Shown: positions 1-64,000 of the stretch, piece by piece
Layout: every line of letters begins with the position of its first letter
Position numbering within the stretch: the first letter of the stretch is position 1
DNA from: Parietichytrium sp. I65-24A
Lineage: Eukaryota > Sar > Bigyra > Thraustochytrida > Thraustochytriidae
Assembly: GCA_012862575.1 (NCBI GenBank)
Contig: BLSF01000008.1
Coordinates: 558,001-622,000 of the forward strand
DNA length: 64,000 bases
Direction of reading: 5' to 3'
Translations under genes and position numbers: made by a program
Notes under the pieces: generated by a model
The model's database searches: none
The model's input: the letters and a program-made list of their open reading frames with translations, nothing else
Told to the model about the DNA's origin: nothing

Positions 1-199
1 TGCTATTGTCGTAAACATCGGTCATCACGGGTCCACTAAAAGTGTAGAGTATAAAAATGGCAAGGTTCGTTGTTGTGAAGTCCTGGCGTGGGTCCTTTTC
101 TTCGCGGGCTTCCTGCTCTGGAGGTTTCCTCCTCTGCAATATCAGTCTTCGAACGAAAGAAAAGAACTTTGCGCCACAGCTCAAGAGCGCATCATCGTC

Positions 200-1612
200 T
201 TATGGCTCACCCTTCTTCTTGCTCGACTTTTTAGTCATGTCAAAAATACTGGTGACCCAGACGGAAAAGTCGTGACGATTGCCAGCTTTCTTCACAAACG
301 GATCCTCAAGAAGAAGGTCTTCGCTAGAAGCGCGCAAGGAAGCGTCCTTTTTCAAACACTTTGCGAGGAATTCATTGTATTCTGCGGACCACCTTTCCGG
401 CTTCTTCAATGTTGGGCCTTCTTTCTGAGACGCAATTTTCAACAGCGCTTTCATGTGCGGCTCCTCCATGAAAGGAGGATCTCCTTCAGCCATCTCCATT
501 GCAGTGATGCCAAGACTCCAGACGTCAACTTTCTCGTCGTAGTCTTGCTGCTGGATGACCTCCGGGGCCATCCAGTAAGGGGTTCCGACAATTGATTTGC
601 GCTTTGCTTCCTCCCTGGTCAGCCCGGCTGCGAAGCCAAAATCAGCCAACTTGACCACTCCGTTTCTGCCGACAAGAACGTTGTCGCTCTTGATATCGCG
701 GTGCAGAAGGTGTTTGCGATGCATGAAGGCCAGGGCGATAAGCATCTGTTGGCAAACGTACGCAATGAACTCCTCTGGCCACTTTGGAACCTTCAGCTTC
801 GGCCCACCGATGAGGTCGAAGAGGCACCCACCGTCGATGAACTCCATGGAAATCCACACCTGGTCCTGATATGCGATGGTTTCTCCATACTGTACAATGT
901 TGGCGTGCTCGCTCATGGCATGCATGGCAATCTCTTGCTTGATGTACGAGAGCTCTTCCATGGGAGCGATTTTGACGGCCTTGATTTCGCCGCTTCGAAG
1001 ATCGGTGACTTTGTACACCACGCCTCCGGCCCCTTCTCCGAGCTTCTTCTCTTTGCGGAAAATCTTGTTGGGATCTTGTGTGCTGATCTCCCACCTCTCC
1101 ATCATCTCTCCCTTGAGGGCTTGCTTTGTTGGCAGTTGAGGCTTGGGGCCTTCGAAGTGGAAGCGCAAGACATCCAGGACGTTGTCTGGGTTCTCGGCAA
1201 TGTCCTCTTTCGTGATTCCAGAATTCTTGAGCACCACCTCCCATTCTTTTGGCAGATTTGTGAAGCCCAGCTCACTGGAAGGATCCAACTCGACGTGCCA
1301 CAGCTTCTTGAAGTTGAATGGCGCGCCAATGTCAAACTGGTGCTCGGCCTGCTCCTTGGGCGCCTTGAACAACAGCTTGAAGCTCTTGGGAACCTTGGCC
1401 TTCAGCTTGAGGCTCTTCTTGCGCAGCATTTCCGCCAGTCCATCACCGGAGTTGTGCTTTTGAGAGTGTCTCGACGAGCGCCCTTTGCTGGTACGTTTCG
1501 ACGAATGGTCGTCCTCGTCCACCGTCACCACGCTTCCTTCGTCATCTTCCTCCAGCGCCTTGGCCGGCATCTTACTCGGCGACTTGGTCAGCTTGGCCAC
1601 TTCCGCTGGCAT
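200..1612 (-). CDS. PAK/STE20-like Ser/Thr kinase with CRIB domain
   Basis: Predicted p21-activated kinase of 470 aa that would phosphorylate Ser/Thr targets downstream of a Rho/Rac/Cdc42-type GTPase. Residues 1-80 are basic, Ser-rich and probably disordered. A CRIB/p21-binding segment lies at about 93-155 (D94-I-G-x-P, then a W-H-V-E-L-D stretch and G-F-x-x-L-P-x-E-W). The kinase domain spans about 183-440: Gly-rich loop GEGAGG at 192-197, VAIK-type Lys 214, C-helix Glu 227, HRD 304-306 with K308, DFG 324-326, and an activation loop ending in GTPYWMAPE (343-351), the STE20-group form. All catalytic residues are present, so it should be active. It is a single exon. The start is the first ATG in the frame, followed directly by the domain order expected for PAKs. 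Very long GA-rich tracts lie upstream in the sense direction. Assignment to the PAK group is firm; the particular subtype is not resolved. Confidence 0.93.
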   Translation of the reverse strand: MPAEVAKLTKSPSKMPAKALEEDDEGSVVTVDEDDHSSKRTSKGRSSRHSQKHNSGDGLAEMLRKKSLKLKAKVPKSFKLLFKAPKEQAEHQFDIGAPFNFKKLWHVELDPSSELGFTNLPKEWEVVLKNSGITKEDIAENPDNVLDVLRFHFEGPKPQLPTKQALKGEMMERWEISTQDPNKIFRKEKKLGEGAGGVVYKVTDLRSGEIKAVKIAPMEELSYIKQEIAMHAMSEHANIVQYGETIAYQDQVWISMEFIDGGCLFDLIGGPKLKVPKWPEEFIAYVCQQMLIALAFMHRKHLLHRDIKSDNVLVGRNGVVKLADFGFAAGLTREEAKRKSIVGTPYWMAPEVIQQQDYDEKVDVWSLGITAMEMAEGDPPFMEEPHMKALLKIASQKEGPTLKKPERWSAEYNEFLAKCLKKDASLRASSEDLLLEDPFVKKAGNRHDFSVWVTSIFDMTKKSSKKKGEP

Positions 1613-1639
1613 CCTCCGCGATCCCTCTCCCTCTCACGC

Positions 1640-1839
1640 TGTCGCACCGCTGGCCAAACCCCCCTCTCTCCCTCTCTCCCTCTCTACCTCTCTACCTCTC
1701 TCTTCAATCAACCCTGCTCCTCTTCTGCCTCTACTCTCTTTCCTCTGTCTCCGCGGCTTGCCACTTGCCACTTGCCAGTTGCGCGTCCCTCTTCTCTGTC
1801 TCTCTCTGTCTCTCTCTGTCTCTCTCTCTCTCTCTCTCT

Positions 1840-1875
<36 letters not shown>

Positions 1876-2140
1876 NNNNNNNNNNNNNNNNNNNNNNNNN
1901 NNNNNNNNNNNNNNNNNNNNNNNNNNNNNNNNNNNNNNNNNNNNNNNNNNNNNNNNNNNNNNNNNNNNNNNNNNNNNNNNNNNNNNNNNNNNNNNNNNNN
2001 NNNNNNNNNNNNNNNNNNNNNNNNNNNNNNNNNNNNNNNNNCCACCTTGTCCACGTTGCGCGTCCCTCTTCTCTGTCTCTCTCTTCTCTCTCTGTCTCTC
2101 TCTCTCTCTCTCTCTCCCGTCTCTCTCCCTTTCCCTTTCC

Positions 2141-2174
<34 letters not shown>

Positions 2175-2190
2175 CGCAATCGCAAAAGAT
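1640..2190. repeat. (CT)n low-complexity tract with assembly gap
   Basis: Long CT/CTCTGT microsatellite, which reads GA in the sense of the kinase gene, interrupted by a 166-base N run at 1876-2041. The 26-base stretch starting at about 1789 (TTGCGCGTCCCTCTTCTCTG...) recurs at about 2056 on the other side of the gap. The two sides may therefore be the same locus represented twice, so the true length is unknown. Confidence 0.9.
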
Positions 2191-4312
2191 GATTGATTGA
2201 TTGATTGATTGCTTTGCAAAGGCCTACAACTTTAGCAAGCCGCCCGGGACTAGTGCTCCGGGTAGCAGGGGGTAGCGCGTGGTAGCACGATCTATGTGAA
2301 CACGTTAGAAGGGGACTTAGCGGGTGAGTAAGCGAAGCAGTAGCCGCGGAAGGGTGCTAGGCGAGAGTACTAGTTCAGCTAGCTTTAATGTCCATTCCAA
2401 TGTGTGTGTGTGTCCACGTGTGTGTGACCTTCCGCGGCCTTACCAATTGTGGTAAGGATACTTCTCTTGCCAAGGGATATGAGAGGTTTAGTGCGTTGGG
2501 TAGAAAAGGATTTGGCATGGTGTGAACACGGGTAGGCTATAGTTTTGTCTATTACACTCTATAAGAGTGAGGTAAGACTATTATAGCTGAACACGGGCTC
2601 GGAGGAGTAAGGATTTCGATAGGAGGGGGATACTGGGTCTGCACCAGGTTTAGCGGAGAGGAATACTGAGTAGGCGTATAGGGCGCTATGGTGGGTGTGA
2701 GGGGCGTCTGAGAGTGGGGAATTTGGGTGTGTAAAAAGTGAATTGTGAGCAAAGGTGGCATAGCTAGTCTTTAGTTGGGAGATGTGTAGTCCACTAGTTC
2801 ACTCCACAATTTGGCGGTTTCTGCTGCATTGATTTGTTTTCAATCAAAAAAGACAGTGAAAAGGAAAATCTGTCTGCCTGTGAGTCAGCGGCGTGTTTCG
2901 AAGCCTTTCTGCCACATGAGCTTTTGAATCTTGCTTATGGGTTTGTTTCACAGTCCAAATGGCCGAAGTGAAATCGACCTTACTCTCACTCACAATTGCC
3001 ATCTTTTTCGTCTTGCAATCGATCCCTCCTGCCAAATTGCCATTTCTCTACTACGCACTACTAGAGCTAAACCATAGTTATTGACTAAACTGAGGGGCTA
3101 CTACAGTAACAGTAAAGAAAGTGCTCTTGCACAACAATGTTGGCTCGTTTTGCTCAGTAAGCTTCTTGCATAGAGTCATCCTTCTGCAGCGTGCGAGCGG
3201 GAGGGATCCAAGCTAGGAGTGCCGCCATCCGTGACCACAGTAGTCGCAGTAAGTTTTTAATCGCAGTGGACGAAGTGGTGTGTATCTTTGCAAACTTTGC
3301 GAACCATGTTCCTCTCCGTCGCACTGACTCTCAGAGTCGCGAGGTTTTTCATTTCTCGGGGAATGCTAGCCCGGGAAGTAAGCTTGGAGCGCAAGGCGTG
3401 TCCATCGAGGACTGGCATTGCTGGCGTGGGCTCTCCCTCCAGGAGAGTGCAGCTGTACCGGTAAGGGCTGGCTGGGGATATTGTGGGTAGAGGTGGGTCC
3501 CAGTGCCACTGCCTTTTATTTTACCGCATTGCCACTAGTCAAGTTGGAACCCGAACAAAGTGAGAACCAGGATGCAGAAAGAAGAGCTTTGAATTCATTG
3601 GAAAGGCAGAGAACTGGATCTCTAGAGTCTGAAAGGGAATCGGGCCGCCTCTAGAGCAACTGCAACGAATTAAATGGTGGGCGCGTTTGGCTGAGGAGTC
3701 TGTCTGACTGTCTATCTGTCCTGCTCCTTGAATCTCGGACGAAGCGGAAAGATCCACAGAGGTGAAAATCAAGTGAGCTGGCCGCCGACGCTGGCGAGGT
3801 AGTCCGCGGGACCACGAACCGTGTGCGGCTCAAGAGCTACAGTATGACACCAAACAAACAAGCAAGCAAGCAAGCAAGCAAGCGTGCATGCATGCCCGTG
3901 GCCCCTGCCGCGAACGCTCAGGGAGTCGATGGACGAAGTTGAAAGCTCCACCATGTGTACGTGATCGGAGTTGGCTCAGATCAGTAGCTTGAACGTGTCG
4001 CGCGGGCTGGGTGGTCCGGGTACTAGCAGCCGCGTTGCCGCTCGCGTCCCCACGGCGGTCATAATAGACATGATGCGTTGATGCGCAACATGATATTGCA
4101 ATCCACAAAGCCGTAGGGCAACGGGTAGTGGATGGTATAGCTCAATGCGTTGAGATCTTTTTCTACAGGCTGAGGCTCCATGGTCTCCAAGACGACGCGG
4201 CTCGCGCGAACGAGGACGAAGCGAGACTCGAAGATCGCGACCAAAAGCGACAGTGCTTGATGGTGGACTGGAGGGCAAGGCCGTGAAGCTGTGAGATTTT
4301 CCGCGATCAGCA
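2191..4312. other. Intergenic region, no gene recognised
   Basis: No open frame here resembles a known protein. It holds (GATT)n at 2191-2212, a (TG)n run near 2401-2414, and an (AAGC)n tetranucleotide repeat at 3851-3894. The last few hundred bases must contain the promoter and 5' UTR of the phosphatase/kinase fusion gene at 4313. Confidence 0.6.
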
Positions 4313-6511
4313 ATGTCGGAGGTGAACATCAAAGAGCTTCTCGGGCACTGCGCGCTGCTCGGCGTGGCAGGTGGAAAAGAGATTGAGCGGGTGCTCAGCT
4401 TTGGCCCAGAAGCGCTGGCAACCGTGGATAAGAGCAAGTCTGGAGGTGAAGTTGACCCGCAGACGCTTGCAGATAGGAACGTTGAGGCCTTGATCTGCGA
4501 GGGATTGCGGTCCAAATGGGAGGGGCTCAAGGTAATCAGCGAGGAGGAAGCCCATTACTCGGAGCACGCCAATGCGAAACACGAACTGGAGCAGCTCGCC
4601 AAAGTTCAAAACGAGTTTGACTTTGTAAAGCTCTTGAATGAAAACGGCTGCGGGGACTGCGATCTGTCAGTTTCTATGGACCGTGTGTGCATTTATGTGG
4701 ATCCAGTGGACGGGACCCGCTCTTTTGTGGCAAAAATGTACGAGTACGTCTCCACTGTCATCGGGATCTGTGTGGACAACAGGCCTGTCGCAGGCGTTCT
4801 TGCAAGCTTTAAGGATCGCGAAGTCCTAATCGGAGGCAAATTTCTAGGGGGCGTTTTCCAGTGGAAGGAGTCTGCTCCAACAGCACTTTTAAAGTTGGAA
4901 AGGCATGCCAATCGTCGTTGCATTGGAAGCAACTCAGAAAAGTACCACGCTGTTGCCGCTGCCATAAAACGCATCGCCGACCTTGGGCTCTGTGACGAAC
5001 AAGTAGAACATGGATTCGGGTGCGCATACAAGTTCAAGCAAGTGCTTCTCGGCAGGGCTGGGATCTATCCTTACCCAATACCCGGGGTATACTCCTGGGA
5101 CATCTGCGCATGTGAGGCGCTTATCGACGCGCTTGGAGGCAAGATGACTGACAAGTATGGCCACGCAATCCATTACGGCTTTGAAGGCAACAGAACCCCG
5201 GACTTTGTCGTACAAGGCGGGTTCGTTGCCGCGTTAGAGCCCGGCCTTTGTGACGAGATCTGCCATCGCGTCACCGCGACATTGAACTTGGTCAAGTTTA
5301 CACTCACATCTACTTTGAGCTACAAGGACTTGGAAACGGCATTGGGGCTTGAGGCTGGGCAAGTAGTGGGCTTCTCCGGACTCTCCGATTCTGCGATAAG
5401 GCAGAAGCACTGCACCGGAGTCAGCTTGGAAGTAAGGTTGCGGGACGGGAGCACGACGACTGCTTTTTACAAACGCACTGTGCCTTCAAGTCTCCCGGAG
5501 AGACCTGCAGACAAGTGGCGGAGGGATATTGGGTCGTACATCGCTGAAGCCAATTTTTACGAGCACGTCATTGGCCAGCTCGACAGCGAGTGCTTCCCAA
5601 AAGTGTTCCACGTTGCATCCTCGTCGGGCTTGGACAAAGGCATCACAAGCCCGGACCTCCTCAAAGACCTAGATATTGATGACATCGCAGATCGCGTTGT
5701 TCCAGAGTCCTATTTTTGCATTTTTGTCGAGGATCTGACTCCTGCGTTTGCTCAAAAGGAATTCCTTGAGATCATCGATCTGCAACATGCCTTCCAGGCA
5801 GTGAGATGTTTGCACAATGTGCCGCACGGGCGCGCAGAGGAGTTGGGAAAGGGGCTCTGGAAGCGTGGCTGCTATTGGTCCCTTGACAAACGACCAGACG
5901 GCGAGATCGACAAGGTGGAGTCGCTCTACGGGCAATTCTATCAGCAAATGTTGCCTGTGCTAGGAGAATCCATCTCCAAGTATGAGGCATTGGGGAAGCG
6001 GCTCCAGGCAGTCGCCAGGGCCGTGTCCGCAAAGGTTGACAGTCTCCCAAACAAAGCGCTCGTTCATGGCGACCTGAAAACAGCCAACATCTTTTTCAAC
6101 AAGAGCACTGGCAGCGCAAAGTTGATCGACTTCCAGTGGAGCGGAGCAGGCTCCCCTGCTGCGGATGTTGTCTATCTTTTGCTTTCATCGGCGACGGAAC
6201 GAATTTTGGTAGACATGTGTCCTGCCGAAGGAGGCCTGGTAAAAGAGGGGTCCGAAATCGACCAAGTCCTCCGCGACCATGCGCAAGCCTGTGGAATAGC
6301 CAGTTTCGAGGAATTTTCGCAGCACTTTATGCTCGCAGTTCTCGATTACGCTCGAGTCGTGATCACATATCAGTGGGGCCCCACTGTCAGCCCAGAGTTT
6401 TTCTCCTCCGGTCAAGGGGTTCTTGGCCGATGCGGGCACAATAAATCGCACGAGCACGTGTTGCAGTTTTTGCGCATTGTGGATCATCAACTTGCTCAGT
6501 TCTCGGCCTGA
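4313..6511 (+). CDS. IMPase/bisphosphate-nucleotidase domain fused to EcKL/CHK-like kinase
   Basis: Single-exon 732-aa protein with two enzyme domains. Residues 1-310 are an inositol-monophosphatase-superfamily phosphatase, nearest in style to BPNT1/HAL2 3'(2'),5'-bisphosphate nucleotidases. It has the acidic helix E77-E-E, the metal-binding DPVDGT at 130-135 followed by a BPNT1-like V-T-V-I-G-I segment, and the second metal site WD at 262-263 followed by E-A-L-I-D-A-L-G-G. Residues about 330-732 are an ecdysteroid-kinase-like (EcKL/CHK) phosphotransferase: an E-x-x-F-Y helix (412-416), an F-V-E-D-L motif (471-475), the catalytic H-G-D-L-K-x-x-N at 585-592 and the metal-binding D-F-Q at 606-608. 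Both active sites look intact. The family suggests a phosphatase for PAP or an inositol phosphate joined to a small-molecule hydroxyl kinase; the substrates are unknown. The frame is continuous across the linker, so the fusion is not a splice guess. Confidence 0.9.
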   Translation: MSEVNIKELLGHCALLGVAGGKEIERVLSFGPEALATVDKSKSGGEVDPQTLADRNVEALICEGLRSKWEGLKVISEEEAHYSEHANAKHELEQLAKVQNEFDFVKLLNENGCGDCDLSVSMDRVCIYVDPVDGTRSFVAKMYEYVSTVIGICVDNRPVAGVLASFKDREVLIGGKFLGGVFQWKESAPTALLKLERHANRRCIGSNSEKYHAVAAAIKRIADLGLCDEQVEHGFGCAYKFKQVLLGRAGIYPYPIPGVYSWDICACEALIDALGGKMTDKYGHAIHYGFEGNRTPDFVVQGGFVAALEPGLCDEICHRVTATLNLVKFTLTSTLSYKDLETALGLEAGQVVGFSGLSDSAIRQKHCTGVSLEVRLRDGSTTTAFYKRTVPSSLPERPADKWRRDIGSYIAEANFYEHVIGQLDSECFPKVFHVASSSGLDKGITSPDLLKDLDIDDIADRVVPESYFCIFVEDLTPAFAQKEFLEIIDLQHAFQAVRCLHNVPHGRAEELGKGLWKRGCYWSLDKRPDGEIDKVESLYGQFYQQMLPVLGESISKYEALGKRLQAVARAVSAKVDSLPNKALVHGDLKTANIFFNKSTGSAKLIDFQWSGAGSPAADVVYLLLSSATERILVDMCPAEGGLVKEGSEIDQVLRDHAQACGIASFEEFSQHFMLAVLDYARVVITYQWGPTVSPEFFSSGQGVLGRCGHNKSHEHVLQFLRIVDHQLAQFSA

Positions 6512-8629
6512 ATTGCTTTTTCTTCAATCTTGAAAGTTTTAAAATTAAAACGAATTTCAACACGTGAATTTCAATTCCAAAAAGACAACAAAAGACTCAC
6601 GCTAAGGAAAGGAAATCAGAATTCACTGTCAGAACAATTGCAATAATATGAACTTGTTGCTACAAGCACTTCAAGCGCAACAGCGTTCCGTCCGTTGTTC
6701 GTTCTCAAGATCGCCCTGATCCTGCTCGACAACGACAAGGACCAACTGTGGCCCCCATGGTCAGCAGGTATATCCCCTCGGAAAAATCGGTTGGTTCCGG
6801 TTCCGTTCGGGTTTCCGTTTCCGCTCTCGACTCTCTCGATCATTTCTTGGCGAAGTCTACCCAGCACTAAAAAGTTTTTTGACAAATCCAGCAAATTAGC
6901 TATGCCATGTATGTTCTTGGAGGTTCTCGAAATCAATCAAATCAATCTCTCAATTGACAGTGAAATCAAAGCAATCAATCAAATCAATCAATCAGCTGTC
7001 GTTTTCATTTTACGTCCCAACTTCTCGACTGTGGCTGCACCGAAATACTTGTTCTTGAAAGTGTCCCACATTACGGCTACCCTACTGGCACCTTTACCTC
7101 CGCCGACTCGACGAGACTAGGCTTCGTGATACTGCTACAATAGCTAGTACTCTAATGCTCTTGCTCAAATCTTGCGAGCATTTTTTCGCTGGAGCGAAAG
7201 TAGCGAAAATAGAGTGCAGCATCATCGCAATATCTCGCAGAATGTGACCCACTTCGATGCTGGACCAACAGTATCAATACTAGCCGCAAGGCTCGCATCA
7301 ACGAGTTTCCGTTTTCGAGGGTTTTTGCCGCAGTGAAGGGCCACACCTGCCACGCAACCAAAGTTTGCAGAAAGCGATTGAGAATTAATTTAATATTTGT
7401 CCGGCTGAGCGTTCTGTTCCGATCGTTCTGAGCGTCCCGCAGTCCCTCTATGTCCCGGTGCCACAACATGCCACACCAACGCTAGAGCTGGGTTTTGCAT
7501 TCTGAATTGTTCTGAATTCTGAAACCTCTTTAGCCGAAGCGCTGATGCATCTTGTGCGGAGTGTATCTGTGCGAGCGCCTTGGTGCACTCACAGCCGAAT
7601 GGAACCCACCCGCAACATCGTATCTTCCCGTACAGAGCGTACTTCGAGATGCATTGCCAGGTACTTTGCGAGAGAAGCACCCAGAGCGTTTATCGAGGTT
7701 CGAATTGGTTTATGGTTTTGACGAAAAAGGAGACGGCTGGGCTGGGATGATCATCTTATTTGACCTGATAGACTATTCTCTATAGGAGTTGGCCGTCCCT
7801 ATTGCAAGCTAAAGTTTACCAAGAGGAGCCAGCCACGTGGAGAAGACATCATTCTTATTATTAAACGTTATATGACGCTATTCCTGTCCCACTCGTAACG
7901 TTCCCTTTCTATGGACTCATTAGTACTCTAAAGTCTTTTGCTTATGAGCTTTTAGGGACCAGAAATTGGACGAAATTCAAACGCTTGGCTACACTACCCC
8001 AACGCTCACTCTAACCTAAGCATCTCACCAGCGTTTCCAATAGGAGAAGGAGTCGCCAGGACCTTATTACCATCTATGCACTTTACATAGAGCTCCCACC
8101 TTCTAACCTCCTCTCCACCACCATCTACCCTAGCCCAACCCATTAAACATGCCTATTTACCCCTACTCTCACCTACCCCCTTCCTGACCAGATCCGTACA
8201 TATCGGTCTACTCCCACTACGCTACTCTTAACCAAGTACTACCTCTGCCTACGCCCCGCCTGTCATCGCACAGTGGTGGCTAGCGAAGCGTAAGGAGGGT
8301 TAGCGTGGGAAGGAGTCGGAGAGCGAAGGATGAAGCCAAAGCTGTCTGTCCTTAATGGTCTGTATGACAGGTTGAATAGCATGGATAGGATGGATAGGAT
8401 GGATAGCATAGATAGCTTGGATAGGAAGCGAGAGAGAGACACTGAGAGAGAGACAGCAGAGACAACAGAGACAGCAGAGCGTAAACGTGTTGCGTTGTGA
8501 GTGGTGCGTGGTCAACTGCAGAGCGGAGTGGAAGCAGAGCGCCACTGGCAGCGTGGGAGAGCAGCGAGCACAGGGATTAGGTAGCAGCAGGTAGCAGGTA
8601 GCAGAGAGAGAGAGAGAGAGAGAGAGAGG
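6512..8629. other. Intergenic region, no gene recognised
   Basis: Contains short AATCAATC-type repeats (about 6929-6995) and a GGATA-type minisatellite (8378-8424). No frame resembles a known protein. The last part is the promoter and 5' UTR of the TM9SF gene, including a multi-copy GCAGGTA-type stretch (about 8577-8603) and the GA tract annotated separately. Confidence 0.6.
8604..8628 (+). repeat. (GA)n tract immediately before the TM9SF start codon
   Basis: About 12 GA dinucleotides end one base before the ATG at 8630. Similar GA runs, in the sense direction, precede the PAK-like kinase, eIF3B and ARL5 genes in this window. Confidence 0.9.
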
Positions 8630-10591
8630 ATGGGAGTGCGTAAGCTGGCGGTGCTGGCCGCTGCGTCGGCAGGGGTTGCGCAAGCGTTCTACCTTCCGGG
8701 AGTGGCGCCGCGCGAGTACAGGAAAGGAGAGGATGTGCAGCTGAAGGTGAACCGCATGACGAGCAGCCGCACGCAGCTGCCGTACGACTATTATGACCTC
8801 CCGTTCTGCGCGCCAGAAGGCGGCGTGAAGGATATGGCCGAGAACCTGGGAGAGGTGCTGACTGGCAACGTCATCCAGAACTCGCCGTTCGCGATCAAGA
8901 TGCACGAGGAAAAGTATTGCGAGGTGGTGTGCGTCAAAAAGTACGATGAAAAGGAGGCGGCTATGTTTGTAGAGAAGATTGACGAGCAGTACTTGGTCAA
9001 CATGATCATGGACAACCTGCCTGCTGCGTACAAGACCATCTCGGAGGACCACACCCAGGAGCTAGCCTACTACTCCCACGGGTTCCCTCTCGGTGGCACC
9101 GTGGTGAACGACGCTGGTGTACAAATGTCCAAGTTCATCAACAATCACCTCCACTTCACCATCCGCTTCCACGTTCCAGAGTTTGAGGTAGAAAAAACCT
9201 TGAAGGAGGCACCTGAGGACCTCGACTACGATGAAATGCCTGCTCGCGTTGTCGGCCTCTTCGTCGAGCCATATTCCATCAAGCACAAGTACAATAAGAA
9301 AGAGAACACGGTGGCGAGGTGCCCTGTTGAGACCGACGCTCCAGAGCTCGTCAAATACGGCCAGACCATCGAGGCTGGTGCTGAGGTCGTCTGGACTTAT
9401 TCCGTGACATGGGAAAAGAGTTCCATCAAGTGGGCTTCCCGCTGGGACTTGTACCTCAGCTCCAAGAACAAGAGCTCTGACGAGGTCCATTGGTTCTCCA
9501 TCATCAACAGTCTCCTCATCGTAGTGTTCCTCACCGGTATGGTCGCCATGATTCTCATGCGCACCCTCCACAAGGACCTCACCAGGTACAACCGCGTTCC
9601 AACCGACGAAGAGAAGGCCGAGGAGCGCGAGGAGACTGGCTGGAAGCTTGTCCATGGTGACGTGTTCCGCCCTCCTTCATTCCCAATGATGTTTGCCGTA
9701 ACCGTCGGATCCGGAACCCAGGTGTTTGGAATGACTCTCGCCACCATTGTCTTTGCTGCAATGGGATTTTTGAGCCCAGCCAACCGCGGAGCTCTCATGA
9801 TCGCTCTTCTTTTGCTCTTCAACCTCCTCGGAATTGGCGCTGGATACTTCTCTGCTCGCACCTACAAGATGTTTAACGGCTCGGAGTGGCAGCGGTGCAC
9901 CCTGATGACTGCACTCTTTTACCCTGCAGTCATCGCTTGCTGTATCTTTGTTCTCAACTTGTTTATTTGGGCAGAGGGCAGCTCTTCGGCCATTCCTTTC
10001 ACCTCCATGGTTGCTGTTCTTGCGCTGTGGTTCTTTATCTCTGTTCCTCTCACCTTCCTTGGAGCCTTCTATGGCTACAAGCGTGATCTCGAGAAGCAGC
10101 CAGTCCAGACTCAGCATATTCCTCGCGCAATCCCAGAGCAGCCATGGTACATGAGCCCATACCTCACCGTTTTGGTCGGTGGCATCCTTCCGTTCGGAGC
10201 TGTCTTTGTTGAGCTCTTCTTCATCCTTTCTTCCATCTGGCTGGATCAGTACTACTATGTCTTTGGGTTCCTTCTCCTGGTCTTCGTCATCCTCATTATC
10301 ACTTGCGCGGAGATCACCATTGTGTTGTGCTACTTTCAGCTTTGCGGTGAGGATTACAACTGGTGGTGGCGCTCTATCCTCACCTCTGGATCAAGCGCAT
10401 TGTACTTGTTCCTGTACAGTGTGTTTTACTTTTCCAACCGTCTCAAGATGGACCTCTTCGTGTCTGCGGTCCTGTACTTTGGCTACATGTTTATCCTGAG
10501 CGTGCTCTTCTTTTTGGCAACTGGAGTCATCGGCTACTTTGCTTGCTACTGGTTCGTTACAAAGATCTTTGGATCCATCAAGGTCGACTAA
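8630..10591 (+). CDS. TM9SF: TM9 superfamily (nonaspanin/EMP70) membrane protein
   Basis: 653-aa nonaspanin of the endosomal/Golgi membranes. It has a cleavable signal peptide (1-19), then a lumenal domain with the family's opening (F-Y-L-P-G-V-A-P at 20-27, then L-P-Y-D-Y-Y-D-L-P-F-C). The first membrane helix is at about 290-312, followed by a cytosolic loop and eight more helices, nine in total as expected. The loop has the typical D-L-x-R-Y-N (about 320) and G-W-K-L-V-H-G-D-V-F-R-P-P. The C terminus ends K-V-D, matching the K-x-D retrieval signal through which TM9 proteins bind COPI. Length and order agree with the TM9SF2/TM9SF4 type. TM9 proteins help sort membrane proteins with Gly-rich transmembrane helices and act in adhesion and phagocytosis in amoebae. 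The start is the only ATG giving a signal peptide. No introns. Confidence 0.97.
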   Translation: MGVRKLAVLAAASAGVAQAFYLPGVAPREYRKGEDVQLKVNRMTSSRTQLPYDYYDLPFCAPEGGVKDMAENLGEVLTGNVIQNSPFAIKMHEEKYCEVVCVKKYDEKEAAMFVEKIDEQYLVNMIMDNLPAAYKTISEDHTQELAYYSHGFPLGGTVVNDAGVQMSKFINNHLHFTIRFHVPEFEVEKTLKEAPEDLDYDEMPARVVGLFVEPYSIKHKYNKKENTVARCPVETDAPELVKYGQTIEAGAEVVWTYSVTWEKSSIKWASRWDLYLSSKNKSSDEVHWFSIINSLLIVVFLTGMVAMILMRTLHKDLTRYNRVPTDEEKAEEREETGWKLVHGDVFRPPSFPMMFAVTVGSGTQVFGMTLATIVFAAMGFLSPANRGALMIALLLLFNLLGIGAGYFSARTYKMFNGSEWQRCTLMTALFYPAVIACCIFVLNLFIWAEGSSSAIPFTSMVAVLALWFFISVPLTFLGAFYGYKRDLEKQPVQTQHIPRAIPEQPWYMSPYLTVLVGGILPFGAVFVELFFILSSIWLDQYYYVFGFLLLVFVILIITCAEITIVLCYFQLCGEDYNWWWRSILTSGSSALYLFLYSVFYFSNRLKMDLFVSAVLYFGYMFILSVLFFLATGVIGYFACYWFVTKIFGSIKVD

Positions 10592-11046
10592 ATTCCTACA
10601 TATATCTCGAGCATTCACACAAAAGTAAAAACCACATTTTTTTCATCAAATTGAGAATTGAGAATACTCGCTCCTAGTTCGTAAACGGAACGCACATAAG
10701 AATTTGAAGCCAGATTTCATCTCTTACACATCGTCGAATGCATTGCGAAGAAATATCAGACTCGTGCACTTGTGCAACCCCCCGAAATAGGTGGACTACG
10801 CCGGATTACTTGTGATCCCCCAAATAGGAAGAAGAAAAGATGGAAGGATGACTACAGCTTTTAGGGTTGAGTTTACAGCAGAAGAATTTGTCACGGTACG
10901 TCCTAACATCAAGTGTTGTGTGTTTTGGTTTGGTGGGGTACAGCTGTTAGTGTCTCGCCGAGTGACGGGAGGGTGATCAAAGGCATTAAGGACAGAATAC
11001 AGAGAACCGGCAGGCGAGACCAACTTGGGGCCCCATCCCTTGGTGC
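10592..11046. other. Intergenic, convergent 3' regions
   Basis: Short stretch between the stop of the TM9SF gene (+) and the stop of the RING-like gene (-). It must hold both 3' UTRs. No other feature seen. Confidence 0.6.
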
Positions 11047-12162
11047 TCAGCTAAGATCAATTACCATACTCGCCGCAAAGCCCACACTCGATGATACACT
11101 CTGCGGCGCAGCCCGTTTTGCAGAGCGCGCATTTCGCCTCTCAAGGCGACGTTTTTTCGTGGCCAACTCGCCATCGCTATCTTCGTTTACAAGTGCACTG
11201 TTTAAAGTGGAACTGCTTCCCGAGTCCGCTTCTCCTTTAGGTGACACCGTCGAGTAGAGTTTCTCCGCCAGTTTGCTATCCTTAGCTTCCATTTCCCTTC
11301 TGCGGCGCTCTGTGCCTTCTTCCTCTAGGCTGAGCCTTCGAGCAAACTCCTCGTCGGCCTTTTCACTCAACGCTCGTTGCAGCTCCAGGTCTTCTTGATT
11401 CGATCGGCACAATTCCAACAAAAGTAATTCGTTTCGCCGAGCCTGCTCTCGCATGTGCTCACTGTGCTTGGCTTCCATTGCCTTGAGCTCCTTGAGCAGC
11501 TCTCCCGTGGTCGGAGCCACCACACCTTTCCTCCGTTTCGTTCTAGAAAGATCCTCCCCCCCAGACTCAAAATCAGGGCTGGCGACCAGTTTTCCTTTCC
11601 CACCTGCCTGCTGATCCTCTGCTGCAGCTTCCACAGCAAGCTCACGAGCATATTTGCGCTGGATCTTCTCCCACAACTCCTTGTCCACCATCTTCTCAAA
11701 CCCGCCAGACCTCCGAATCGTTCCGGGGAGAATTTTTGTCTTGCATTGCGGGCAAGTAGAGTTAAAGTTCTGAAACCATCGCCTCCAGCACTCCAAGCAC
11801 AACAAGGGAGGGACCCGGCATCTGCACGGCAGCTTGACCGGCTCCCTCGGAATGCAGAGGCAAATTAAGCAGCTCGGTTTCTCCTCATCTTGGTCCAATT
11901 CCGCACTCTCGTCGTGAACCTCCTCCTCTTCCACCCCCTTCTCCTCCGCATTTCGGCTCTCCGTGTCCTTGCCTTTCTTGACCTTATCTGTTGCCGCGCG
12001 GCGGCTCTTCTGGCTCGTGCGAGGGGTCTTTCGCACCATCCCCGCAGCTTTCACCGACTGACTCCCTTGCTCGCCTTCTAAGAAATCAAGTAATTTCGGG
12101 CCAAACTCGCCCGCTCCAAATCCCGTGCCAACGCTCTCTCTAGAGGAGGACAGCCCTGGCAC
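11047..12162 (-). CDS. RING-like zinc-finger protein with coiled coil
   Basis: 371-aa protein of unknown function. Residues 1-95 are basic then acidic and probably disordered. A Cys-rich finger spans about 98-141: C98-x2-C101-x-C103, C113-x-C115, C122-x2-C125 and C137-x2-C140. A W-x-x-W-F lies between the last two pairs, as in RING and RING-CH domains. No His occupies the usual position, so this is an all-Cys variant and ligase activity is uncertain. Residues about 210-320 are strongly charged with heptad-like Glu/Arg/Leu spacing and should form a coiled coil. The tail (about 340-371) is basic and ends in a hydrophobic stretch. The start is the first ATG in frame; a later Met at 42 is also possible. 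It could be an E3 ligase or a structural zinc protein. Confidence 0.65.
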   Translation of the reverse strand: MPGLSSSRESVGTGFGAGEFGPKLLDFLEGEQGSQSVKAAGMVRKTPRTSQKSRRAATDKVKKGKDTESRNAEEKGVEEEEVHDESAELDQDEEKPSCLICLCIPREPVKLPCRCRVPPLLCLECWRRWFQNFNSTCPQCKTKILPGTIRRSGGFEKMVDKELWEKIQRKYARELAVEAAAEDQQAGGKGKLVASPDFESGGEDLSRTKRRKGVVAPTTGELLKELKAMEAKHSEHMREQARRNELLLLELCRSNQEDLELQRALSEKADEEFARRLSLEEEGTERRRREMEAKDSKLAEKLYSTVSPKGEADSGSSSTLNSALVNEDSDGELATKKRRLERRNARSAKRAAPQSVSSSVGFAASMVIDLS

Positions 12163-12943
12163 GAGATTATGGCAACTTTACGCAATGGCTAGTCCCGCCT
12201 CTTCCTGAGAGACGCTGTGAGGGAGGGAGGGAGGGAGGGAGGGGTACTCGAGTACACCACCAGTACGCGCAGATCTTTAATACTCTCTCACTCTTTCCCT
12301 CTTTCCCTCTCTCTGTTCACTCTTCTGCTCTTCTGCTCTTCTGCTCTTCTGCTCTTCTGCTCTTCTGCTCTTCGCTGTGTCCCCGTCTCTCCGTCTAGGG
12401 TGCGCTAGACGCCGTTGTGCAGCGCAAATTTGCGAGGGGACTCAGGAAGGAGTTTTTGTGACTCGCGAAAGTTGGGCAGCAAGCCTGGGTGGCCAGTTGG
12501 CTTGGTAGAAGTCGATTAACTCATTGTTTTTTAAAACATTAATTAATCCATTTTTCAAAGCTTTTTTTTAACTTTTTATTTATTTTTTAAATTTTAAATT
12601 TTTGCACACGTCCCGTATACACACGTTAGTCATGAGGACTGTTCGATTGTTCTGTTATGTACCTTGTGTAGTAGAATGTATTTGATTTTGTTTGATGGTG
12701 AAAAAAACAAGAAAAATGTTGAATAGCAAGTGAGCAGGATTTGGTTCGAAATTGAAGTAATCTGTTACTGAGTACTGACTGTGAATGCCATTGTGCTAGA
12801 ACGACAACGCTCTTTCTGGCCACTGGTCTCGAGATCCTACTGTGCATTGGCTCGAAGACTAACTGGAAGGGCTTGAGCACATGCCTTGGTGGAAAGTCTC
12901 GCCAATCTTCGTGTGCATGGCGTAAGAAAAGGCCTGCAATCAA
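12163..12943. other. Intergenic with minisatellites and AT-rich block
   Basis: Holds (GGGA)n at 12219-12242, an 8-bp CTCTTCTG minisatellite of about seven copies at 12319-12373, and a strongly A/T-rich block at about 12530-12605. A GTAC-rich motif (12770-12790) is shared with other intergenic sites. No gene seen. Confidence 0.7.
12319..12373. repeat. 8-bp minisatellite, unit CTCTTCTG
   Basis: About seven near-perfect tandem copies in intergenic DNA upstream of the RING-like gene. Confidence 0.9.
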
Positions 12944-15364
12944 TCAGGAGAACTCGCACGCAGCAACGATTGGATCGTGGTCCGATGCGCGAAAAGGGGT
13001 GGAAGAGTCAAAGTAAGTTTCCGGAAGCTCTTTGCAGCCATACGGCTGCGTGTCATAGCCCTGGAATATATTCACATCTGAGTTGATGTGCCATGCCATT
13101 GCTTGCGAGCATTTTGATTTGAGGGTTGTGGTCGCAAAAGCGTAATCCAAGGTGGACCTGTACCCGTCGTAATTGTATGTGTACGTGTCCGTGGAAGAGT
13201 GGTTCAGGACCGCCTCAAAGTTGCCGCTGTTCAAGATTGCTTGGATTGGGCGCTCCATGTATTGGCTATTGAAATCCCCGGCTACAAAATGCATATCCGA
13301 CTCAGAATTAGTGGGGTCGGTGAGAATGTAATTCATCAGTTGATTCACATGGTTGAGCCTCGTTACAGAGCAACCGCCTTCGGCCTCGATGAGCTCCGTG
13401 TAGTCATCCGCAGAATCTTCTTGACACGTTTGCGATCGCGACTTGAGGTGCACTGTATGAAAGGTAAAAATATCTGTAGATCCGACGACTTTGAAACTTT
13501 GGGAAACGACTGGTCTTGAAAGAGTGCTCTCGATCGCATTCGCACTATCAAGATCCGAGAGCACATTACTGAACTCAAAGTGCACAGAGCTTCCCATGAG
13601 CTGTACAACTTCCGGTTGGTAGATAATCGCGCTTGTGATTGCGTCGGTTCCCAGGCCAAATCCATCATCATTCGCGGCCGGGGTTTCGACGTAAGCGTAC
13701 CGATCCTCCATCAAAAAGTCGTTTAGATCTTCGACGAGGTTGCGAAGGGTGTTATTGCTCCCGTCGTTCTGAATCTCCTCGAGTCCAAGCACAGCGGCAT
13801 CTAGCTCGGCAATCATATTAAACAACTTTGTCTGTTGCCTATCGAACTCGTTTACATTGTATGCACCACGGCACATTTTCTCCCCAGATGGCGAATAAAA
13901 GTCGCAATCATTGCTAAGGCTTTCGAAATAATTAAACATGTTTGCCGAACCGATGCGGATCCGAGTCCCACTGTTGTTTGGAAAGACATTGTTTGGTAGA
14001 GTCGCCTGCGGGGGATTGGTGCTAGTGTCAAAGCACGTCGGCAAATATTCTCTGCCGATTGCATGGGGCAAGAGCGTCCAGTCGCCGTACTCGTACGAGA
14101 AAACTGCGGCCCCACTCAGATTGGCGCTTGACAGCTTGTAGCCAACACGCAAGCTTTCAGAGCCTTCCACGGGCCACAGTGCAGGGTCCGGGCAACTGCT
14201 CTTGAGAGTGTCGTCCAGCACGAGCACCCTGCCATCGTCATTGTTCTCAGCTTCTTCCAAAGCATCCGTGTCTGTTGGAGATGTATACGAAGTGATGTCC
14301 AGCATCACCCCTCCTTGCGACAGGCGAACGTTCCCGTATTTTAGATCATATAAATCGGTGATGTACATATCTTCAGCCGCTTCCACAAGCATGCTGGCAA
14401 TGGCAGAACGTCCACTGCTCTTGTACGGGAATGTTATCGTCGCGACGTTGAGTGATCGGCAGGAAATAAGAGATCCCGGCCCACTAATGCGGACGTCAGG
14501 CGTGTTGCACAGTATCTGAACTGAGCTAGTCCACGTTTCGGTGAGCTTGATCTCATTCAACCCGCTGTAAACCGTCAAGGTGCCGTTGACGCGGACAAGT
14601 GACCCCTCCCTAAGATCCAGGGTGTCAGAGCAATACTGGCCGCAATAAACGAAAAGCCCTTCAGACACTGCCCGCTGATCCAGGTCCGCGCTGAGTTTTG
14701 TTTGCTGGATGTAGAATCCATATCTCGCGTTCACCACTTCGAGGGTCACGATTCCGTCGACCACCATTCGAGGGCTCGTCGAGAGGAAGTCTTCGTCGTT
14801 TGCGTCAACATTCGCCTGCTTGATTGTGTCGCATGGACTTAGCTCCAGCACAGCTTCGTCCTGGTAGAGGCAGATTCCGCTTGGAAGTAAAACATGCACT
14901 GTTGCAGTATGTTCGCATGTGGTTTCTGCAGCAACGCCTGCGAAAAGAGCCAACGACCCCAAAACGCTACCAGCGAAAGGGTTGTGCTGCCCCACGTACG
15001 CTGCGGTCGTGACAGCCCCGAGCTGTACGTAGGAAGCAGAAAGTGAGTTCGCTGAGCTCAAGTCCCCGTCTACATAGGCGTATACGAGGCTGAGATCGAT
15101 CTCTGCGACGGAGTTGTTGACAACGAGAATCTCCTCTGACCCAAGCCCGCCAGCCGCGTACTCGAGACGGATGGAAACCGTCGAGGATTCAGATTCGCCA
15201 GTTACGATAGAAAAGTCAAAGTTTTCGATACCAAGAATATTGATCTGCTGGACCTTCTCGTCAAGATCGAAGGTCAGCGGGGTTCGGGTAGTACATTCGG
15301 CTCCTGTCGCCAGGGTGCACGTGCGCGCGAAGGCAGTCAATGCCGCCAAGGATCCCAACCTCAT
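12944..15364 (-). CDS. Secreted ExeM-type extracellular nuclease, paralog A
   Basis: 806-aa predicted secreted nuclease. A signal peptide (about 1-22) precedes a beta-rich N-terminal domain with paired Cys. An OB-fold-like domain, as in YhcR/ExeM nucleases, lies at about 190-290. The endonuclease/exonuclease/phosphatase domain runs from about 470 to the end. Catalytic-type motifs are all visible: N-M-F-N-Y-F, E-F-D-R-Q-Q, L-E-E-I-Q-N (metal-binding Glu), H-L-K-S, A-G-D-F-N-S, S-T-L-D-Y and a final A-S-D-H-D-P. ExeM-family enzymes degrade extracellular DNA with divalent metal. There is no transmembrane helix or obvious anchor, so it should be released. It is single-exon and tandem with paralog B (16842-19415, same strand), which shares the whole layout except the Pro-Thr linker. 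The start is the ATG that opens the signal peptide. The eukaryotic substrate range is inferred. Confidence 0.92.
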   Translation of the reverse strand: MRLGSLAALTAFARTCTLATGAECTTRTPLTFDLDEKVQQINILGIENFDFSIVTGESESSTVSIRLEYAAGGLGSEEILVVNNSVAEIDLSLVYAYVDGDLSSANSLSASYVQLGAVTTAAYVGQHNPFAGSVLGSLALFAGVAAETTCEHTATVHVLLPSGICLYQDEAVLELSPCDTIKQANVDANDEDFLSTSPRMVVDGIVTLEVVNARYGFYIQQTKLSADLDQRAVSEGLFVYCGQYCSDTLDLREGSLVRVNGTLTVYSGLNEIKLTETWTSSVQILCNTPDVRISGPGSLISCRSLNVATITFPYKSSGRSAIASMLVEAAEDMYITDLYDLKYGNVRLSQGGVMLDITSYTSPTDTDALEEAENNDDGRVLVLDDTLKSSCPDPALWPVEGSESLRVGYKLSSANLSGAAVFSYEYGDWTLLPHAIGREYLPTCFDTSTNPPQATLPNNVFPNNSGTRIRIGSANMFNYFESLSNDCDFYSPSGEKMCRGAYNVNEFDRQQTKLFNMIAELDAAVLGLEEIQNDGSNNTLRNLVEDLNDFLMEDRYAYVETPAANDDGFGLGTDAITSAIIYQPEVVQLMGSSVHFEFSNVLSDLDSANAIESTLSRPVVSQSFKVVGSTDIFTFHTVHLKSRSQTCQEDSADDYTELIEAEGGCSVTRLNHVNQLMNYILTDPTNSESDMHFVAGDFNSQYMERPIQAILNSGNFEAVLNHSSTDTYTYNYDGYRSTLDYAFATTTLKSKCSQAMAWHINSDVNIFQGYDTQPYGCKELPETYFDSSTPFRASDHDPIVAACEFS

Positions 15365-16841
15365 TCTCTCAATCCCGCAAAAGTCTCCTCGCTTTCACCT
15401 CTCGGGTAATTGGGGACTGAAGTCAATGTGCCTGTCTGCCAAGAAATCAAGACTTGCGCAAACCGTGGCACCCCCAACAAGGTTCATGCAGTCCTGCTAA
15501 AAAGTTTAGAGTTTGTCGTGAGTCCTCTCATTCAATGTCAACGAAATTTGTAAGTCCCCACTCAGGCTCCACGTCAAAACTCAGCAGCTTAGGCCAAGCC
15601 ATTGTCGCTCTCTGAGTATGACCCAAACCGAAACGGGCGAGTTCGAGTGAGACTATTCCAGATGGCACTTTCCATACATCCACGGTCTAAAGCGACTCAC
15701 GGACGCTGTGTGACTGTGAGTTCAACGGCACTCTCCCAAACAATCGTCAACCAAAAAAGTGTATTTTCAGCGCTGCGTCACCCGGGATGCTGTGTACCGG
15801 TACTAGAACTTTAATTAATGCATTCTCTAATACCAAACAAACTAGAAAGCAACGGATACGAAAAAAAACTCTTTCAAAACGGAGAATGAGATGGAAAACT
15901 TTTCGGATTCTGTTGTCGACTTTTTTGTGAATTCGTAAATGATATACAACCAAGCTTGAAGCCTAATTGCGAGTAATTGTCAGCCTTCTCGAAGTGTTTT
16001 GGTCCCGCACTGAACAGACGGCGCGTTGCGCCACTCTTGACTCGCTCGAGGCAACCAGTCGTATACTTTCTATGTCGCGCGGAACACGAATGCCCGAGCG
16101 TGAAGCTGGAGATCCTCTGTCTTGACGGGCCAAGGGCATGCACACCAAACTCTTTCACTGAAGGCGCATGCAAAAGTAGCCGAAAAGCCGCGATATCAAA
16201 CTCTACCAAAGAAGTACTAATATCTCGGACTCCAATTGGCACATTTTAATAGGCATTTGGGTGGGGTGTTTTGCGTGTTTGGCGATATATTTGGCGTGCT
16301 TGAGTAGCTTGGGTGCTTCAAGTTGTCACGATATATTCCCCGTCAAGTCTCAATGATTTTTTCCCGGAATTTATTCTCGGGAGTCGTCTTTTCATTTTTT
16401 TTGGGGGGGGGAGTTTCTTCTTCTTTTNNNNNNNNNNNNNNNNNNNNNGGGGGGGGGGTTCCTCCTTGGCGTAGTGTCTTCTGGTCTTCTATCATCCCTC
16501 TCCCTCATGCATGCCCTTTCTTTCTCATATCTGGACCCCTTTCACGGTTTGAATGCTCTTGTAAAAGCCTCTCACCTTGCCGAATCTCAACTAGCTCTAG
16601 CTAGTAGAGAGATCTTACGTGTCCCATTGGTTTAGCTAGGCCAGTTTTTACTTCGAAGGACCGGGATCCGACTCCATCGGCGATGCGTGGACAAGGGATA
16701 ACTGTTCATGAAAAGAGGAAGAGGGCGATGATAGAGTAGAAATTTAGAAAAACTTGGCCAGGTCTTTATTAATGGCTAAACAACACATTGCGCTTTTGCG
16801 CGAGATACATATAAAGACGTAAACAGCTTGATGGGGCACAC
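15365..16841. other. Intergenic with short assembly gap
   Basis: No gene recognised between the two nuclease paralogs. A 21-base N run (16428-16448) sits inside a homopolymer: T then G runs on the left and G runs on the right. The region next to 15365 must contain the promoter of paralog A, and that next to 16841 the 3' UTR of paralog B. Confidence 0.7.
16428..16448. other. Assembly gap in poly-G
   Basis: 21 undetermined bases flanked by nine to ten G on each side; a typical sequencing failure in a homopolymer. Confidence 0.95.
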
Positions 16842-19415
16842 TTATGCGCTGAAGTCGCAGCTGAAGAGGATTGGGTCGTGGTCAGACGCGCGGAATGGAG
16901 TGGTTCCATCAAAGTACGAGTCTGGCTTGGTGCTGCAAGCGGTTGGATAGCTGTACTGGTCGCTAGTGTATGAGGTCACGATTGGCTCGTCAGAGTTGAT
17001 GTGAACCTCCACGGCATTGCCGCACTTGGTAGAGAGTCCAGAGGTGGCCAGGGCATAGTCGAGGGTGGAGCGCTTGCCATCATAGCTGTAGGAGTACGCA
17101 TCAGGGACGTCGTCAGCCATGGACTTCCAGCCCTGGGACATGAGGTACTCGATTGATCGCTCTTTCCTGTGGCTGTTGAAGTCTCCAACAAGGATACTTC
17201 CATCATTTCCGAGGCCGCTTACGTATGCAGCAAGCTGCTGAGCATGCAAGTAGCGAGTGTATCCGCAGTTCTGCTCGCCGTATGCCTGTGTCACGTTGCC
17301 AGCCGTTGCGTCCTCATCGCACGCGCTTCCTTTCGACTTCAAGTGGTTGGACAAAAAGTTGAACTTTGTGTCTTCGTTTCCTACAATCGAAAAAGTTTGC
17401 ATGACTGTGACGCGGGATTTTCCCTCTGGCACGTATTCTACGTATCCAGGCTCTCCAACTGGTTGGACAAGTGCCGGCTGGTAGATGATGGCGGTAGTGA
17501 TCACATCGCTTCCCACACCGGTTGCGTCGCCGTTGGTTTCGCGAGTGGCAACGTATGCATACTTGGTACTTCCGATGTGTGCGTTCAAGTTTGTGACGAA
17601 AGTGGCCAAAGCGCCTGATGCTCCGTTGTCCTCAACCTCCTGCAGACCAACTACAGCAGCGTCGAGAAGATCGACAGCGCGGATCAACTTTGCCTGCTGC
17701 CTCTCAAATTCCGCCTGATTGTCAGCTCCACGGCAGTCCGAGCAAGACTCTTGGAATGTGGTGAAGTAGTTGAGCATGTTCATGCCCGCAAAGCGGATCA
17801 CCTGGCTTGCTGCATTGTTTGCTGGTACGTTGTCAACAACGGTCAAGTCACGGGGGTTTGCGGTCATGTCAATACCCTCAGAGACTGTGGTGGCTCCAGT
17901 GGAGGTTGGGTACATGGTCCAGTCATCGTAGTCCACGGTCAGAATGACGGTTCCGTCAAGCACGGACGCTGGGACGAGGTTTCCAACTCTGACACCATTC
18001 GAGGCACCAATAGTCCACACCTGAGGAGTTGGGCAACTTGTGCTTGCACCATCATCCAACTTCAGATAACGAAGAGTGTTCGCGAGCGCGGCGGCATCCA
18101 CGATGGCTTGGTCTCCTGGAGCAACGGTCATAGTCTCAGCAACGAGGGCACCGTCCACGGAGAGGCCCAGACTTCCGTACTTGAGTTCGTAGGTGTTGGT
18201 GACGGTAAAGGTCTTGTCAAAGCTCACAAGCATGTTGTGGTGAGAGTAGTGCGACTCCCATGAGGCAGCTGGCATTGTGACCGACTTGATGTTGACTTCA
18301 TCACAGAATTTGGCAGAAGCTGCACCAACAGTGACTGTCTTGTCAGTGCAAAGAACCTCGAAGTTTCCTCCGGCTGCGGTGAGTGTGGTCTGGGTCAGCT
18401 GATATGCTTTGTAGTAGATGCTTGATGTACCTGTGACTTTGACGCGGTCTCCCTCAGCGAAAGACAGGCCGGTGGAGCAACCACTACCGCAGTAGATAAA
18501 GATACCTGCGGAGGCGTCGGTGGAGTCCGCATCATCAGCAGCTTTGGTCATCTGCAGGGAAAAGCCTTTCCTTCGCTCGCGCAGGTCGTTCACAACAACT
18601 CCTTCCACAGTGTATGTACCAGTGACACCTTGGCCGAGAGCTGCGTTGACGGTCTTGATGCTTGACGCTGCGACGGAAGCAGTTGGAGCGGTGGTTGGGG
18701 TGCCAGCAGATGCAGTTGGAGCGGTGGTTGGGGTACCAGCAGATGCAGTTGGGGCGGTGGTTGGGGTACCAGCAGATGCAGTTGGGGCAGTGGTTGGGGT
18801 ACCAGCAGATGCAGTTGGGGCGCTGGTTGGGGTACCAGCAGATGCAGTTGGAGCGCTGGTTGGGGCAACTTCGCCGCATGGTGCAAACGAGAAGGTCTTA
18901 CTTGATACATCAAGACTATCAGTACTTGCGCAAAGGCTTGCAGGGAGCCGAATGTTAATACGAGCAATGTGTTCGCACCCAGCCTCTCCGTTCACGCAAG
19001 TTGCAAGCCCCAGAGCTCCGACCAGAGCACCGAGTTTTGGGTTCTCCTGGGCGATTACAGCAGCACTGGCGATGGTGGTCGCTTTTTGCATGGTTGAGCG
19101 GACACCGGAAGCCGACGAAGTATCCGGAGAACCGACCACAGAGGAGAAGTCGATAGTTCCAACAGTGCCGTTCACGGAAAACATGCTTGCGCTACCGGCA
19201 TTCGCGGCATTGTACTCCATAGAGATTTCCACCATGTCAGAAGACGACTCGCTGACGCCCATCGCATAGCTGACTTCGTCTGCACCAGCAAGCTGAATAC
19301 TGCGGAGGGTGGAGTCTGCGGAGAACTCAAGGCTCTCCTGGCTCTCGCAGCGAATGGCATTCGCGCCCTTGGCTGCGATGGTCGCGAGGACCGCAGCCGA
19401 GACAACTCCTTTCAT
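16842..19415 (-). CDS. Secreted ExeM-type extracellular nuclease, paralog B, with Pro-Thr repeat linker
   Basis: 857-aa paralog of the nuclease at 12944-15364. A signal peptide (1-20) is followed by a beta-rich domain to about 183 that shares the C-E-H-x-A and L-P-x-x-x-C landmarks with paralog A. Residues 184-247 are six tandem decapeptides of the type PT(S/T)APTASAG, a probable O-glycosylated spacer missing from paralog A. The OB-fold-like domain is at about 255-350. The endonuclease/exonuclease/phosphatase domain fills the last 330 residues: N-M-L-N-Y-F, E-F-E-R-Q-Q, L-Q-E-V-E-D, H-L-K-S-K, G-D-F-N-S-H, S-T-L-D-Y and A-S-D-H-D-P. All catalytic-type residues are present, so it should be an active, soluble, secreted nuclease. 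The start is the only ATG giving a signal peptide. The pair probably arose by tandem duplication. Confidence 0.92.
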   Translation of the reverse strand: MKGVVSAAVLATIAAKGANAIRCESQESLEFSADSTLRSIQLAGADEVSYAMGVSESSSDMVEISMEYNAANAGSASMFSVNGTVGTIDFSSVVGSPDTSSASGVRSTMQKATTIASAAVIAQENPKLGALVGALGLATCVNGEAGCEHIARINIRLPASLCASTDSLDVSSKTFSFAPCGEVAPTSAPTASAGTPTSAPTASAGTPTTAPTASAGTPTTAPTASAGTPTTAPTASAGTPTTAPTASVAASSIKTVNAALGQGVTGTYTVEGVVVNDLRERRKGFSLQMTKAADDADSTDASAGIFIYCGSGCSTGLSFAEGDRVKVTGTSSIYYKAYQLTQTTLTAAGGNFEVLCTDKTVTVGAASAKFCDEVNIKSVTMPAASWESHYSHHNMLVSFDKTFTVTNTYELKYGSLGLSVDGALVAETMTVAPGDQAIVDAAALANTLRYLKLDDGASTSCPTPQVWTIGASNGVRVGNLVPASVLDGTVILTVDYDDWTMYPTSTGATTVSEGIDMTANPRDLTVVDNVPANNAASQVIRFAGMNMLNYFTTFQESCSDCRGADNQAEFERQQAKLIRAVDLLDAAVVGLQEVEDNGASGALATFVTNLNAHIGSTKYAYVATRETNGDATGVGSDVITTAIIYQPALVQPVGEPGYVEYVPEGKSRVTVMQTFSIVGNEDTKFNFLSNHLKSKGSACDEDATAGNVTQAYGEQNCGYTRYLHAQQLAAYVSGLGNDGSILVGDFNSHRKERSIEYLMSQGWKSMADDVPDAYSYSYDGKRSTLDYALATSGLSTKCGNAVEVHINSDEPIVTSYTSDQYSYPTACSTKPDSYFDGTTPFRASDHDPILFSCDFSA
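18675..18866 (-). repeat. 30-bp coding tandem repeat (Pro-Thr-Ala-Ser linker)
   Basis: About six 30-bp units inside nuclease paralog B. Each encodes a decapeptide PT(S/T)APTASAG or close variant. The units differ by only a few bases (for example at Ser/Thr codons), which points to recent expansion and possible length variation between strains. Confidence 0.95.
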
Positions 19416-22400
19416 CTTGTTTGGCTCTCTTCTCGATTCGCAATGTGCTGCACGAAAGCACTCTTTCGAGACTGCTTGTGCTTTTGCTTGGGCGGATGAG
19501 TTTGGGATCTGAATCCACAGTCAATGTGCTTGGCTCAACAAATCAATCTCGTGCTCTTAAGCATCGGCCACGGGCTTTCTTCCTACTGTACTGAGTACCG
19601 TACTGCAAAACTCTGTCGAGCGTGGCCCAGAGCGCTGGCACAGTTGTGCACAGGTTGTTTCAACCATTTCACAGGAGCTGCGAACTTTGAAATGCTGAAA
19701 AAGAGCACCGTAAGTGTTGCCAAACATAGGTTCCAGTAGTGTGCCACAGATGAACAAAGCAACCTCCCTTAGGGAGCTTGGCTGTTTTCGCACAGGGTTG
19801 CTTCACTGTACGTCAGTCGGTACAGAAGGACAATTACCAAGGAACCTCTACTACCTTCTCAAAAACTACAACACCTGTGTTTGCAACGGAGATTCTCCTG
19901 CAGCTAGAAACGAAGCTTCTGGAGAGCCCGAGCTCGTTTAATTAATGTAGCTAGCCGAGAACCTTGGCTTTCTTTCTCCCTAGGCACATTTCCAGACAGG
20001 CTAGACCAGAGGAAAGTAAGGTTTGCAGTTCGTCGCAATGCGATAGGACCAGTTTTCGAGTAGGTTTCTGGCGTCTTTGGACTCTTTGGTTAGTGTGCCG
20101 ACCAACAGACACCTTGCATGCCCGATCCAGGAAGTGATGCTGACTGTTCCAAACTTCAACAGACACGCAGGTCACAGAGATGGACGGACGCGACTGGCAC
20201 TAGTACTGCCTGTGCCACTGCATTCATTGCGTTTACATTATTACCTTGGAGGTAACTTCAATTTAGCCAGCTGGTCTGTCGCGTTTACAAGTGAAAGATT
20301 CGCCGTGAATGACGAGACAAATTGCTTTATCGGCCGGTCTGTCAGGCCAGGTCCATGCGTTCTTGTCGATTGGGGCTACAAGGCGCGTTCGGAGATGAGT
20401 CAAAGACTCTTCCAGCCGACGGAAAAATTTGGGAGAGCCCGGGGCTTCCAGGGCGACAAAATCTATCTCCCTGTCACAACGCGACAAGATGACAGACAAC
20501 GTGTGCGCTGGTTTACATCGATTTCATGGAAAGGGCGAACTGAGCTCGATTCGATTGCACACTAATTAATACAGCAAGCAGCCTTCGGGGAACTCGTAGG
20601 TGGGTGTGGAAATCGACACAGTGCGCAGTGCCCAGTGCGATCTACGGCTAAGTGGTGCTAGCCAATACCGAGACGACCCCGCTCACTGTAACCCACCAAG
20701 CCCTCATTCTCGCACAGCCGGCACACTCACTACGCACTTCTTTCATACCTTTCGTATCATGATCAGAGAAAACGGAACGGAAAAAGTCTTGCAAGTAAGT
20801 CATGTTCTTCTTCTGCGAAATTAGTTGACCTTCATTCACCCACTACTGAGCACTGGGTGGAGCTTTGAGCTATTCCTAAAATGCCACTACTAAGCGCTGT
20901 GGCATGTAGTCATGAAAACCATTTTCGAGTGATCGTGTGAATCTTCCCTCTTCCCTCTCTCGGCATCAACGCAGAGAGCATCCTGGGTCCTCAACACTGC
21001 CGGCACACTCGGCGCCTTTCGCCTCGCTCATGCGTCATCCAGAGAATTCAGAGGACTCGTCAACCCCTTTTTTTGTCCAGGAGACGCCACCAGATCTCGA
21101 GTGAAACACCGCTTCTAGAGTATTTCAAGGGTTGTCAAGCTTGTTGTCACCCAAGTGTCCCTCTCTCGCTCGTACGGTACGGCAATAGTGCTAGCTAGCA
21201 CTCTCCGTCCAGCGCTAGCCGGATGACGCTTTCTTTCCCGCTTTCCCAGCCACTTAGCAGGCTGGTGATGGTACTGCTAATCTCTCCGCAGGCGAGTGAA
21301 GAAAAAGGAGGTCCGCTTTTAACGTTGATATCAATCAATGAAGGAATAACAGTTACTTCTGAATTCTGATGATCAAGCGAAATATAAACAGGCTGAGGTA
21401 GCACCAGAAGAATTTTACTTTCTTCGGGCCGTCTGGCTCGCAATCCAGAGCTCATAAAGTTCAGTATTTTGATTGAAAACTCAGAAGTCAGAATGGCCTT
21501 TCGATTCTTGATTCTTGACCATGTCGGATCCATTTCGTGGGGGGTGTGCGCTATACAAGAAAAAGTTACTTTCACGGTCTCCATGCATGTATGACATGTT
21601 TGGAGTAGTCGCACAAGTAAGCTGGAATGGGAGTCAAGGAAAGTACAGAGAATTCTTTTCTGAAATGATTGTGAAAGAAAATGCTTTTCGTAAGCTTTTG
21701 TGTGTCGAAATGTGCTGAGCGAGCAATGCATGCGCCATGCGAAAAAGAAAGTCAGCACATAAGGTTCGAACTGTTCACTGCTTTAAAGCAATCCCTTCGA
21801 GACAAGAGCATGAGACTATGGAGCATGTAAGTCGCCTGTCGCGAACCAACTCACTCGTTTTCGATATTGGGCATGGCAAGAATGGCAAGAACGATATGAG
21901 GTGAGACATAGCTCGACGTTTCGATGCGAGTCATGCCAACGTTGGCTCATTCGTATCGATTGCGATGTCGGAAGGCAAGACATTTCCGAGGGGCTCTTTG
22001 AGTCAGGAATCTCAAATATTCACGGCGCAAACCAGTTGTTCAACATCGAATCACGGAGATTCAAAAAGCGCCACCGCAGACTTCGCATTCACTCACCGCT
22101 CACAAGGATGATCAAAAAAAGTCCATTGATCAAGGGCAGGAGAGTCCATATCCCACTTGTCAAGTCCAGAAATCAAAACATGTCGATCTCGCTTCTTCTA
22201 AATAAAATACTGGATTCCGAATTTGGACACAGCGAACTTCTGAGCTCTTGCAAACCACTCTACTCGGAAGGTCCTGGCGATTGCATGTGTTTGCACGGTG
22301 CACGTGTTTTGGTGCGCCCTCCTCCCCCCGCTCCCCAGCAATCCATAGAAACACAGTTAGCACACCACTTTCACCTCCCCCTTGGTCTCTAATGCGCGAT

Positions 22401-24352
22401 AGCACATACTAACACTCCAGCAGTGAATCTCGCCAACTGCTACGGCTTGTCTTACCAGGCTCCTGTGATTTCCTAAGCTACTCTAAGCGCCAGAGGATAC
22501 ATTTTCAGGTAGATGCGCATAAGCATCCGTCATAGAGCACGTTCTGTGTCGCCAATTAGCCGAGGTATTAGTGTACATTCATTCACGGCAATTGCAGTCT
22601 GGACGGTGCAACTTGCGGAGCTGGCGAAGGGCTATTAGTGTTTATTAGGAGATTAGTGGTTGGGGGGAGAAAGTATCATGAGTAGAAAGAGCTTTGTGCT
22701 TTATGAGCGCAAGTTCGGAGGTACTCACAGTCAGTACTCAGTACTACAGTTATCTTTGAATGTTGAAAGTAATTTCGATCTGTGGAATGGCTGGCCTGTG
22801 CCGTGAATCATCAATTTCACTTAGCAGGATTTCTTTATTCACCGATAGACTCGTACCGTCGCTCTTGCTGGTTGTGAGCGGGGGAGGCAAGAAGTGGCGA
22901 GGGCGCAGAATGGGTGGATGCTGGCGTTCTCCTTACGAAAGCGGGGTGCAAGGCTGCACCCATGCCCTCCTCCGCACGGTGCAAGTGAAAGTCACATCCA
23001 CTTTCATTTCACGTTACCATGGTACCGTCTTGCGAATCCCGAGTTGGTGTTCTAGAAATGCTAAACTAGTTCGATGGAATGTTTTGATTCTCAAGAAAAC
23101 GATTGAGATGGATCGGCAGTGAGTGTTGACTGACTGTGAATGCACAATGAAGTGGTGAATTTTTGTTTTTTGAAAAGGTCTGCGCAGCGACAGTACTAGT
23201 ACTGAGTACTCCCCCTGTGAGATAGACTTCCTTCAGATCACTCGTGAAGCGCTCCTTCGTGAGCGAGATGTAGATGTACAAGAAGTAACAAATCGAGAAG
23301 CGGCACAAGCAAAGCGAAGCAAGGAAAGGAGAAATTGAAGATGCATTATCGTTGCAAAAGAATGTACAGTGCTAATTGTGTTAGGTTGGTCGTGAGCACA
23401 TTTCCAACATTAACTCTAGCCAATCGCATATATTCAATTTACAGACCATTCCAATTGTTTTTTTACATCTTCTGTATTACAATGGAGTGAACAAGATGAT
23501 GTTGTCTCCATCCTTCGCGCGTCAGGTTGTGACATGGAAAGGTAAGCCTTGGCCTTGCCTGGCGTAGAGTACAGGGGCATAGGAATTTGCGAAACTGTCC
23601 TATGTACTAATAGCATCAAGCTCGCTAGTGCCCTAGAATCATGGTGACACGCTCACACACACTTCGAAAGCTCAGACAGACCTTTCGCAATAATTGGTGT
23701 GAGTGACCGATGAACCGGAATATTTTTCGAGTCGCGGGTGTGTGTCCGTCCGTGTACGAGTTTCTTCTCTTGTGTAGTGGACCCAGTTCTCACAAGGCCT
23801 ACAGAGATCAGAGTAACCGTGCCAGGAAAGGGGTCTAGACCACGCTACGCGGAACAAAGGGGTGTGCACCGGTTGTAAGTGGGACAAGGAACTTGCACTT
23901 GTAATAAAATGGCTTTGACTGTGAGATTCAAATTGGAGAATCTTCTGTCGCCTCTCAAGCACGAGACAATTGCTTTGCATGACTACTGATATTTTTAAGG
24001 CGAGCTATTTTATCGTGACCAAGGTCTTGTCGACATGCTGGGATGCGCGTGGTGACTGTCGTAGCGGTCGGTCACTGCCACTTAGAACAGGAGTTCAATA
24101 AATAGTGTGTACTTTTGATCAGAGAATTGTAATAGCAAATGAGAAAGCGGAAAGTACAAACGCTCATAAAAACAGACGAACAGCTCAGAGGTACCCTACA
24201 ACTACTCAATCAGAAAGTAACATATCATTAGTTGTGATGTGTGCCTTGCTTAGGTAGATGGGTGAGGTCGGTGTCTGCCTCGGCAAACACCAAACCCGTC
24301 TGGAGGCCGACACGAAGAATCGGATTTGCGATACCTTTGCTCAGCAACAACC
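19416..24352. other. 4.9-kb region between nuclease and nucleotidase pairs, no gene recognised
   Basis: The largest gene-free stretch in the window. Its open frames (up to about 190 codons, for example 20077-20565 +, 21195-21758 -, 21901-22392 +) have no recognisable domain and uneven composition, and I do not call them genes. Both ends are 5' regions: paralog B nuclease is transcribed leftwards and nucleotidase 1 rightwards, so regulatory DNA of both must lie here. GTAC-rich palindromic motifs occur at about 19590-19606, 22721-22746 and 23191-23208. A non-coding RNA or a multi-exon gene with very short exons cannot be excluded. Confidence 0.6.
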
Positions 24353-26374
24353 ATGAAGACCGTCCTTGCATCTGCCGCCCTCGTCGCAGTGGCTCAGGCT
24401 GTTGACTTTGAGGTCCTGCACATCAACGACTTTCATGCCAAGGTCGATGGTCTGAACAAGTACGCCTCGACCTGCGATCCATCGAGTGACTATTGCGACG
24501 GTGGATGGCTCCGCCTCTTCACTGCTGCCAAGAAGTATGTTGCGGCTAGCGACAAGAAGATCATTTTCGTCGATGCAGGAGACGAGTTCATGGGAACCAT
24601 TTGGGACACCTTCTACAAAGGTGCCGAATCGGCACGATTCTTGAACAAGCTCTGTGCTCCAGCAGCAGAGGGAGGTGCTGGCTTTCATGCTTGCATTACC
24701 ACCTACGGAAACCATGAGTTTGACTACGACTACAAAACCCTCGCGGCCTACGCCAACAATCTCACGAACGTTCACTACATTTCCACCAACGTCGTTGACA
24801 GCTGCACCTCCGGAGAGTATGGCGCCGGTGTCACTAAGACCCTTGCTGAAACCGTCAAGAAGTCTGTGAACATTGACATCGATGGCACCAATGTCACCTT
24901 CATGGGGTACACCACTCCGGACACCGTTGCTCTCTCCAGCCCATTGGCATGCATGACCTTCGCGGACGAGGTAACTGCTCTCACCGAACACATGGCGACT
25001 GTTACTGATTCCAACATCTTCGTCGCCGTCGCGCACAGTGGGTACGCCAAGGACCAGGAAATTGCAGCGGCTCTTTCAGGAATTGATATCATCATTGGGG
25101 CCCACTCCCACTCCTTCCTGTACACCGGAACGGCGCCATTTCCCGCAGTTGCACCAGAGACTCTTGACGCAAAGAGATCCGCTGACACTCCAGAAGGCGC
25201 GTACCCAACTATGGTTGGCAATGTTCCTGTCTTTCAGGCGTTCTGGGGTGGCCGATACATGGGTCACTTCACGGCTTCTTTCAACGCTACGGGTGACTTG
25301 ACTGATATCTCCGGAAACCCAATCATTTTGGCCCAAAATGGCACCAAGCCATTTGGACAGGATAAAGAAGGCGAGACCTTTGAGTATGACGAAGAGGCAC
25401 TCAAGATCTACAACGAGCTTGAGGCTTCAGTGACTGCATTCGGCGCGGAAGTCATCGGAGCGACTGAAAGTTTTTTGTTCGCAGGTAAAGTTGGGCGCAA
25501 GGGCGAGAGCAACTTTGCTGACTATGTCTGCGATAAGATGATTTCTTCATTCAACAATGACACATCATTTGTGAGCAAATACGGCAAGGTGGACTTTGCA
25601 CTCATGAACGCTGGTGGCTTGCGCGAAGAAATTCCAGTTGGAGATATCAAGGTCATGAATGTATACGCAGTTTTTCCTTTCGGAAACAGTATTTCTTTGA
25701 AGAAGGTCAAGGCAAGCGACATCTACTTGGCCTTGGAACACGGTCTGGAAGGTTTTACCTACGACACCACTGATCCAGCTGGAAAGTTCCCGCAAGTTGG
25801 AGGGTTCAAGTTCCAGTGGAACTCCAGCGCGCCTTCTTCTTGCTCAGCAAAAACTTGCATCGACGGCGTTATCCCAACTCGCGTGCAGAACGTCACCGTT
25901 AACGGCGTGCAGCTGGACTTTGACAGCGAAACCGAATACAACCTGATGACCAACAACTATTTGGCAGCCGGAGGTGACGGCTACACTATTCTGAAGAACG
26001 CGGAGACTGTGCTAGACACCGGAAGAATTCTCGCCGCGTTCGTGGCTGATATGATCAAAGCCGATGGTAAAATCAGCCCAAAGACTGACTGCCGTAACTA
26101 CGATGTAGAGACAGGCTGCGTTGATCTTTTCACCAACGCGCCAACCGCAGCACCAACCAAATCACCAATTTCAGTCAATGTTACTACTGTTGCACCAACA
26201 GCTTCAAATGAAACAGTCACAGAAGAAACTGAAGAGGCGAGCCGCGGGGTGATGATTGCTGTTTCTCTTGCTGCCGTCATTGGATTTGCTGTCCTCGGCG
26301 GGGCTGTATACGCTTTGTCCTCGAAGCTCTGCAAGAAGCCTGAGGAGGATGCTATTGTTTCCGACAAGGTTTAA
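24353..26374 (+). CDS. Ecto-5'-nucleotidase, paralog 1, C-terminal membrane anchor
   Basis: 673-aa 5'-nucleotidase (UshA/NT5E family) expected to dephosphorylate extracellular nucleotides to nucleosides and phosphate. A signal peptide (1-16) leads into the calcineurin-like metallophosphatase domain: D-F-H with D26 and H28, DAGD at 74-77, GNHEFD at 119-124, and G-A-H-S-H near 246-250. The substrate-binding 5'-nucleotidase C-terminal domain follows, with N-A-G-G-L-R (the Arg binds substrate phosphate in the family) and an A-G-G-D-G-Y loop. A Thr/Pro-rich stalk then leads to one transmembrane helix at about 633-655 and a short Lys-rich tail. The anchor is a helix, not the GPI signal of animal CD73. 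I start at the second in-frame ATG (24353), because the first, at 24326, would place nine residues before a good signal peptide. Tandem with paralog 2. Confidence 0.94.
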   Translation: MKTVLASAALVAVAQAVDFEVLHINDFHAKVDGLNKYASTCDPSSDYCDGGWLRLFTAAKKYVAASDKKIIFVDAGDEFMGTIWDTFYKGAESARFLNKLCAPAAEGGAGFHACITTYGNHEFDYDYKTLAAYANNLTNVHYISTNVVDSCTSGEYGAGVTKTLAETVKKSVNIDIDGTNVTFMGYTTPDTVALSSPLACMTFADEVTALTEHMATVTDSNIFVAVAHSGYAKDQEIAAALSGIDIIIGAHSHSFLYTGTAPFPAVAPETLDAKRSADTPEGAYPTMVGNVPVFQAFWGGRYMGHFTASFNATGDLTDISGNPIILAQNGTKPFGQDKEGETFEYDEEALKIYNELEASVTAFGAEVIGATESFLFAGKVGRKGESNFADYVCDKMISSFNNDTSFVSKYGKVDFALMNAGGLREEIPVGDIKVMNVYAVFPFGNSISLKKVKASDIYLALEHGLEGFTYDTTDPAGKFPQVGGFKFQWNSSAPSSCSAKTCIDGVIPTRVQNVTVNGVQLDFDSETEYNLMTNNYLAAGGDGYTILKNAETVLDTGRILAAFVADMIKADGKISPKTDCRNYDVETGCVDLFTNAPTAAPTKSPISVNVTTVAPTASNETVTEETEEASRGVMIAVSLAAVIGFAVLGGAVYALSSKLCKKPEEDAIVSDKV

Positions 26375-27947
26375 AAATATACCTTGAGAAAAAGTGCTTG
26401 CTCGAGCGTGTCCACAGATGTTGATGGCCGTTTCGTTTGTGTTTGTGTTCGTCCATAGAGTGTTTTTCACGCCCAGAGTAAAAAGCGACACCCATATAAT
26501 ATCAAAAAATCTATGTTTTCGCTGTCAGTGTGAGAAAGTTTTTGACAGTTTGTTGGCTTTTTTCAGAACCAGTAAAGGAAACAAACCATCACTTCGAGCA
26601 AAATTTAGAGTACTTCTTCTGTTTGTGCCAAGCCATCAGGTCAGGTACGTCTCGATCGGCAGGTTTCTGCGACAGTCAAGTTATCGTTTCTTTCCTCCCC
26701 GGGAGAATTAATCGCCATAGTCTTTAAGTTAAAGAGTGTATTACGACAGCCGAAGAAAATGCCCTCGTTCCTCATCCCACTATGGCAGAGGTTACAGCTG
26801 CTCACTGTCGTTCGCCTCCGCTGCAACTGCTCGTTCTTCCCACCGCCTCCTTGAGAGCATAGTGTGACTAGCAAGCATCCAACAACACATTTACTTTCCT
26901 CCTTTTCACAGCTAGAGCCAGGCCCGAATCTGCGCTATTCCGGCCATCGCAGCTCCGGCCCCGGAATGTCCACTTCACACTTTCGAACCCATTTTCCGCC
27001 TCGTGCAGCGGGCACATCGTCGCAAATCGTCGCCATCGATCCGAGTCGCATCATCGCATAACGACTTGGGATAGGCGTTAAAACCATCTGAGCACAGCCC
27101 CACTCAGGCTCGCCACCGAGTTGAGAAAGTACTCAATCAGTACACTAAGTATTCGGTACCACCAGTACACACCAGCGCGTGATGTTGGCAAAGCGAGAAG
27201 CTACGCGCTCTCGTAGACTTCAGGTCGCCTATCGCTGGCCACCTTGGGCGCACTGGGCCCAACTGGTGCCGAGAATTTGGCAATAACTGATATTGACGGC
27301 TCTGCTGGGCTAAGAGTGCCTGGCACTCGGCGAGGAGACTGCCTTCCAGCGGCACAGAAGTTCTTTTCAGATGTTGACCGCACGTGGCTTGGCTCTTTTC
27401 GTGAAGTCGCTATTGATTGGCAAGCAATTACCCATGTAATTATCGCAACGCCCACTTCAACTATTTGTTGCTGTTGTTGCATGGTTGCTGTTGCGCAAGC
27501 TTTGCTAGAGTCGTGTGATTCGCCGTCATGGGTTTTTTCATGAACAATGCGGCAAAGTAGAGCAGAACATTCACGGTCTCGCCCACTCTGCCCAAAAAGC
27601 AGTTATTGGGAAATGTGGAATTTGAGGTAAAGTTGGCAGGGGCGAGTGATGGCGAGTGGCGAAGATGCAAATAGTTTGGGGAGATTCGAGGAGTGAGTGA
27701 TAGTGAGTGCACGAGTAAGTTGTGGTGCACGACGACGAAAGTACTGGCAAATGTTGTTGGCCTAAATACTCTTAAACGTCCCAGTAGCGCGAGCCGCGCG
27801 AGCTTTGTTGGTGTATGTTTGCATAGAGCATTGGCATTGCAGCTCGACGAAGGTAAAATACAGGTAGAGTAGACTCTGAGTCTGCACAAGAGATCGAGTG
27901 CCGAAAGCAGTTCCCAATTACAGAAGAGACACGGAGAGCACGCAAAG
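26375..27947. other. Intergenic between nucleotidase paralogs
   Basis: No recognisable gene. It contains the 3' UTR of nucleotidase 1 and the promoter of nucleotidase 2. A GTAC-rich stretch lies at about 27128-27173. Confidence 0.6.
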
Positions 27948-29963
27948 ATGAAGTCTGTCTTAGCTGCATGCGGCTTGATCGCCGCAGCTCATGCCCTCGA
28001 GTTTGAGGTCGTTCATATCAATGACTTCCACGCCAAGGTGCAGGGGCTCACGAGCTTGAGTTCTGACTGCAGCAACGTCACCACCGGACTCTGTGATGGA
28101 GGTTGGCCAAAGGTGTTTTCTGCAGCGAAGCAAATTGTCAAGGATGCTGGCGACCGCAAAGTCATCTTCGTGGACGCCGGGGATCAGTTCATGGGATCTG
28201 CTTGGGACACGATCTACAAAGGCCAGCAGACCGTGAGGTTCCTCAACAAGCTCTGTGCTCCGGCTGAAGAAGGCGGTGCAGGATTCCATGCGTGCGTCTC
28301 TACCTTCGGAAATCACGAGTTTGACTACCCTTACGAGACGCTCGTGAACTACACCTCCAAGCTCACCAACATCAAGATGCTCTCTTCAAATATCAACGAC
28401 GGATGTGAAACCGGAGCTTTGAAAGCAACATACAGCAACTCTACCGTGATCGATGTTGATGGCACCAAAGTGGCGTTCGTGGCCTACACCACTCCAGATA
28501 CCGCTATCATTTCCAGCCCGGCAAATTGCATTACGTTCACTGAGGAAGTTACCGCAATCAACGCGGAGATTGCGAAACTGAAGGCACAAGAAGACCCTGC
28601 CTCTGTTTTCATCGCAATTGCTCACAGCGGCTACTCGCGTGATCAGGAAATTGCCGAAGCGGTTTCAGATGTGGACATCATCATTGGTGCCCACAGCCAT
28701 ACTTTTCTTTGGGACACGGACACCATGGGCAGCCTACCAACGCTCTCGGGCTATAACACTACCGATGCAAAAAGTTTGCTGGGCAAGTATGCTACTGTGA
28801 AGAATGATATCCCAATCTTTCAATCCTTTTGGGCTGGCAGGTACATGGGTCATTTCACCACTGAATTCTCGGAGGATGGAATTCTCACCAGCTACAAACC
28901 TCAGCAGATCTTGGTCGGGAGCAACATCAGTGGTACAAATACGCAGGAAAAGTACAGATACGAGCTTGATGAGACTGCCATGGAGATCATCAATGAATTG
29001 CAACCCGCAGTGATTGCGTTCTCTAGCAAGGTTCTCGGCTCTTCTCAGGTTCTCCTGAGCACTGGCTCGACACAGGAGACTAACATGGGTAACTTCATTT
29101 GCGACTCCCTGATTGAGAGCCTCAAGAATTCCGACAACTTCGTCAGCTCTTTTGGTCTGGTTGATGGCTGCATCATGAATTCCGGAGGCATTCGATCAAA
29201 TATCGCCCCCGGAGAAGTCACCGTTGGAAACGTGGTGGCAACACTTCCATTTGGAAACGTTGTCTCCGTGATGGAGCTCACTGCGAAACAGCTTTACCTC
29301 ACCCTCGAGCACGGTCTCTACAGGGCCGGCTCCGGAGCCGGTGAGTTCCCACAGATTGGAGGCTTCACCGTAGAGTACAACTCCTCTGTGGCTTCGGTAT
29401 GCAATGGCTCAGGGTGCCTGAGTGGTGAATTCGAAGGCACCAATAGGACAAAGGCAATCTACGTCAACGGCGAACTGGTTGCGTTTAACAGCACGAAGAC
29501 CTTCAAAGTCGTCACCAACGACTATTTGACTCGCGCAGGCGATAGCTACTTCGTCATGCAGAGCGGGAAAACTCTTCTTGCAACAGGAGAGGTTCTTGAC
29601 GTTGTTATTCAAGATGCATTTAAGGCTGCTGGGTCCACTGGCGTGACCGCTAAAGTTGATGGCCGCCTCAAGGATCTCGCCGGTGAAGTTTCTGATGATG
29701 ATGATGATGATGGTGGTGATGAAGGTGGTGATGATGGTGGTGATGATGGTGATGATGATAGCACTGGCGATAACGGCGGCACTGGTGCTACCGATGGCTC
29801 TGCAGAGGAAGACTCCCTTAGCACTGGCGCGCTGGTCGGTATTTCATTGGGTGCAGTCCTTGGATTTGCCGTTTTAGTTGGCGTAGCAGTTGCTGTGAGT
29901 AAAAAGGCTTCTGCGCCGCGGGAGGATGAGCAGAAAGACGCTGTCCAATTCCCTAACCTTTGA
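27948..29963 (+). CDS. Ecto-5'-nucleotidase, paralog 2, Asp-rich stalk and membrane anchor
   Basis: 671-aa paralog of the upstream nucleotidase with the same order of parts. Signal peptide (1-16), metallophosphatase domain with I-N-D-F-H-A-K, DAGDQ, GNHEFD and G-A-H-S-H, then the C-terminal domain with N-S-G-G-I-R and a T-R-A-G-D-S-Y loop. The stalk differs sharply from paralog 1: residues about 580-610 are almost all Asp and Gly, followed by a Gly/Thr/Ser stretch. One transmembrane helix (about 628-650) and a charged cytosolic tail end the protein. Catalytic residues are intact. It should act at the cell surface or in the secretory/endocytic lumen on nucleotides released by the neighbouring nucleases. 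The start is the ATG opening the signal peptide. No introns. Confidence 0.94.
   Translation: MKSVLAACGLIAAAHALEFEVVHINDFHAKVQGLTSLSSDCSNVTTGLCDGGWPKVFSAAKQIVKDAGDRKVIFVDAGDQFMGSAWDTIYKGQQTVRFLNKLCAPAEEGGAGFHACVSTFGNHEFDYPYETLVNYTSKLTNIKMLSSNINDGCETGALKATYSNSTVIDVDGTKVAFVAYTTPDTAIISSPANCITFTEEVTAINAEIAKLKAQEDPASVFIAIAHSGYSRDQEIAEAVSDVDIIIGAHSHTFLWDTDTMGSLPTLSGYNTTDAKSLLGKYATVKNDIPIFQSFWAGRYMGHFTTEFSEDGILTSYKPQQILVGSNISGTNTQEKYRYELDETAMEIINELQPAVIAFSSKVLGSSQVLLSTGSTQETNMGNFICDSLIESLKNSDNFVSSFGLVDGCIMNSGGIRSNIAPGEVTVGNVVATLPFGNVVSVMELTAKQLYLTLEHGLYRAGSGAGEFPQIGGFTVEYNSSVASVCNGSGCLSGEFEGTNRTKAIYVNGELVAFNSTKTFKVVTNDYLTRAGDSYFVMQSGKTLLATGEVLDVVIQDAFKAAGSTGVTAKVDGRLKDLAGEVSDDDDDDGGDEGGDDGGDDGDDDSTGDNGGTGATDGSAEEDSLSTGALVGISLGAVLGFAVLVGVAVAVSKKASAPREDEQKDAVQFPNL
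29693..29766 (+). repeat. GAT/GGT trinucleotide-rich coding tract
   Basis: Imperfect GAT-GGT repeats encoding the Asp/Gly stalk of nucleotidase paralog 2. Likely to vary in length by slippage. Confidence 0.9.
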
Positions 29964-30275
29964 AAAGATCGGTTCTAACTGTCATTTGCAAGCTACCTTT
30001 TCACAAATCCTTTCTGAAAAAAATTACAAATGATGTTCACAATTCAAAAATGTTGTCTCTTTAAACTTGAAATGGTGAATTTACTGTTAATCCGCGCTTC
30101 AGAAGCATAACAACGACATTCTTCCTACAGTAAAATGGGAGAGACATATTTGAAAAGATTAGAACATAGTTCTGTTGGCCTCTTTAATCATGAATGAATA
30201 CGAAACGTGGCAGACTCGCTCATGCTGATGGATGTACAAAGAGTGAATAGCGTTTTAGTTTCATGCAAGAAGTGT
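29964..30275. other. Short convergent intergenic region
   Basis: Lies between the stop codons of nucleotidase 2 (+) and the amine oxidase (-). AT-rich, no gene seen. Confidence 0.6.
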
Positions 30276-31763
30276 CTAAAGTTTATTCTGCAGACTAGAT
30301 GCCTTTATTTGGTGCGCCGCGCGCTCTCCTGTGCGAATTGCGGCATGCATCGTCATAAATGCATCCTTATCATCCGAACCTTCCCCAGCAAAGAACACGC
30401 GGTTGTTAAATTCAGGTCTAGCATAGATCTCTCGGGTTTCAGGGCCCTCAAAAACAGATGGAAACGAGTAGCCGCAGCGGATGAACGGAACTTTGCACCA
30501 GTCGAAGACCATCCCACCTTGAAATGACTTGCTTGCTACGCCTTCACCAAACTTTGCGTTCGGGTCGAATATTTTGTCCAGCTGCTGCACGAAGATGCGG
30601 ATGATTTGGTCATCACTGTACGCTGCGAGATTGGCTGTATACGAGGCCATGGAGAAACCGACAAGAATTTTTGGATCTGCGCTGGGGTCTGCCCGAGGGT
30701 CCGGAATACTTTTGCCAAACCCATCCACGAAAGCTCCCGCATCGCGAACCCAAAATTCCGGAATCATGCAGTCTGCGCAGATCATTCCGTGGAGATCGTC
30801 CGGCCAGAATGCAGTCTCAAACTTGCATATCACTTTCAAAGCCCCCCTCACCGGGAGTTTTGAAATGGCGTCAGTCTTTTCCTGTGGAAGTGGTGGCTCG
30901 AAACGGATGGTTTCCTCAGGGTATCGACCCTGCAGAATCGGAAGGGGCACCGTCACGACAACCTTTTCAGCTCGGAGTGCCCGAAGCTGGCCATTAGCAT
31001 CTTTATACTCGATTAAAACCCCATGGGAGACATCGCTAGTTCGGATCGACTTGGCCGCGCATCCCGTCCATATCTGCCCTTTCCCGCCAGCTGTGGCTTT
31101 GCGCACGAGCCTCTCCACGAGAAGCCTACCAGAAGGGAAGAAGCGAAAATCCATTTCCTCGCCGTCCTTGCTCCAGAGCTTTTCTATTCTACTTGTGAGC
31201 GGTAGAGAGAGACTCTCCAAAGTGGTGCCCAGCGTATTCGCATACCCGGCCTGTGCCATCGCAATTCCCTTGCGAGACACGCCACGGCTCGTTAAAAACC
31301 GTAGCAGATCCCAATTGCTCATTTCCTCCGTCACTTGCAGCTCCTCCAGCTCATCCAACGTGTCACGCATTTTCACCAGCTCCTCGTCCACCTCGTCAAA
31401 CTTGTACAACTTGCCCTCGCTGCCCACGTAATAATACCCCATTCCGCCATCGGGAGCCTTTTCCTCCAAAGGCCCACCATCTCCATGCGCCCAAATGAAG
31501 ATCTGCCTCAGCGGCCACTTCTCCTCTCGCGCGTAGTCGTGCAGCACCGTCGTATTCCCATGGATGAACTCCGCTCCCAGCTCAATCTCCGCGCCGGGTG
31601 CCAGCTGATCCAGGGTGCTCGGGAACACGCGCCCGCCACTGCGCCCTTGCGCCTCCAGTACAACCACGTCCTCCACGCCCAGCTCCAATAGCTTACCGCA
31701 GCACGCCAGACCGCTCATGCCCGCGCCTATCACCACCACACGCGCGCGATCCACGTGCGCCAT
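30276..31763 (-). CDS. FAD-dependent amine oxidase (polyamine oxidase-like)
   Basis: 495-aa flavin-containing amine oxidase. The N terminus carries the dinucleotide-binding motif G-A-G-M-S-G at 13-18, an acidic E37 for the ribose and R-S-G-G-R at 41-45, the standard start of this family. Mid-protein the segment G-A-L-K-V...F-W holds the flavin-contacting Lys, and the C-terminal FAD motif F-F-A-G-E-G lies near 468-473. Family members oxidise polyamines, monoamines or histone methyl-lysine; no SWIRM or Tower domain is present, which argues against an LSD1 demethylase and favours a polyamine oxidase. There is no signal peptide and no clear peroxisomal tail (it ends N-K-L; the related S-K-L signal is not exact, so a weak PTS1 is possible). 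The start at 31763 puts the FAD motif in its usual place; a further ATG lies upstream at 31844. Divergent from BBS2. Confidence 0.9.
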   Translation of the reverse strand: MAHVDRARVVVIGAGMSGLACCGKLLELGVEDVVVLEAQGRSGGRVFPSTLDQLAPGAEIELGAEFIHGNTTVLHDYAREEKWPLRQIFIWAHGDGGPLEEKAPDGGMGYYYVGSEGKLYKFDEVDEELVKMRDTLDELEELQVTEEMSNWDLLRFLTSRGVSRKGIAMAQAGYANTLGTTLESLSLPLTSRIEKLWSKDGEEMDFRFFPSGRLLVERLVRKATAGGKGQIWTGCAAKSIRTSDVSHGVLIEYKDANGQLRALRAEKVVVTVPLPILQGRYPEETIRFEPPLPQEKTDAISKLPVRGALKVICKFETAFWPDDLHGMICADCMIPEFWVRDAGAFVDGFGKSIPDPRADPSADPKILVGFSMASYTANLAAYSDDQIIRIFVQQLDKIFDPNAKFGEGVASKSFQGGMVFDWCKVPFIRCGYSFPSVFEGPETREIYARPEFNNRVFFAGEGSDDKDAFMTMHAAIRTGERAAHQIKASSLQNKL

Positions 31764-32743
31764 TGTCTCCAACTCTGGTACCACACTCCCACACGCCCAC
31801 ACTCCCCGGTCGCCAAGTGCCAAGTGCCAAGTGCCAACGCTCAAAAGAACAACTTTTCCAATCCAATATATATCGAATCGCTCCGTTGTCCGTCAGTTTG
31901 GTCTTCCGCCTTTGCCAGTCTTTTACCAACACTGACCACTGACCAGTGACCAGTGACCACTGGTTCTGGTTCCCTGCTGTTGGGTTCTTCCTATCTCCGC
32001 AGCGCCAGAGTCGGGTTCTCCGTCCGGTTCTTCTACTAGTACACAGTACCTGCCTCTTTAATTGGCTGTGCTAGGTGCTAGGTGGTAGTAGATGGTATAG
32101 ATGGTACAGATGGTAGCTGCAGTGGAGGTTGATGGCGCATTGCGAGAATTGCGAGAACTGGGAGAACCGCGAGCCAAGAAAGAACGCAGTCGTGTGAACG
32201 TCGAACGGAAAGGTTGGCACTGGAATGTACTCGCGAACCTTTCCGTTCGCTCAGCGTTTTGTATCTGTGAAGCAAGAAAGAGAGTCCTCGCCGCCGCCGT
32301 GCGTCGACTTGGTTCAATGTTCTCTGCGTTCAACAAAGAAAGAAAGAAATGGGACAACTCCATCATAGTCTAACTTATCAACTACTAGCTAGCTAGTAGA
32401 GTTGTTAAAGCCCTCAAGAAGCTGCGGAGACTATGATTACTACGTAAAACACTGAAACTTCCTGGAGTTCGTAGCCGGTACTGACCGTGAGTGCCACAGC
32501 GTACTAAAGTACTACGATATACTATAATAATACCACAACGTGGTAAGTGAAGGAGGTGTTTGTTGGAAAGGAAAGTGTATTTGGTAACGTCTTCTTGACT
32601 TTGTTGACGGAGGAGCTGGAGCAGCTCAAAGCCTGTGCGCGAGGAGAGTGGGACGGAGGTAGGGCAAGGAGAAGAAGGAGAAGAAGGACAAGGGTGCGGA
32701 GAAGGCGTGTTCGGTAACTGCGGGGGGCTGAGCGTGGCGGAGG
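31764..32743. promoter_or_regulatory. Divergent intergenic region, amine oxidase / BBS2
   Basis: About 1 kb separating two outward-facing genes, so it should hold both promoters. It includes four copies of a 7-bp AAGTGCC unit (about 31815-31840) and a cluster of ACCAGTG/ACCACTG units (about 31930-31962). No gene seen. Confidence 0.5.
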
Positions 32744-35152
32744 ATGCTGGCCACCAGCTTTAAGCTGGAGGCGAACTGCCGGATAGAGCCCGGCTTGGCT
32801 TGTCTCGGGAGGTTCGACGATAATGGGGAGGTCAGCTTGGCGATTGCGACGAGCGGGAATAGAGTGCTGATCCAGCGCGCAGAAAAGTCGGACTCGCAAT
32901 CTGGCGTCCCTGCTCAGCGGTTTCTCAACATCGGCCGTGAGATATCTGCGCTCAGAGCGTGCAAGTTTTCCGAGGGGGACAAGAGAGATGCTTTGCTTGT
33001 GGGATCCCCATCGAGCTTGCTTGGCTATGACGTGCATGATAACTGCGACCGGTTCTTCGTTGATGTCCCCGAGGGGGTCAAGTCCATTGCCTGCGGAAAG
33101 CTTGAATCGATTGGAGAGACTCTAGTGTTCGTGGGGGGGAACTGCTCTCTCCAAGGGTTTAACTCGGAGGGCGTCGAGCGCTTTTGGACAGTAGTCGGAG
33201 GAAGTGCCGTGAGCATGGAATTCTGTGATATTAATGGTGACAATGCGCAAGAGCTCTTGGTGGGTTCCGACGACTTTGAAATTCGCGCATTTCAGAGCGA
33301 GGAAAGTATCGTCGAAATTACCGAAACAGAGGCAATCACCCTGCTACATGCTATTCCATCCGCAACATCCGCTTCTAGATTTGCATACGGCCTCAACAAC
33401 GGGACGATCGGAGTCTATGACGGCGACACACGAGTCTGGAGGGTCAAAGCGAAAGATCGCGTCCTTTGTATGGCAGTATTTGACATTGACGGCGACGGGG
33501 TCGAAGAGGTGATCACAGGGTGGTCCAATGGAAAGTTTGAAGCCAGGAGAAATGAAGACGGACAGGTAGTGTACCGAGAAACGTTTGCTAGCCCAGTCTC
33601 TGCAATCTTGAAAGGAGATTTTCGAGCCACTGGTGTCAACGAGCTCATCTGCTGTCTTCAAAATGGACAGATCCGTGGGTATTCAAGCGCCGCAAGCAAA
33701 ACTGATTTTCTCAAAGCAGGTGCTCTTAGCGGCGGGGTTTCGCATTCCAAGGCAAGTCATGACTCATTTGCAGACTTTGGAGCGCCAAACCACAATCAAA
33801 CTGTTCTGAAGGCTATTCTTGGGGCGGAAGAGGAGCAAAAATCGAGTTTTCATTCCGCATCGGACCCGTACGACTTCGAGAAAGACGAGAGCATGGATGA
33901 TGCAGACTTTGCGGATCTCTCGAGTTCGAATAGGCGACATGTTGCCCAAAAACTAGAAAGTGTTCAGGACGAGAGGGTCAAGGAACTTCAAGCGCAGCTT
34001 ACTGTCAAGATGATGGAACTTCGTGCCGTAGAAGAAGGGCTGGAGAAATTGAAGTCCGGGAGTAACACTCGGCAAGTTGGCGCCCTTCCACCAGGCACAT
34101 CGTCGTCTTTGAAACTCGAAATTAGTCCTGACAAGGACTGTCTTAACCTCGTGGTGGAAGTCAATAACGACTGCCTTGTACACAATGTTTTGGTATTTGC
34201 CATGGACAGTGGAATATTCTCTTCTGAGTGCGAGATAGCTGCGGCCGTCAAGAAACCGTCAAATACCCGGGTGGTCCCTCTCCACCCTAAGAAGCACTGT
34301 GAAGCTGATTTGCTTGTGCAAATCTTCGTCTCGGCGAGAGGGTCGTCGGAGAATTTGTACGTCTTCGAAGAGAAGATGTATCTTCCGCCATTTGCTGCCT
34401 TCTTCGATGCTTCAGCAGAAATTGACCAGCATCAACTCTCCAACGCAGACATTGGGTCGGCAACTTTTACCTTGGGTTCAGATGCTGTCGCAAGCTTGCC
34501 CGGTGTACTGCAAAACATATTTGGATCCCTGGCCATCCCCGATGCGGGAAAGCTACTCAGTGGCGACTCATTCTCTCTCGTTCTGAAACGCCTGCACGAT
34601 AAGGCACGTTTACTGCTGTCTGGTCGGCTCGAAAGCTCTGGTAGTCTAAAGATGACTCTCTTCTGCGACACACTCGAGCTTGCGGCTCAAGTGATGCAAG
34701 ATGTGGCCAGTGAGCTTGGCCTGAAACAACTTGAGAGCGCCGTAGACTTTCCAACGGAACTGCGACGCTTGGAGCAGCTTATGGAGGAAGTCAGCGAGCT
34801 AAATGACATCAGGCAACGCCTCGGAGCTGAGATGGCCGACGAAACCAATTACATCAAGTCACTCGTTGTCAAAGCCGAGGATTCACGAGTTCTCCACGAC
34901 ATTACGAATCTCACGCATACTTATCAGGAGCTGACGTCAGTGAATCGCCAGTTGATCGGAGAATATACCAAGAGAACCAATAACCATCAACAGCTGTTGG
35001 AGTCATTGAAGGAGGTGAACCAGATCATCCAGCGATGCTCGAAACTCCGCGTCGGTAAACCACAATCGAGCGTTGTCGCTGCCAGCCGAAAAGCAATCAA
35101 AACCAACAACCTAGCCTCTCTTTTCCATGCCCTCACTTCTGCAACACTGTAG
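32744..35152 (+). CDS. BBS2: BBSome subunit BBS2
   Basis: 802-aa homolog of Bardet-Biedl syndrome protein 2, a core subunit of the BBSome coat that carries membrane proteins into and out of cilia. The N-terminal beta-propeller (about 1-320) shows the family landmarks: L-L-V-G-S near 85, G-G-N-C-x-L-Q-G-F-N near 128-137, F-W-T-V near 143, E-L-L-V-G-S-D-D-F-E-I-R near 165-176, and I-T-G-W-S-N-G-K near 258-265. A coiled coil (about 400-445), a GAE-like domain and a helical C terminus follow, ending with Q-R-C-S-K-L-R-V-G-K-P and a final N-N-L-A-S-L-F block as in animal BBS2. An acidic insert of about 80 residues (roughly 330-410) between propeller and coiled coil is longer than in animals. Single exon. 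It implies a ciliated stage in the life cycle. Confidence 0.97.
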   Translation: MLATSFKLEANCRIEPGLACLGRFDDNGEVSLAIATSGNRVLIQRAEKSDSQSGVPAQRFLNIGREISALRACKFSEGDKRDALLVGSPSSLLGYDVHDNCDRFFVDVPEGVKSIACGKLESIGETLVFVGGNCSLQGFNSEGVERFWTVVGGSAVSMEFCDINGDNAQELLVGSDDFEIRAFQSEESIVEITETEAITLLHAIPSATSASRFAYGLNNGTIGVYDGDTRVWRVKAKDRVLCMAVFDIDGDGVEEVITGWSNGKFEARRNEDGQVVYRETFASPVSAILKGDFRATGVNELICCLQNGQIRGYSSAASKTDFLKAGALSGGVSHSKASHDSFADFGAPNHNQTVLKAILGAEEEQKSSFHSASDPYDFEKDESMDDADFADLSSSNRRHVAQKLESVQDERVKELQAQLTVKMMELRAVEEGLEKLKSGSNTRQVGALPPGTSSSLKLEISPDKDCLNLVVEVNNDCLVHNVLVFAMDSGIFSSECEIAAAVKKPSNTRVVPLHPKKHCEADLLVQIFVSARGSSENLYVFEEKMYLPPFAAFFDASAEIDQHQLSNADIGSATFTLGSDAVASLPGVLQNIFGSLAIPDAGKLLSGDSFSLVLKRLHDKARLLLSGRLESSGSLKMTLFCDTLELAAQVMQDVASELGLKQLESAVDFPTELRRLEQLMEEVSELNDIRQRLGAEMADETNYIKSLVVKAEDSRVLHDITNLTHTYQELTSVNRQLIGEYTKRTNNHQQLLESLKEVNQIIQRCSKLRVGKPQSSVVAASRKAIKTNNLASLFHALTSATL

Positions 35153-35655
35153 AATACTAACATCCACTATAACTCAAACGAAAAGGAAATCGTTTCCGCA
35201 TGAAATTGCTCTCGCACCTTGGTTTCCAGCGGCTTTTGTTGCTTGCTTTACAGTCATGTCAAACCAGTGCTGAGATACGCAATTACATACAGGAGATGTT
35301 TATTGCTTTACAAAACACCTCCTGAATTGATCGGCGCCCACGACCGAATTTATACGTTCTCGTCAACATCGCATCACACCTTGATGTAATTTGTTGAGTT
35401 AGATCGAGAGACCCACCAAAATCACCTAGCCCAGGGCCTAGCCTCGACCCCTCTGCGAAACGCTTTTGAAGCGAAGCGCTGCGACCATTCGCGAGCGCAG
35501 TGAGACAAGTGAGACCATTCGCAGAATTTGCGATTGTACAGTGTTGGGTGAGGAGGACAGTTGCCACAGTGACGGCTGCGCATCGCGATCCAGCTGACGC
35601 TTGCCAGAGCTGAACTTGTTTCAATAGAAACCAAGCCGCAAGAAGACTTTATACA
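35153..35655. other. Intergenic, no gene recognised
   Basis: About 500 bp between BBS2 and SURF2 on the same strand. It should hold the BBS2 3' UTR and the SURF2 promoter. No repeat or RNA gene noticed. Confidence 0.6.
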
Positions 35656-36321
35656 ATGGTGAAGAGAAAGGAATCTCCAGAGGACCTCGCGAAAGCGACG
35701 CCAAAGAAGGGCAAGGTAGATGCTTCTCAATCGGCGAGCGCCAAGAAGGCAGGGAAGGCGGGCAAAGCTCAGAGCACCGTGAAGAAGGCCAAAGGAAAGC
35801 GCGTAGCAGAGAAGAGCGAGGAGGATTTGCTGAAAGAATTGGTGGAGAACCACTCCACCTTGAGTTTTGTGGATACAGAGTATGGGCGTAAAGTTCGCTG
35901 CAGCCTTCTTGGACACGATCTCCCTGCGAAATACGAGGCCGTGGAGAAATACTTGCATAGCAAAAAGTTGTTCAAGGCAAAGCACGAGTGGTACGGAGAA
36001 GAGTGGCCCGAAAAGTATTCCCCAGATATCGTTGCCCACAAATCAAACCCAAAGAAGCTATACTGCACTATTACAAAACAAATGCTCAACAAAATTCCTG
36101 CGCAGGTGGAGGCACATGTGAATGGCAAACGGTTCAAGCGACTCAAAGCCGCCAAGGAAGAGATGGAGGCTGAACGGCAGAGAAAACGCGAAGCTGGCAT
36201 GGACGTAAGCAGCGAAGAAGAAGAAGAAGAGGAAGGAGAAGATGAAGGCGAGGAGGAGGACGAGGATGAGGACGAGGATGAGCAAGAGGACGAAGACGAA
36301 GACGAAGACATGTCTGAATAA
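35656..36321 (+). CDS. SURF2: Surfeit locus protein 2 homolog
   Basis: 221-aa SURF2-family protein. A Lys/Ala-rich basic start (1-60) precedes the conserved SURF2 domain at about 60-165. Landmarks are K-V-R-C-x-L-x-G-H-D-L-P (about 78-89), an N-P-K-K-L-Y-C stretch (about 130) and a terminal H-V-N-G-K-R-F-K-R-L. The tail from about 180 is nearly pure Glu/Asp, typical of nucleolar proteins. In human cells SURF2 binds free 5S RNP and affects ribosome assembly, so a nucleolar role is likely by homology. The start is the first ATG, in an AACA-type leader. No introns. Confidence 0.9.
   Translation: MVKRKESPEDLAKATPKKGKVDASQSASAKKAGKAGKAQSTVKKAKGKRVAEKSEEDLLKELVENHSTLSFVDTEYGRKVRCSLLGHDLPAKYEAVEKYLHSKKLFKAKHEWYGEEWPEKYSPDIVAHKSNPKKLYCTITKQMLNKIPAQVEAHVNGKRFKRLKAAKEEMEAERQRKREAGMDVSSEEEEEEEGEDEGEEEDEDEDEDEQEDEDEDEDMSE
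36205..36311 (+). repeat. GAA/GAC/GAG-rich coding tract
   Basis: Purine-rich trinucleotide repeat encoding the acidic tail of SURF2. Confidence 0.85.
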
Positions 36322-36984
36322 ACACTCTATATTAGCTGCCGTAATTCATCTTGTTGTATCCACACCACATTTACGCCGTCGAGGCCATGCTTCGCACCCA
36401 CCTGTGTTCTTTCTCAGGGCCTCAACACGGTCATTTTCACCTGAATCTTTCCCACGCCAGAGGAATTATTCGTCCTTCACCATCGCGGCAACCAAAAAGT
36501 TCGAAACTCATCGTGCAGCAGACACAGCAGACCCTCCGCCGCACTCTACCGCCGCCTACTAAAAATCCATAGCCCCATCAATAGTAGTATCGTCTGAATT
36601 CTGAAATTCTGATTCTGATGACGATGCTTCTACCGTTGACTACGGCAAGCAGTATAAACGCTTACCCTGAATGACCGTTGCATCCTAAGGCGTCGTCCTA
36701 TTTAACGCCTTAAGAGCCGAGTCCGCGTACATACACTTTTCAATGTACTCGTCAGTACTCGAGTACCCGACGGTGCGAGAAAAGAGTAACGAAACGTTGC
36801 CGGAACGTTCTATCATTGACTGTCCCAGCCGCCTATTAGCTTGGGTTCTTCGGCCTGTCTTGACTGGCTGGCTCTTGGTGGGTATTTGGTGTTTGGGCAG
36901 TCTCTTTATCTAGCTAGTGCGCTGGTTGCGCTGGTTGCGCTGGTTGCGCTGGTTGCGCTGGAGAGGAGAGACCGTGAGGCGAGG
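36322..36984. other. Intergenic with 9-bp minisatellite
   Basis: No gene seen. A GCGCTGGTT 9-bp unit repeats about 4.7 times at 36919-36960, just before the next gene's start. A CTCGAGTAC/AGTACTCG palindrome lies near 36744-36768. Confidence 0.7.
36919..36960 (+). repeat. 9-bp minisatellite, unit GCGCTGGTT
   Basis: Nearly perfect tandem copies ending about 25 bp before the preferred ATG at 36985. In the open frame they would read (Ala-Leu-Val)n, so the longer open frame starting at 36841 exists because of this repeat. Confidence 0.9.
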
Positions 36985-38853
36985 ATGGATTCCGTGGGAG
37001 AAGTGGAATCTCTGGTGAGCGATGCAGTGCTGCGGCGCATAGAGAATGCGGCGGAAGAGTGTCTGGCGGAGCACCTTTCCCCAGAAAAGAACGGGAACGG
37101 CAACGGGAACGGCAACCGCTCGGAAAGCTTGGCGGAGCGGGCGAGACAGTATCTTGAGAGGCGCCGAGTGAGGGAAACTCAACGATTGATGGAAGAGGCA
37201 GTGAATGAAAGCAAGGAGATGCGCGACAAGCCCGAAATTAATAAGAATAGCGCCAGGATAGCCAATGAGAGGCGCCGCAGCGAAGATGTGGCCACGGCGT
37301 TGTACGCTGAAGCTGAGTACTTGAGATGGAGCAAACAGCTCGCGGCGAATGAACATTTGCAGGGGTCCATGCCTGGCAGCCCGGCGATCACAAAGCAAGC
37401 AGCTGAGCTGGTTCGAGAAGGGAAAGCAAGCGAAAGGCTCTACCAAATGGCCGTTGATAAATTGAACCGAGAAAAGTCTGTCAGCGAGTCACAGCGCAGG
37501 GCCTCCTTGTCTATATCAAATAGGGACCGCGCAGAATCCGCGAGGAAGCATACGGAGGAGCTCTATCATTTAGCATTGGAACAGCGAAAAGCACGCGAGG
37601 CCGCCGAGAAACGTATGGAAGAGGAGCTGCGGAAGTCTGCCAAACCACGAATTAGTAACAAGACTCGAAAGATTGCTCGCGAGCTCGGCCAGACGACTCA
37701 GGAGCGACTGTTGCAGCAGGACACGGAGTCCGCGCGAGTTGCCGCGAGGAAGCTGGCCGAGACGCATCACGATGAAAATTTGACATTCAAGCCGAAAATC
37801 AACGTCAAATCAAAGAAAATCGTCAAGGGTTTAGAAGCTGGCGATGTTGCCGGGCCACCAACCACAGCTACAGGAGAAGGAAACAACAGCAGGAGAGCAA
37901 GCACACACGATAGATTGTTTCAAGAGTCCACAGATCGAGCGGCAAGGCGAAGGCGCATGAGCTACAGCGCACAGACGTCCCAAGTTGAGAAGGACCTCGA
38001 AGAATGCACGTTCAAGCCGTCCATCACTTCTCACAAAGGGCAAGGACACGTCGAAGATCAGCGCGACATAGTTTCCAGGCTTGCGGAATGGGAGCAGAAT
38101 CGATCCATGAAGCTAGAGATGCAAAGAAAAGCGAAGGAAGATCAAGGATTGGGCAAAGAGTACACATTCGCTCCGCAGACAAATCATTCCAAGAACCGAA
38201 GGAGATCTTTGCCCGCGAACAAAACTGCTGATGGCCGAAAAGGCGTGGACGAATATATTGCCCGGCAGCAAAAGGCGCGCGAGGAGAAGGAGCGGATACG
38301 GAACTCTTATACAGGGTCATCGAAATGGACAAACAAAATTACTGTTCCAGTCGGCCCGAAACTTGGAACGCAGGCTCGCCACGAGCAAAAGTCGGCATCC
38401 ACCAATTTGGGAGAAAGCAGAACAGCAGTTGTTGAGAAGCAACCTCCCTCTGCTGCTGCAAAATCCGCGAAGACGACCAAGAACGTAGCGCAGCAACAGC
38501 ACTTCGTTGACTCAACTCCGATCCAAAGCGAAATATCGACAATGCCGGAGCTTCCTAAACGCGCCCCAAAAGTAGTTGCAGCTCCGGTGCGTGCCCCACC
38601 GCCACCCCCGTCGCCTTATTTGGAAGATGACGAGGCGGAGATGAACGAATTTGCCGCAAACTGCAACTGGAACACAGCAGTTCACAATGGTGAAATGCTC
38701 TCAGCACGCAGCGCAGACTGGGAATCTGACGAAGAATCAGTAGAAGAATCTGGACAGCTCGACGAGATCCATCGTGGCGATCATGATGATGGTGACGAAG
38801 GTGACGGCTCTGCTCTCAGCGACTTCAAAGTTCTGCGTTCGCTACTCTCCTGA
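36985..38853 (+). CDS. Coiled-coil protein with repeated P-x-I-x3-S motif
   Basis: 622-aa charged, helical protein with no enzyme domain. A degenerate motif (K/F-P-x-I-x-x-x-S/R-x-x-I-A) recurs about seven times with spacers of 40-75 residues: K-P-E-I-N near 82, S-P-A-I-T near 132, S-L-S-I-S near 174, K-P-R-I-S near 219, F-K-P-K-I-N near 267, F-K-P-S-I-T near 342 and F-A-P-Q-T-N near 394. Most are followed by Arg/Glu-rich helix. Similar motifs occur in many protist coiled-coil proteins, some linked to the axoneme or cytoskeleton; I cannot name the family with certainty. The C-terminal quarter is low complexity with a poly-Pro stretch (about 535-545) and an acidic end. The start at 36985 is chosen because upstream codons are only the 9-bp repeat. 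A cytoskeletal role is inferred. Confidence 0.75.
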   Translation: MDSVGEVESLVSDAVLRRIENAAEECLAEHLSPEKNGNGNGNGNRSESLAERARQYLERRRVRETQRLMEEAVNESKEMRDKPEINKNSARIANERRRSEDVATALYAEAEYLRWSKQLAANEHLQGSMPGSPAITKQAAELVREGKASERLYQMAVDKLNREKSVSESQRRASLSISNRDRAESARKHTEELYHLALEQRKAREAAEKRMEEELRKSAKPRISNKTRKIARELGQTTQERLLQQDTESARVAARKLAETHHDENLTFKPKINVKSKKIVKGLEAGDVAGPPTTATGEGNNSRRASTHDRLFQESTDRAARRRRMSYSAQTSQVEKDLEECTFKPSITSHKGQGHVEDQRDIVSRLAEWEQNRSMKLEMQRKAKEDQGLGKEYTFAPQTNHSKNRRRSLPANKTADGRKGVDEYIARQQKAREEKERIRNSYTGSSKWTNKITVPVGPKLGTQARHEQKSASTNLGESRTAVVEKQPPSAAAKSAKTTKNVAQQQHFVDSTPIQSEISTMPELPKRAPKVVAAPVRAPPPPPSPYLEDDEAEMNEFAANCNWNTAVHNGEMLSARSADWESDEESVEESGQLDEIHRGDHDDGDEGDGSALSDFKVLRSLLS

Positions 38854-40091
38854 TCTTCTCATTTCACAAAAGCGGCCCGCCCACAAGTCTTTGGTTGTAA
38901 AGCATTCCACAAGTCTTTGAAAGGTTCTAATTTCAGAACTCAGATTTTCGCACTGCTTCGCTTTGCCAATATGCTTCCGATGGGACAATAAACTTTAGAA
39001 CTGTAATAAAATAATATCGGTACCGGTACATCAAGTGTATGTGCACACTTACTTCTTGAGTGCATATCACATGCTTCTTTTTTCGTGTCACAACCCTTCG
39101 CGGTGTTCGTCTACACCATTCACTTTTAGAGAAGCCGGCTGACTTGCTGGGCCCTGCGAAATACCTCGCTTACCTCGCTTTCTTCCGGCTGAAGCTCTAC
39201 AACCATTCAAACCCGCGAAAAGCAAAATGACGATCGCATCTTTCGAAAGCTTTTTTTGGCGAAACGCAGCCTTCTCAGCCTCGTCCCATGTGCACTGGTA
39301 CTAATACTGTTATAATATATACTAGCTAGAGTACACCTTGTCTCGAGATCAATTTGGATGCAAGAGTCAATAATTGATTCCTGGCCTGTACTCAGTACCC
39401 CACTCTCTCTATTATTCGCTAGTCCAATCCAACTATCGGTTTATAGTCCAAGTAGTCCCTCCCCGTTCGTCCTACTCATTGTCCAACTCTAAAAGTCCAA
39501 TATTCTTCGTAGCAACTTGGAAGTTACTGGTATTACGTACTACGCAAGGGACTAATTAGTGAGCATTGTAGGCTGAGTAGTGTGAGTAACTGCCCTTGGC
39601 AAGCAACTCCGAGTCTCTCTATTTTCTGAATTCTGAATTCTGGTTAGTTAGCAAACAGGGGTACTCGGCGAGGACAGAGCCAAGCGTGCGACAGTCCGCT
39701 TTGGTGGACGCGCTGTTGGACGGTGTCGGGCGCGGCGCTTTTCGTTCTCTGGCAGTCTATATTTATTCATTCATTCATTCATTCATTCGTTCATTCGTTC
39801 GTTTGAGTGTTTACAAACAGTCTGCTCGAGTGTTTATTGTGAGTCGCGTGCTTGTTTGTTCTTTTGCCTTGCCTTGTCTTCGTGGGACGTCTGCTCCAAG
39901 AGTTCCGACAGAAGCGGGCGGAGCGGGACTGCTACATCTTGCATCTTGCGGCGATCATTCCTGGTTGAAGGTCCTGCTGTCCATCGCTGTCGAGCGAGGG
40001 GGAAGGGGCGTTTTTGGTTATTGTGATCTATCGCGGAGGTTGGTGGCGTGATCGATGCTTGCTTGCGCAGGGGAGGAGCTGGGCTTTGAAA
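38854..40091. other. Intergenic with (ATTC)n
   Basis: No gene recognised. It holds an (ATTC)n microsatellite at about 39764-39800 and A/T-rich patches. The last part is the 5' region of the DysF-PH-PDZ gene. Confidence 0.6.
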
Positions 40092-42797
40092 ATGAGCCTG
40101 TGCAGTCGGGTGTGGCACCCGGAGGAGGTTGAAGCCGTTGAAGAAGTTTGGGAAAACCAGGTGGTGCTGCGCAAGTCGCACGGCGGTCAGGAGAAAGTCT
40201 GGGGCGAAGGCACAGGCTCCGCAAGGCCTGTGTTCTCAGACCGCATAGGATGCAGGCAGCTCAAGCATCCGATGAAAATTGAGGTGCCGCAGGGTTGGAC
40301 GTGCACGAGCGGATTTCGGGTGGACTTGCAAGGAGTCGGCAACGGGCAGTGCGATGCGGAAGGATGGTCGTATCAGACAAATTTCAACGCCATTGACAGT
40401 GACCTTGCGCGAGGTGTTTCCAAGGGGGAGGATCGCCCTAGGTTCTCTGTGAGAAGGAGGAGGTGGGTGCGGAGTCTGATAAAAGAAATTGACGAACTGA
40501 AGGACATTGCGAATCCTTATTTCCATCCGTTGATTGAAGGATGGCTTGCCGTGAAGACCGTATCCAAGAACAGAATAGGGCGGTCCAGCTGGAAGAGCCA
40601 ATTTGTCATGTTGTGGCCGGGATCCCAACAGAAAGAAACGTTTCTGAAACCCGACAATGCACAAAATATTCCGCTTGCCGACAATTCGAAACCCCCAACC
40701 CTGGCCGGGGACGACGTAAGGTCGCGAAAATCCACCAGCAGCATGGGGGCCCCACCACTCATACGCCGGAGAGGGTCGGAAGGGCATCCCGGAAGACCTG
40801 ACAGCTTTTCTCGCTCTGGGTCCAGGTATTCTTCGCTGACTGCGTCTTTCAGCTCGAAGAGGTCCTCGAGCAAAAGGTCGCAGCGCGGTGGCGAGTTCTC
40901 GTTCGGGCAAGAAAATAGGACTCATCCTCCCCTTTTGGTCTTTTGGCGCGACGATCTGCAATCGCATGATGACATTGACTTGTGGCAAATTGCCATGGAC
41001 ATCACAGAAAGCATACAGCATGAATTCACAAGCAAATTGGGCAAGCACAATCCTTTTCGCATCGCTTGTCTTTCAGCGGATTGTGACATAGACGACACCA
41101 TTGCATCGACGAAGGATCGGGGCACTTTTGCTGTTCATTTTCCGCGAAAGTCATTGAGCATTATGAACGCTTACTCAGGATCGGCTCGTTTCAAGTGGGT
41201 GGAGATGCTACGCTACTCTGTCACAGGCGGCCCCGACTTTCAGGCAAAGAGTTTCGAGCCAGGAGAAGGAATCCCGCGCCTGCAATCTTCCACTCGCAGC
41301 AATAGCTCTACAAGTCTAGGTGTGGTCCGCCCGCCGTTGCTCGGTCTTCTCTCAACATTTTCCAATCTGTCGCGCAGCAATCCAGATTTATTCGCTGATT
41401 TTGATAGCGACGATGACGGTGATGATGCTGCAGCTGGAATGCACATCGACGACGATGAGCAGCCTGAGGCGCAAATTCTCGGCAAGGGCAGCAAGACAGA
41501 ACACTGTGTCCAACGAAACATAACGTCCCCGAGTTCCTCTTCGGCAGCAGGGTCATTTCTCGGTCGGAGGTCGATCTTTGGGCTAAATAATTCCAAGCAA
41601 GAGGATCTTGATTTCTCTTCGCAGGAACCATTGACCCCGAACCATTCCTCCTCAGGTATCATGTCGTTTGGTAGAAAGCTGAAAAGCTCTTTTAAGCACT
41701 CGCGCAATTCCTCGGTGTCTGGCATTCTCGCAAACCCAGTTTCGGCGATCCCAAGGCTGCGAAGAACGGCGTCCCTGTCAAGCACGTCGCCCCCAACCGA
41801 AGATTTGTATAGAAGGGACGGGCTCGCGGTTCAGGAGTTCGATATTGAGCAAGAAGAGCGCAAAGAGGCGGATCGCAGCGGAGCTTCTATGATGCATCGC
41901 CGAGCAAGGTCCCTTGGTTTCCCCATGTTGCGCATGGACAAGGATGATCAAGATTGTCTGAGCGAGACGTCGTCGTGTGTTTCGGCGTCGCCGAATGCAT
42001 CACTATTAGTCACTTCAATGAGAAGTATTGACGATGGGATGTCTACTGTCTCGCAAGAGGGTCTTTCACGTGACGCAACAGTCTTAGAAATCTGCGTCAC
42101 TGTCTCAAACGGCGGCTTGGGCGCGCGGGTGGAGGGTGGCGAAGGAGGCCGAGTTGTGGTTGTGGACGTCGAGGAGCAGGATCACCGCTCGCCTCTAGCT
42201 CTCCCAGGCGAAGACGAGAATACTCCAGACGAAAATCACGCATTGGGCCTCGACGCTGTGCAGATCGTTGAGACGGATGCAGAATTCGACACTTGCGAAG
42301 GAAGCGATGCTCGGATTGCAACTGAAGGGTCTTTGGCCGTAGGGGACATCGTTTTGCGCGTCAATGACACCGCAGTCGAGTCGAAAGAGGGCTATCTGAC
42401 CTTAGCAGAATGCCTCAACCCTGGCGAACGTGTCACTGTTAGAGTTGCTCGGGATCCAAAGTTCGATTTTGCTTCACTCTGGAGCTCGACGAATTGCCAA
42501 CAAGATAAAATCGCGCATGCGTCACGCGCCGAAAAAATTGTCGCCCTTTTCGAATTTTTCGAGGCAGAAATTGCGCATCTATTTCAAAACGGTGTTCACG
42601 ATGCAGTCTCATACTGGATGATTCAGCGGCATCTCTGCTCAGTTCTCAGCATTCCTGTGGCGGCGTGTGAGACCACTGCGTGGAGGTGTTGGTTCAGAAA
42701 TCACCTTGACCGATTCTTTGAAGTGCATACTTCAAGATACGCAGTTCGAGGCTTGGACATGCGCCATTTGAGTCCAATGGTTGAGCTTCTGCGATAA
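40092..42797 (+). CDS. DysF, PH and PDZ-like domain protein
   Basis: 901-aa multidomain protein. Residues about 18-128 form a dysferlin-type DysF domain: V-W-E-N-Q near 19-23, D-R-I-G near 51, P-x-G-W near 66-69, C-D-A-E-G-W-S-Y-x-x-N-F near 87-98 and the closing V-R-R-R-R-W-V-R near 120-127. A PH domain starts near 148 (E-G-W-L-A-V, then W-K-S-Q-F-V-M-L-W) but is split by a Ser/Arg-rich insert before its second half (about 275-375). A long Ser-rich, acidic linker follows. A PDZ-like segment lies at about 662-790: L-G-A-R-V near the start and L-A-V-G-D-I-V-L-R-V-N-D near 755, with an acidic insert between. The last 100 residues are helical and unassigned. DysF occurs in membrane-repair and peroxisome or autophagy proteins, so a membrane-bound scaffold is likely. 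The start at 40092 is preferred; an ATG at 40014 adds 26 atypical residues. Confidence 0.8.
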   Translation: MSLCSRVWHPEEVEAVEEVWENQVVLRKSHGGQEKVWGEGTGSARPVFSDRIGCRQLKHPMKIEVPQGWTCTSGFRVDLQGVGNGQCDAEGWSYQTNFNAIDSDLARGVSKGEDRPRFSVRRRRWVRSLIKEIDELKDIANPYFHPLIEGWLAVKTVSKNRIGRSSWKSQFVMLWPGSQQKETFLKPDNAQNIPLADNSKPPTLAGDDVRSRKSTSSMGAPPLIRRRGSEGHPGRPDSFSRSGSRYSSLTASFSSKRSSSKRSQRGGEFSFGQENRTHPPLLVFWRDDLQSHDDIDLWQIAMDITESIQHEFTSKLGKHNPFRIACLSADCDIDDTIASTKDRGTFAVHFPRKSLSIMNAYSGSARFKWVEMLRYSVTGGPDFQAKSFEPGEGIPRLQSSTRSNSSTSLGVVRPPLLGLLSTFSNLSRSNPDLFADFDSDDDGDDAAAGMHIDDDEQPEAQILGKGSKTEHCVQRNITSPSSSSAAGSFLGRRSIFGLNNSKQEDLDFSSQEPLTPNHSSSGIMSFGRKLKSSFKHSRNSSVSGILANPVSAIPRLRRTASLSSTSPPTEDLYRRDGLAVQEFDIEQEERKEADRSGASMMHRRARSLGFPMLRMDKDDQDCLSETSSCVSASPNASLLVTSMRSIDDGMSTVSQEGLSRDATVLEICVTVSNGGLGARVEGGEGGRVVVVDVEEQDHRSPLALPGEDENTPDENHALGLDAVQIVETDAEFDTCEGSDARIATEGSLAVGDIVLRVNDTAVESKEGYLTLAECLNPGERVTVRVARDPKFDFASLWSSTNCQQDKIAHASRAEKIVALFEFFEAEIAHLFQNGVHDAVSYWMIQRHLCSVLSIPVAACETTAWRCWFRNHLDRFFEVHTSRYAVRGLDMRHLSPMVELLR

Positions 42798-43018
42798 TTT
42801 TCGTGTGCACGTGCAGCTCTAATGTATACACAACACAGTCTGAACCGTTTGCTTTGGTTCACATATAAAACAAAGTCGAATTTCGTATTTATTCCACACT
42901 CGCCTAGTCTCTGCAGCTTAATGTTGAAGACGCTCTTCTCACAGCGAAGCAGAAATAGGCACGATGTCGAAAACAAACTGTCAATGCAAGTAGAAACTTT
43001 TTAGTTATATAAAAGCAG
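42798..43018. other. Short convergent intergenic region
   Basis: Between stop codons of the DysF gene (+) and eIF3B (-). No feature seen. Confidence 0.5.
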
Positions 43019-45483
43019 TTACCCAAAAAATGGCTCAACCTTCTCAGATACAAAGACTTCCTCTACCTCGTCAAGCACGTCATACTCCTCCTCGTTGTCT
43101 TTCACAGACAGGCCAAGGCGAACGCGCTCCTCCTCAATCTTAGCAGCCTTCTCACGTCGAGCTTCGACAAGGTTGCGAAAGCCACCGAGCATCTCAATTC
43201 GCTCTTTGTTTGCGGCAGCTTCAAGACGCTTCCTACGGAGTTCATCTTCTTTGCCAAAGCGAGACATATACGTCTTGAGATTTTTAACAACCTTTTGAGT
43301 CTCCTTTTCATCAAGAATAGACCTTGGACGAGGTCTCCACAAGAACTGAGCAAAGAGAAATGCAGCGAGTTAGTCACATTCCAAAGAAGTTTGGCCATTC
43401 ACGTAGCGAAGTAGCGAACCGTGTCGAGCGCCTGGGAAGAAGAGAGTGTACTTGTGGGATCCATAACGAATGTACAAGCTACGGAGAAAAGCATTTGCAC
43501 ATTCAGAGGTAAGAGGTTCCACGACGTATACTATTACACACTGTTATACCTTCAACGCACTAATAGCATTGTTGGCTGTTGGGTGTGTCCCTCATGCCAC
43601 CAAAGATTGGGCAACTCTCGAAAATAAAAGCACTCTCTTCTTCTCTCGACTATTGATTCGCGCAAAGAACAAATTAAAAGCAGCAATGACAAACGTACCT
43701 GATAGAAATGTTCCATCTGCTCCTTGCGCAAAGACTCGCCCTGGAAGCTCCACATGTGGAATCCGTTCTCGAGCTGGTAGCGCATAGCGACGGAACCGAA
43801 CATTGGCTGGGTAACAATAGTGGCAACCATGCGGCCAGATGGGTCCCACTGGATTTCGTTGCACATGAAGTGCTCCTCCTCGGCAGTGCAAACCTGCTCA
43901 TCGACGTCCCAGAATTCAAGGTTGCCGTTGATGCTCTTTCCAGCAAGCACGAGAGCGCTTCCTGCTGGAGACCAGTGGATCTGTGAAACCTGCTTGTTCT
44001 CGATGGTGAAGAGCTTCTCCACCTTGGATCCTCCCTTGATAGCACCCAAGGTGTAGAAGGACACATGGAGGCGGTGTTGGTTCTCTCCGTGAATGACGGC
44101 GAACCTCTCCCTGTAAGGCTCCCAAGCAAAGGCTTCAATCATGTCACGCATCTCCAGCATCTCATTAGGAATGTTCTGATCCCTCATACGGAAGAATTCA
44201 AAGTTTGTGAAAGTGGTTTTTCCAGTCTTGGAATGGCGAAGAACCTGGGCGCAGAGAAAATCTCCGTTGTTTTGCCAGTGAAGCTTGACCTCGCGCACGT
44301 TGAAGAGATTCTTGCTCCTTGCCTCTGTCCTGGTTTCTGGGTCGAGCAACACTACGCGGGCTGGCATGTTATCCAGCTCTGGAGCCCAGTATGCAAGAAG
44401 AGGCTGGCTCTTTGACCACTCGAAGGAGTGGATTCCCTTTGCTTTCACAGGCTTCTTTTCGAGAAGTCTAAATGTGGCAGTGTCAAAGACGGACACACCG
44501 TTCTCGGTCTTGCGAGCGAAGAAGCGGTCGTCAGCGCTGAAACGCATGATTGGCCATTCAGTAGGCTCGTTTTCGTTTCGAGAGACTTTGAAGCCACGCA
44601 GCTCTTTTCCGGACTTGACGTCCCAGAGCACGAGGGAGCGAGGGTCTTTGTTGTCGTCCTTGCCGTTCCATGTGAAAAGGTACTTTTCATTTGGAGAAAA
44701 GAGGACGTGCTGGACATCCATGTGCGCAAAACGGTTGATCTTCTCGAACTTCTCGCCTCCCCAGATCGCAATACCCTGACGATGGAAAGTAACAAGATAA
44801 GACCCGAGAGGGGACCAAGCCGTGTACATCTCGCACCAAATTTTGCCGTTTTCGCGCTCGCGTTCACCATCATACACCAAGGTAGACTGCGCGTTCAAGA
44901 GCATGCTCTCACACCAGTAGATCTCGGTGTTGCTTCCGTGCCGAAGCAAGAACTGGTCGCGAAACGCGCCGTCCAACAGCCACGATCCGAGCTCCGGGCC
45001 AGGCGTAAACTCTGGCTCGCTCGGAGTTTTGTAGTCCTCCGGCCAGGTCAGGTACTTTTGCAACTGCGTGTAAGGGAAGACATCGAAAGTGTGATTCTTG
45101 TCAAGTGCAAACCCGTTGAGGCGCTCAATGGCCTTGCGGGCAATATCTACCGACTTGTACGCCACAAATGCCCATCCCATGGTGGCTCCATTGCTATCCC
45201 TTGGAATCATAATCCCATCTTCTTCAATGCAGTTCTCTCCTCCGACCTTGAATACCTTGGTCAGCACTGTCTGAAGCTTCTCAAACTTCTCCTGTGGCAC
45301 CTTGGCAGGGATCTTGTCTACCACCACCACCTTCTCGAAGTTGCGTTTCAGGTCTGACTGCTCGCCCTCCTCCTCTTCGAAAACCCTGTCCGTGTCCACA
45401 TCACCTTCCGAGACGTAGTCTTCCAGCTCATCCAGCTCGCCAAGGTCCACGTCCAGCTCGCTGTAATCGAATTGGATCGGCAT
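43019..45483 (-). CDS. EIF3B: Translation initiation factor eIF3 subunit B, two exons
   Basis: Exons 43699-45483 and 43019-43345 give 703 aa. eIF3b is a scaffold of the eIF3 complex that brings mRNA and initiator tRNA to the 40S subunit. The RRM is at about 40-140 (V-V-V-V-D-K-I-P and M-G-W-A-F-V-A-Y). The following block (P-G-P-E-L-G-S-W-L-L-D, then Q-F-L-L-R-H-G) and the WD-type beta-propeller (about 200-560) are typical. The C terminus across the splice reads H-F-Y-Q then F-L-W-R-P-R-P, the diagnostic eIF3b junction. The donor is CAG|GTACGT, the acceptor CTCAG|TTC, phase 0, intron 353 bp. The protein ends with the conserved F-V-S-E-K-V-E-P tail. The start at 45483 is the Met before P-I-Q-F-D; upstream codons (Arg-Glu repeats) are just the GA tract. 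Very high certainty. Confidence 0.97.
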
Positions 45484-45552
45484 TTTGTCCTTCTTTCTAC
45501 CGCTCTTACACCGATGCGCGAGGACACTTCCGTCCCTTGGGCCACTCCCTTT

Positions 45553-45598
45553 TTCTCTCTCTCTCTCTCTATCCTTTCTCTCTCTCTCTCTCTCCTCC
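45553..45598 (-). repeat. (GA)n tract upstream of eIF3B start
   Basis: Two (CT)n runs on the + strand, i.e. (GA)n in eIF3B sense, 70-115 bases upstream of the start codon. Part of a pattern seen at four genes here. Confidence 0.9.
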
Positions 45599-46277
45599 AC
45601 GATCTTCGCTCTTAGTGCAAATGGGTAGTCAGATTATACCCCTCCGTTCTACCCAGCATGAGTAGCGATGCGTAGAGCCGCAAGGCTAGGAGATGCTTGT
45701 ATACGGCGGTAGGTTGGAGTGGTCGAGGTAGGTTGGTGCTATGCAGATTGGTAAGACTGGCGTGAATGGCGGTGACCACTCAGACGCAAACGCTGACTGA
45801 AAGGTTAGGGTGGAAATTTGCGAGAGGAAAGTCACAGGAGTGGAGGTGTGATGAAGTAGGTGTGGTTGAAGTGTAATGTGCTAGTAACGAAGACGGGAAT
45901 GCGACGACGGACAAGAATATATTGTATCTTTTTTTACGTTCTTTGATTGATGTCTTTGATGTCTTTGATGTCTTTCATGAAACAATCTTCTCTCAAACAG
46001 AGGACTCGAGTACATACGCGCATTGTCAACACACAAGACTGGTGTACTCACTCGAGTACATACTCACATTGTTAGCACGCGAGCCTGGCGCACTGGAGTT
46101 CAAAGTCTAAGAATCTCACGGTCTTCACTGTGAATCAACCACCTTTCGTTGTCCACTGGACTTCGCTAAGGACGCGAAAATCGGAGAGAGTTGTGGCGGA
46201 ACGAGTCGCGTCGACGCATTTGGGTGTGCACAATTGGAGCTGTGCACAATTGGAGCTGTGCGTGGGACGAATAGGAA
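45599..46277. promoter_or_regulatory. Divergent intergenic region, eIF3B / TRAPPC2
   Basis: Holds both promoters. A TTTGATGTC unit repeats at about 45950-45977, and CTCGAGTACAT occurs twice (about 46008-46018 and 46053-46063). A 17-bp unit (GTGCACAATTGGAGCT) is present twice in tandem at 46226-46261, ending 16 bases before the TRAPPC2 ATG. No gene seen. Confidence 0.5.
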
Positions 46278-46739
46278 ATGGCTCTTATGAGCACTCGCGT
46301 GCAGGGCGTGGCCTTTGCAGTGGTCGGGCGGAAGGAGCTCGTGTACGAATGCCTGCTCTCGGGAGGGAGGGAAGACCAGTCGCACGTTCACCAATTCGTC
46401 ATGCATGCTTCGTTAGATTTTGTGGAGGAGAGAATGTGGGCGACAACGGCAATGTTCTTGTCCCCGCAGGTGGATGAGTTCAATGACTTTCAAGTGCGAG
46501 CGTGGATAACGGCAGACGGTGCCAAGTTTCTTCTCTTGCATGAAAAGATTCCTGATGATAGCGCAAGGCGGACGCGGTATGAGGAGAACATCAAAAACTT
46601 TTTCGAGGAAGTGAACGAACTTTATACAAAGATCGTCCTGAACCCGTTCTACCAGACGGACCAGCCGATCACTTCGACGTCCTTTGATCAAAAAGTGCGC
46701 TCAAGTGCTGTTAAGTGGGGTGTGTCGCTGGCTCAGTAG
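46278..46739 (+). CDS. TRAPPC2: TRAPP complex subunit 2 (sedlin/Trs20)
   Basis: 153-aa longin-fold subunit of the TRAPP tethering complexes that activate Rab GTPases at the ER-Golgi step. Landmarks are the N-terminal strand A-F-A-V-V-G, then H-x-H-Q-F-V-M-H-A-S-L-D-F-V-E-E-R-M-W (about 42-60), F-L-L-L-H-E-K (about 89-95), I-K-N-F-F-E-E-V-N-E-L-Y (about 111-122) and the closing N-P-F-Y-x-x-x-x-P-I-x-S-x-x-F-D. The N-F-F-x-x-V-x-x-L-Y block and the M-W after the first helix favour TRAPPC2 over its paralog TRAPPC2L. A short insert near 99-108 accounts for the slightly longer length. Single exon, first ATG used. Confidence 0.95.
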   Translation: MALMSTRVQGVAFAVVGRKELVYECLLSGGREDQSHVHQFVMHASLDFVEERMWATTAMFLSPQVDEFNDFQVRAWITADGAKFLLLHEKIPDDSARRTRYEENIKNFFEEVNELYTKIVLNPFYQTDQPITSTSFDQKVRSSAVKWGVSLAQ

Positions 46740-47111
46740 ATAGAAAGGCAGTTACGCTTTAGAGGTAGTAGACTTTCGCGCCGCCCTGCCGATATCTGTA
46801 CAAATTTATGCACATGTGCATCTAAACCTCCGTTTATGTATCATAGAGACATTTGCGAATGAAGAAAACGATTTTTTTTTGTGTCCTGACTGCGGGTCCG
46901 TTTTACAAGTCCATTTTTTTTTCTGGAACCCGACTGAAGCGTGGATGGCTAGCGAATCGTTGCCTCTCACGGCAGGACTTTCTCGGACGCGAAGTTTGTT
47001 GCGTTGTAAGCTCAAAAAGTTGGGAGGGGGGATTTTTTATTGAAAATGTTCCTCTTGGAAAATGAAAGATATCAAACAGGTTACGCTGGACGGTTTCTGC
47101 GTCCACAAATT
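46740..47111. other. Convergent intergenic region
   Basis: Between the stops of TRAPPC2 (+) and the PITH gene (-). T-rich runs at about 46871-46878 and 46915-46922. No gene seen. Confidence 0.5.
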
Positions 47112-47703
47112 TCAATGCTCCGCTTTCTTCAGCTCGTTCATGTTGAACCCTTGCAAGGTCTCGCCAAAGAACTTGACAGAGGAAATTGCTACCACATCCC
47201 CTCCAGTTGAGCCCTGAATAAAGACAGTGATGCTGTCAATGCCGTTGAACTTGACAACTCGAAGCGGGATGATCTTGTCACCAGTGAGTGACTCTTCGTC
47301 CAACTCGGTTTCGAATGCTGCGGGCATTTCCTCCATGTCGCTAAAGTCTATGCTCACCTGATTCACGAAAAGCTGTTTGGCATTGACGAGAGCCACGCAG
47401 GACACTCTTGTGTCAGCAAAGCTCTTCTTTTTCGAGAGGAAATGGCCAGCCACACCTTCTCTGACTTACCTTTACTCCAGTGGGCATCATGTCATCCGTA
47501 GGAGCCTGAACGCTAAAACCAGACACCTTGACCTTCTCCCCAAAAGTGAAGTTGAGTATGAGCTGGTCGTCTGCATCGCTCCGCACTTGAAATCTCTCGT
47601 CACTATTGTTCAAGTTTTCCATCGGGTACTTGCTGTCCACGTTCAAGGCGTAGGTCCCATCTTTGCTTATGTAGCTCGAAAGATCCACTGTAGTTTTGGA
47701 CAT
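47112..47703 (-). CDS. PITH-domain protein (TXNL1-type), two exons
   Basis: Exons 47470-47703 and 47112-47372 give 164 aa, one PITH (proteasome-interacting thioredoxin) domain with no thioredoxin domain. Exon 1 carries L-N-x-S-D-E-R and R-S-D-A-D-D-Q-L-I-L-N-F-T-F. Exon 2 carries L-F-V-N-Q...I-D-F-S-D-M-E, I-I-P-L-R-V-V-K-F and G-F-N-M-N-E-L-K, matching the C-terminal half of TXNL1 more than PITHD1. The donor is AAAG|GTAAGT, the acceptor AAACAG|CTT, phase 0, intron 97 bp. In TXNL1 the domain binds the proteasome lid; the same may hold here. The start is the ATG at 47703, which begins the domain; the open frame extends further upstream only through unlike sequence. Same strand as the next three genes. 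Confidence 0.9.
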
Positions 47704-48181
47704 CTTGCTCCTCCTCCTGGGAAAATCCGCCTGTTCTACCCTTCTACACTTCTTGCCTGCCTCTTCCGTTCCTCCTCTGCGACAATCTCTGCCTTGCTCT
47801 CTTTTCTCCGTGTCCTGTACACAGCTCCTCACCTCTCCAACTCCTCCTCCCGCTATCCAACTGTGCTTCCTTCTCGTTCCAAGTTCGCAACGCTTCGCAA
47901 CGCTTCGCAACCATCTTAGACCGCATTTACACCTTCCGCTAGGTAGCGCCGACCAAACTGTCGAAACAATGTTGTAGAGGCATACAGTTGCAAGTCTGGA
48001 GCGAAGCTGTCGGAATTCGCGCGCGCGCCTTTTAGAAAAGTCGGCCGCCTGCTGTTTGAAAATCGAAGCAGGGTGCTGAGGCAGAGGACGAAGGGGCTCA
48101 TTGGTTAAATTTCTTTTTAGTACAAGCGAGGGAGGGATGATGGATGGATGGATGAATGAATGAATGAATGTCACGGCGTCT
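47704..48181. other. Intergenic with tetranucleotide repeat
   Basis: Promoter side of the PITH gene and 3' side of SPCS1. Holds CGCAACGCTT in tandem (47881-47909) and a (GGAT)n-(GAAT)n microsatellite at 48137-48170. No gene seen. Confidence 0.6.
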
Positions 48182-48802
48182 CTACTTTCCTTTCGCCTTG
48201 GTGGCGACCCGCGCTCTTTGCTTGATCTGGTCCTGATCGCGGGTGTTGGACCGCTTGAGGTCGTCTTTCGTGAACTCGCTGGTGGCAACCGATGACTTTC
48301 CGACCCAGTTGACGGGATACTTGTTGTAAAATGGCCAGTCTGGAACGCATGCAAGGAAGCCCAGGGCGAGGCTTCCTGCCCAGATGGTCAATGTGACATC
48401 GAAGGAGTCTGCTTGGTAACCTGCGCCAAAAGCGACAATCTTTGGAGAAAGAGACGCACAAGTCAAAAACATTAGTGACACCGCTCTGAGCGGAAGTAAC
48501 GACAAAAAATGTGGCTTACCCCAGCGAGAAAAAAAATTATCTGGTACACATATTCGTTCCACACCTGGCCTTTGTAATCCTACTCGCAAGTCAACGAACA
48601 AACACGCGCAAGTCAGTCCACATTCTCCCCTGACTAGTTCGCGAGAGCCACTGTGCGGACTCGCGGGTAAGACCCACAGAGCACCGCAACGCATTTCTCC
48701 AGCAGAAGAGCGCGCACAAGAATGTTTGAGTAACAAACTTCGTATGCATTGCTTTCGCCTACCGACTGCGTCTCCAGCACACCACAGCACACCACTTACC
48801 AT
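48182..48802 (-). CDS. SPCS1: Signal peptidase complex subunit 1 (SPC12), three exons
   Basis: Coding exons 48800-48802, 48520-48579 and 48182-48439 give 106 aa (human SPCS1 is 102). Exon 1 holds only the start codon: ATG|GTAAGT. Exon 2 (20 codons) begins D-Y-K-G-Q and runs into the first membrane helix (I-I-F-F-L-A-G). Exon 3 begins I-V-A-F-G-A-G-Y, carries the second helix (about 40-62) and the conserved P-D-W-P-F-Y-N-K-Y-P-V-N-W, then a basic tail. Acceptors are GAGTAG|GAT and CCAAAG|ATT; the second donor is GGG|GTAAGC. Introns are 220 and 80 bp, both phase 0. SPC12 is a small ER-membrane subunit of the signal peptidase complex that helps spare transmembrane segments from cleavage. The match to M-D-Y-K-G-Q across the first splice supports the unusual exon 1. 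Confidence 0.9.
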   Translation of the reverse strand: MVSGVLWCAGDAVGRRKQCIRSLLLKHSCARSSAGEMRCGALWVLPASPHSGSRELVRGECGLTCACLFVDLRVGLQRPGVERICVPDNFFSRWGKPHFLSLLPLRAVSLMFLTCASLSPKIVAFGAGYQADSFDVTLTIWAGSLALGFLACVPDWPFYNKYPVNWVGKSSVATSEFTKDDLKRSNTRDQDQIKQRARVATKAKGK

Positions 48803-49110
48803 CTTGCCTCTCTATGACGCGCTCTTGACGCGGAGTCGCCTTGATCCTTGCTCACGTGTTTCCCGCACCTCTCCTGAGCTCTGTCTTTGCCAGCTTGGGC
48901 TCTAACTCGAAATAACTCGAATGTCGGTGATTAAGGAGTGTATAAGAATGGGCATAGTTGCTTTTCGCAGTCATCTGGCAGTCTCGGGATTTAGCTTTTA
49001 AAACATTGAGGAGGCAGCTGAGCTTGTTTTCGCCGGATGAGTGCCCTTCTGACCATCAAAAGAAAGAAAAGATTTAAATTCTGAGATGATTGATTGTATT
49101 TGCGTCGTTT
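48803..49110. other. Intergenic, SPCS1 promoter side
   Basis: About 300 bp between SPCS1 and the downstream end of the glycohydrolase gene. No feature seen. Confidence 0.5.
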
Positions 49111-50163
49111 TTACTTGGGCAAAAGAGTCTTTGTGTACTCCTGGATCTTCGGGAAGATGTTTGCGTTTGAAGCCCAGCTTGAAGGGACTTCTGCGCCGGA
49201 GGCAATCAGAATGCTCGAGATGAGCGATGAGCGGCCGCAATTATCGCCGCCTGCAAGAATGTTCCTTCGGATGCCATATTCGAATGCTGCAAAGTCGTCT
49301 CCCTTCACGCTTTTCATGTATTCAGTGTCGAGAACAAGCTTAAGCCCAACAATGAACGACTGTGGGAAAGCGCAGGTCCTGGAAAGAAATGCTTTGTAAT
49401 CTGGGTTCATTCCTTCCGTAAAGAGTTCCTCCGAAAAGTCGGCCATGAACTTTTCTAAAGTCTCTTGGGATCCATCAGCCTCGGTGGTGATGGCCCCAGA
49501 AAAGGCTTGATCGACCGCTTTCTTGATCAAGTCTGACCCGCAATCTTTCGCCTTTAGAATCGCGTCCTTGACCGACGCCCCGCCAACGAGAGCCTTCAAG
49601 ATCACTGCCAGTGCCTGGCCATACTCAACTGCCTCGTTCTTGTTTTGGTGGGTGCGGATCGCCTGCTCGACTTTGTCCAGGTACACCTTGTCGTCCTCGA
49701 TGTAGCGGACAGCTACTGGAAGAACTTTCCAAAAAGCATTGGCCTGTGCATCATCTGCGCCGCAAGCAGGGTACAGCTCTTTGCCGCTTTCCAACAGCTC
49801 GGATACATTTTTCTCAAAATCTGTGGTGGCGTGATTCTTTCGGCCCTTGTAATTTGCAAAGTACTCCTTGTACGACTTGGCAAAGCTCGACCCGTCCTTG
49901 AACTCCCCTCCATTCTCAACCATGTACTCGATAAGCCCAATCGCCTCCTCAGCATATGGGCTCGAGTCCCCTGGAGCGTAGTGGCCTGGGTTTTGCGTGC
50001 TGTTGTAAAACGGGCACGCAGGCGGCTCGTGAAACTCCGGCTGTTCCAAATGATCCTTGAGGGTCTCCTTGAGCTTTGCAGCGTCGTAGATCCAGTGCAC
50101 CCCCATGGTCGCTGCGTCCGCCACGAAGGCGCCTCCCAACACCTTTGCCATTTTTTGCGACAT
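49111..50163 (-). CDS. ADP-ribosylglycohydrolase-family protein (J1-crystallin-like)
   Basis: 350-aa single-domain protein of the DraG/ARH superfamily, all-helical enzymes that remove ADP-ribose from proteins and related substrates. The N terminus K-V-L-G-G-A-F-V-A-D-A-A-T-M-G-V-H-W-I-Y-D matches the opening of the ADP-ribosylglycohydrolase fold in its crystallin-J1 branch. The C-terminal metal motif is A-G-G-D-N-C-G-R-S with D307, where classical members have G-G-D-T-D-T. The changed motif suggests altered or lost hydrolase activity, as proposed for J1 crystallins, or a different substrate. The start at 50163 is chosen because the conserved domain begins five codons later; the open frame extends to 50523, but that part is low quality and its copy at 51133-51506 stops matching right after the start codon region. 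No introns. Confidence 0.88.
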   Translation of the reverse strand: MSQKMAKVLGGAFVADAATMGVHWIYDAAKLKETLKDHLEQPEFHEPPACPFYNSTQNPGHYAPGDSSPYAEEAIGLIEYMVENGGEFKDGSSFAKSYKEYFANYKGRKNHATTDFEKNVSELLESGKELYPACGADDAQANAFWKVLPVAVRYIEDDKVYLDKVEQAIRTHQNKNEAVEYGQALAVILKALVGGASVKDAILKAKDCGSDLIKKAVDQAFSGAITTEADGSQETLEKFMADFSEELFTEGMNPDYKAFLSRTCAFPQSFIVGLKLVLDTEYMKSVKGDDFAAFEYGIRRNILAGGDNCGRSSLISSILIASGAEVPSSWASNANIFPKIQEYTKTLLPK

Positions 50164-51101
50164 GTTCGCTCTCGATCTCGTTTCTGCCTTCTGCCGAGAC
50201 TCACTGCCAGCTTTCCGTTCTGCCTTCTTTCGTTTGGGGTCTCTGTCCAGCTTGATCCAGTCCGAAGAGAGTTCGGAGTCCGGCGCACATGTGCCGGTAC
50301 CGGTACTCAGTACCGGTATTGGTACAGGCAAGTACTGTTCAATCGGATCTGAGGAAGGTTTTCCCGTTGGCATCGGCGAGTCGGCACTCACAATGTCAAC
50401 ATCTTGCATTTGTCGAAAAAGCTTTCGCGTTAAAGCGTGTGACCTCTGCAGCCCGGGATGGTGTGTGCTGAGTACGAGTACGGAGTACTTTTGTTTTTGA
50501 GAGAAAGCGAGGCCATTGTGCATCTCGGCTTTCGGGAAAGCTCTTCGCGAAGGCGGGTCCCGCTGCTCGTATCTCCGGTCCCAGTGCTTGTAATGTGTAG
50601 ATGAATATGGCGGAACACTTCCCCTTCACAATCCATTCAGGGGAGAGCTGAGAGAGCTGAGCTGAGCTCTGTCAAATGAACAGTAAAGTTGGCTGCAAGA
50701 TGCGTTACCCACTTTCGCTGAAAAAATGCTTCTAGTGAAGCCACGAAGTGAGAGCGTAAACAAACCCTATCGGAAGGTGGGGTGATGCTTGACAATGAGT
50801 GCTTCGGCAAAATGTGCGATTCTGCGCAATTTTGCTTTGGACCACAAGTGACAAGACTTTAGAAAGGAAAAGGCAGTGCGATTTTCTTCTCCCTGGAGCA
50901 AAAGGAGCAAAGGCTGTGAAGATGGAGAAGCTAAATACTAGAAATGCGGCATCCATGCCAAAAGATCAGTCCCTCTTGTAGATGAGAGACAATGTGGAAA
51001 AGGTCAATACAAGAATGCTTTATTACTGTCTAATCCTGGTCACCGAGCGAGTGCGGCTCGATGATGGCGGAGATGTCTAAGAACTACGGTGTGGCTTGGA
51101 C
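50135..51101. repeat. Copy A of a ~970-bp duplicated segment ending at an N
   Basis: Covers the first codons, 5' UTR and promoter of the glycohydrolase gene. Near-identical to 51103-52098 with scattered substitutions and small indels (for example at 50296-50330 versus 51245-51310). It ends exactly at the single N at 51102. Confidence 0.9.
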
Positions 51102-51102
51102 N
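51102..51102. other. Single-N contig join
   Basis: One undetermined base separates the two copies. The bases before it match 52098 and earlier; the bases after it match 50135 onwards. Confidence 0.9.
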
Positions 51103-52098
51103 CCCAACCTACCTTTCGCCTATTTTTTGCGACATGTTCGCTCTCAATCTCGTTTCTGCCTTCTGCCGAGACTCACTGCCAGCTTTCCGTTCTGCCTTCT
51201 TTCGTTTGGGGTCTCTGTCCAGCTTGATCCAGTCCGAAGAGATTGAAGTTCGGAGTCCAGCGCACATGTACCGGTACCGGTACTCACTGTCAGTACCAGT
51301 TTTGGTATAGGCAAGTACTGTTCAATCGGATCTGAGGAAGGTTTTCCCGTTGGCATCGGCGAGTCGGCACTCACAATGTCAACATCTTGCATTTGTCGAA
51401 AAAGCTTTCGCGTTAAAGCGTGTGACCTCTGCAGCCCGGGATGGTGTGTGCTGAGTACGAGTACGGAGTACTTTTGTTTTTCAGAGAAAGCGAGGCCATT
51501 GTGCATCTCGGCTTTCGGGAAAGCTCTTCGCGACGGCGGGTCCGCTAGTCCCGCTGCTCGTATCTCCGGTCCCAGTGCTTGAAATGTTTAGATGAACATG
51601 GCGGAACACTTCCCCTTCACAATCAGTTCAGGGGAGAGCTGAGAGAGCTGAGCAGAGCTCTGTCAATTGAAAATGAACAGTAAAGTTGGCTAAAAGATGC
51701 GTTACCTACTTTCGCTGAAAAAATGCCTCTAGTGAAGCCACGAAGTGAGAGCGTAAACAAACCCTATCGGAAGGTGGGGTGATACTTCACAATGAGTGCT
51801 TCGGCAAAATGTGCGATTCTGCGCAATTTTGCTTTGGACCACAAGTGACAAGACTTTAGAAAATAAAAGGCAGTGCGATTTTCTTCTCCCTGGAGCAAAA
51901 GGAGCAAAGGCTGTGAAGATGGAGAAGCTAAATACTAGAAATGCGGCATCCATGCCAAAAGATCAGTCCCTCTTGTAGATGAGAGACAATGTGGAAAAGG
52001 TCAATACAAGAATGCTTTATTACTGTCTAATCCTGGTCATTGAGCGAGTGCGGCTCGATGATGGCGGAGATAACTAAGAACTACGGTGTGGCTTGGAC
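51103..52098. repeat. Copy B of the ~970-bp duplicated segment
   Basis: Starts with CCCAAC, corresponding to 50135, includes a second copy of the glycohydrolase start codon (complement of 51133-51135), and runs to GGAC at 52098, where unique sequence leading to the JmjC gene begins. It is a promoter fragment, not a second gene. Confidence 0.9.
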
Positions 52099-52149
52099 CT
52101 GGATGCTGATGCACCTCAGTTGTATTTCAGGGTGGGTTCTCAGAAGGCT

Positions 52150-53370
52150 CTAGTACACACTAAAGTTAGAGTCTTTCGAGTAGTACGAGAAGAAAACGTC
52201 CTTGATGCTGCCCTCGCTTTTGGAGAACACCCCCTTGGCAACCTGATAGAGCATTTTTCCATTGAAGATGGTGCCCCCAAGCAACATGGTGTTGACTTTC
52301 CAGCTGGAGAGTACGTCAACAACGGCAAAATCGATCCCGATGGTCACATCGTTCAAGTTCTCGACTCCGTGCCACCAAAAAGCTGGAAAGAAGAGAACAT
52401 CGCCCGGCTCAATAATGGCCTCGTAGCCGGTCAGGGCCCCGTACAAGTAGTGAACATCCAGGTCAGGATTGAAGATATCGAGATCCGCGTTGTAGGCAAC
52501 ATTGTACTGATGCCCGTTCGGGTAAAGCAGAGCGGTCTCTGATGGTGGGTAAAACACCCAGCGCTTGCGTCCCTGGATTTGAAAGAATGCGCTGACACCA
52601 AAGTCACTGTGCATTCGGCTATTTACATGTGTGCCACCAATGAACGCGCAGTGAGTGTCGCGGCCCTCCACAGCAACAGAGGCGGCGTGTTCTGTGGTTT
52701 TGCCAGTCAACTCTGCAATGTAATTTGTGTTGATGCCCTTTGCTAGCTTGCCGTCGTAGTCGCTCACACAACGCGCATACCGCACCTTGGACGAGTCCTT
52801 CATTTCCTTGGCAAAACGGCTGAACTCTTGGTACTCCACGGACTTGTCTAGAGTGCAGTTGGTAAAAACGGGGATGGTGCGATTGTTGAAAACGTGCTCG
52901 CTAAAGTACTCCAAGTTCCACTTGTTCACATCTGGAAAGTGCTCAGGCTCGGCGTGTGTAAGTTTGCGAACAATCACAGGTGTCTCAGGAACCCAGGCAT
53001 CTCTGTACATTTTATTGAACTTTTCACGCCAGTTGGGATCATTCTGAGCATCGAGCTCTGGCATAGGGGTGAGGGGTGGAAGTTTCTTGAAAGTCTCGCG
53101 AGTCGTGTTTGGCGGGAGAAGCTTCATGTACTTTTGCTGAAGCGCCTCTTTGTCAAAGAACTCGCGCAGGCCGGCCACATGCTCAAAAGCCTGCCAGTAA
53201 AAACTAAATCTAGCGTCAAGTCTCTCCCAAACTGTTCCGCCACTGAGCTTTCTTGGAAGTGGGAAGGCAGCCTGCTGAGAGACGAACCCAACGACTCCGA
53301 GCAAAGTGCCCACCACAAACCATCTGGTCAACGACCACTGCTTCGCCTTGCTGACGTCGCCTTTCGCCAT
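52150..53370 (-). CDS. Membrane-anchored JmjC/cupin-8 dioxygenase-like protein
   Basis: 406-aa protein with an N-terminal signal anchor or uncleaved signal sequence (about 14-32, W-F-V-V-G-T-L-L-G-V-V-G-F-V) and a JmjC (cupin-8) domain at about 200-370. The iron triad is visible as H254-x-D256 and H334, in M-H-S-D-F-G-V-S and F-W-W-H-G-V-E-N-L, with the typical E-P-G-D-V-L-F-F-P before the last His. Other marks are Q-G-R-K-R-W-V-F-Y-P-P near 270-280. Such enzymes hydroxylate proteins or demethylate substrates using 2-oxoglutarate and Fe(II). The anchor places the domain in the ER/Golgi lumen or outside the cell, so a histone substrate is unlikely and a secretory protein hydroxylase more so. 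An ATG at 53406 would add 12 residues; 53370 is preferred for its position before the basic segment and helix. Confidence 0.88.
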   Translation of the reverse strand: MAKGDVSKAKQWSLTRWFVVGTLLGVVGFVSQQAAFPLPRKLSGGTVWERLDARFSFYWQAFEHVAGLREFFDKEALQQKYMKLLPPNTTRETFKKLPPLTPMPELDAQNDPNWREKFNKMYRDAWVPETPVIVRKLTHAEPEHFPDVNKWNLEYFSEHVFNNRTIPVFTNCTLDKSVEYQEFSRFAKEMKDSSKVRYARCVSDYDGKLAKGINTNYIAELTGKTTEHAASVAVEGRDTHCAFIGGTHVNSRMHSDFGVSAFFQIQGRKRWVFYPPSETALLYPNGHQYNVAYNADLDIFNPDLDVHYLYGALTGYEAIIEPGDVLFFPAFWWHGVENLNDVTIGIDFAVVDVLSSWKVNTMLLGGTIFNGKMLYQVAKGVFSKSEGSIKDVFFSYYSKDSNFSVY

Positions 53371-55903
53371 GCTTCTAACACCACCGTCCTGCTCTTGAAG
53401 CTCCAAAACCTACCAAGTCTATCTTCGTCAGTCTCCCTGTCTTGACCGTGGCTGACACAAACTTTGTTCGCACAACCTCAGAGTTTAGGGTCTGCGACTT
53501 TGCGGCTCAACCTAATTGCTCTTTCGTTCTTTGGTTGATCTATCTCCTCAGGACCGTCTCAAAATGTCTCTCCGAGGTAGCTCCAAACCCAGCTTCTTTG
53601 CGGCTCTTCCTCTTGTTCTACTAAGCCTACTGTCGCTTTAGATAGACCCTACGAGACCAGACCCATCTGCCTCCTTTGCCTCAGCATCGGTGCAGTATCC
53701 GCCTCTAGAATTGCTTACGTACGCTCTAGACGTTTGGGTGTGGCCATCATCATCATCGCCAGCCCGTTAACCGGAGGCTTAATGTATACTTTAATTTAGC
53801 GTATGAGCGCTTTGAAAATTTTTCAACCTAGTGTCTTTCACCTGTTTGGAGAAGAGGTACTACTCTACCAGTACTGAACTCATGTATATATCGGTAGAAG
53901 TCAGTCGATTCGGAAAGAATTCAGACTTCGTTCAGACTTCAATTTCAGAATAGAACAGAACAGCATGAAAATAATTTCCGCGGAACTCGCATGAACTCGT
54001 TGTCGTAGTTTACGAGGGTTAATTCAGAAGTCTAAGAAAGCGTGTGGACCGCCGTGCGACACTATTCTCGCTTCGAAGGCAGAAGACATGAGACGAGAGA
54101 AGGCCTAAGGAACGATCTTTCCAGAGACTACTAACGAGGCAAGTAAGCCCGGCAAGAGCACGGGTTAGAGCTTGGATCACCCGTTGCCAACTCAACTCCA
54201 AAGCTTCCGGGACTAGTACTACACTCCGCCGAGGACCTGAGGTGAGCCTGAGGTGTCTGAGGTGTCTGAGGCGACGGGTGTCAAATAATGCACCCAAATT
54301 CCGAACAATTAACCAAAGTAGCGGAGCGTTTCTCCCGTTATTCCATAGATACCTTTACGGCCACCCTCAGGTCGTTTGGACTTTTGGCTGGTTAGTTAGC
54401 CCTCTTGTATTCACAGTTGCTTTCCTCCACATCCACCACTGATCACCACTAAGAACAACCAGTGATTATAGCCCACACTTGTGCTTGCCAACACAGCACA
54501 CAGCACACAGGTGCTACCTGAGCCCAACCATGCCCAAGCCACAACTCCAACGAGTGAGTCACTCACTCAGTGCTGTTCTCAAGGTGAACGGAGCTCGCCG
54601 CGAGTCCTTCGTTCAACCCAAATACGCTGTTCGTTCTGGCATTCTTCCAAACATTCTATACATTCCATAAATTCTATCCATTCCTCAGTCGAAGCCTGAG
54701 TGAGGTTCGATCGAGAGAGTAGAGCCTAAAAGAACAGACAAGTCGTTATGAAACGTGCGAGTCGTAGACAATCGACTTTGCGACTACAAAAGTGCTACTG
54801 GTGAAACGCCTGGGTCGAACTTACAGTGGACTCCAGTGCTTCGCCGAGAGTTCCCACGGATGCGGAGTTTCGCCGATTGGAAAGCGGCTTCCGAATCTGG
54901 CACGTCGTGAGAATTTTTCGCCACGCCGTGAATATTGCCTTTGCCTGGCAAGCTTGAACGAGGAAAAACGAGCGAACTCTGCCGAGTTTCCGAGTGTGTC
55001 TGTCTCCGTCGTTGCCCTGCCGAGTTGTTTGTTTTGGCCGAAACGCGCAACCTCACAGAATGCAGAATGCGTAAAGAAATGGCTGCGCTGATCAAGATGT
55101 TGCGGCACTTTCTGATTTCGATACGAATGCTTCTGGCGCGATGGGGCTTTGATTTGGAGCGATGCTCAGTATGCCGTGAGTCCACATGCATCGAACTTCG
55201 AACCGCGATATACACAAATCCCGTGGAACCCAAAACCCTTCCGAATTTGTGCTTCCGTGTCTGTGCATATAATAAAATCGTTGACTGCTCATTCTCAGCC
55301 ATGTGTGCTTAAAGTTTCGATCTGGCGCTGACTCGAACGAATTGTTCTGTCGCGGTTCTTCTTGCTGAGAAGCCGGCTGATCGGGGCATCATGCAGAAAT
55401 GTGGAGAAACATGCTCTGCTGTACGCCCGAAAGTTCCTGAATCGACTTTTTGCAGACGGTCAAAGCGCGGAGACGAACCAACTCTTCTCCAGTCGTGACG
55501 ATGAGCAAGCGTGGCCATCTGGTGGTGAAGCAGAGACCCGTCGTCAACCCCACATCACACCTCACCCTCCGGAGTCGCATCCGTTGATGGACGTTGGAAT
55601 GTATGTTGCTCTCCAAGCTCTTGCTTCAACCGTTCCCGAACCGAGAGCCAAGCAGATGTATGTGCACCATGGACAACGAGCGAAACACAGCCCCGGCGCA
55701 GAGGCCAGTGCTCATTTGATTCACATTGCCAATCTCATAGCCAGCTAGCTTCCCAATGAAACCGACTTACAGTTATTTAAAATCATTCACTCAGCTCGCT
55801 TGACTCATCTCGGTAATCTCGGTGCCGGGAGCGCCAAGCCTTGCCATGTCTTGCCATTTCTTGCCCACATTTGCATAATTCATGTCTTTTGCCCAAGTCT
55901 GGA

Positions 55904-55963
<60 letters not shown>

Positions 55964-56153
55964 GGCAATTGGCAACTGGAAACGATCTCGTTAGCAAAGT
56001 CAAAGAAGAAGAAGAAGAAGTCAAAGACGAAAGACGAAGTTGCAAGTCGGGTAACGCGACTACTAGCAGGCGCCCAGAGGAAATCAATCAAATTCCGCGG
56101 TTCCACGGAGGGCGTGGAGGAGGAGGATCAGGCGTAGTGCGAGGACAGGCGCG
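53371..56153. promoter_or_regulatory. Divergent intergenic region, JmjC / NELF-A
   Basis: About 2.8 kb with no recognisable gene. Short open frames (for example 54784-55302 -, 55362-55748 +) have no domain I know. A CTGAGGTGT unit repeats at about 54238-54265, and a CTGGAAA 7-bp minisatellite lies at 55899-55965. Promoters of both flanking genes must be here. Confidence 0.5.
55899..55965 (+). repeat. 7-bp minisatellite, unit CTGGAAA
   Basis: About 9.5 perfect tandem copies followed by degenerate CTGGCAATTGG copies, ending some 180 bases before the NELF-A start codon. Confidence 0.95.
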
Positions 56154-57251
56154 ATGGATCTCGGCGTATTGCTGGAGAACAAGCTGCGCAGCGAGTGGAG
56201 CGCGCCGGACTTTGTGCACTACCTCACCGCGGAGCGCCTGGAGTACGCGTGCAAGGAGTTCACCACCTTGGAGATCGGCATCCGCGTTCGGATCTTGCTG
56301 TCGCTGCTCTTCCTCTCCGTGTCGCAGCTGCGAGCGCTGTGGGGGCCTATCGAAGCGCTGCTGGGGATAGCGGACTCGGACAGCGAGGAATGGGTGCGGA
56401 TGGTGCTCGCTCTCGTGCGGCGGAGGCTGCCGCCCAAATCGGACATTGGTTTGGACGTCAAGACTGAAGAGCCGCCAGCCGCCGTGGAGAGTGAGGCGGA
56501 TTACTTTATGTACTCGATGAATGAGATCATCAAGAGGCTGAGCACAGAGGGCGGCGAACCGCCCGCGGAGAGCAGTGCGCCTGCGACTGAGATTTTGTCT
56601 CAGGACTTTGTTCCACTGGAGTGGCCATACCTCTGCCCGGAAATCTTTCCGCAAGGCGTCGCTGTGGACGACGTAAACAGGCATTTTCAGCCGCGCAGCC
56701 GAGACACTACAGCAGCCGCTTCTAATATCCAAGCCCCTCAGTACTCGCAGGCGGGAAGTGGCGCAACTGCGAGCCCAGGTGGGAGCCCAAGCGCAGAAAC
56801 TAAGAAAGCAACGGAGGAGAAAATACAGAAGGCGGTGTCGGCTGTCGATCCAAGCAAGTTTCAACGCAAAGCTTCTGTTAAAATGGTGGATCTTGCCGAG
56901 GTCAAGAAACTCCAAGAAGATGTCAACGACTCCGCGAATGCCAATGTTCCAGCTAGTATCCAGAATATTCTTCGCGACCCGGAAAACAACAAGCTCACCG
57001 ACGAAGCGCGTGCAACAGTCTATCAATTTTACAACCAAGCAGATCCCCAACGGCCAACATCAGGCGTAAATCTGCTCTTGCTCAATGAGACCACTGAATA
57101 CGTCGACAACAACGCTGCGATCCTTCTCACGCAAGTGCAGCTCAAGCTCAACTACGAAGACAACACTGCCAAGCGCGTCAAAAACAAGAAAAAGTACAAA
57201 CTCAAAGACCCTGCCGCCGCTCAGCAGCAGACTCCAACGTCACCGCCATGA
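56154..57251 (+). CDS. NELFA: NELF-A-like negative elongation factor subunit
   Basis: 365-aa protein resembling NELF-A, the subunit of the negative elongation factor that holds RNA polymerase II paused near promoters. The N terminus (about 1-110) aligns in pattern with the NELF-A helical domain: L-L-E-N-K-L near 5-10, W-S-A-P near 14, I-R-V-R-I-L-L-S-L-L-F-L near 42-53, and L-L-G-I-A-D-S-D-S-E-E-W-V-R-M-V near 68-83. A Ser/Gly/Ala linker (about 190-235) precedes V-D-L-A-E-V near 248, then a C-terminal block with V-D-N-N-A-A-I-L-L-T-Q-V-Q-L-K-L-N-Y and a final K-N-K-K-K-Y-K-L, comparable to the NELF-A tail (D-T-V-F-E-M-N-Y ... K-K-Y-K-P). It is shorter than human NELF-A (528 aa) because the linker is reduced. 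Single exon. The assignment rests on pattern matching and should be checked by profile search. Confidence 0.78.
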   Translation: MDLGVLLENKLRSEWSAPDFVHYLTAERLEYACKEFTTLEIGIRVRILLSLLFLSVSQLRALWGPIEALLGIADSDSEEWVRMVLALVRRRLPPKSDIGLDVKTEEPPAAVESEADYFMYSMNEIIKRLSTEGGEPPAESSAPATEILSQDFVPLEWPYLCPEIFPQGVAVDDVNRHFQPRSRDTTAAASNIQAPQYSQAGSGATASPGGSPSAETKKATEEKIQKAVSAVDPSKFQRKASVKMVDLAEVKKLQEDVNDSANANVPASIQNILRDPENNKLTDEARATVYQFYNQADPQRPTSGVNLLLLNETTEYVDNNAAILLTQVQLKLNYEDNTAKRVKNKKKYKLKDPAAAQQQTPTSPP

Positions 57252-57784
57252 GCGGCACTGTTCAGTACCTTTCTTTGAACGTGCCTGCTCTCAACATGCA
57301 CCTGAAACTTTACACATTCGCTCTCGTTTTTTTTTTTTTTGGGAATTTGGCAAGACCAGCGTTACTTTTCGCAAGTTCGCTGTCCTCCGTTGGGTAATAT
57401 CTATTTTATGAGGGAGAGAAAAATGAGGCAAGGACGGCGTTAAAACGAGACACTTTAACAACTCGCGCTCGTTGTTTATTTTACAAAACAAAATAAACAA
57501 GAAAAAAAGAAAAAAAGGAAATTCGGGCAACAAAATACCATTTTTTTTATTCTCTCATTCTTGCACGCCATCTCCCTTTGTACTTTGAAAAAAAGAAAAG
57601 AAAGACCGCGGCACCTGAGAGAAGCGATGTCGTTTTGCAAAGCATCTCTGCTTGGCTCATGCTGAATGAATGCTGGTTGAAGCTCGACATGTTTCAGCCA
57701 AAAGTTTAAAATAGACAAGCTACCCTGCTCAGCCTGCCTCACTACGAATAAACTACTCCTCCTCTTCGCGCCAGCGCCAATCCT
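57252..57784. other. Convergent intergenic region with poly-A/T runs
   Basis: Between the stops of NELF-A (+) and mL41 (-). T-run at about 57329-57340 and A-rich runs at 57481-57520 and 57588-57606. No gene seen. Confidence 0.5.
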
Positions 57785-58054
57785 TTACAAGGTGGGCATT
57801 TTCGGCGGAGCCACAACCACCTTTGGTGTGTCCTTCGCCACATAGGGCGTCAACTCAAACCCGGCCAGATCAGGCACTTGCAGGTACCTCATTTTGGACT
57901 CCTGCTTGATGAACTTTCCCTTGGAGCTCACAAACCCTCCTTTCCAGCCGCCGTTCCCTTTGTTGTACTCTCTGTTTCCCCCCTTCGACCCATATGGTCC
58001 GAAGCGCCTCCCGCGCAACAGCGCCCCTCGCAGTGCTCCTGCTACTGTGGACAT
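57785..58054 (-). CDS. MRPL41: Mitochondrial large-ribosomal-subunit protein mL41
   Basis: 89-aa protein of the MRP-L27/mL41 family, a component of the mitochondrial 54S/39S subunit. An Arg-rich, Ala/Leu-rich start (1-20) is suited to a mitochondrial targeting signal. The conserved core follows: G-N-R-E-Y-N-K-G-N near 26-34, then G-G-F-V-S-S-K-G-K-F near 38-47, and the signature V-P-D-L-A-G-F-E-L-T-P-Y-V near 60-72 (V-P-D-L-x-G-F-x-L-x-P-Y-V in the family). It stops about 17 residues later, so it lacks the C-terminal extension of the 137-aa human protein. Stop codon and frame look clean, so this seems a natural short form. A spliced C-terminal exon was looked for and not found. Confidence 0.88.
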   Translation of the reverse strand: MSTVAGALRGALLRGRRFGPYGSKGGNREYNKGNGGWKGGFVSSKGKFIKQESKMRYLQVPDLAGFELTPYVAKDTPKVVVAPPKMPTL

Positions 58055-58487
58055 CTATCTCCCCTTCGTCCCGCGAATGGCGGACTCACGAACTCTACGG
58101 ATTCACGTATCTGTCGCACTGTGGCGAAAAGGTCCCCGCCTCTGCCCTCTAATTAATGCGCTTCACACGGGCGTTTCGTTCGCGGACTGAAGACAAACGC
58201 GAGACAGACCGACAACAACTCGCGCATTCAGTCAGTCTGTCAGTCTGTAATTCGACGGAGTGCACGTCACGTGAGGAGTTGTTGTGACGTAGAATTACCC
58301 ATTTCGTCCCGTTTATCCGTAACGTTGAGGGATTCGTTGCGGACGGATGGATCTGGAATCAACCAGAGAACAAGAGAGTGTTCCCTGCACTCCGCGCCAA
58401 TCCAACTAGATCGCACGATCGTACCTTTCGACTAGGTGGTAGAGACCACTTATCAATACCCACAAATTGTGCGGTGACGGATCCACG

Positions 58488-58488
58488 N
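58488..58488. other. Single-N contig join
   Basis: The 25 bases before this N (AATTGTGCGGTGACGGATCC...) recur just after it (about 58509) and again at 59303. Confidence 0.9.
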
Positions 58489-58507
58489 TAATCGCGCCGC
58501 TTGTGCG

Positions 58508-59301
58508 AATTTGTGCGGTGACGGATCCACGGACTAGTAGTACTAGCGGGCTCTAGCACCCTCCTCCTACCGCTTCGTCACTGCGGTGTCCTCGTTACGT
58601 ACACATAAGTGCTCTACATCGTTCGACCTGTTAGACCGCTTACCTATCAAGTGGTATCACCTCACCCTATCTGCCTCGCTAGCACTCAGCAGCAGTACTC
58701 ACCTCATTACCGACTCGACTAGTCTCATAATACCATAGCCACTATACCAAACTCTATCCAGCCGCCTACCGCCTTCGCACCCCTCCTATGTCTAATGAGT
58801 AGGATCGCCTACCACACTGCACACAATTAACTCCATTAGGAAAGAGTGCCACGATAGGAGAGGAAACGCAGAGTGCGGATTTGAGTTGGGCCTAATAGCC
58901 TAATGGCCTAAGGGTAGCGGTTAGTAGTTGAGTACGAGAGCCTAGGCGTCACAGTTTGGAGACACAACTCATCACAACTCGCTCAACTCGCTCCTCTTTG
59001 CAAGGACGAAGGCGCGGTGGCGAAGGACTGAGACAGCAACAGAGAGAGAGAGACACACACACAGAGAGAGAGAGAGAGAGACACAGAGAGAGTCGGGGCT
59101 GGGCATACGCACGTACATATATACATATATATACATATACATATATACATACGGAGATAGAGATAGCGACAGAGACACAGACAGAGACAGAGACAGTGAG
59201 AGATCCGCTGTCGCAGTGGGTCTAGTTGCGCGAGTTTCTGCGATTCTGTGACGCGAGTGTGTGTGTGAGTGGGTGTGCTCTGGCCAGGAAGAGTGGGAGA
59301 C
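58508..59301. repeat. Copy 1 of ARL5 upstream segment
   Basis: Near-identical to 59303-60093, with small indels such as extra CTCATAATACC near 58723 and different GA/CA repeat lengths. It ends at the N at 59302. Confidence 0.9.
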
Positions 59302-59302
59302 N
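59302..59302. other. Single-N contig join
   Basis: One undetermined base between copy 1 and copy 2 of the ARL5 upstream segment. Confidence 0.9.
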
Positions 59303-60093
59303 CAAATTGTGCGGTGACGGATCCACGGACTAGTAGATACTAGCAGTACTAGCGGGCTCTAGCACCCTCCTCCTACCGCTTCGTCACTGCGGTGTCCTCG
59401 TTACGTACACATAAGTGCTCTACATCGTTCGACCTGTTAGACCGCTTACCTATCAAGTGGTATCACCTCAGCCTATCTGCCTCGCTAGCACTCAGCAGCA
59501 ATACTCACCTCATTACCGACTCGACTACCATAGCCACTATGCCAAACTCTATCCAGCCGCCTACCGCCTTCACGCCTCTCCTATGTCTAATGAGTAGGAT
59601 CGCCTACCACACTACACACAATTAACTCCATTAGGAAAGAGTGCTACGAAACGCAGAGTGCGGATTTGAGTTGGGCCTAATAGCCTAATGGCCTAAGGGT
59701 AGCGTTTAGTAGTTGAGTACGAGAGCCTAGGCGTCACAGTTTGGAGACACAACTCATCACAACTCGCTCAACTCGCTCCTCTTTGCAAGGACGAAGGCGC
59801 GGTGGCGAAGGACTGAGACAGCAACAGAGAGAGAGAGACACACACAGAGAGACAGAGAGACAGAAAGACACAGAGAGAGTCGGGGCTGGGCATACGCACG
59901 TACATATATACATATATATACATATACATATATACATACGGAGATATAGAGATAGCGACAGAGACACAGACAGAGACACAGACACAGACACAGAGAGATC
60001 CGCTGTCGCAGTGGGTCTAGTTGCGCGAGTTTCTGCGATTCCGTGACGCGAGTGTGTGTGAGTGGGTTTGCTCTGGCCAGGAAGAGTGGGAGA
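59303..60093. repeat. Copy 2 of ARL5 upstream segment
   Basis: Runs directly into the ARL5 gene, so it is the copy joined to the coding region. GA/CA microsatellite at about 59826-59878 and a CATATA block at 59902-59937. Confidence 0.9.
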
Positions 60094-60200
60094 CCTGGCG
60101 CAAAGACTAGATTCCGGAACGGAGTGGGTAGAGAGGCTTGTTATTTTTTTTGTGGGCAGCGAGGGACAAGGGAGAAGGAAGAGGGGTCGAGCACGGCAAG

Positions 60201-60852
60201 ATGGGTTTAGTCTACTCGCTGTGGCAGAGTCTGTTTCAGGGCGAACAGGAGGTCAAGGTGATCATCGTGGGGCTCAACAACGCTGGCAAGACCACGACGT
60301 TGTATCAGTTACATCTCGGAGAGGTGGTTAGCACACAGCCAACCATTGGGTCTAACGTGGAGGAGGTGCGGAGAGGCAAGGTGAGATTCCAATGTTGGGA
60401 TCTTGGCGGACAAGAGTCCCTGCGCAAGACCTGGGCAACCTATTTCACGAATACACAGGTGAGTCAAACCGCACTGGTCTGCGGTTTTTGCTGTTAGATA
60501 ATTCTCTTTATGTGGGCTAACCATGGGGATCTGAATCTGGGCTGCTTTGCCTATTCCTTAGGCAGTTTTGCTCGTTGTCGATAGCACGGAGCGAGATCGG
60601 ATCAACGTCGTCAAGAAGGAACTCAAACTTCTCCTAACCCATGACGACCTTCAAAAGGCGGTGATCTTAGTGTTGGCGAATAAACAAGACATGAAAAACG
60701 CGATGAGCGCAGCCGAGATAAGCGCTGCTCTTGAGCTTCACGATATTAAGGGCCGCCCGTGGCATATTGAGGGTTGTTGCGCGCTGACCGGACAAGGCCT
60801 GAACGAAGGACTAGAATGGGTAGCGCAGACTTTGACTGGCTCGTCCAGCTAG
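60201..60852 (+). CDS. ARL5: ADP-ribosylation-factor-like GTPase ARL5, two exons
   Basis: Exons 60201-60458 and 60562-60852 give 182 aa (human ARL5 is 179). ARL5 is a trans-Golgi GTPase that recruits the GARP tether for endosome-to-Golgi traffic. Features: Gly2 for N-myristoylation in M-G-L-V-Y-S, the P-loop G-L-N-N-A-G-K-T-T near 24-32, switch I ending [10 protein letters not shown] (the S-N-V-E-E form is typical of ARL5), [10 protein letters not shown] in switch II, N-K-Q-D-M, and C-C-A-L-T-G-Q-G-L near the end. The donor is CACAG|GTGAGT, the acceptor CCTTAG|GCA, phase 0, intron 103 bp. The start at 60201 supplies Gly2, which an upstream in-frame ATG (60138) would not. Confidence 0.96.
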
Positions 60853-61459
60853 CTTTGCTTGAAATCCTGCTTCATATCCGCTCCAAACTCCTTTCTCTTT
60901 CTCGGGCACGTCTCCATTTCACGCTTTGGGAGAAAAGACGCAGCCATTTGACATCTGTAACCTCGTACACAAAGAAAGAAGGCCGTTGTAGACCCGGGAA
61001 ATCCTGGGAGCATCTTTGTGAACGTGATGATTCGTGATATTCCTTATCTTTTCACTACATTTTTCCGGGATCTCGTCACGCATTTGGAGCTTTCTTCTGG
61101 CTAGCCTAGAAATAAACAAAACTTGACACTTCACTGGCTTTCGAAAGTCGAGTAACGGACACGATTTCTTGGAGCTCTAGGCATTTTCCTGCTACTTGAG
61201 TAATCTGTGCTTGCTTCTCGTCATCCATGAGGGGTCAAGTCGAAATACATTTCAGTCTCAGTTCAGCAAATTGTTCATCATTTAATTCCTCCTCAAACAA
61301 CAACACGGCAATTTCCTGATGTAAAGATTCGGAACTGCGCAACCATCGACACGGCTTCCTTTCGTCACGTCATGTCACGTCCACCGGTTAAGTGAGTCGA
61401 AAAGTTGTTCATGAACAGGCAAAGCACACTTTATTATATTCTGACAACTAACTGAAAGA
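60853..61459. other. Convergent intergenic region
   Basis: Between the stops of ARL5 (+) and UNC45 (-), about 600 bp. No gene or repeat seen. Confidence 0.5.
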
Positions 61460-64000
61460 TTATTTCTTTAACTCATTCAGAGCCTCCTGTGCTACTCCGG
61501 CAGCTGGGCTTCCAGAAAACTTGTTCAGAACCGCAGCCAAAGCCTTTTCAGCTCCAGCTTCCTTCAAAGCTTCTTTGCCTTTGCCCTCCGGCCAAGACTC
61601 AATAAGCTGGATCAAGCACACTACAGCGCGGTGCACAATGTCCAGATCATTGCAGCTCGCTAATTCCACGAGCTTCTCCAGTGCGCTTTCTTCTTGCTCG
61701 GAGAGAGCCTTCGCGACCCTCTCATCCACGGCAAGGTTTGCCAGGGCTCCGGTTGCAGCGCACGACGTTTCTTTATCCTCCTCGTGGGCTACAGCAAAGA
61801 GCAACCAGAGTCGCAACTTGTCCTTCTTGCAAATCCATTCCACCACTTCCTCAGTTGGAATCAGATTGTTGATGGCCTGTGTAGCCGCTCTGCGAACCAG
61901 AATATTCTCCGAATACTGTGCGTATTCAAATGCTTGAATCGCCTTGACATTCACCATTTTTTGCTTTGCCTCAAAGCTAACGGTGGCAATGTTTGTCAAC
62001 GCCATGCAGCATTCAAAGACCACCAGATCCTCGTCACTGTGCCTCACTTGTCTCACGAGTGGGCCGATAGTATCCATGAGCTGCTCGTCTTTCAATACGT
62101 GAGGGTCAGTGGTAACGAAGATCTTCGCGATACAATGAGCTGCAAATTGTTTGGTCTTCTCAGAGCCCTCGGTAGTCAGCTTGAAAAGGGCCCGCAGTGC
62201 CCCTTGTGCAATCATCTGCCTGCGAACAGATTGCACTGCCGCAATCTGGCACAGAGCCTTGGAAGCCATTTCCCATACCCGCTCGCTGGAAGTGTTCAAG
62301 ATCAGACCTCGCAGAGCGGCGATCCCGTCCGTCTCCACAAGAACCTTGATGCGCATCTCCACGTTCTCGCGCGGGTCCTCCTGACCAGGTTTACGCGTTT
62401 GGCTCTTGGTGAGCTTCTCGAACTGCTCCCACTGTTGCTCAGACACTTCCATTTCGCGAAGCTTTTCTCTGCGCTTGTCGTCGATTGACGAGGTGAGATT
62501 TTCAAAGATAAATGCAAGCCCGTACGAGTAAGCTTCTCCAGCACTCTCCTTTCCGAGTTTGATCAGCTCCTTGAGCACGTTCAGGCCGTCTCCGGTGATG
62601 AACATCATTTTCACTTGCGAGTCGTTGATGACAAAAGAGACTGCCTCCACTCCCTTGGCGTGTTCTTCCTTCGTCGCCTGTTCCTTGAGCAGTGTCACCA
62701 CCGATGAAAGAACCAGCATACCGTTCTCGGACTCTGCTTCAAAATCTAAAGCGTTTAGTTTGGCCAGTGTTACAGCGGCCGACGATCGGACTTGTGGAGA
62801 GTCTGAAGTAGCGAGAAGTTTGAGCATTTCGGTGGCATCTCCAGCCAGCATCGTGCGGCCGTCTTCAGCGTTTGCAAGGTGGGAGTAGATCTCGGCAACC
62901 AACGCTTGTGCGCGTTCACTTCCGAATCGGGAGATAAATTTCAAGCGATCCATCAAGTTTTCATCTTTCACAACAGCGAGTCCGAGGTCGCGATTTGCGT
63001 AACAGATTGCATCAAGACCTGCAACGCCCTTGATCATGTCAATGGCGTCATCAGAGTTTACTAGCTTGACGCAAAACTGAACGGCGCTCGACTTGATGGA
63101 ATCATCGTCTTTAATGGACGGCAAAATTTGTCCAAGTACGACGGAAACTTGCTGAATCGGCTCGTTACGAGTGTGGTCACGCCCGATAATACTCATCAAT
63201 GCGGGCAGTCCTCCTTTAGCGACAAAGGTCTTTGAACGTTCCTGGTCCTCAGAGCAAAGTCTCACAGCTCCCTCAACGGCCACTCGGCGAACGGATTCGT
63301 CGTCGGAACCAAGTCCGTTGATGAGCGCCGCGATGACGGATTCCACAGGGATCTTGCGCTCGTATCCCTCCTTCGCCTTGCTGTCTTGATCCTCGTGAGC
63401 AGCAAGGCGCCAGAGAATATGGAGAGCAGCAGCCGAGGCATCAAATTCCGAAGCTTCCTCGCTTGCTACCAGTTCGCAAAGAGCTTCTGGATTCACCACC
63501 GGTAAAACGAACTCGTACGACCCATCATATTCACTCAATTTTCCAATGACTTTGAGAGCAAGTGGATTTTGTTTGTATGTGCTCCACAATTTCTCGCATG
63601 CGCCTTTCATCGCAATTGCTTTCGCGAGGTGCTGATCCTCCATGATAGAGCCCAGGATCATTCGTAGCTTGGATGCTGTGAGCGCCAATCGGAATGTGTT
63701 AGTCTACTCCAGATCACTCTACTAGCCCAAAATCGATACCAAGAACAACTCTTTCCAAACTTACTACGCTCGGCCTCCGACCCAGACGCTAACACTGCGT
63801 CAAGAACCTCCATCGTCTGCGATGTTGACGAGTTCATATCCTCGGCGCGGCTCTTCAATACTTTCATAAGGTTCATGGTGGCCGCATTCTTTGGGTCCAA
63901 CTCGAGAACCATCCTCAAATCTCTGAAAGCAGGCTCTATCTTTTTCAGCTCCATATACGCCTGAGCTCTGCGGTAGAGCACCTTGACATTTCGCGGCTCA
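61460..64000 (-). CDS. UNC45: UNC45 myosin chaperone, 5' end outside window
   Basis: Partial gene: exons 61460-63675 and 63765-64000 (the latter continues past the right edge). UNC-45 proteins join an N-terminal TPR domain that binds HSP90/HSP70 to armadillo-like central and UCS domains that fold myosin motors. The right-hand exon encodes the end of the TPR domain (V-L-Y-R-R-A-Q-A-Y-M...A-F-R-D-L...L-D-P-K-N). The long exon is a continuous armadillo array of about 738 residues with the conserved C-A-A-T-G-A-L-A-N-L-A and V-H-R-A-V-V-C-L near the C terminus. The donor is CGTA|GTAAGT, the acceptor CTCACAG|CATCC, phase 1, creating a Thr codon; intron 89 bp (63676-63764). The stop is at 61460-61462. 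UNC45 implies myosin-based motility or transport. Confidence 0.93.

What the first reader, a model, noticed from the sequence alone, without database searches (positions are those of the whole stretch)
12944..29963. Four-gene locus for external nucleic-acid breakdown: two secreted nucleases plus two ecto-5'-nucleotidases
Two signal-peptide nucleases of the ExeM/EEP type and two signal-peptide, membrane-anchored 5'-nucleotidases lie side by side with no other recognisable gene between them. The enzymes act in series: nucleic acid to nucleotides to nucleosides plus phosphate. Each type is present as a tandem paralog pair. Functional clustering of this kind is common in bacteria and less usual in eukaryotes. 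It suggests a co-regulated scavenging system, perhaps for phosphate or nucleosides, in an osmotrophic protist.
Basis: partly seen in the sequence, partly recalled or inferred. Interest (0 to 1): 0.78.

Follow-up and report, generated by a model that had tools for sequence, protein, structure and literature searches.

The report
Protist nuclease and nucleotidase gene cluster
A single-celled eukaryote carries, side by side, two genes for likely secreted DNA/RNA-cutting enzymes and two for likely surface enzymes that strip phosphate from the resulting nucleotides, a pairing also seen in some bacteria; it looks like a nutrient-scavenging set, but shared control of the four genes has not been shown.

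Summary
Confirmed: four uninterrupted genes at 12944-29963. N1 and N2 (minus strand) exceed the curated cut-off of the ExeM/NucH extracellular nuclease family. NT1 and NT2 (plus strand) are CD73-like 5'-nucleotidases with a signal-like N-terminus and a C-terminal membrane segment. Catalytic motifs are intact; no gene was found between them. They are 4 of 6 members found of these two surface families in the 42.5 Mb genome; the others lie alone on contigs C21 and C82. Chance adjacency is roughly 0.05-0.2%, ignoring hindsight.

The pairing exists in bacteria: one Arthrobacter protein fuses both domain sets, and in 249 Pseudomonadota genomes 3 of 31 ExeM places have a 5'-nucleotidase within 5 kb (0.18 expected within 10 kb), one divergent. 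Serial breakdown of external nucleic acid is the best reading, though clustering is a minority arrangement even there.

Not shown: co-regulation. A promoter-word search gave nothing specific to the locus; nucleoside transporters are unlinked. Eukaryotic relatives could not be searched; the organism is unidentified. NT1/NT2 form a tandem pair, but N2 is closer to the distant C21 copy than to N1.

Verdict: real, modestly interesting; a eukaryotic variant of a known bacterial pairing.

The parts
12944..15364 (-). N1: ExeM/NucH-type nuclease, 806 aa; weakly signal-peptide-like N-terminus, unnamed N-terminal domain, ExeM/NucH core with C-terminal EEP catalytic domain; no C-terminal TM
14810..15313 (-). 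N1 N-terminal domain (residues 18-185), in the place where Shewanella ExeM has a Lamin Tail Domain; no Pfam match listed even at E<=10
   Evidence: weak model only
16842..19415 (-). N2: ExeM/NucH-type nuclease, 857 aa, signal-peptide-like N-terminus
18643..18898 (-). 33-bp tandem repeat in N2 coding an 11-aa Thr/Ala/Pro-rich linker between the N-terminal domain and the nuclease core
18861..19364 (-). N2 N-terminal domain (residues 18-185), shared with N1 and the C21 paralog; no Pfam match listed
19416..24352 (.). 4,937-bp divergent intergenic region between the 5' ends of N2 and NT1; no gene found; no second copy found in the genome
24353..26374 (+). NT1: CD73-like 5'-nucleotidase, 673 aa from the ATG at 24353
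26237..26332 (+). NT1 C-terminal transmembrane segment (residues 629-660)
27948..29963 (+). NT2: CD73-like 5'-nucleotidase, 671 aa
29814..29912 (+). NT2 C-terminal transmembrane segment (residues 623-655)

Best explanation
The locus encodes the extracellular half of a nucleic-acid scavenging route. N1 and N2 are exported and released and cut external DNA and/or RNA (inferred from family). NT1 and NT2 stay anchored in the plasma membrane by a C-terminal TM with the catalytic domains outside, and dephosphorylate the 5'-nucleotides to nucleoside plus phosphate at the cell surface (inferred). Nucleosides could then enter by ENT-type transporters encoded elsewhere, and phosphate by its own transporters (inferred). 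The four genes are two adjacent families pointing away from a 4.9 kb region in which no gene was found. Shown here: identity of the families, intact catalytic motifs, signal-like N-termini (weak in N1), C-terminal TM segments on the nucleotidases, adjacency, and a recurrent pairing of the two enzyme types in bacteria. Inferred: activity, substrate, nutritional role and any shared control.
For: NF033681 above cut-off for N1 and N2. EEP motifs GL(E/Q)E, HLKS, GDFN and SDHDP present in all three paralogs, fitting the metal- and phosphate-binding residues listed for Shewanella ExeM (PMC6085458, passages). NT1 and NT2 best match venom and animal 5'-nucleotidase structures, with NDxHA, DAGD, GNHE, HSGY, GAHSH, MN(A/S)GG(L/I)R, PFGN and NxYLxxxGD present. 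C-terminal TM in NT1 and NT2 only. 4 of 6 surface-type members found lie in one 17 kb stretch. Bacterial pairing: Arthrobacter LTD+EEP+Metallophos+5_nucleotid_C in one 1,649-aa protein; 3 of 31 Pseudomonadota ExeM places within 10 kb of PF02872, 0.18 expected, Poisson p 0.0009. In two of these pairs both proteins carry the same extra domain, RTX repeats or DUF4214. Three ENT-type transporters over cut-off in the genome.
Against: No expression, activity or localisation data. No locus-specific shared promoter word. No PF02872 match was found on contig C21, where the third ExeM-type gene lies, and no ExeM-type gene on C82, where the third surface 5'-nucleotidase lies, so linkage is not obligatory. 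ENT genes are unlinked; the only one on the same contig is about 197 kb from N1. For 28 of 31 bacterial ExeM places no 5'-nucleotidase was found within 10 kb, and 9 of the 28 genomes searched gave no PF02872 match at all. The signal-like character of N1 is weak. A 4.9 kb gap is long for a bidirectional promoter.
Confidence: 0.6

Rival explanations
1. Accidental neighbours: local duplication within two unrelated secreted-enzyme families happened to leave them next to each other; no shared regulation or selection for linkage.
For: N2 is closer to the C21 gene than to N1 (48% against 38%; clade support 99/95), so copies move. No shared locus-specific promoter word (138 of 364 random gap triples had a best word at least as good as CACAGTCA). 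The unlinked C21 and C82 members persist.
Against: Rough chance of one ExeM locus adjoining one 5'-nucleotidase locus is about 0.05-0.2% (assuming 10,000-15,000 genes), before allowing for post-hoc choice. The same pairing recurs in bacteria.
Confidence: 0.28
2. Same enzymes, other purpose: remodelling or clearing extracellular DNA (own matrix, neutralising DNA nets, antibacterial or prey lysis) or tuning extracellular nucleotide signals, with phosphate or nucleoside gain secondary.
For: Bacterial ExeM and Xds act in biofilm control (PMC6085458, passages; Xds: start of abstract in the listing). CD73-type enzymes end purinergic signals in animals (recalled).
Against: Two nucleotidases beside two nucleases fit complete breakdown better than matrix cutting alone. 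Diatom 5'-nucleotidases are listed for organic-P hydrolysis in a review of P limitation (PMC8301168, table passage).
Confidence: 0.1
3. NT1/NT2 mainly hydrolyse other substrates (NAD, UDP-sugars, cyclic nucleotides), so the two gene pairs are not one pathway.
For: Matches to NadN, UshA and 2',3'-cyclic phosphodiesterase models, all far under their cut-offs. NT2 has AGDSY where NT1 has GGDGY, and where the top CD73 match has R in RECN, NT2 has Q.
Against: Best matches to solved structures are venom and animal 5'-nucleotidases, well ahead of NadN and UshA.
Confidence: 0.05

Closest known systems
Bacterial ExeM/NucH + 5'-nucleotidase pairs and fusions (Arthrobacter WP_237762418.1, locus L051; unnamed Pseudomonadota loci L082, L083, L084)
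   Same: Same two enzyme families. Divergent (L083, ORFs 217 bp apart), in tandem (L082, 58 bp apart) or with one Endonuclease I gene between (L084); fused in L051.
   Different: Some bacterial forms carry a Lamin Tail Domain or RTX/DUF4214 domains; the nucleotidases of L082 and L083 showed 5_nucleotid_C but no Metallophos match at E<=0.001. The window genes have an unnamed N-terminal domain on the nucleases, TM-bearing nucleotidases, two copies of each, and a 4.9 kb gap.
Shewanella oneidensis ExeM / Vibrio Xds
   Same: ExeM/NucH core with the same EEP residues as ExeM; extracellular (ExeM: PMC6085458, passages; Xds: listing only).
   Different: No LTD found, no GlyGly-CTERM; NF033680 (ExeM-GG) far under cut-off: 134 and 105 bits against 1300.
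Animal ecto-5'-nucleotidase (CD73) and venom 5'-nucleotidase
   Same: Two-domain metallophosphatase with shared motifs.
   Different: C-terminal TM segment with short tail instead of the GPI anchor of CD73 (recalled).
Leishmania major p1/s1 3'-nucleotidase/nuclease cluster (LmjF.30.1460-1510)
   Same: A eukaryotic cluster of secreted and TM-bearing enzymes for extracellular nucleic acid and nucleotide cleavage (PMC13232948, passages).
   Different: Six genes of one class I nuclease type doing both steps; the window uses two unrelated families, one per step.

Membership tests
ExeM/NucH extracellular endonuclease (NF033681) | Score over the curated cut-off (300 bits) | tested here: met
   352 (N1) and 381 (N2) bits over nearly the whole profile
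ExeM/NucH extracellular endonuclease (NF033681) | EEP catalytic residues (E, H, N, D-H as listed for ExeM) | tested here: met
   Invariant in the 3 paralogs and in N1, N2 and 3 bacterial relatives; motifs; residue list PMC6085458
ExeM/NucH extracellular endonuclease (NF033681) | YhcR-like OB-fold region before the EEP domain | tested here: inconclusive
   NF033681 aligns from profile position 1, but no separate OB-fold model was tested and the structure model is poor (mean pLDDT 43)
Shewanella-type ExeM | N-terminal Lamin Tail Domain | tested here: not met
   No LTD hit in N1 or N2 or in their N-terminal domains at E<=10 (HMMER filters drop most hits above about 0.1)
Shewanella-type ExeM | C-terminal GlyGly-CTERM anchor / ExeM-GG model | tested here: not met
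   NF033680 134 and 105 bits against cut-off 1300; no C-terminal TM
Ecto-5'-nucleotidase (CD73-like) | Metallophos + 5_nucleotid_C domains over cut-off | tested here: met
Ecto-5'-nucleotidase (CD73-like) | Conserved metal/phosphate motifs | tested here: met
   NT2 deviates at GGDGY (AGDSY) and at the arginine of RECN (Q)
Ecto-5'-nucleotidase (CD73-like) | Extracellular, membrane-anchored | tested here: inconclusive
   Signal-like N-terminus and C-terminal TM by hydropathy; no dedicated predictor or experiment
Ecto-5'-nucleotidase (CD73-like) | 5'-nucleotide hydrolysis | not testable with these tools
   needs enzyme assay
Co-regulated eukaryotic nutrient gene cluster | Physical adjacency of functionally linked, unrelated genes | tested here: met
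Co-regulated eukaryotic nutrient gene cluster | Shared regulation | tested here: inconclusive
   Sequence-only test found no specific promoter word; no expression data
Co-regulated eukaryotic nutrient gene cluster | Conserved gene order in relatives | not testable with these tools
   no eukaryotic genome collection available

The most novel reading that the evidence does not exclude
A eukaryote has assembled a co-induced, divergently transcribed cluster for external nucleic-acid phosphorus/purine scavenging from a bacterial-type secreted nuclease, refitted with a new N-terminal domain in place of the LTD, and membrane-anchored CD73-like nucleotidases, arriving at the same gene pairing that some bacteria use as a neighbouring pair or a fusion.
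Probability: 0.25. Interest if true: 0.6.

Novelty: new variant of a known kind. Interest (0 to 1): 0.4.

Why it matters
Extracellular DNA is reported to play a key role in deep-sea phosphorus cycling and to feed bacteria such as Shewanella (PMC6085458, passages). A protist gene set for the whole extracellular route would make eukaryotic use of that pool testable with a few genes, and would be an example of eukaryotic clustering of unrelated enzymes acting in series.

Tried and rejected
Shared promoter motif. CACAGTCA occurs in 3 of 4 cluster promoters (600 bp) and 0 of 46 background promoters; 0.5% of 200 random sets of four had an equally good 8-mer (no 7-mer was in all four, and the best 6-mer was matched by 54.5% of sets). 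It also occurs 6 times in the two upstream gaps of the unlinked paralogs, where about 0.9 was expected from other intergenic DNA. Rejected as locus-specific: it ranked only sixth among words shared by the three gaps, 138 of 364 random triples of large gaps had a best word at least as good, and 85 of 364 equalled or beat the focal best word. The word is over-represented genome-wide, 5,293 against 1,298 for the reversed control. The recalled Pho-type sites CACGTG and GNATATNC were found once in the four promoters (NT2) and not at all.

Hidden gene or mobile element in the 4.9 kb centre: no coding signal in 5 ORFs scored, no Pfam match over cut-off for the 3 largest, no second copy found. Small exons are not excluded.

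Structure. AlphaFold model of N2 poor (mean pLDDT 43). Model of the N-terminal domain: one of five models at 58, the others 31-37. Neither was used and no fold search was run.

PHROGs gave only one unnamed family, for NT1 and NT2.

Trees, rows dropped: 1 of 34 bacterial ExeM rows (L067, under 350 residues); 3 of 6 bacterial 5'-nucleotidase rows (under 300 residues) and one locus (L047) without a match.

Organism. 18S fragments only. Published labyrinthulomycete assembly sizes seen in passages (PMC6050695; PMC10101102) do not match 42.54 Mb. Not identified.

Literature. No title or abstract start in the listings described this cluster: 20 of 55 papers listed; 1 of 1; 15 of 24; 4 of 4; 12 of 572; 7 of 7; 3 of 3; 7 of 8; 10 of 29. 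By word start, nuclease and nucleotidase have 0 occurrences in the main texts of PMC6050695, PMC13345962, PMC10101102 and PMC12221091. Supplements were not available, so novelty is unproven.

Full report
What is there. Four long uninterrupted ORFs lie at 12944-15364(-), 16842-19415(-), 24326-26374(+, likely start 24353) and 27948-29963(+). N1 and N2 pass the NCBIfam ExeM/NucH cut-off (352 and 381 bits against 300) and the Pfam EEP cut-off. NT1 and NT2 carry Metallophos plus 5_nucleotid_C over cut-off. Their best PDB matches by sequence are venom and animal 5'-nucleotidases (E 2.7e-55 and 5.2e-61), far ahead of NadN and UshA. Neighbours are EMP70 and a RING-like protein (under cut-off) on one side, an amine oxidase and BBS2 on the other.

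Anatomy. Catalytic motifs are intact in all four, and the EEP residues agree with those listed for Shewanella ExeM (PMC6085458, passages). NT2 departs from CD73 at two substrate-side positions (AGDSY for GGDGY; Q for the arginine of RECN). N-termini are signal-like by hydropathy, weakly so in N1 (1.77, against 1.59 and 1.53 in two paralogs taken as intracellular). Only NT1 and NT2 have a C-terminal TM segment. The nucleases carry a ~165-residue N-terminal domain with no Pfam match listed at E<=10, where Shewanella ExeM has a Lamin Tail Domain (PMC6085458); N2 adds a Thr/Ala/Pro repeat linker. Two structure predictions were too weak to use.

Between the genes. The central divergent gap is 4,937 bp, with no second copy found in the genome. 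The five ORFs scored there have codon scores below those of real genes, and the three largest have no Pfam match over cut-off. It is the second longest of 61 gaps between ORFs of at least 200 aa in 264 kb of this genome; that sample includes 10 kb stretches which truncate long gaps.

In the genome. The searches of the 42.5 Mb genome found 3 ExeM-type genes and 6 PF02872 genes, of which three are of surface type: NT1, NT2 and a C82 gene with a C-terminal TM. So 4 of 6 surface members found sit in the window. In a tree with 33 bacterial rows (two of them identical; one of 34 candidates dropped as short) the three nucleases form one group (100/100), with N2 and the C21 gene as sisters (99/95) if the root lies outside the group. 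NT1 and NT2 are sisters with the C82 gene outside (97/98, 9 rows, several long branches). No second linked pair was found: no PF02872 match on C21, no ExeM-type match on C82. Three ENT nucleoside transporters pass the cut-off (4 matches in all); the only one on the same contig is about 197 kb from N1. With 10,000-15,000 genes assumed, chance adjacency of an ExeM locus and a 5'-nucleotidase locus is about 0.05-0.2%, a figure that ignores hindsight.

Bacterial comparison. tblastn of N2 hits 53 of 72,556 plasmid records; of the 40 listed, 30 are annotated ExeM/NucH. Among the 40 of 232 records listed for NT2, one Arthrobacter gene annotated as ExeM/NucH also matches the 5'-nucleotidase; Pfam finds LTD, EEP, Metallophos and 5_nucleotid_C in that one protein. 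Of 249 Pseudomonadota genomes, 28 have an ExeM match at E<=1e-40, 31 places in all. 19 of those 28 genomes have PF02872, 40 places. 3 of 31 ExeM places have one within 10 kb, 0.18 expected, Poisson p 0.0009. Reading those three loci: one tandem pair 58 bp apart, both with RTX repeats; one divergent pair 217 bp apart, both with DUF4214; and one run of 5'-nucleotidase, LTD-Endonuclease I, ExeM. In the first two the nucleotidase showed 5_nucleotid_C only, without a Metallophos match at E<=0.001. The pairing is thus recurrent but a minority arrangement.

Regulation. A search for shared promoter words gave a promising word that failed its controls. No claim of shared control is made.

Literature. 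Eukaryotic clustering of ecto-nucleases has a precedent in the Leishmania major p1/s1 cluster (PMC13232948, passages). Diatom 5'-nucleotidases are listed for organic-P hydrolysis in a review of P limitation (PMC8301168, table passage). ExeM is an extracellular DNase with biofilm and DNA-nutrition context (PMC6085458 passages; PMC3929857 passages). The listings, several of them partial, showed no paper on this cluster.

Judgement. The most likely meaning is the extracellular half of nucleic-acid scavenging; its activities are inferred from well-known families, and co-regulation remains open.

Noticed in passing
window 12766-12784 (+) and 22725-22743 (-): An exact 19-mer, TACTGAGTACTGACTGTGA, occurs twice here and 144 times in the genome at up to 2 mismatches (1 for the reversed control): a short dispersed sequence of unknown nature.
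   Followed up: partly
genome-wide; window e.g. 19516, 23131, 23916: CACAGTCA is about four times over-represented in the whole genome (5,293 against 1,298 for the reversed control). GTACTCAGTA and GTACTGAGTA are the non-simple 10-mers found in most 500-bp bins (16 and 15) of the 264 kb sampled. Perhaps genome-wide regulatory or repeat words.
   Followed up: partly
L002 and L025/L026 (C82:52233-55055): Third surface 5'-nucleotidase: its N-terminal ~170 residues look LTD-like by eye (VWINEINY..., no Pfam hit), and a later cysteine-rich part gives an ShK match under cut-off (E 0.008) before the TM.
   Followed up: partly
L084:1304-9199: Unnamed Pseudomonadota three-gene run: 5'-nucleotidase, LTD-Endonuclease I, ExeM-type nuclease, all on one strand, a likely extracellular DNA utilisation operon.
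   Followed up: partly
L040: A 3' fragment of 18S rRNA follows sequence that looks by eye like a copia-type retroelement end; possibly an rDNA insertion or an assembly join.
   Followed up: no
window 15365-16841: The gap between N1 and N2 contains 21 N in a G-rich tract, a small unresolved assembly stretch.
   Followed up: no
window 4313-6511: One ORF joins an inositol monophosphatase domain to an EcKL/APH-type kinase-like domain, which looks like an unusual fusion.
   Followed up: no
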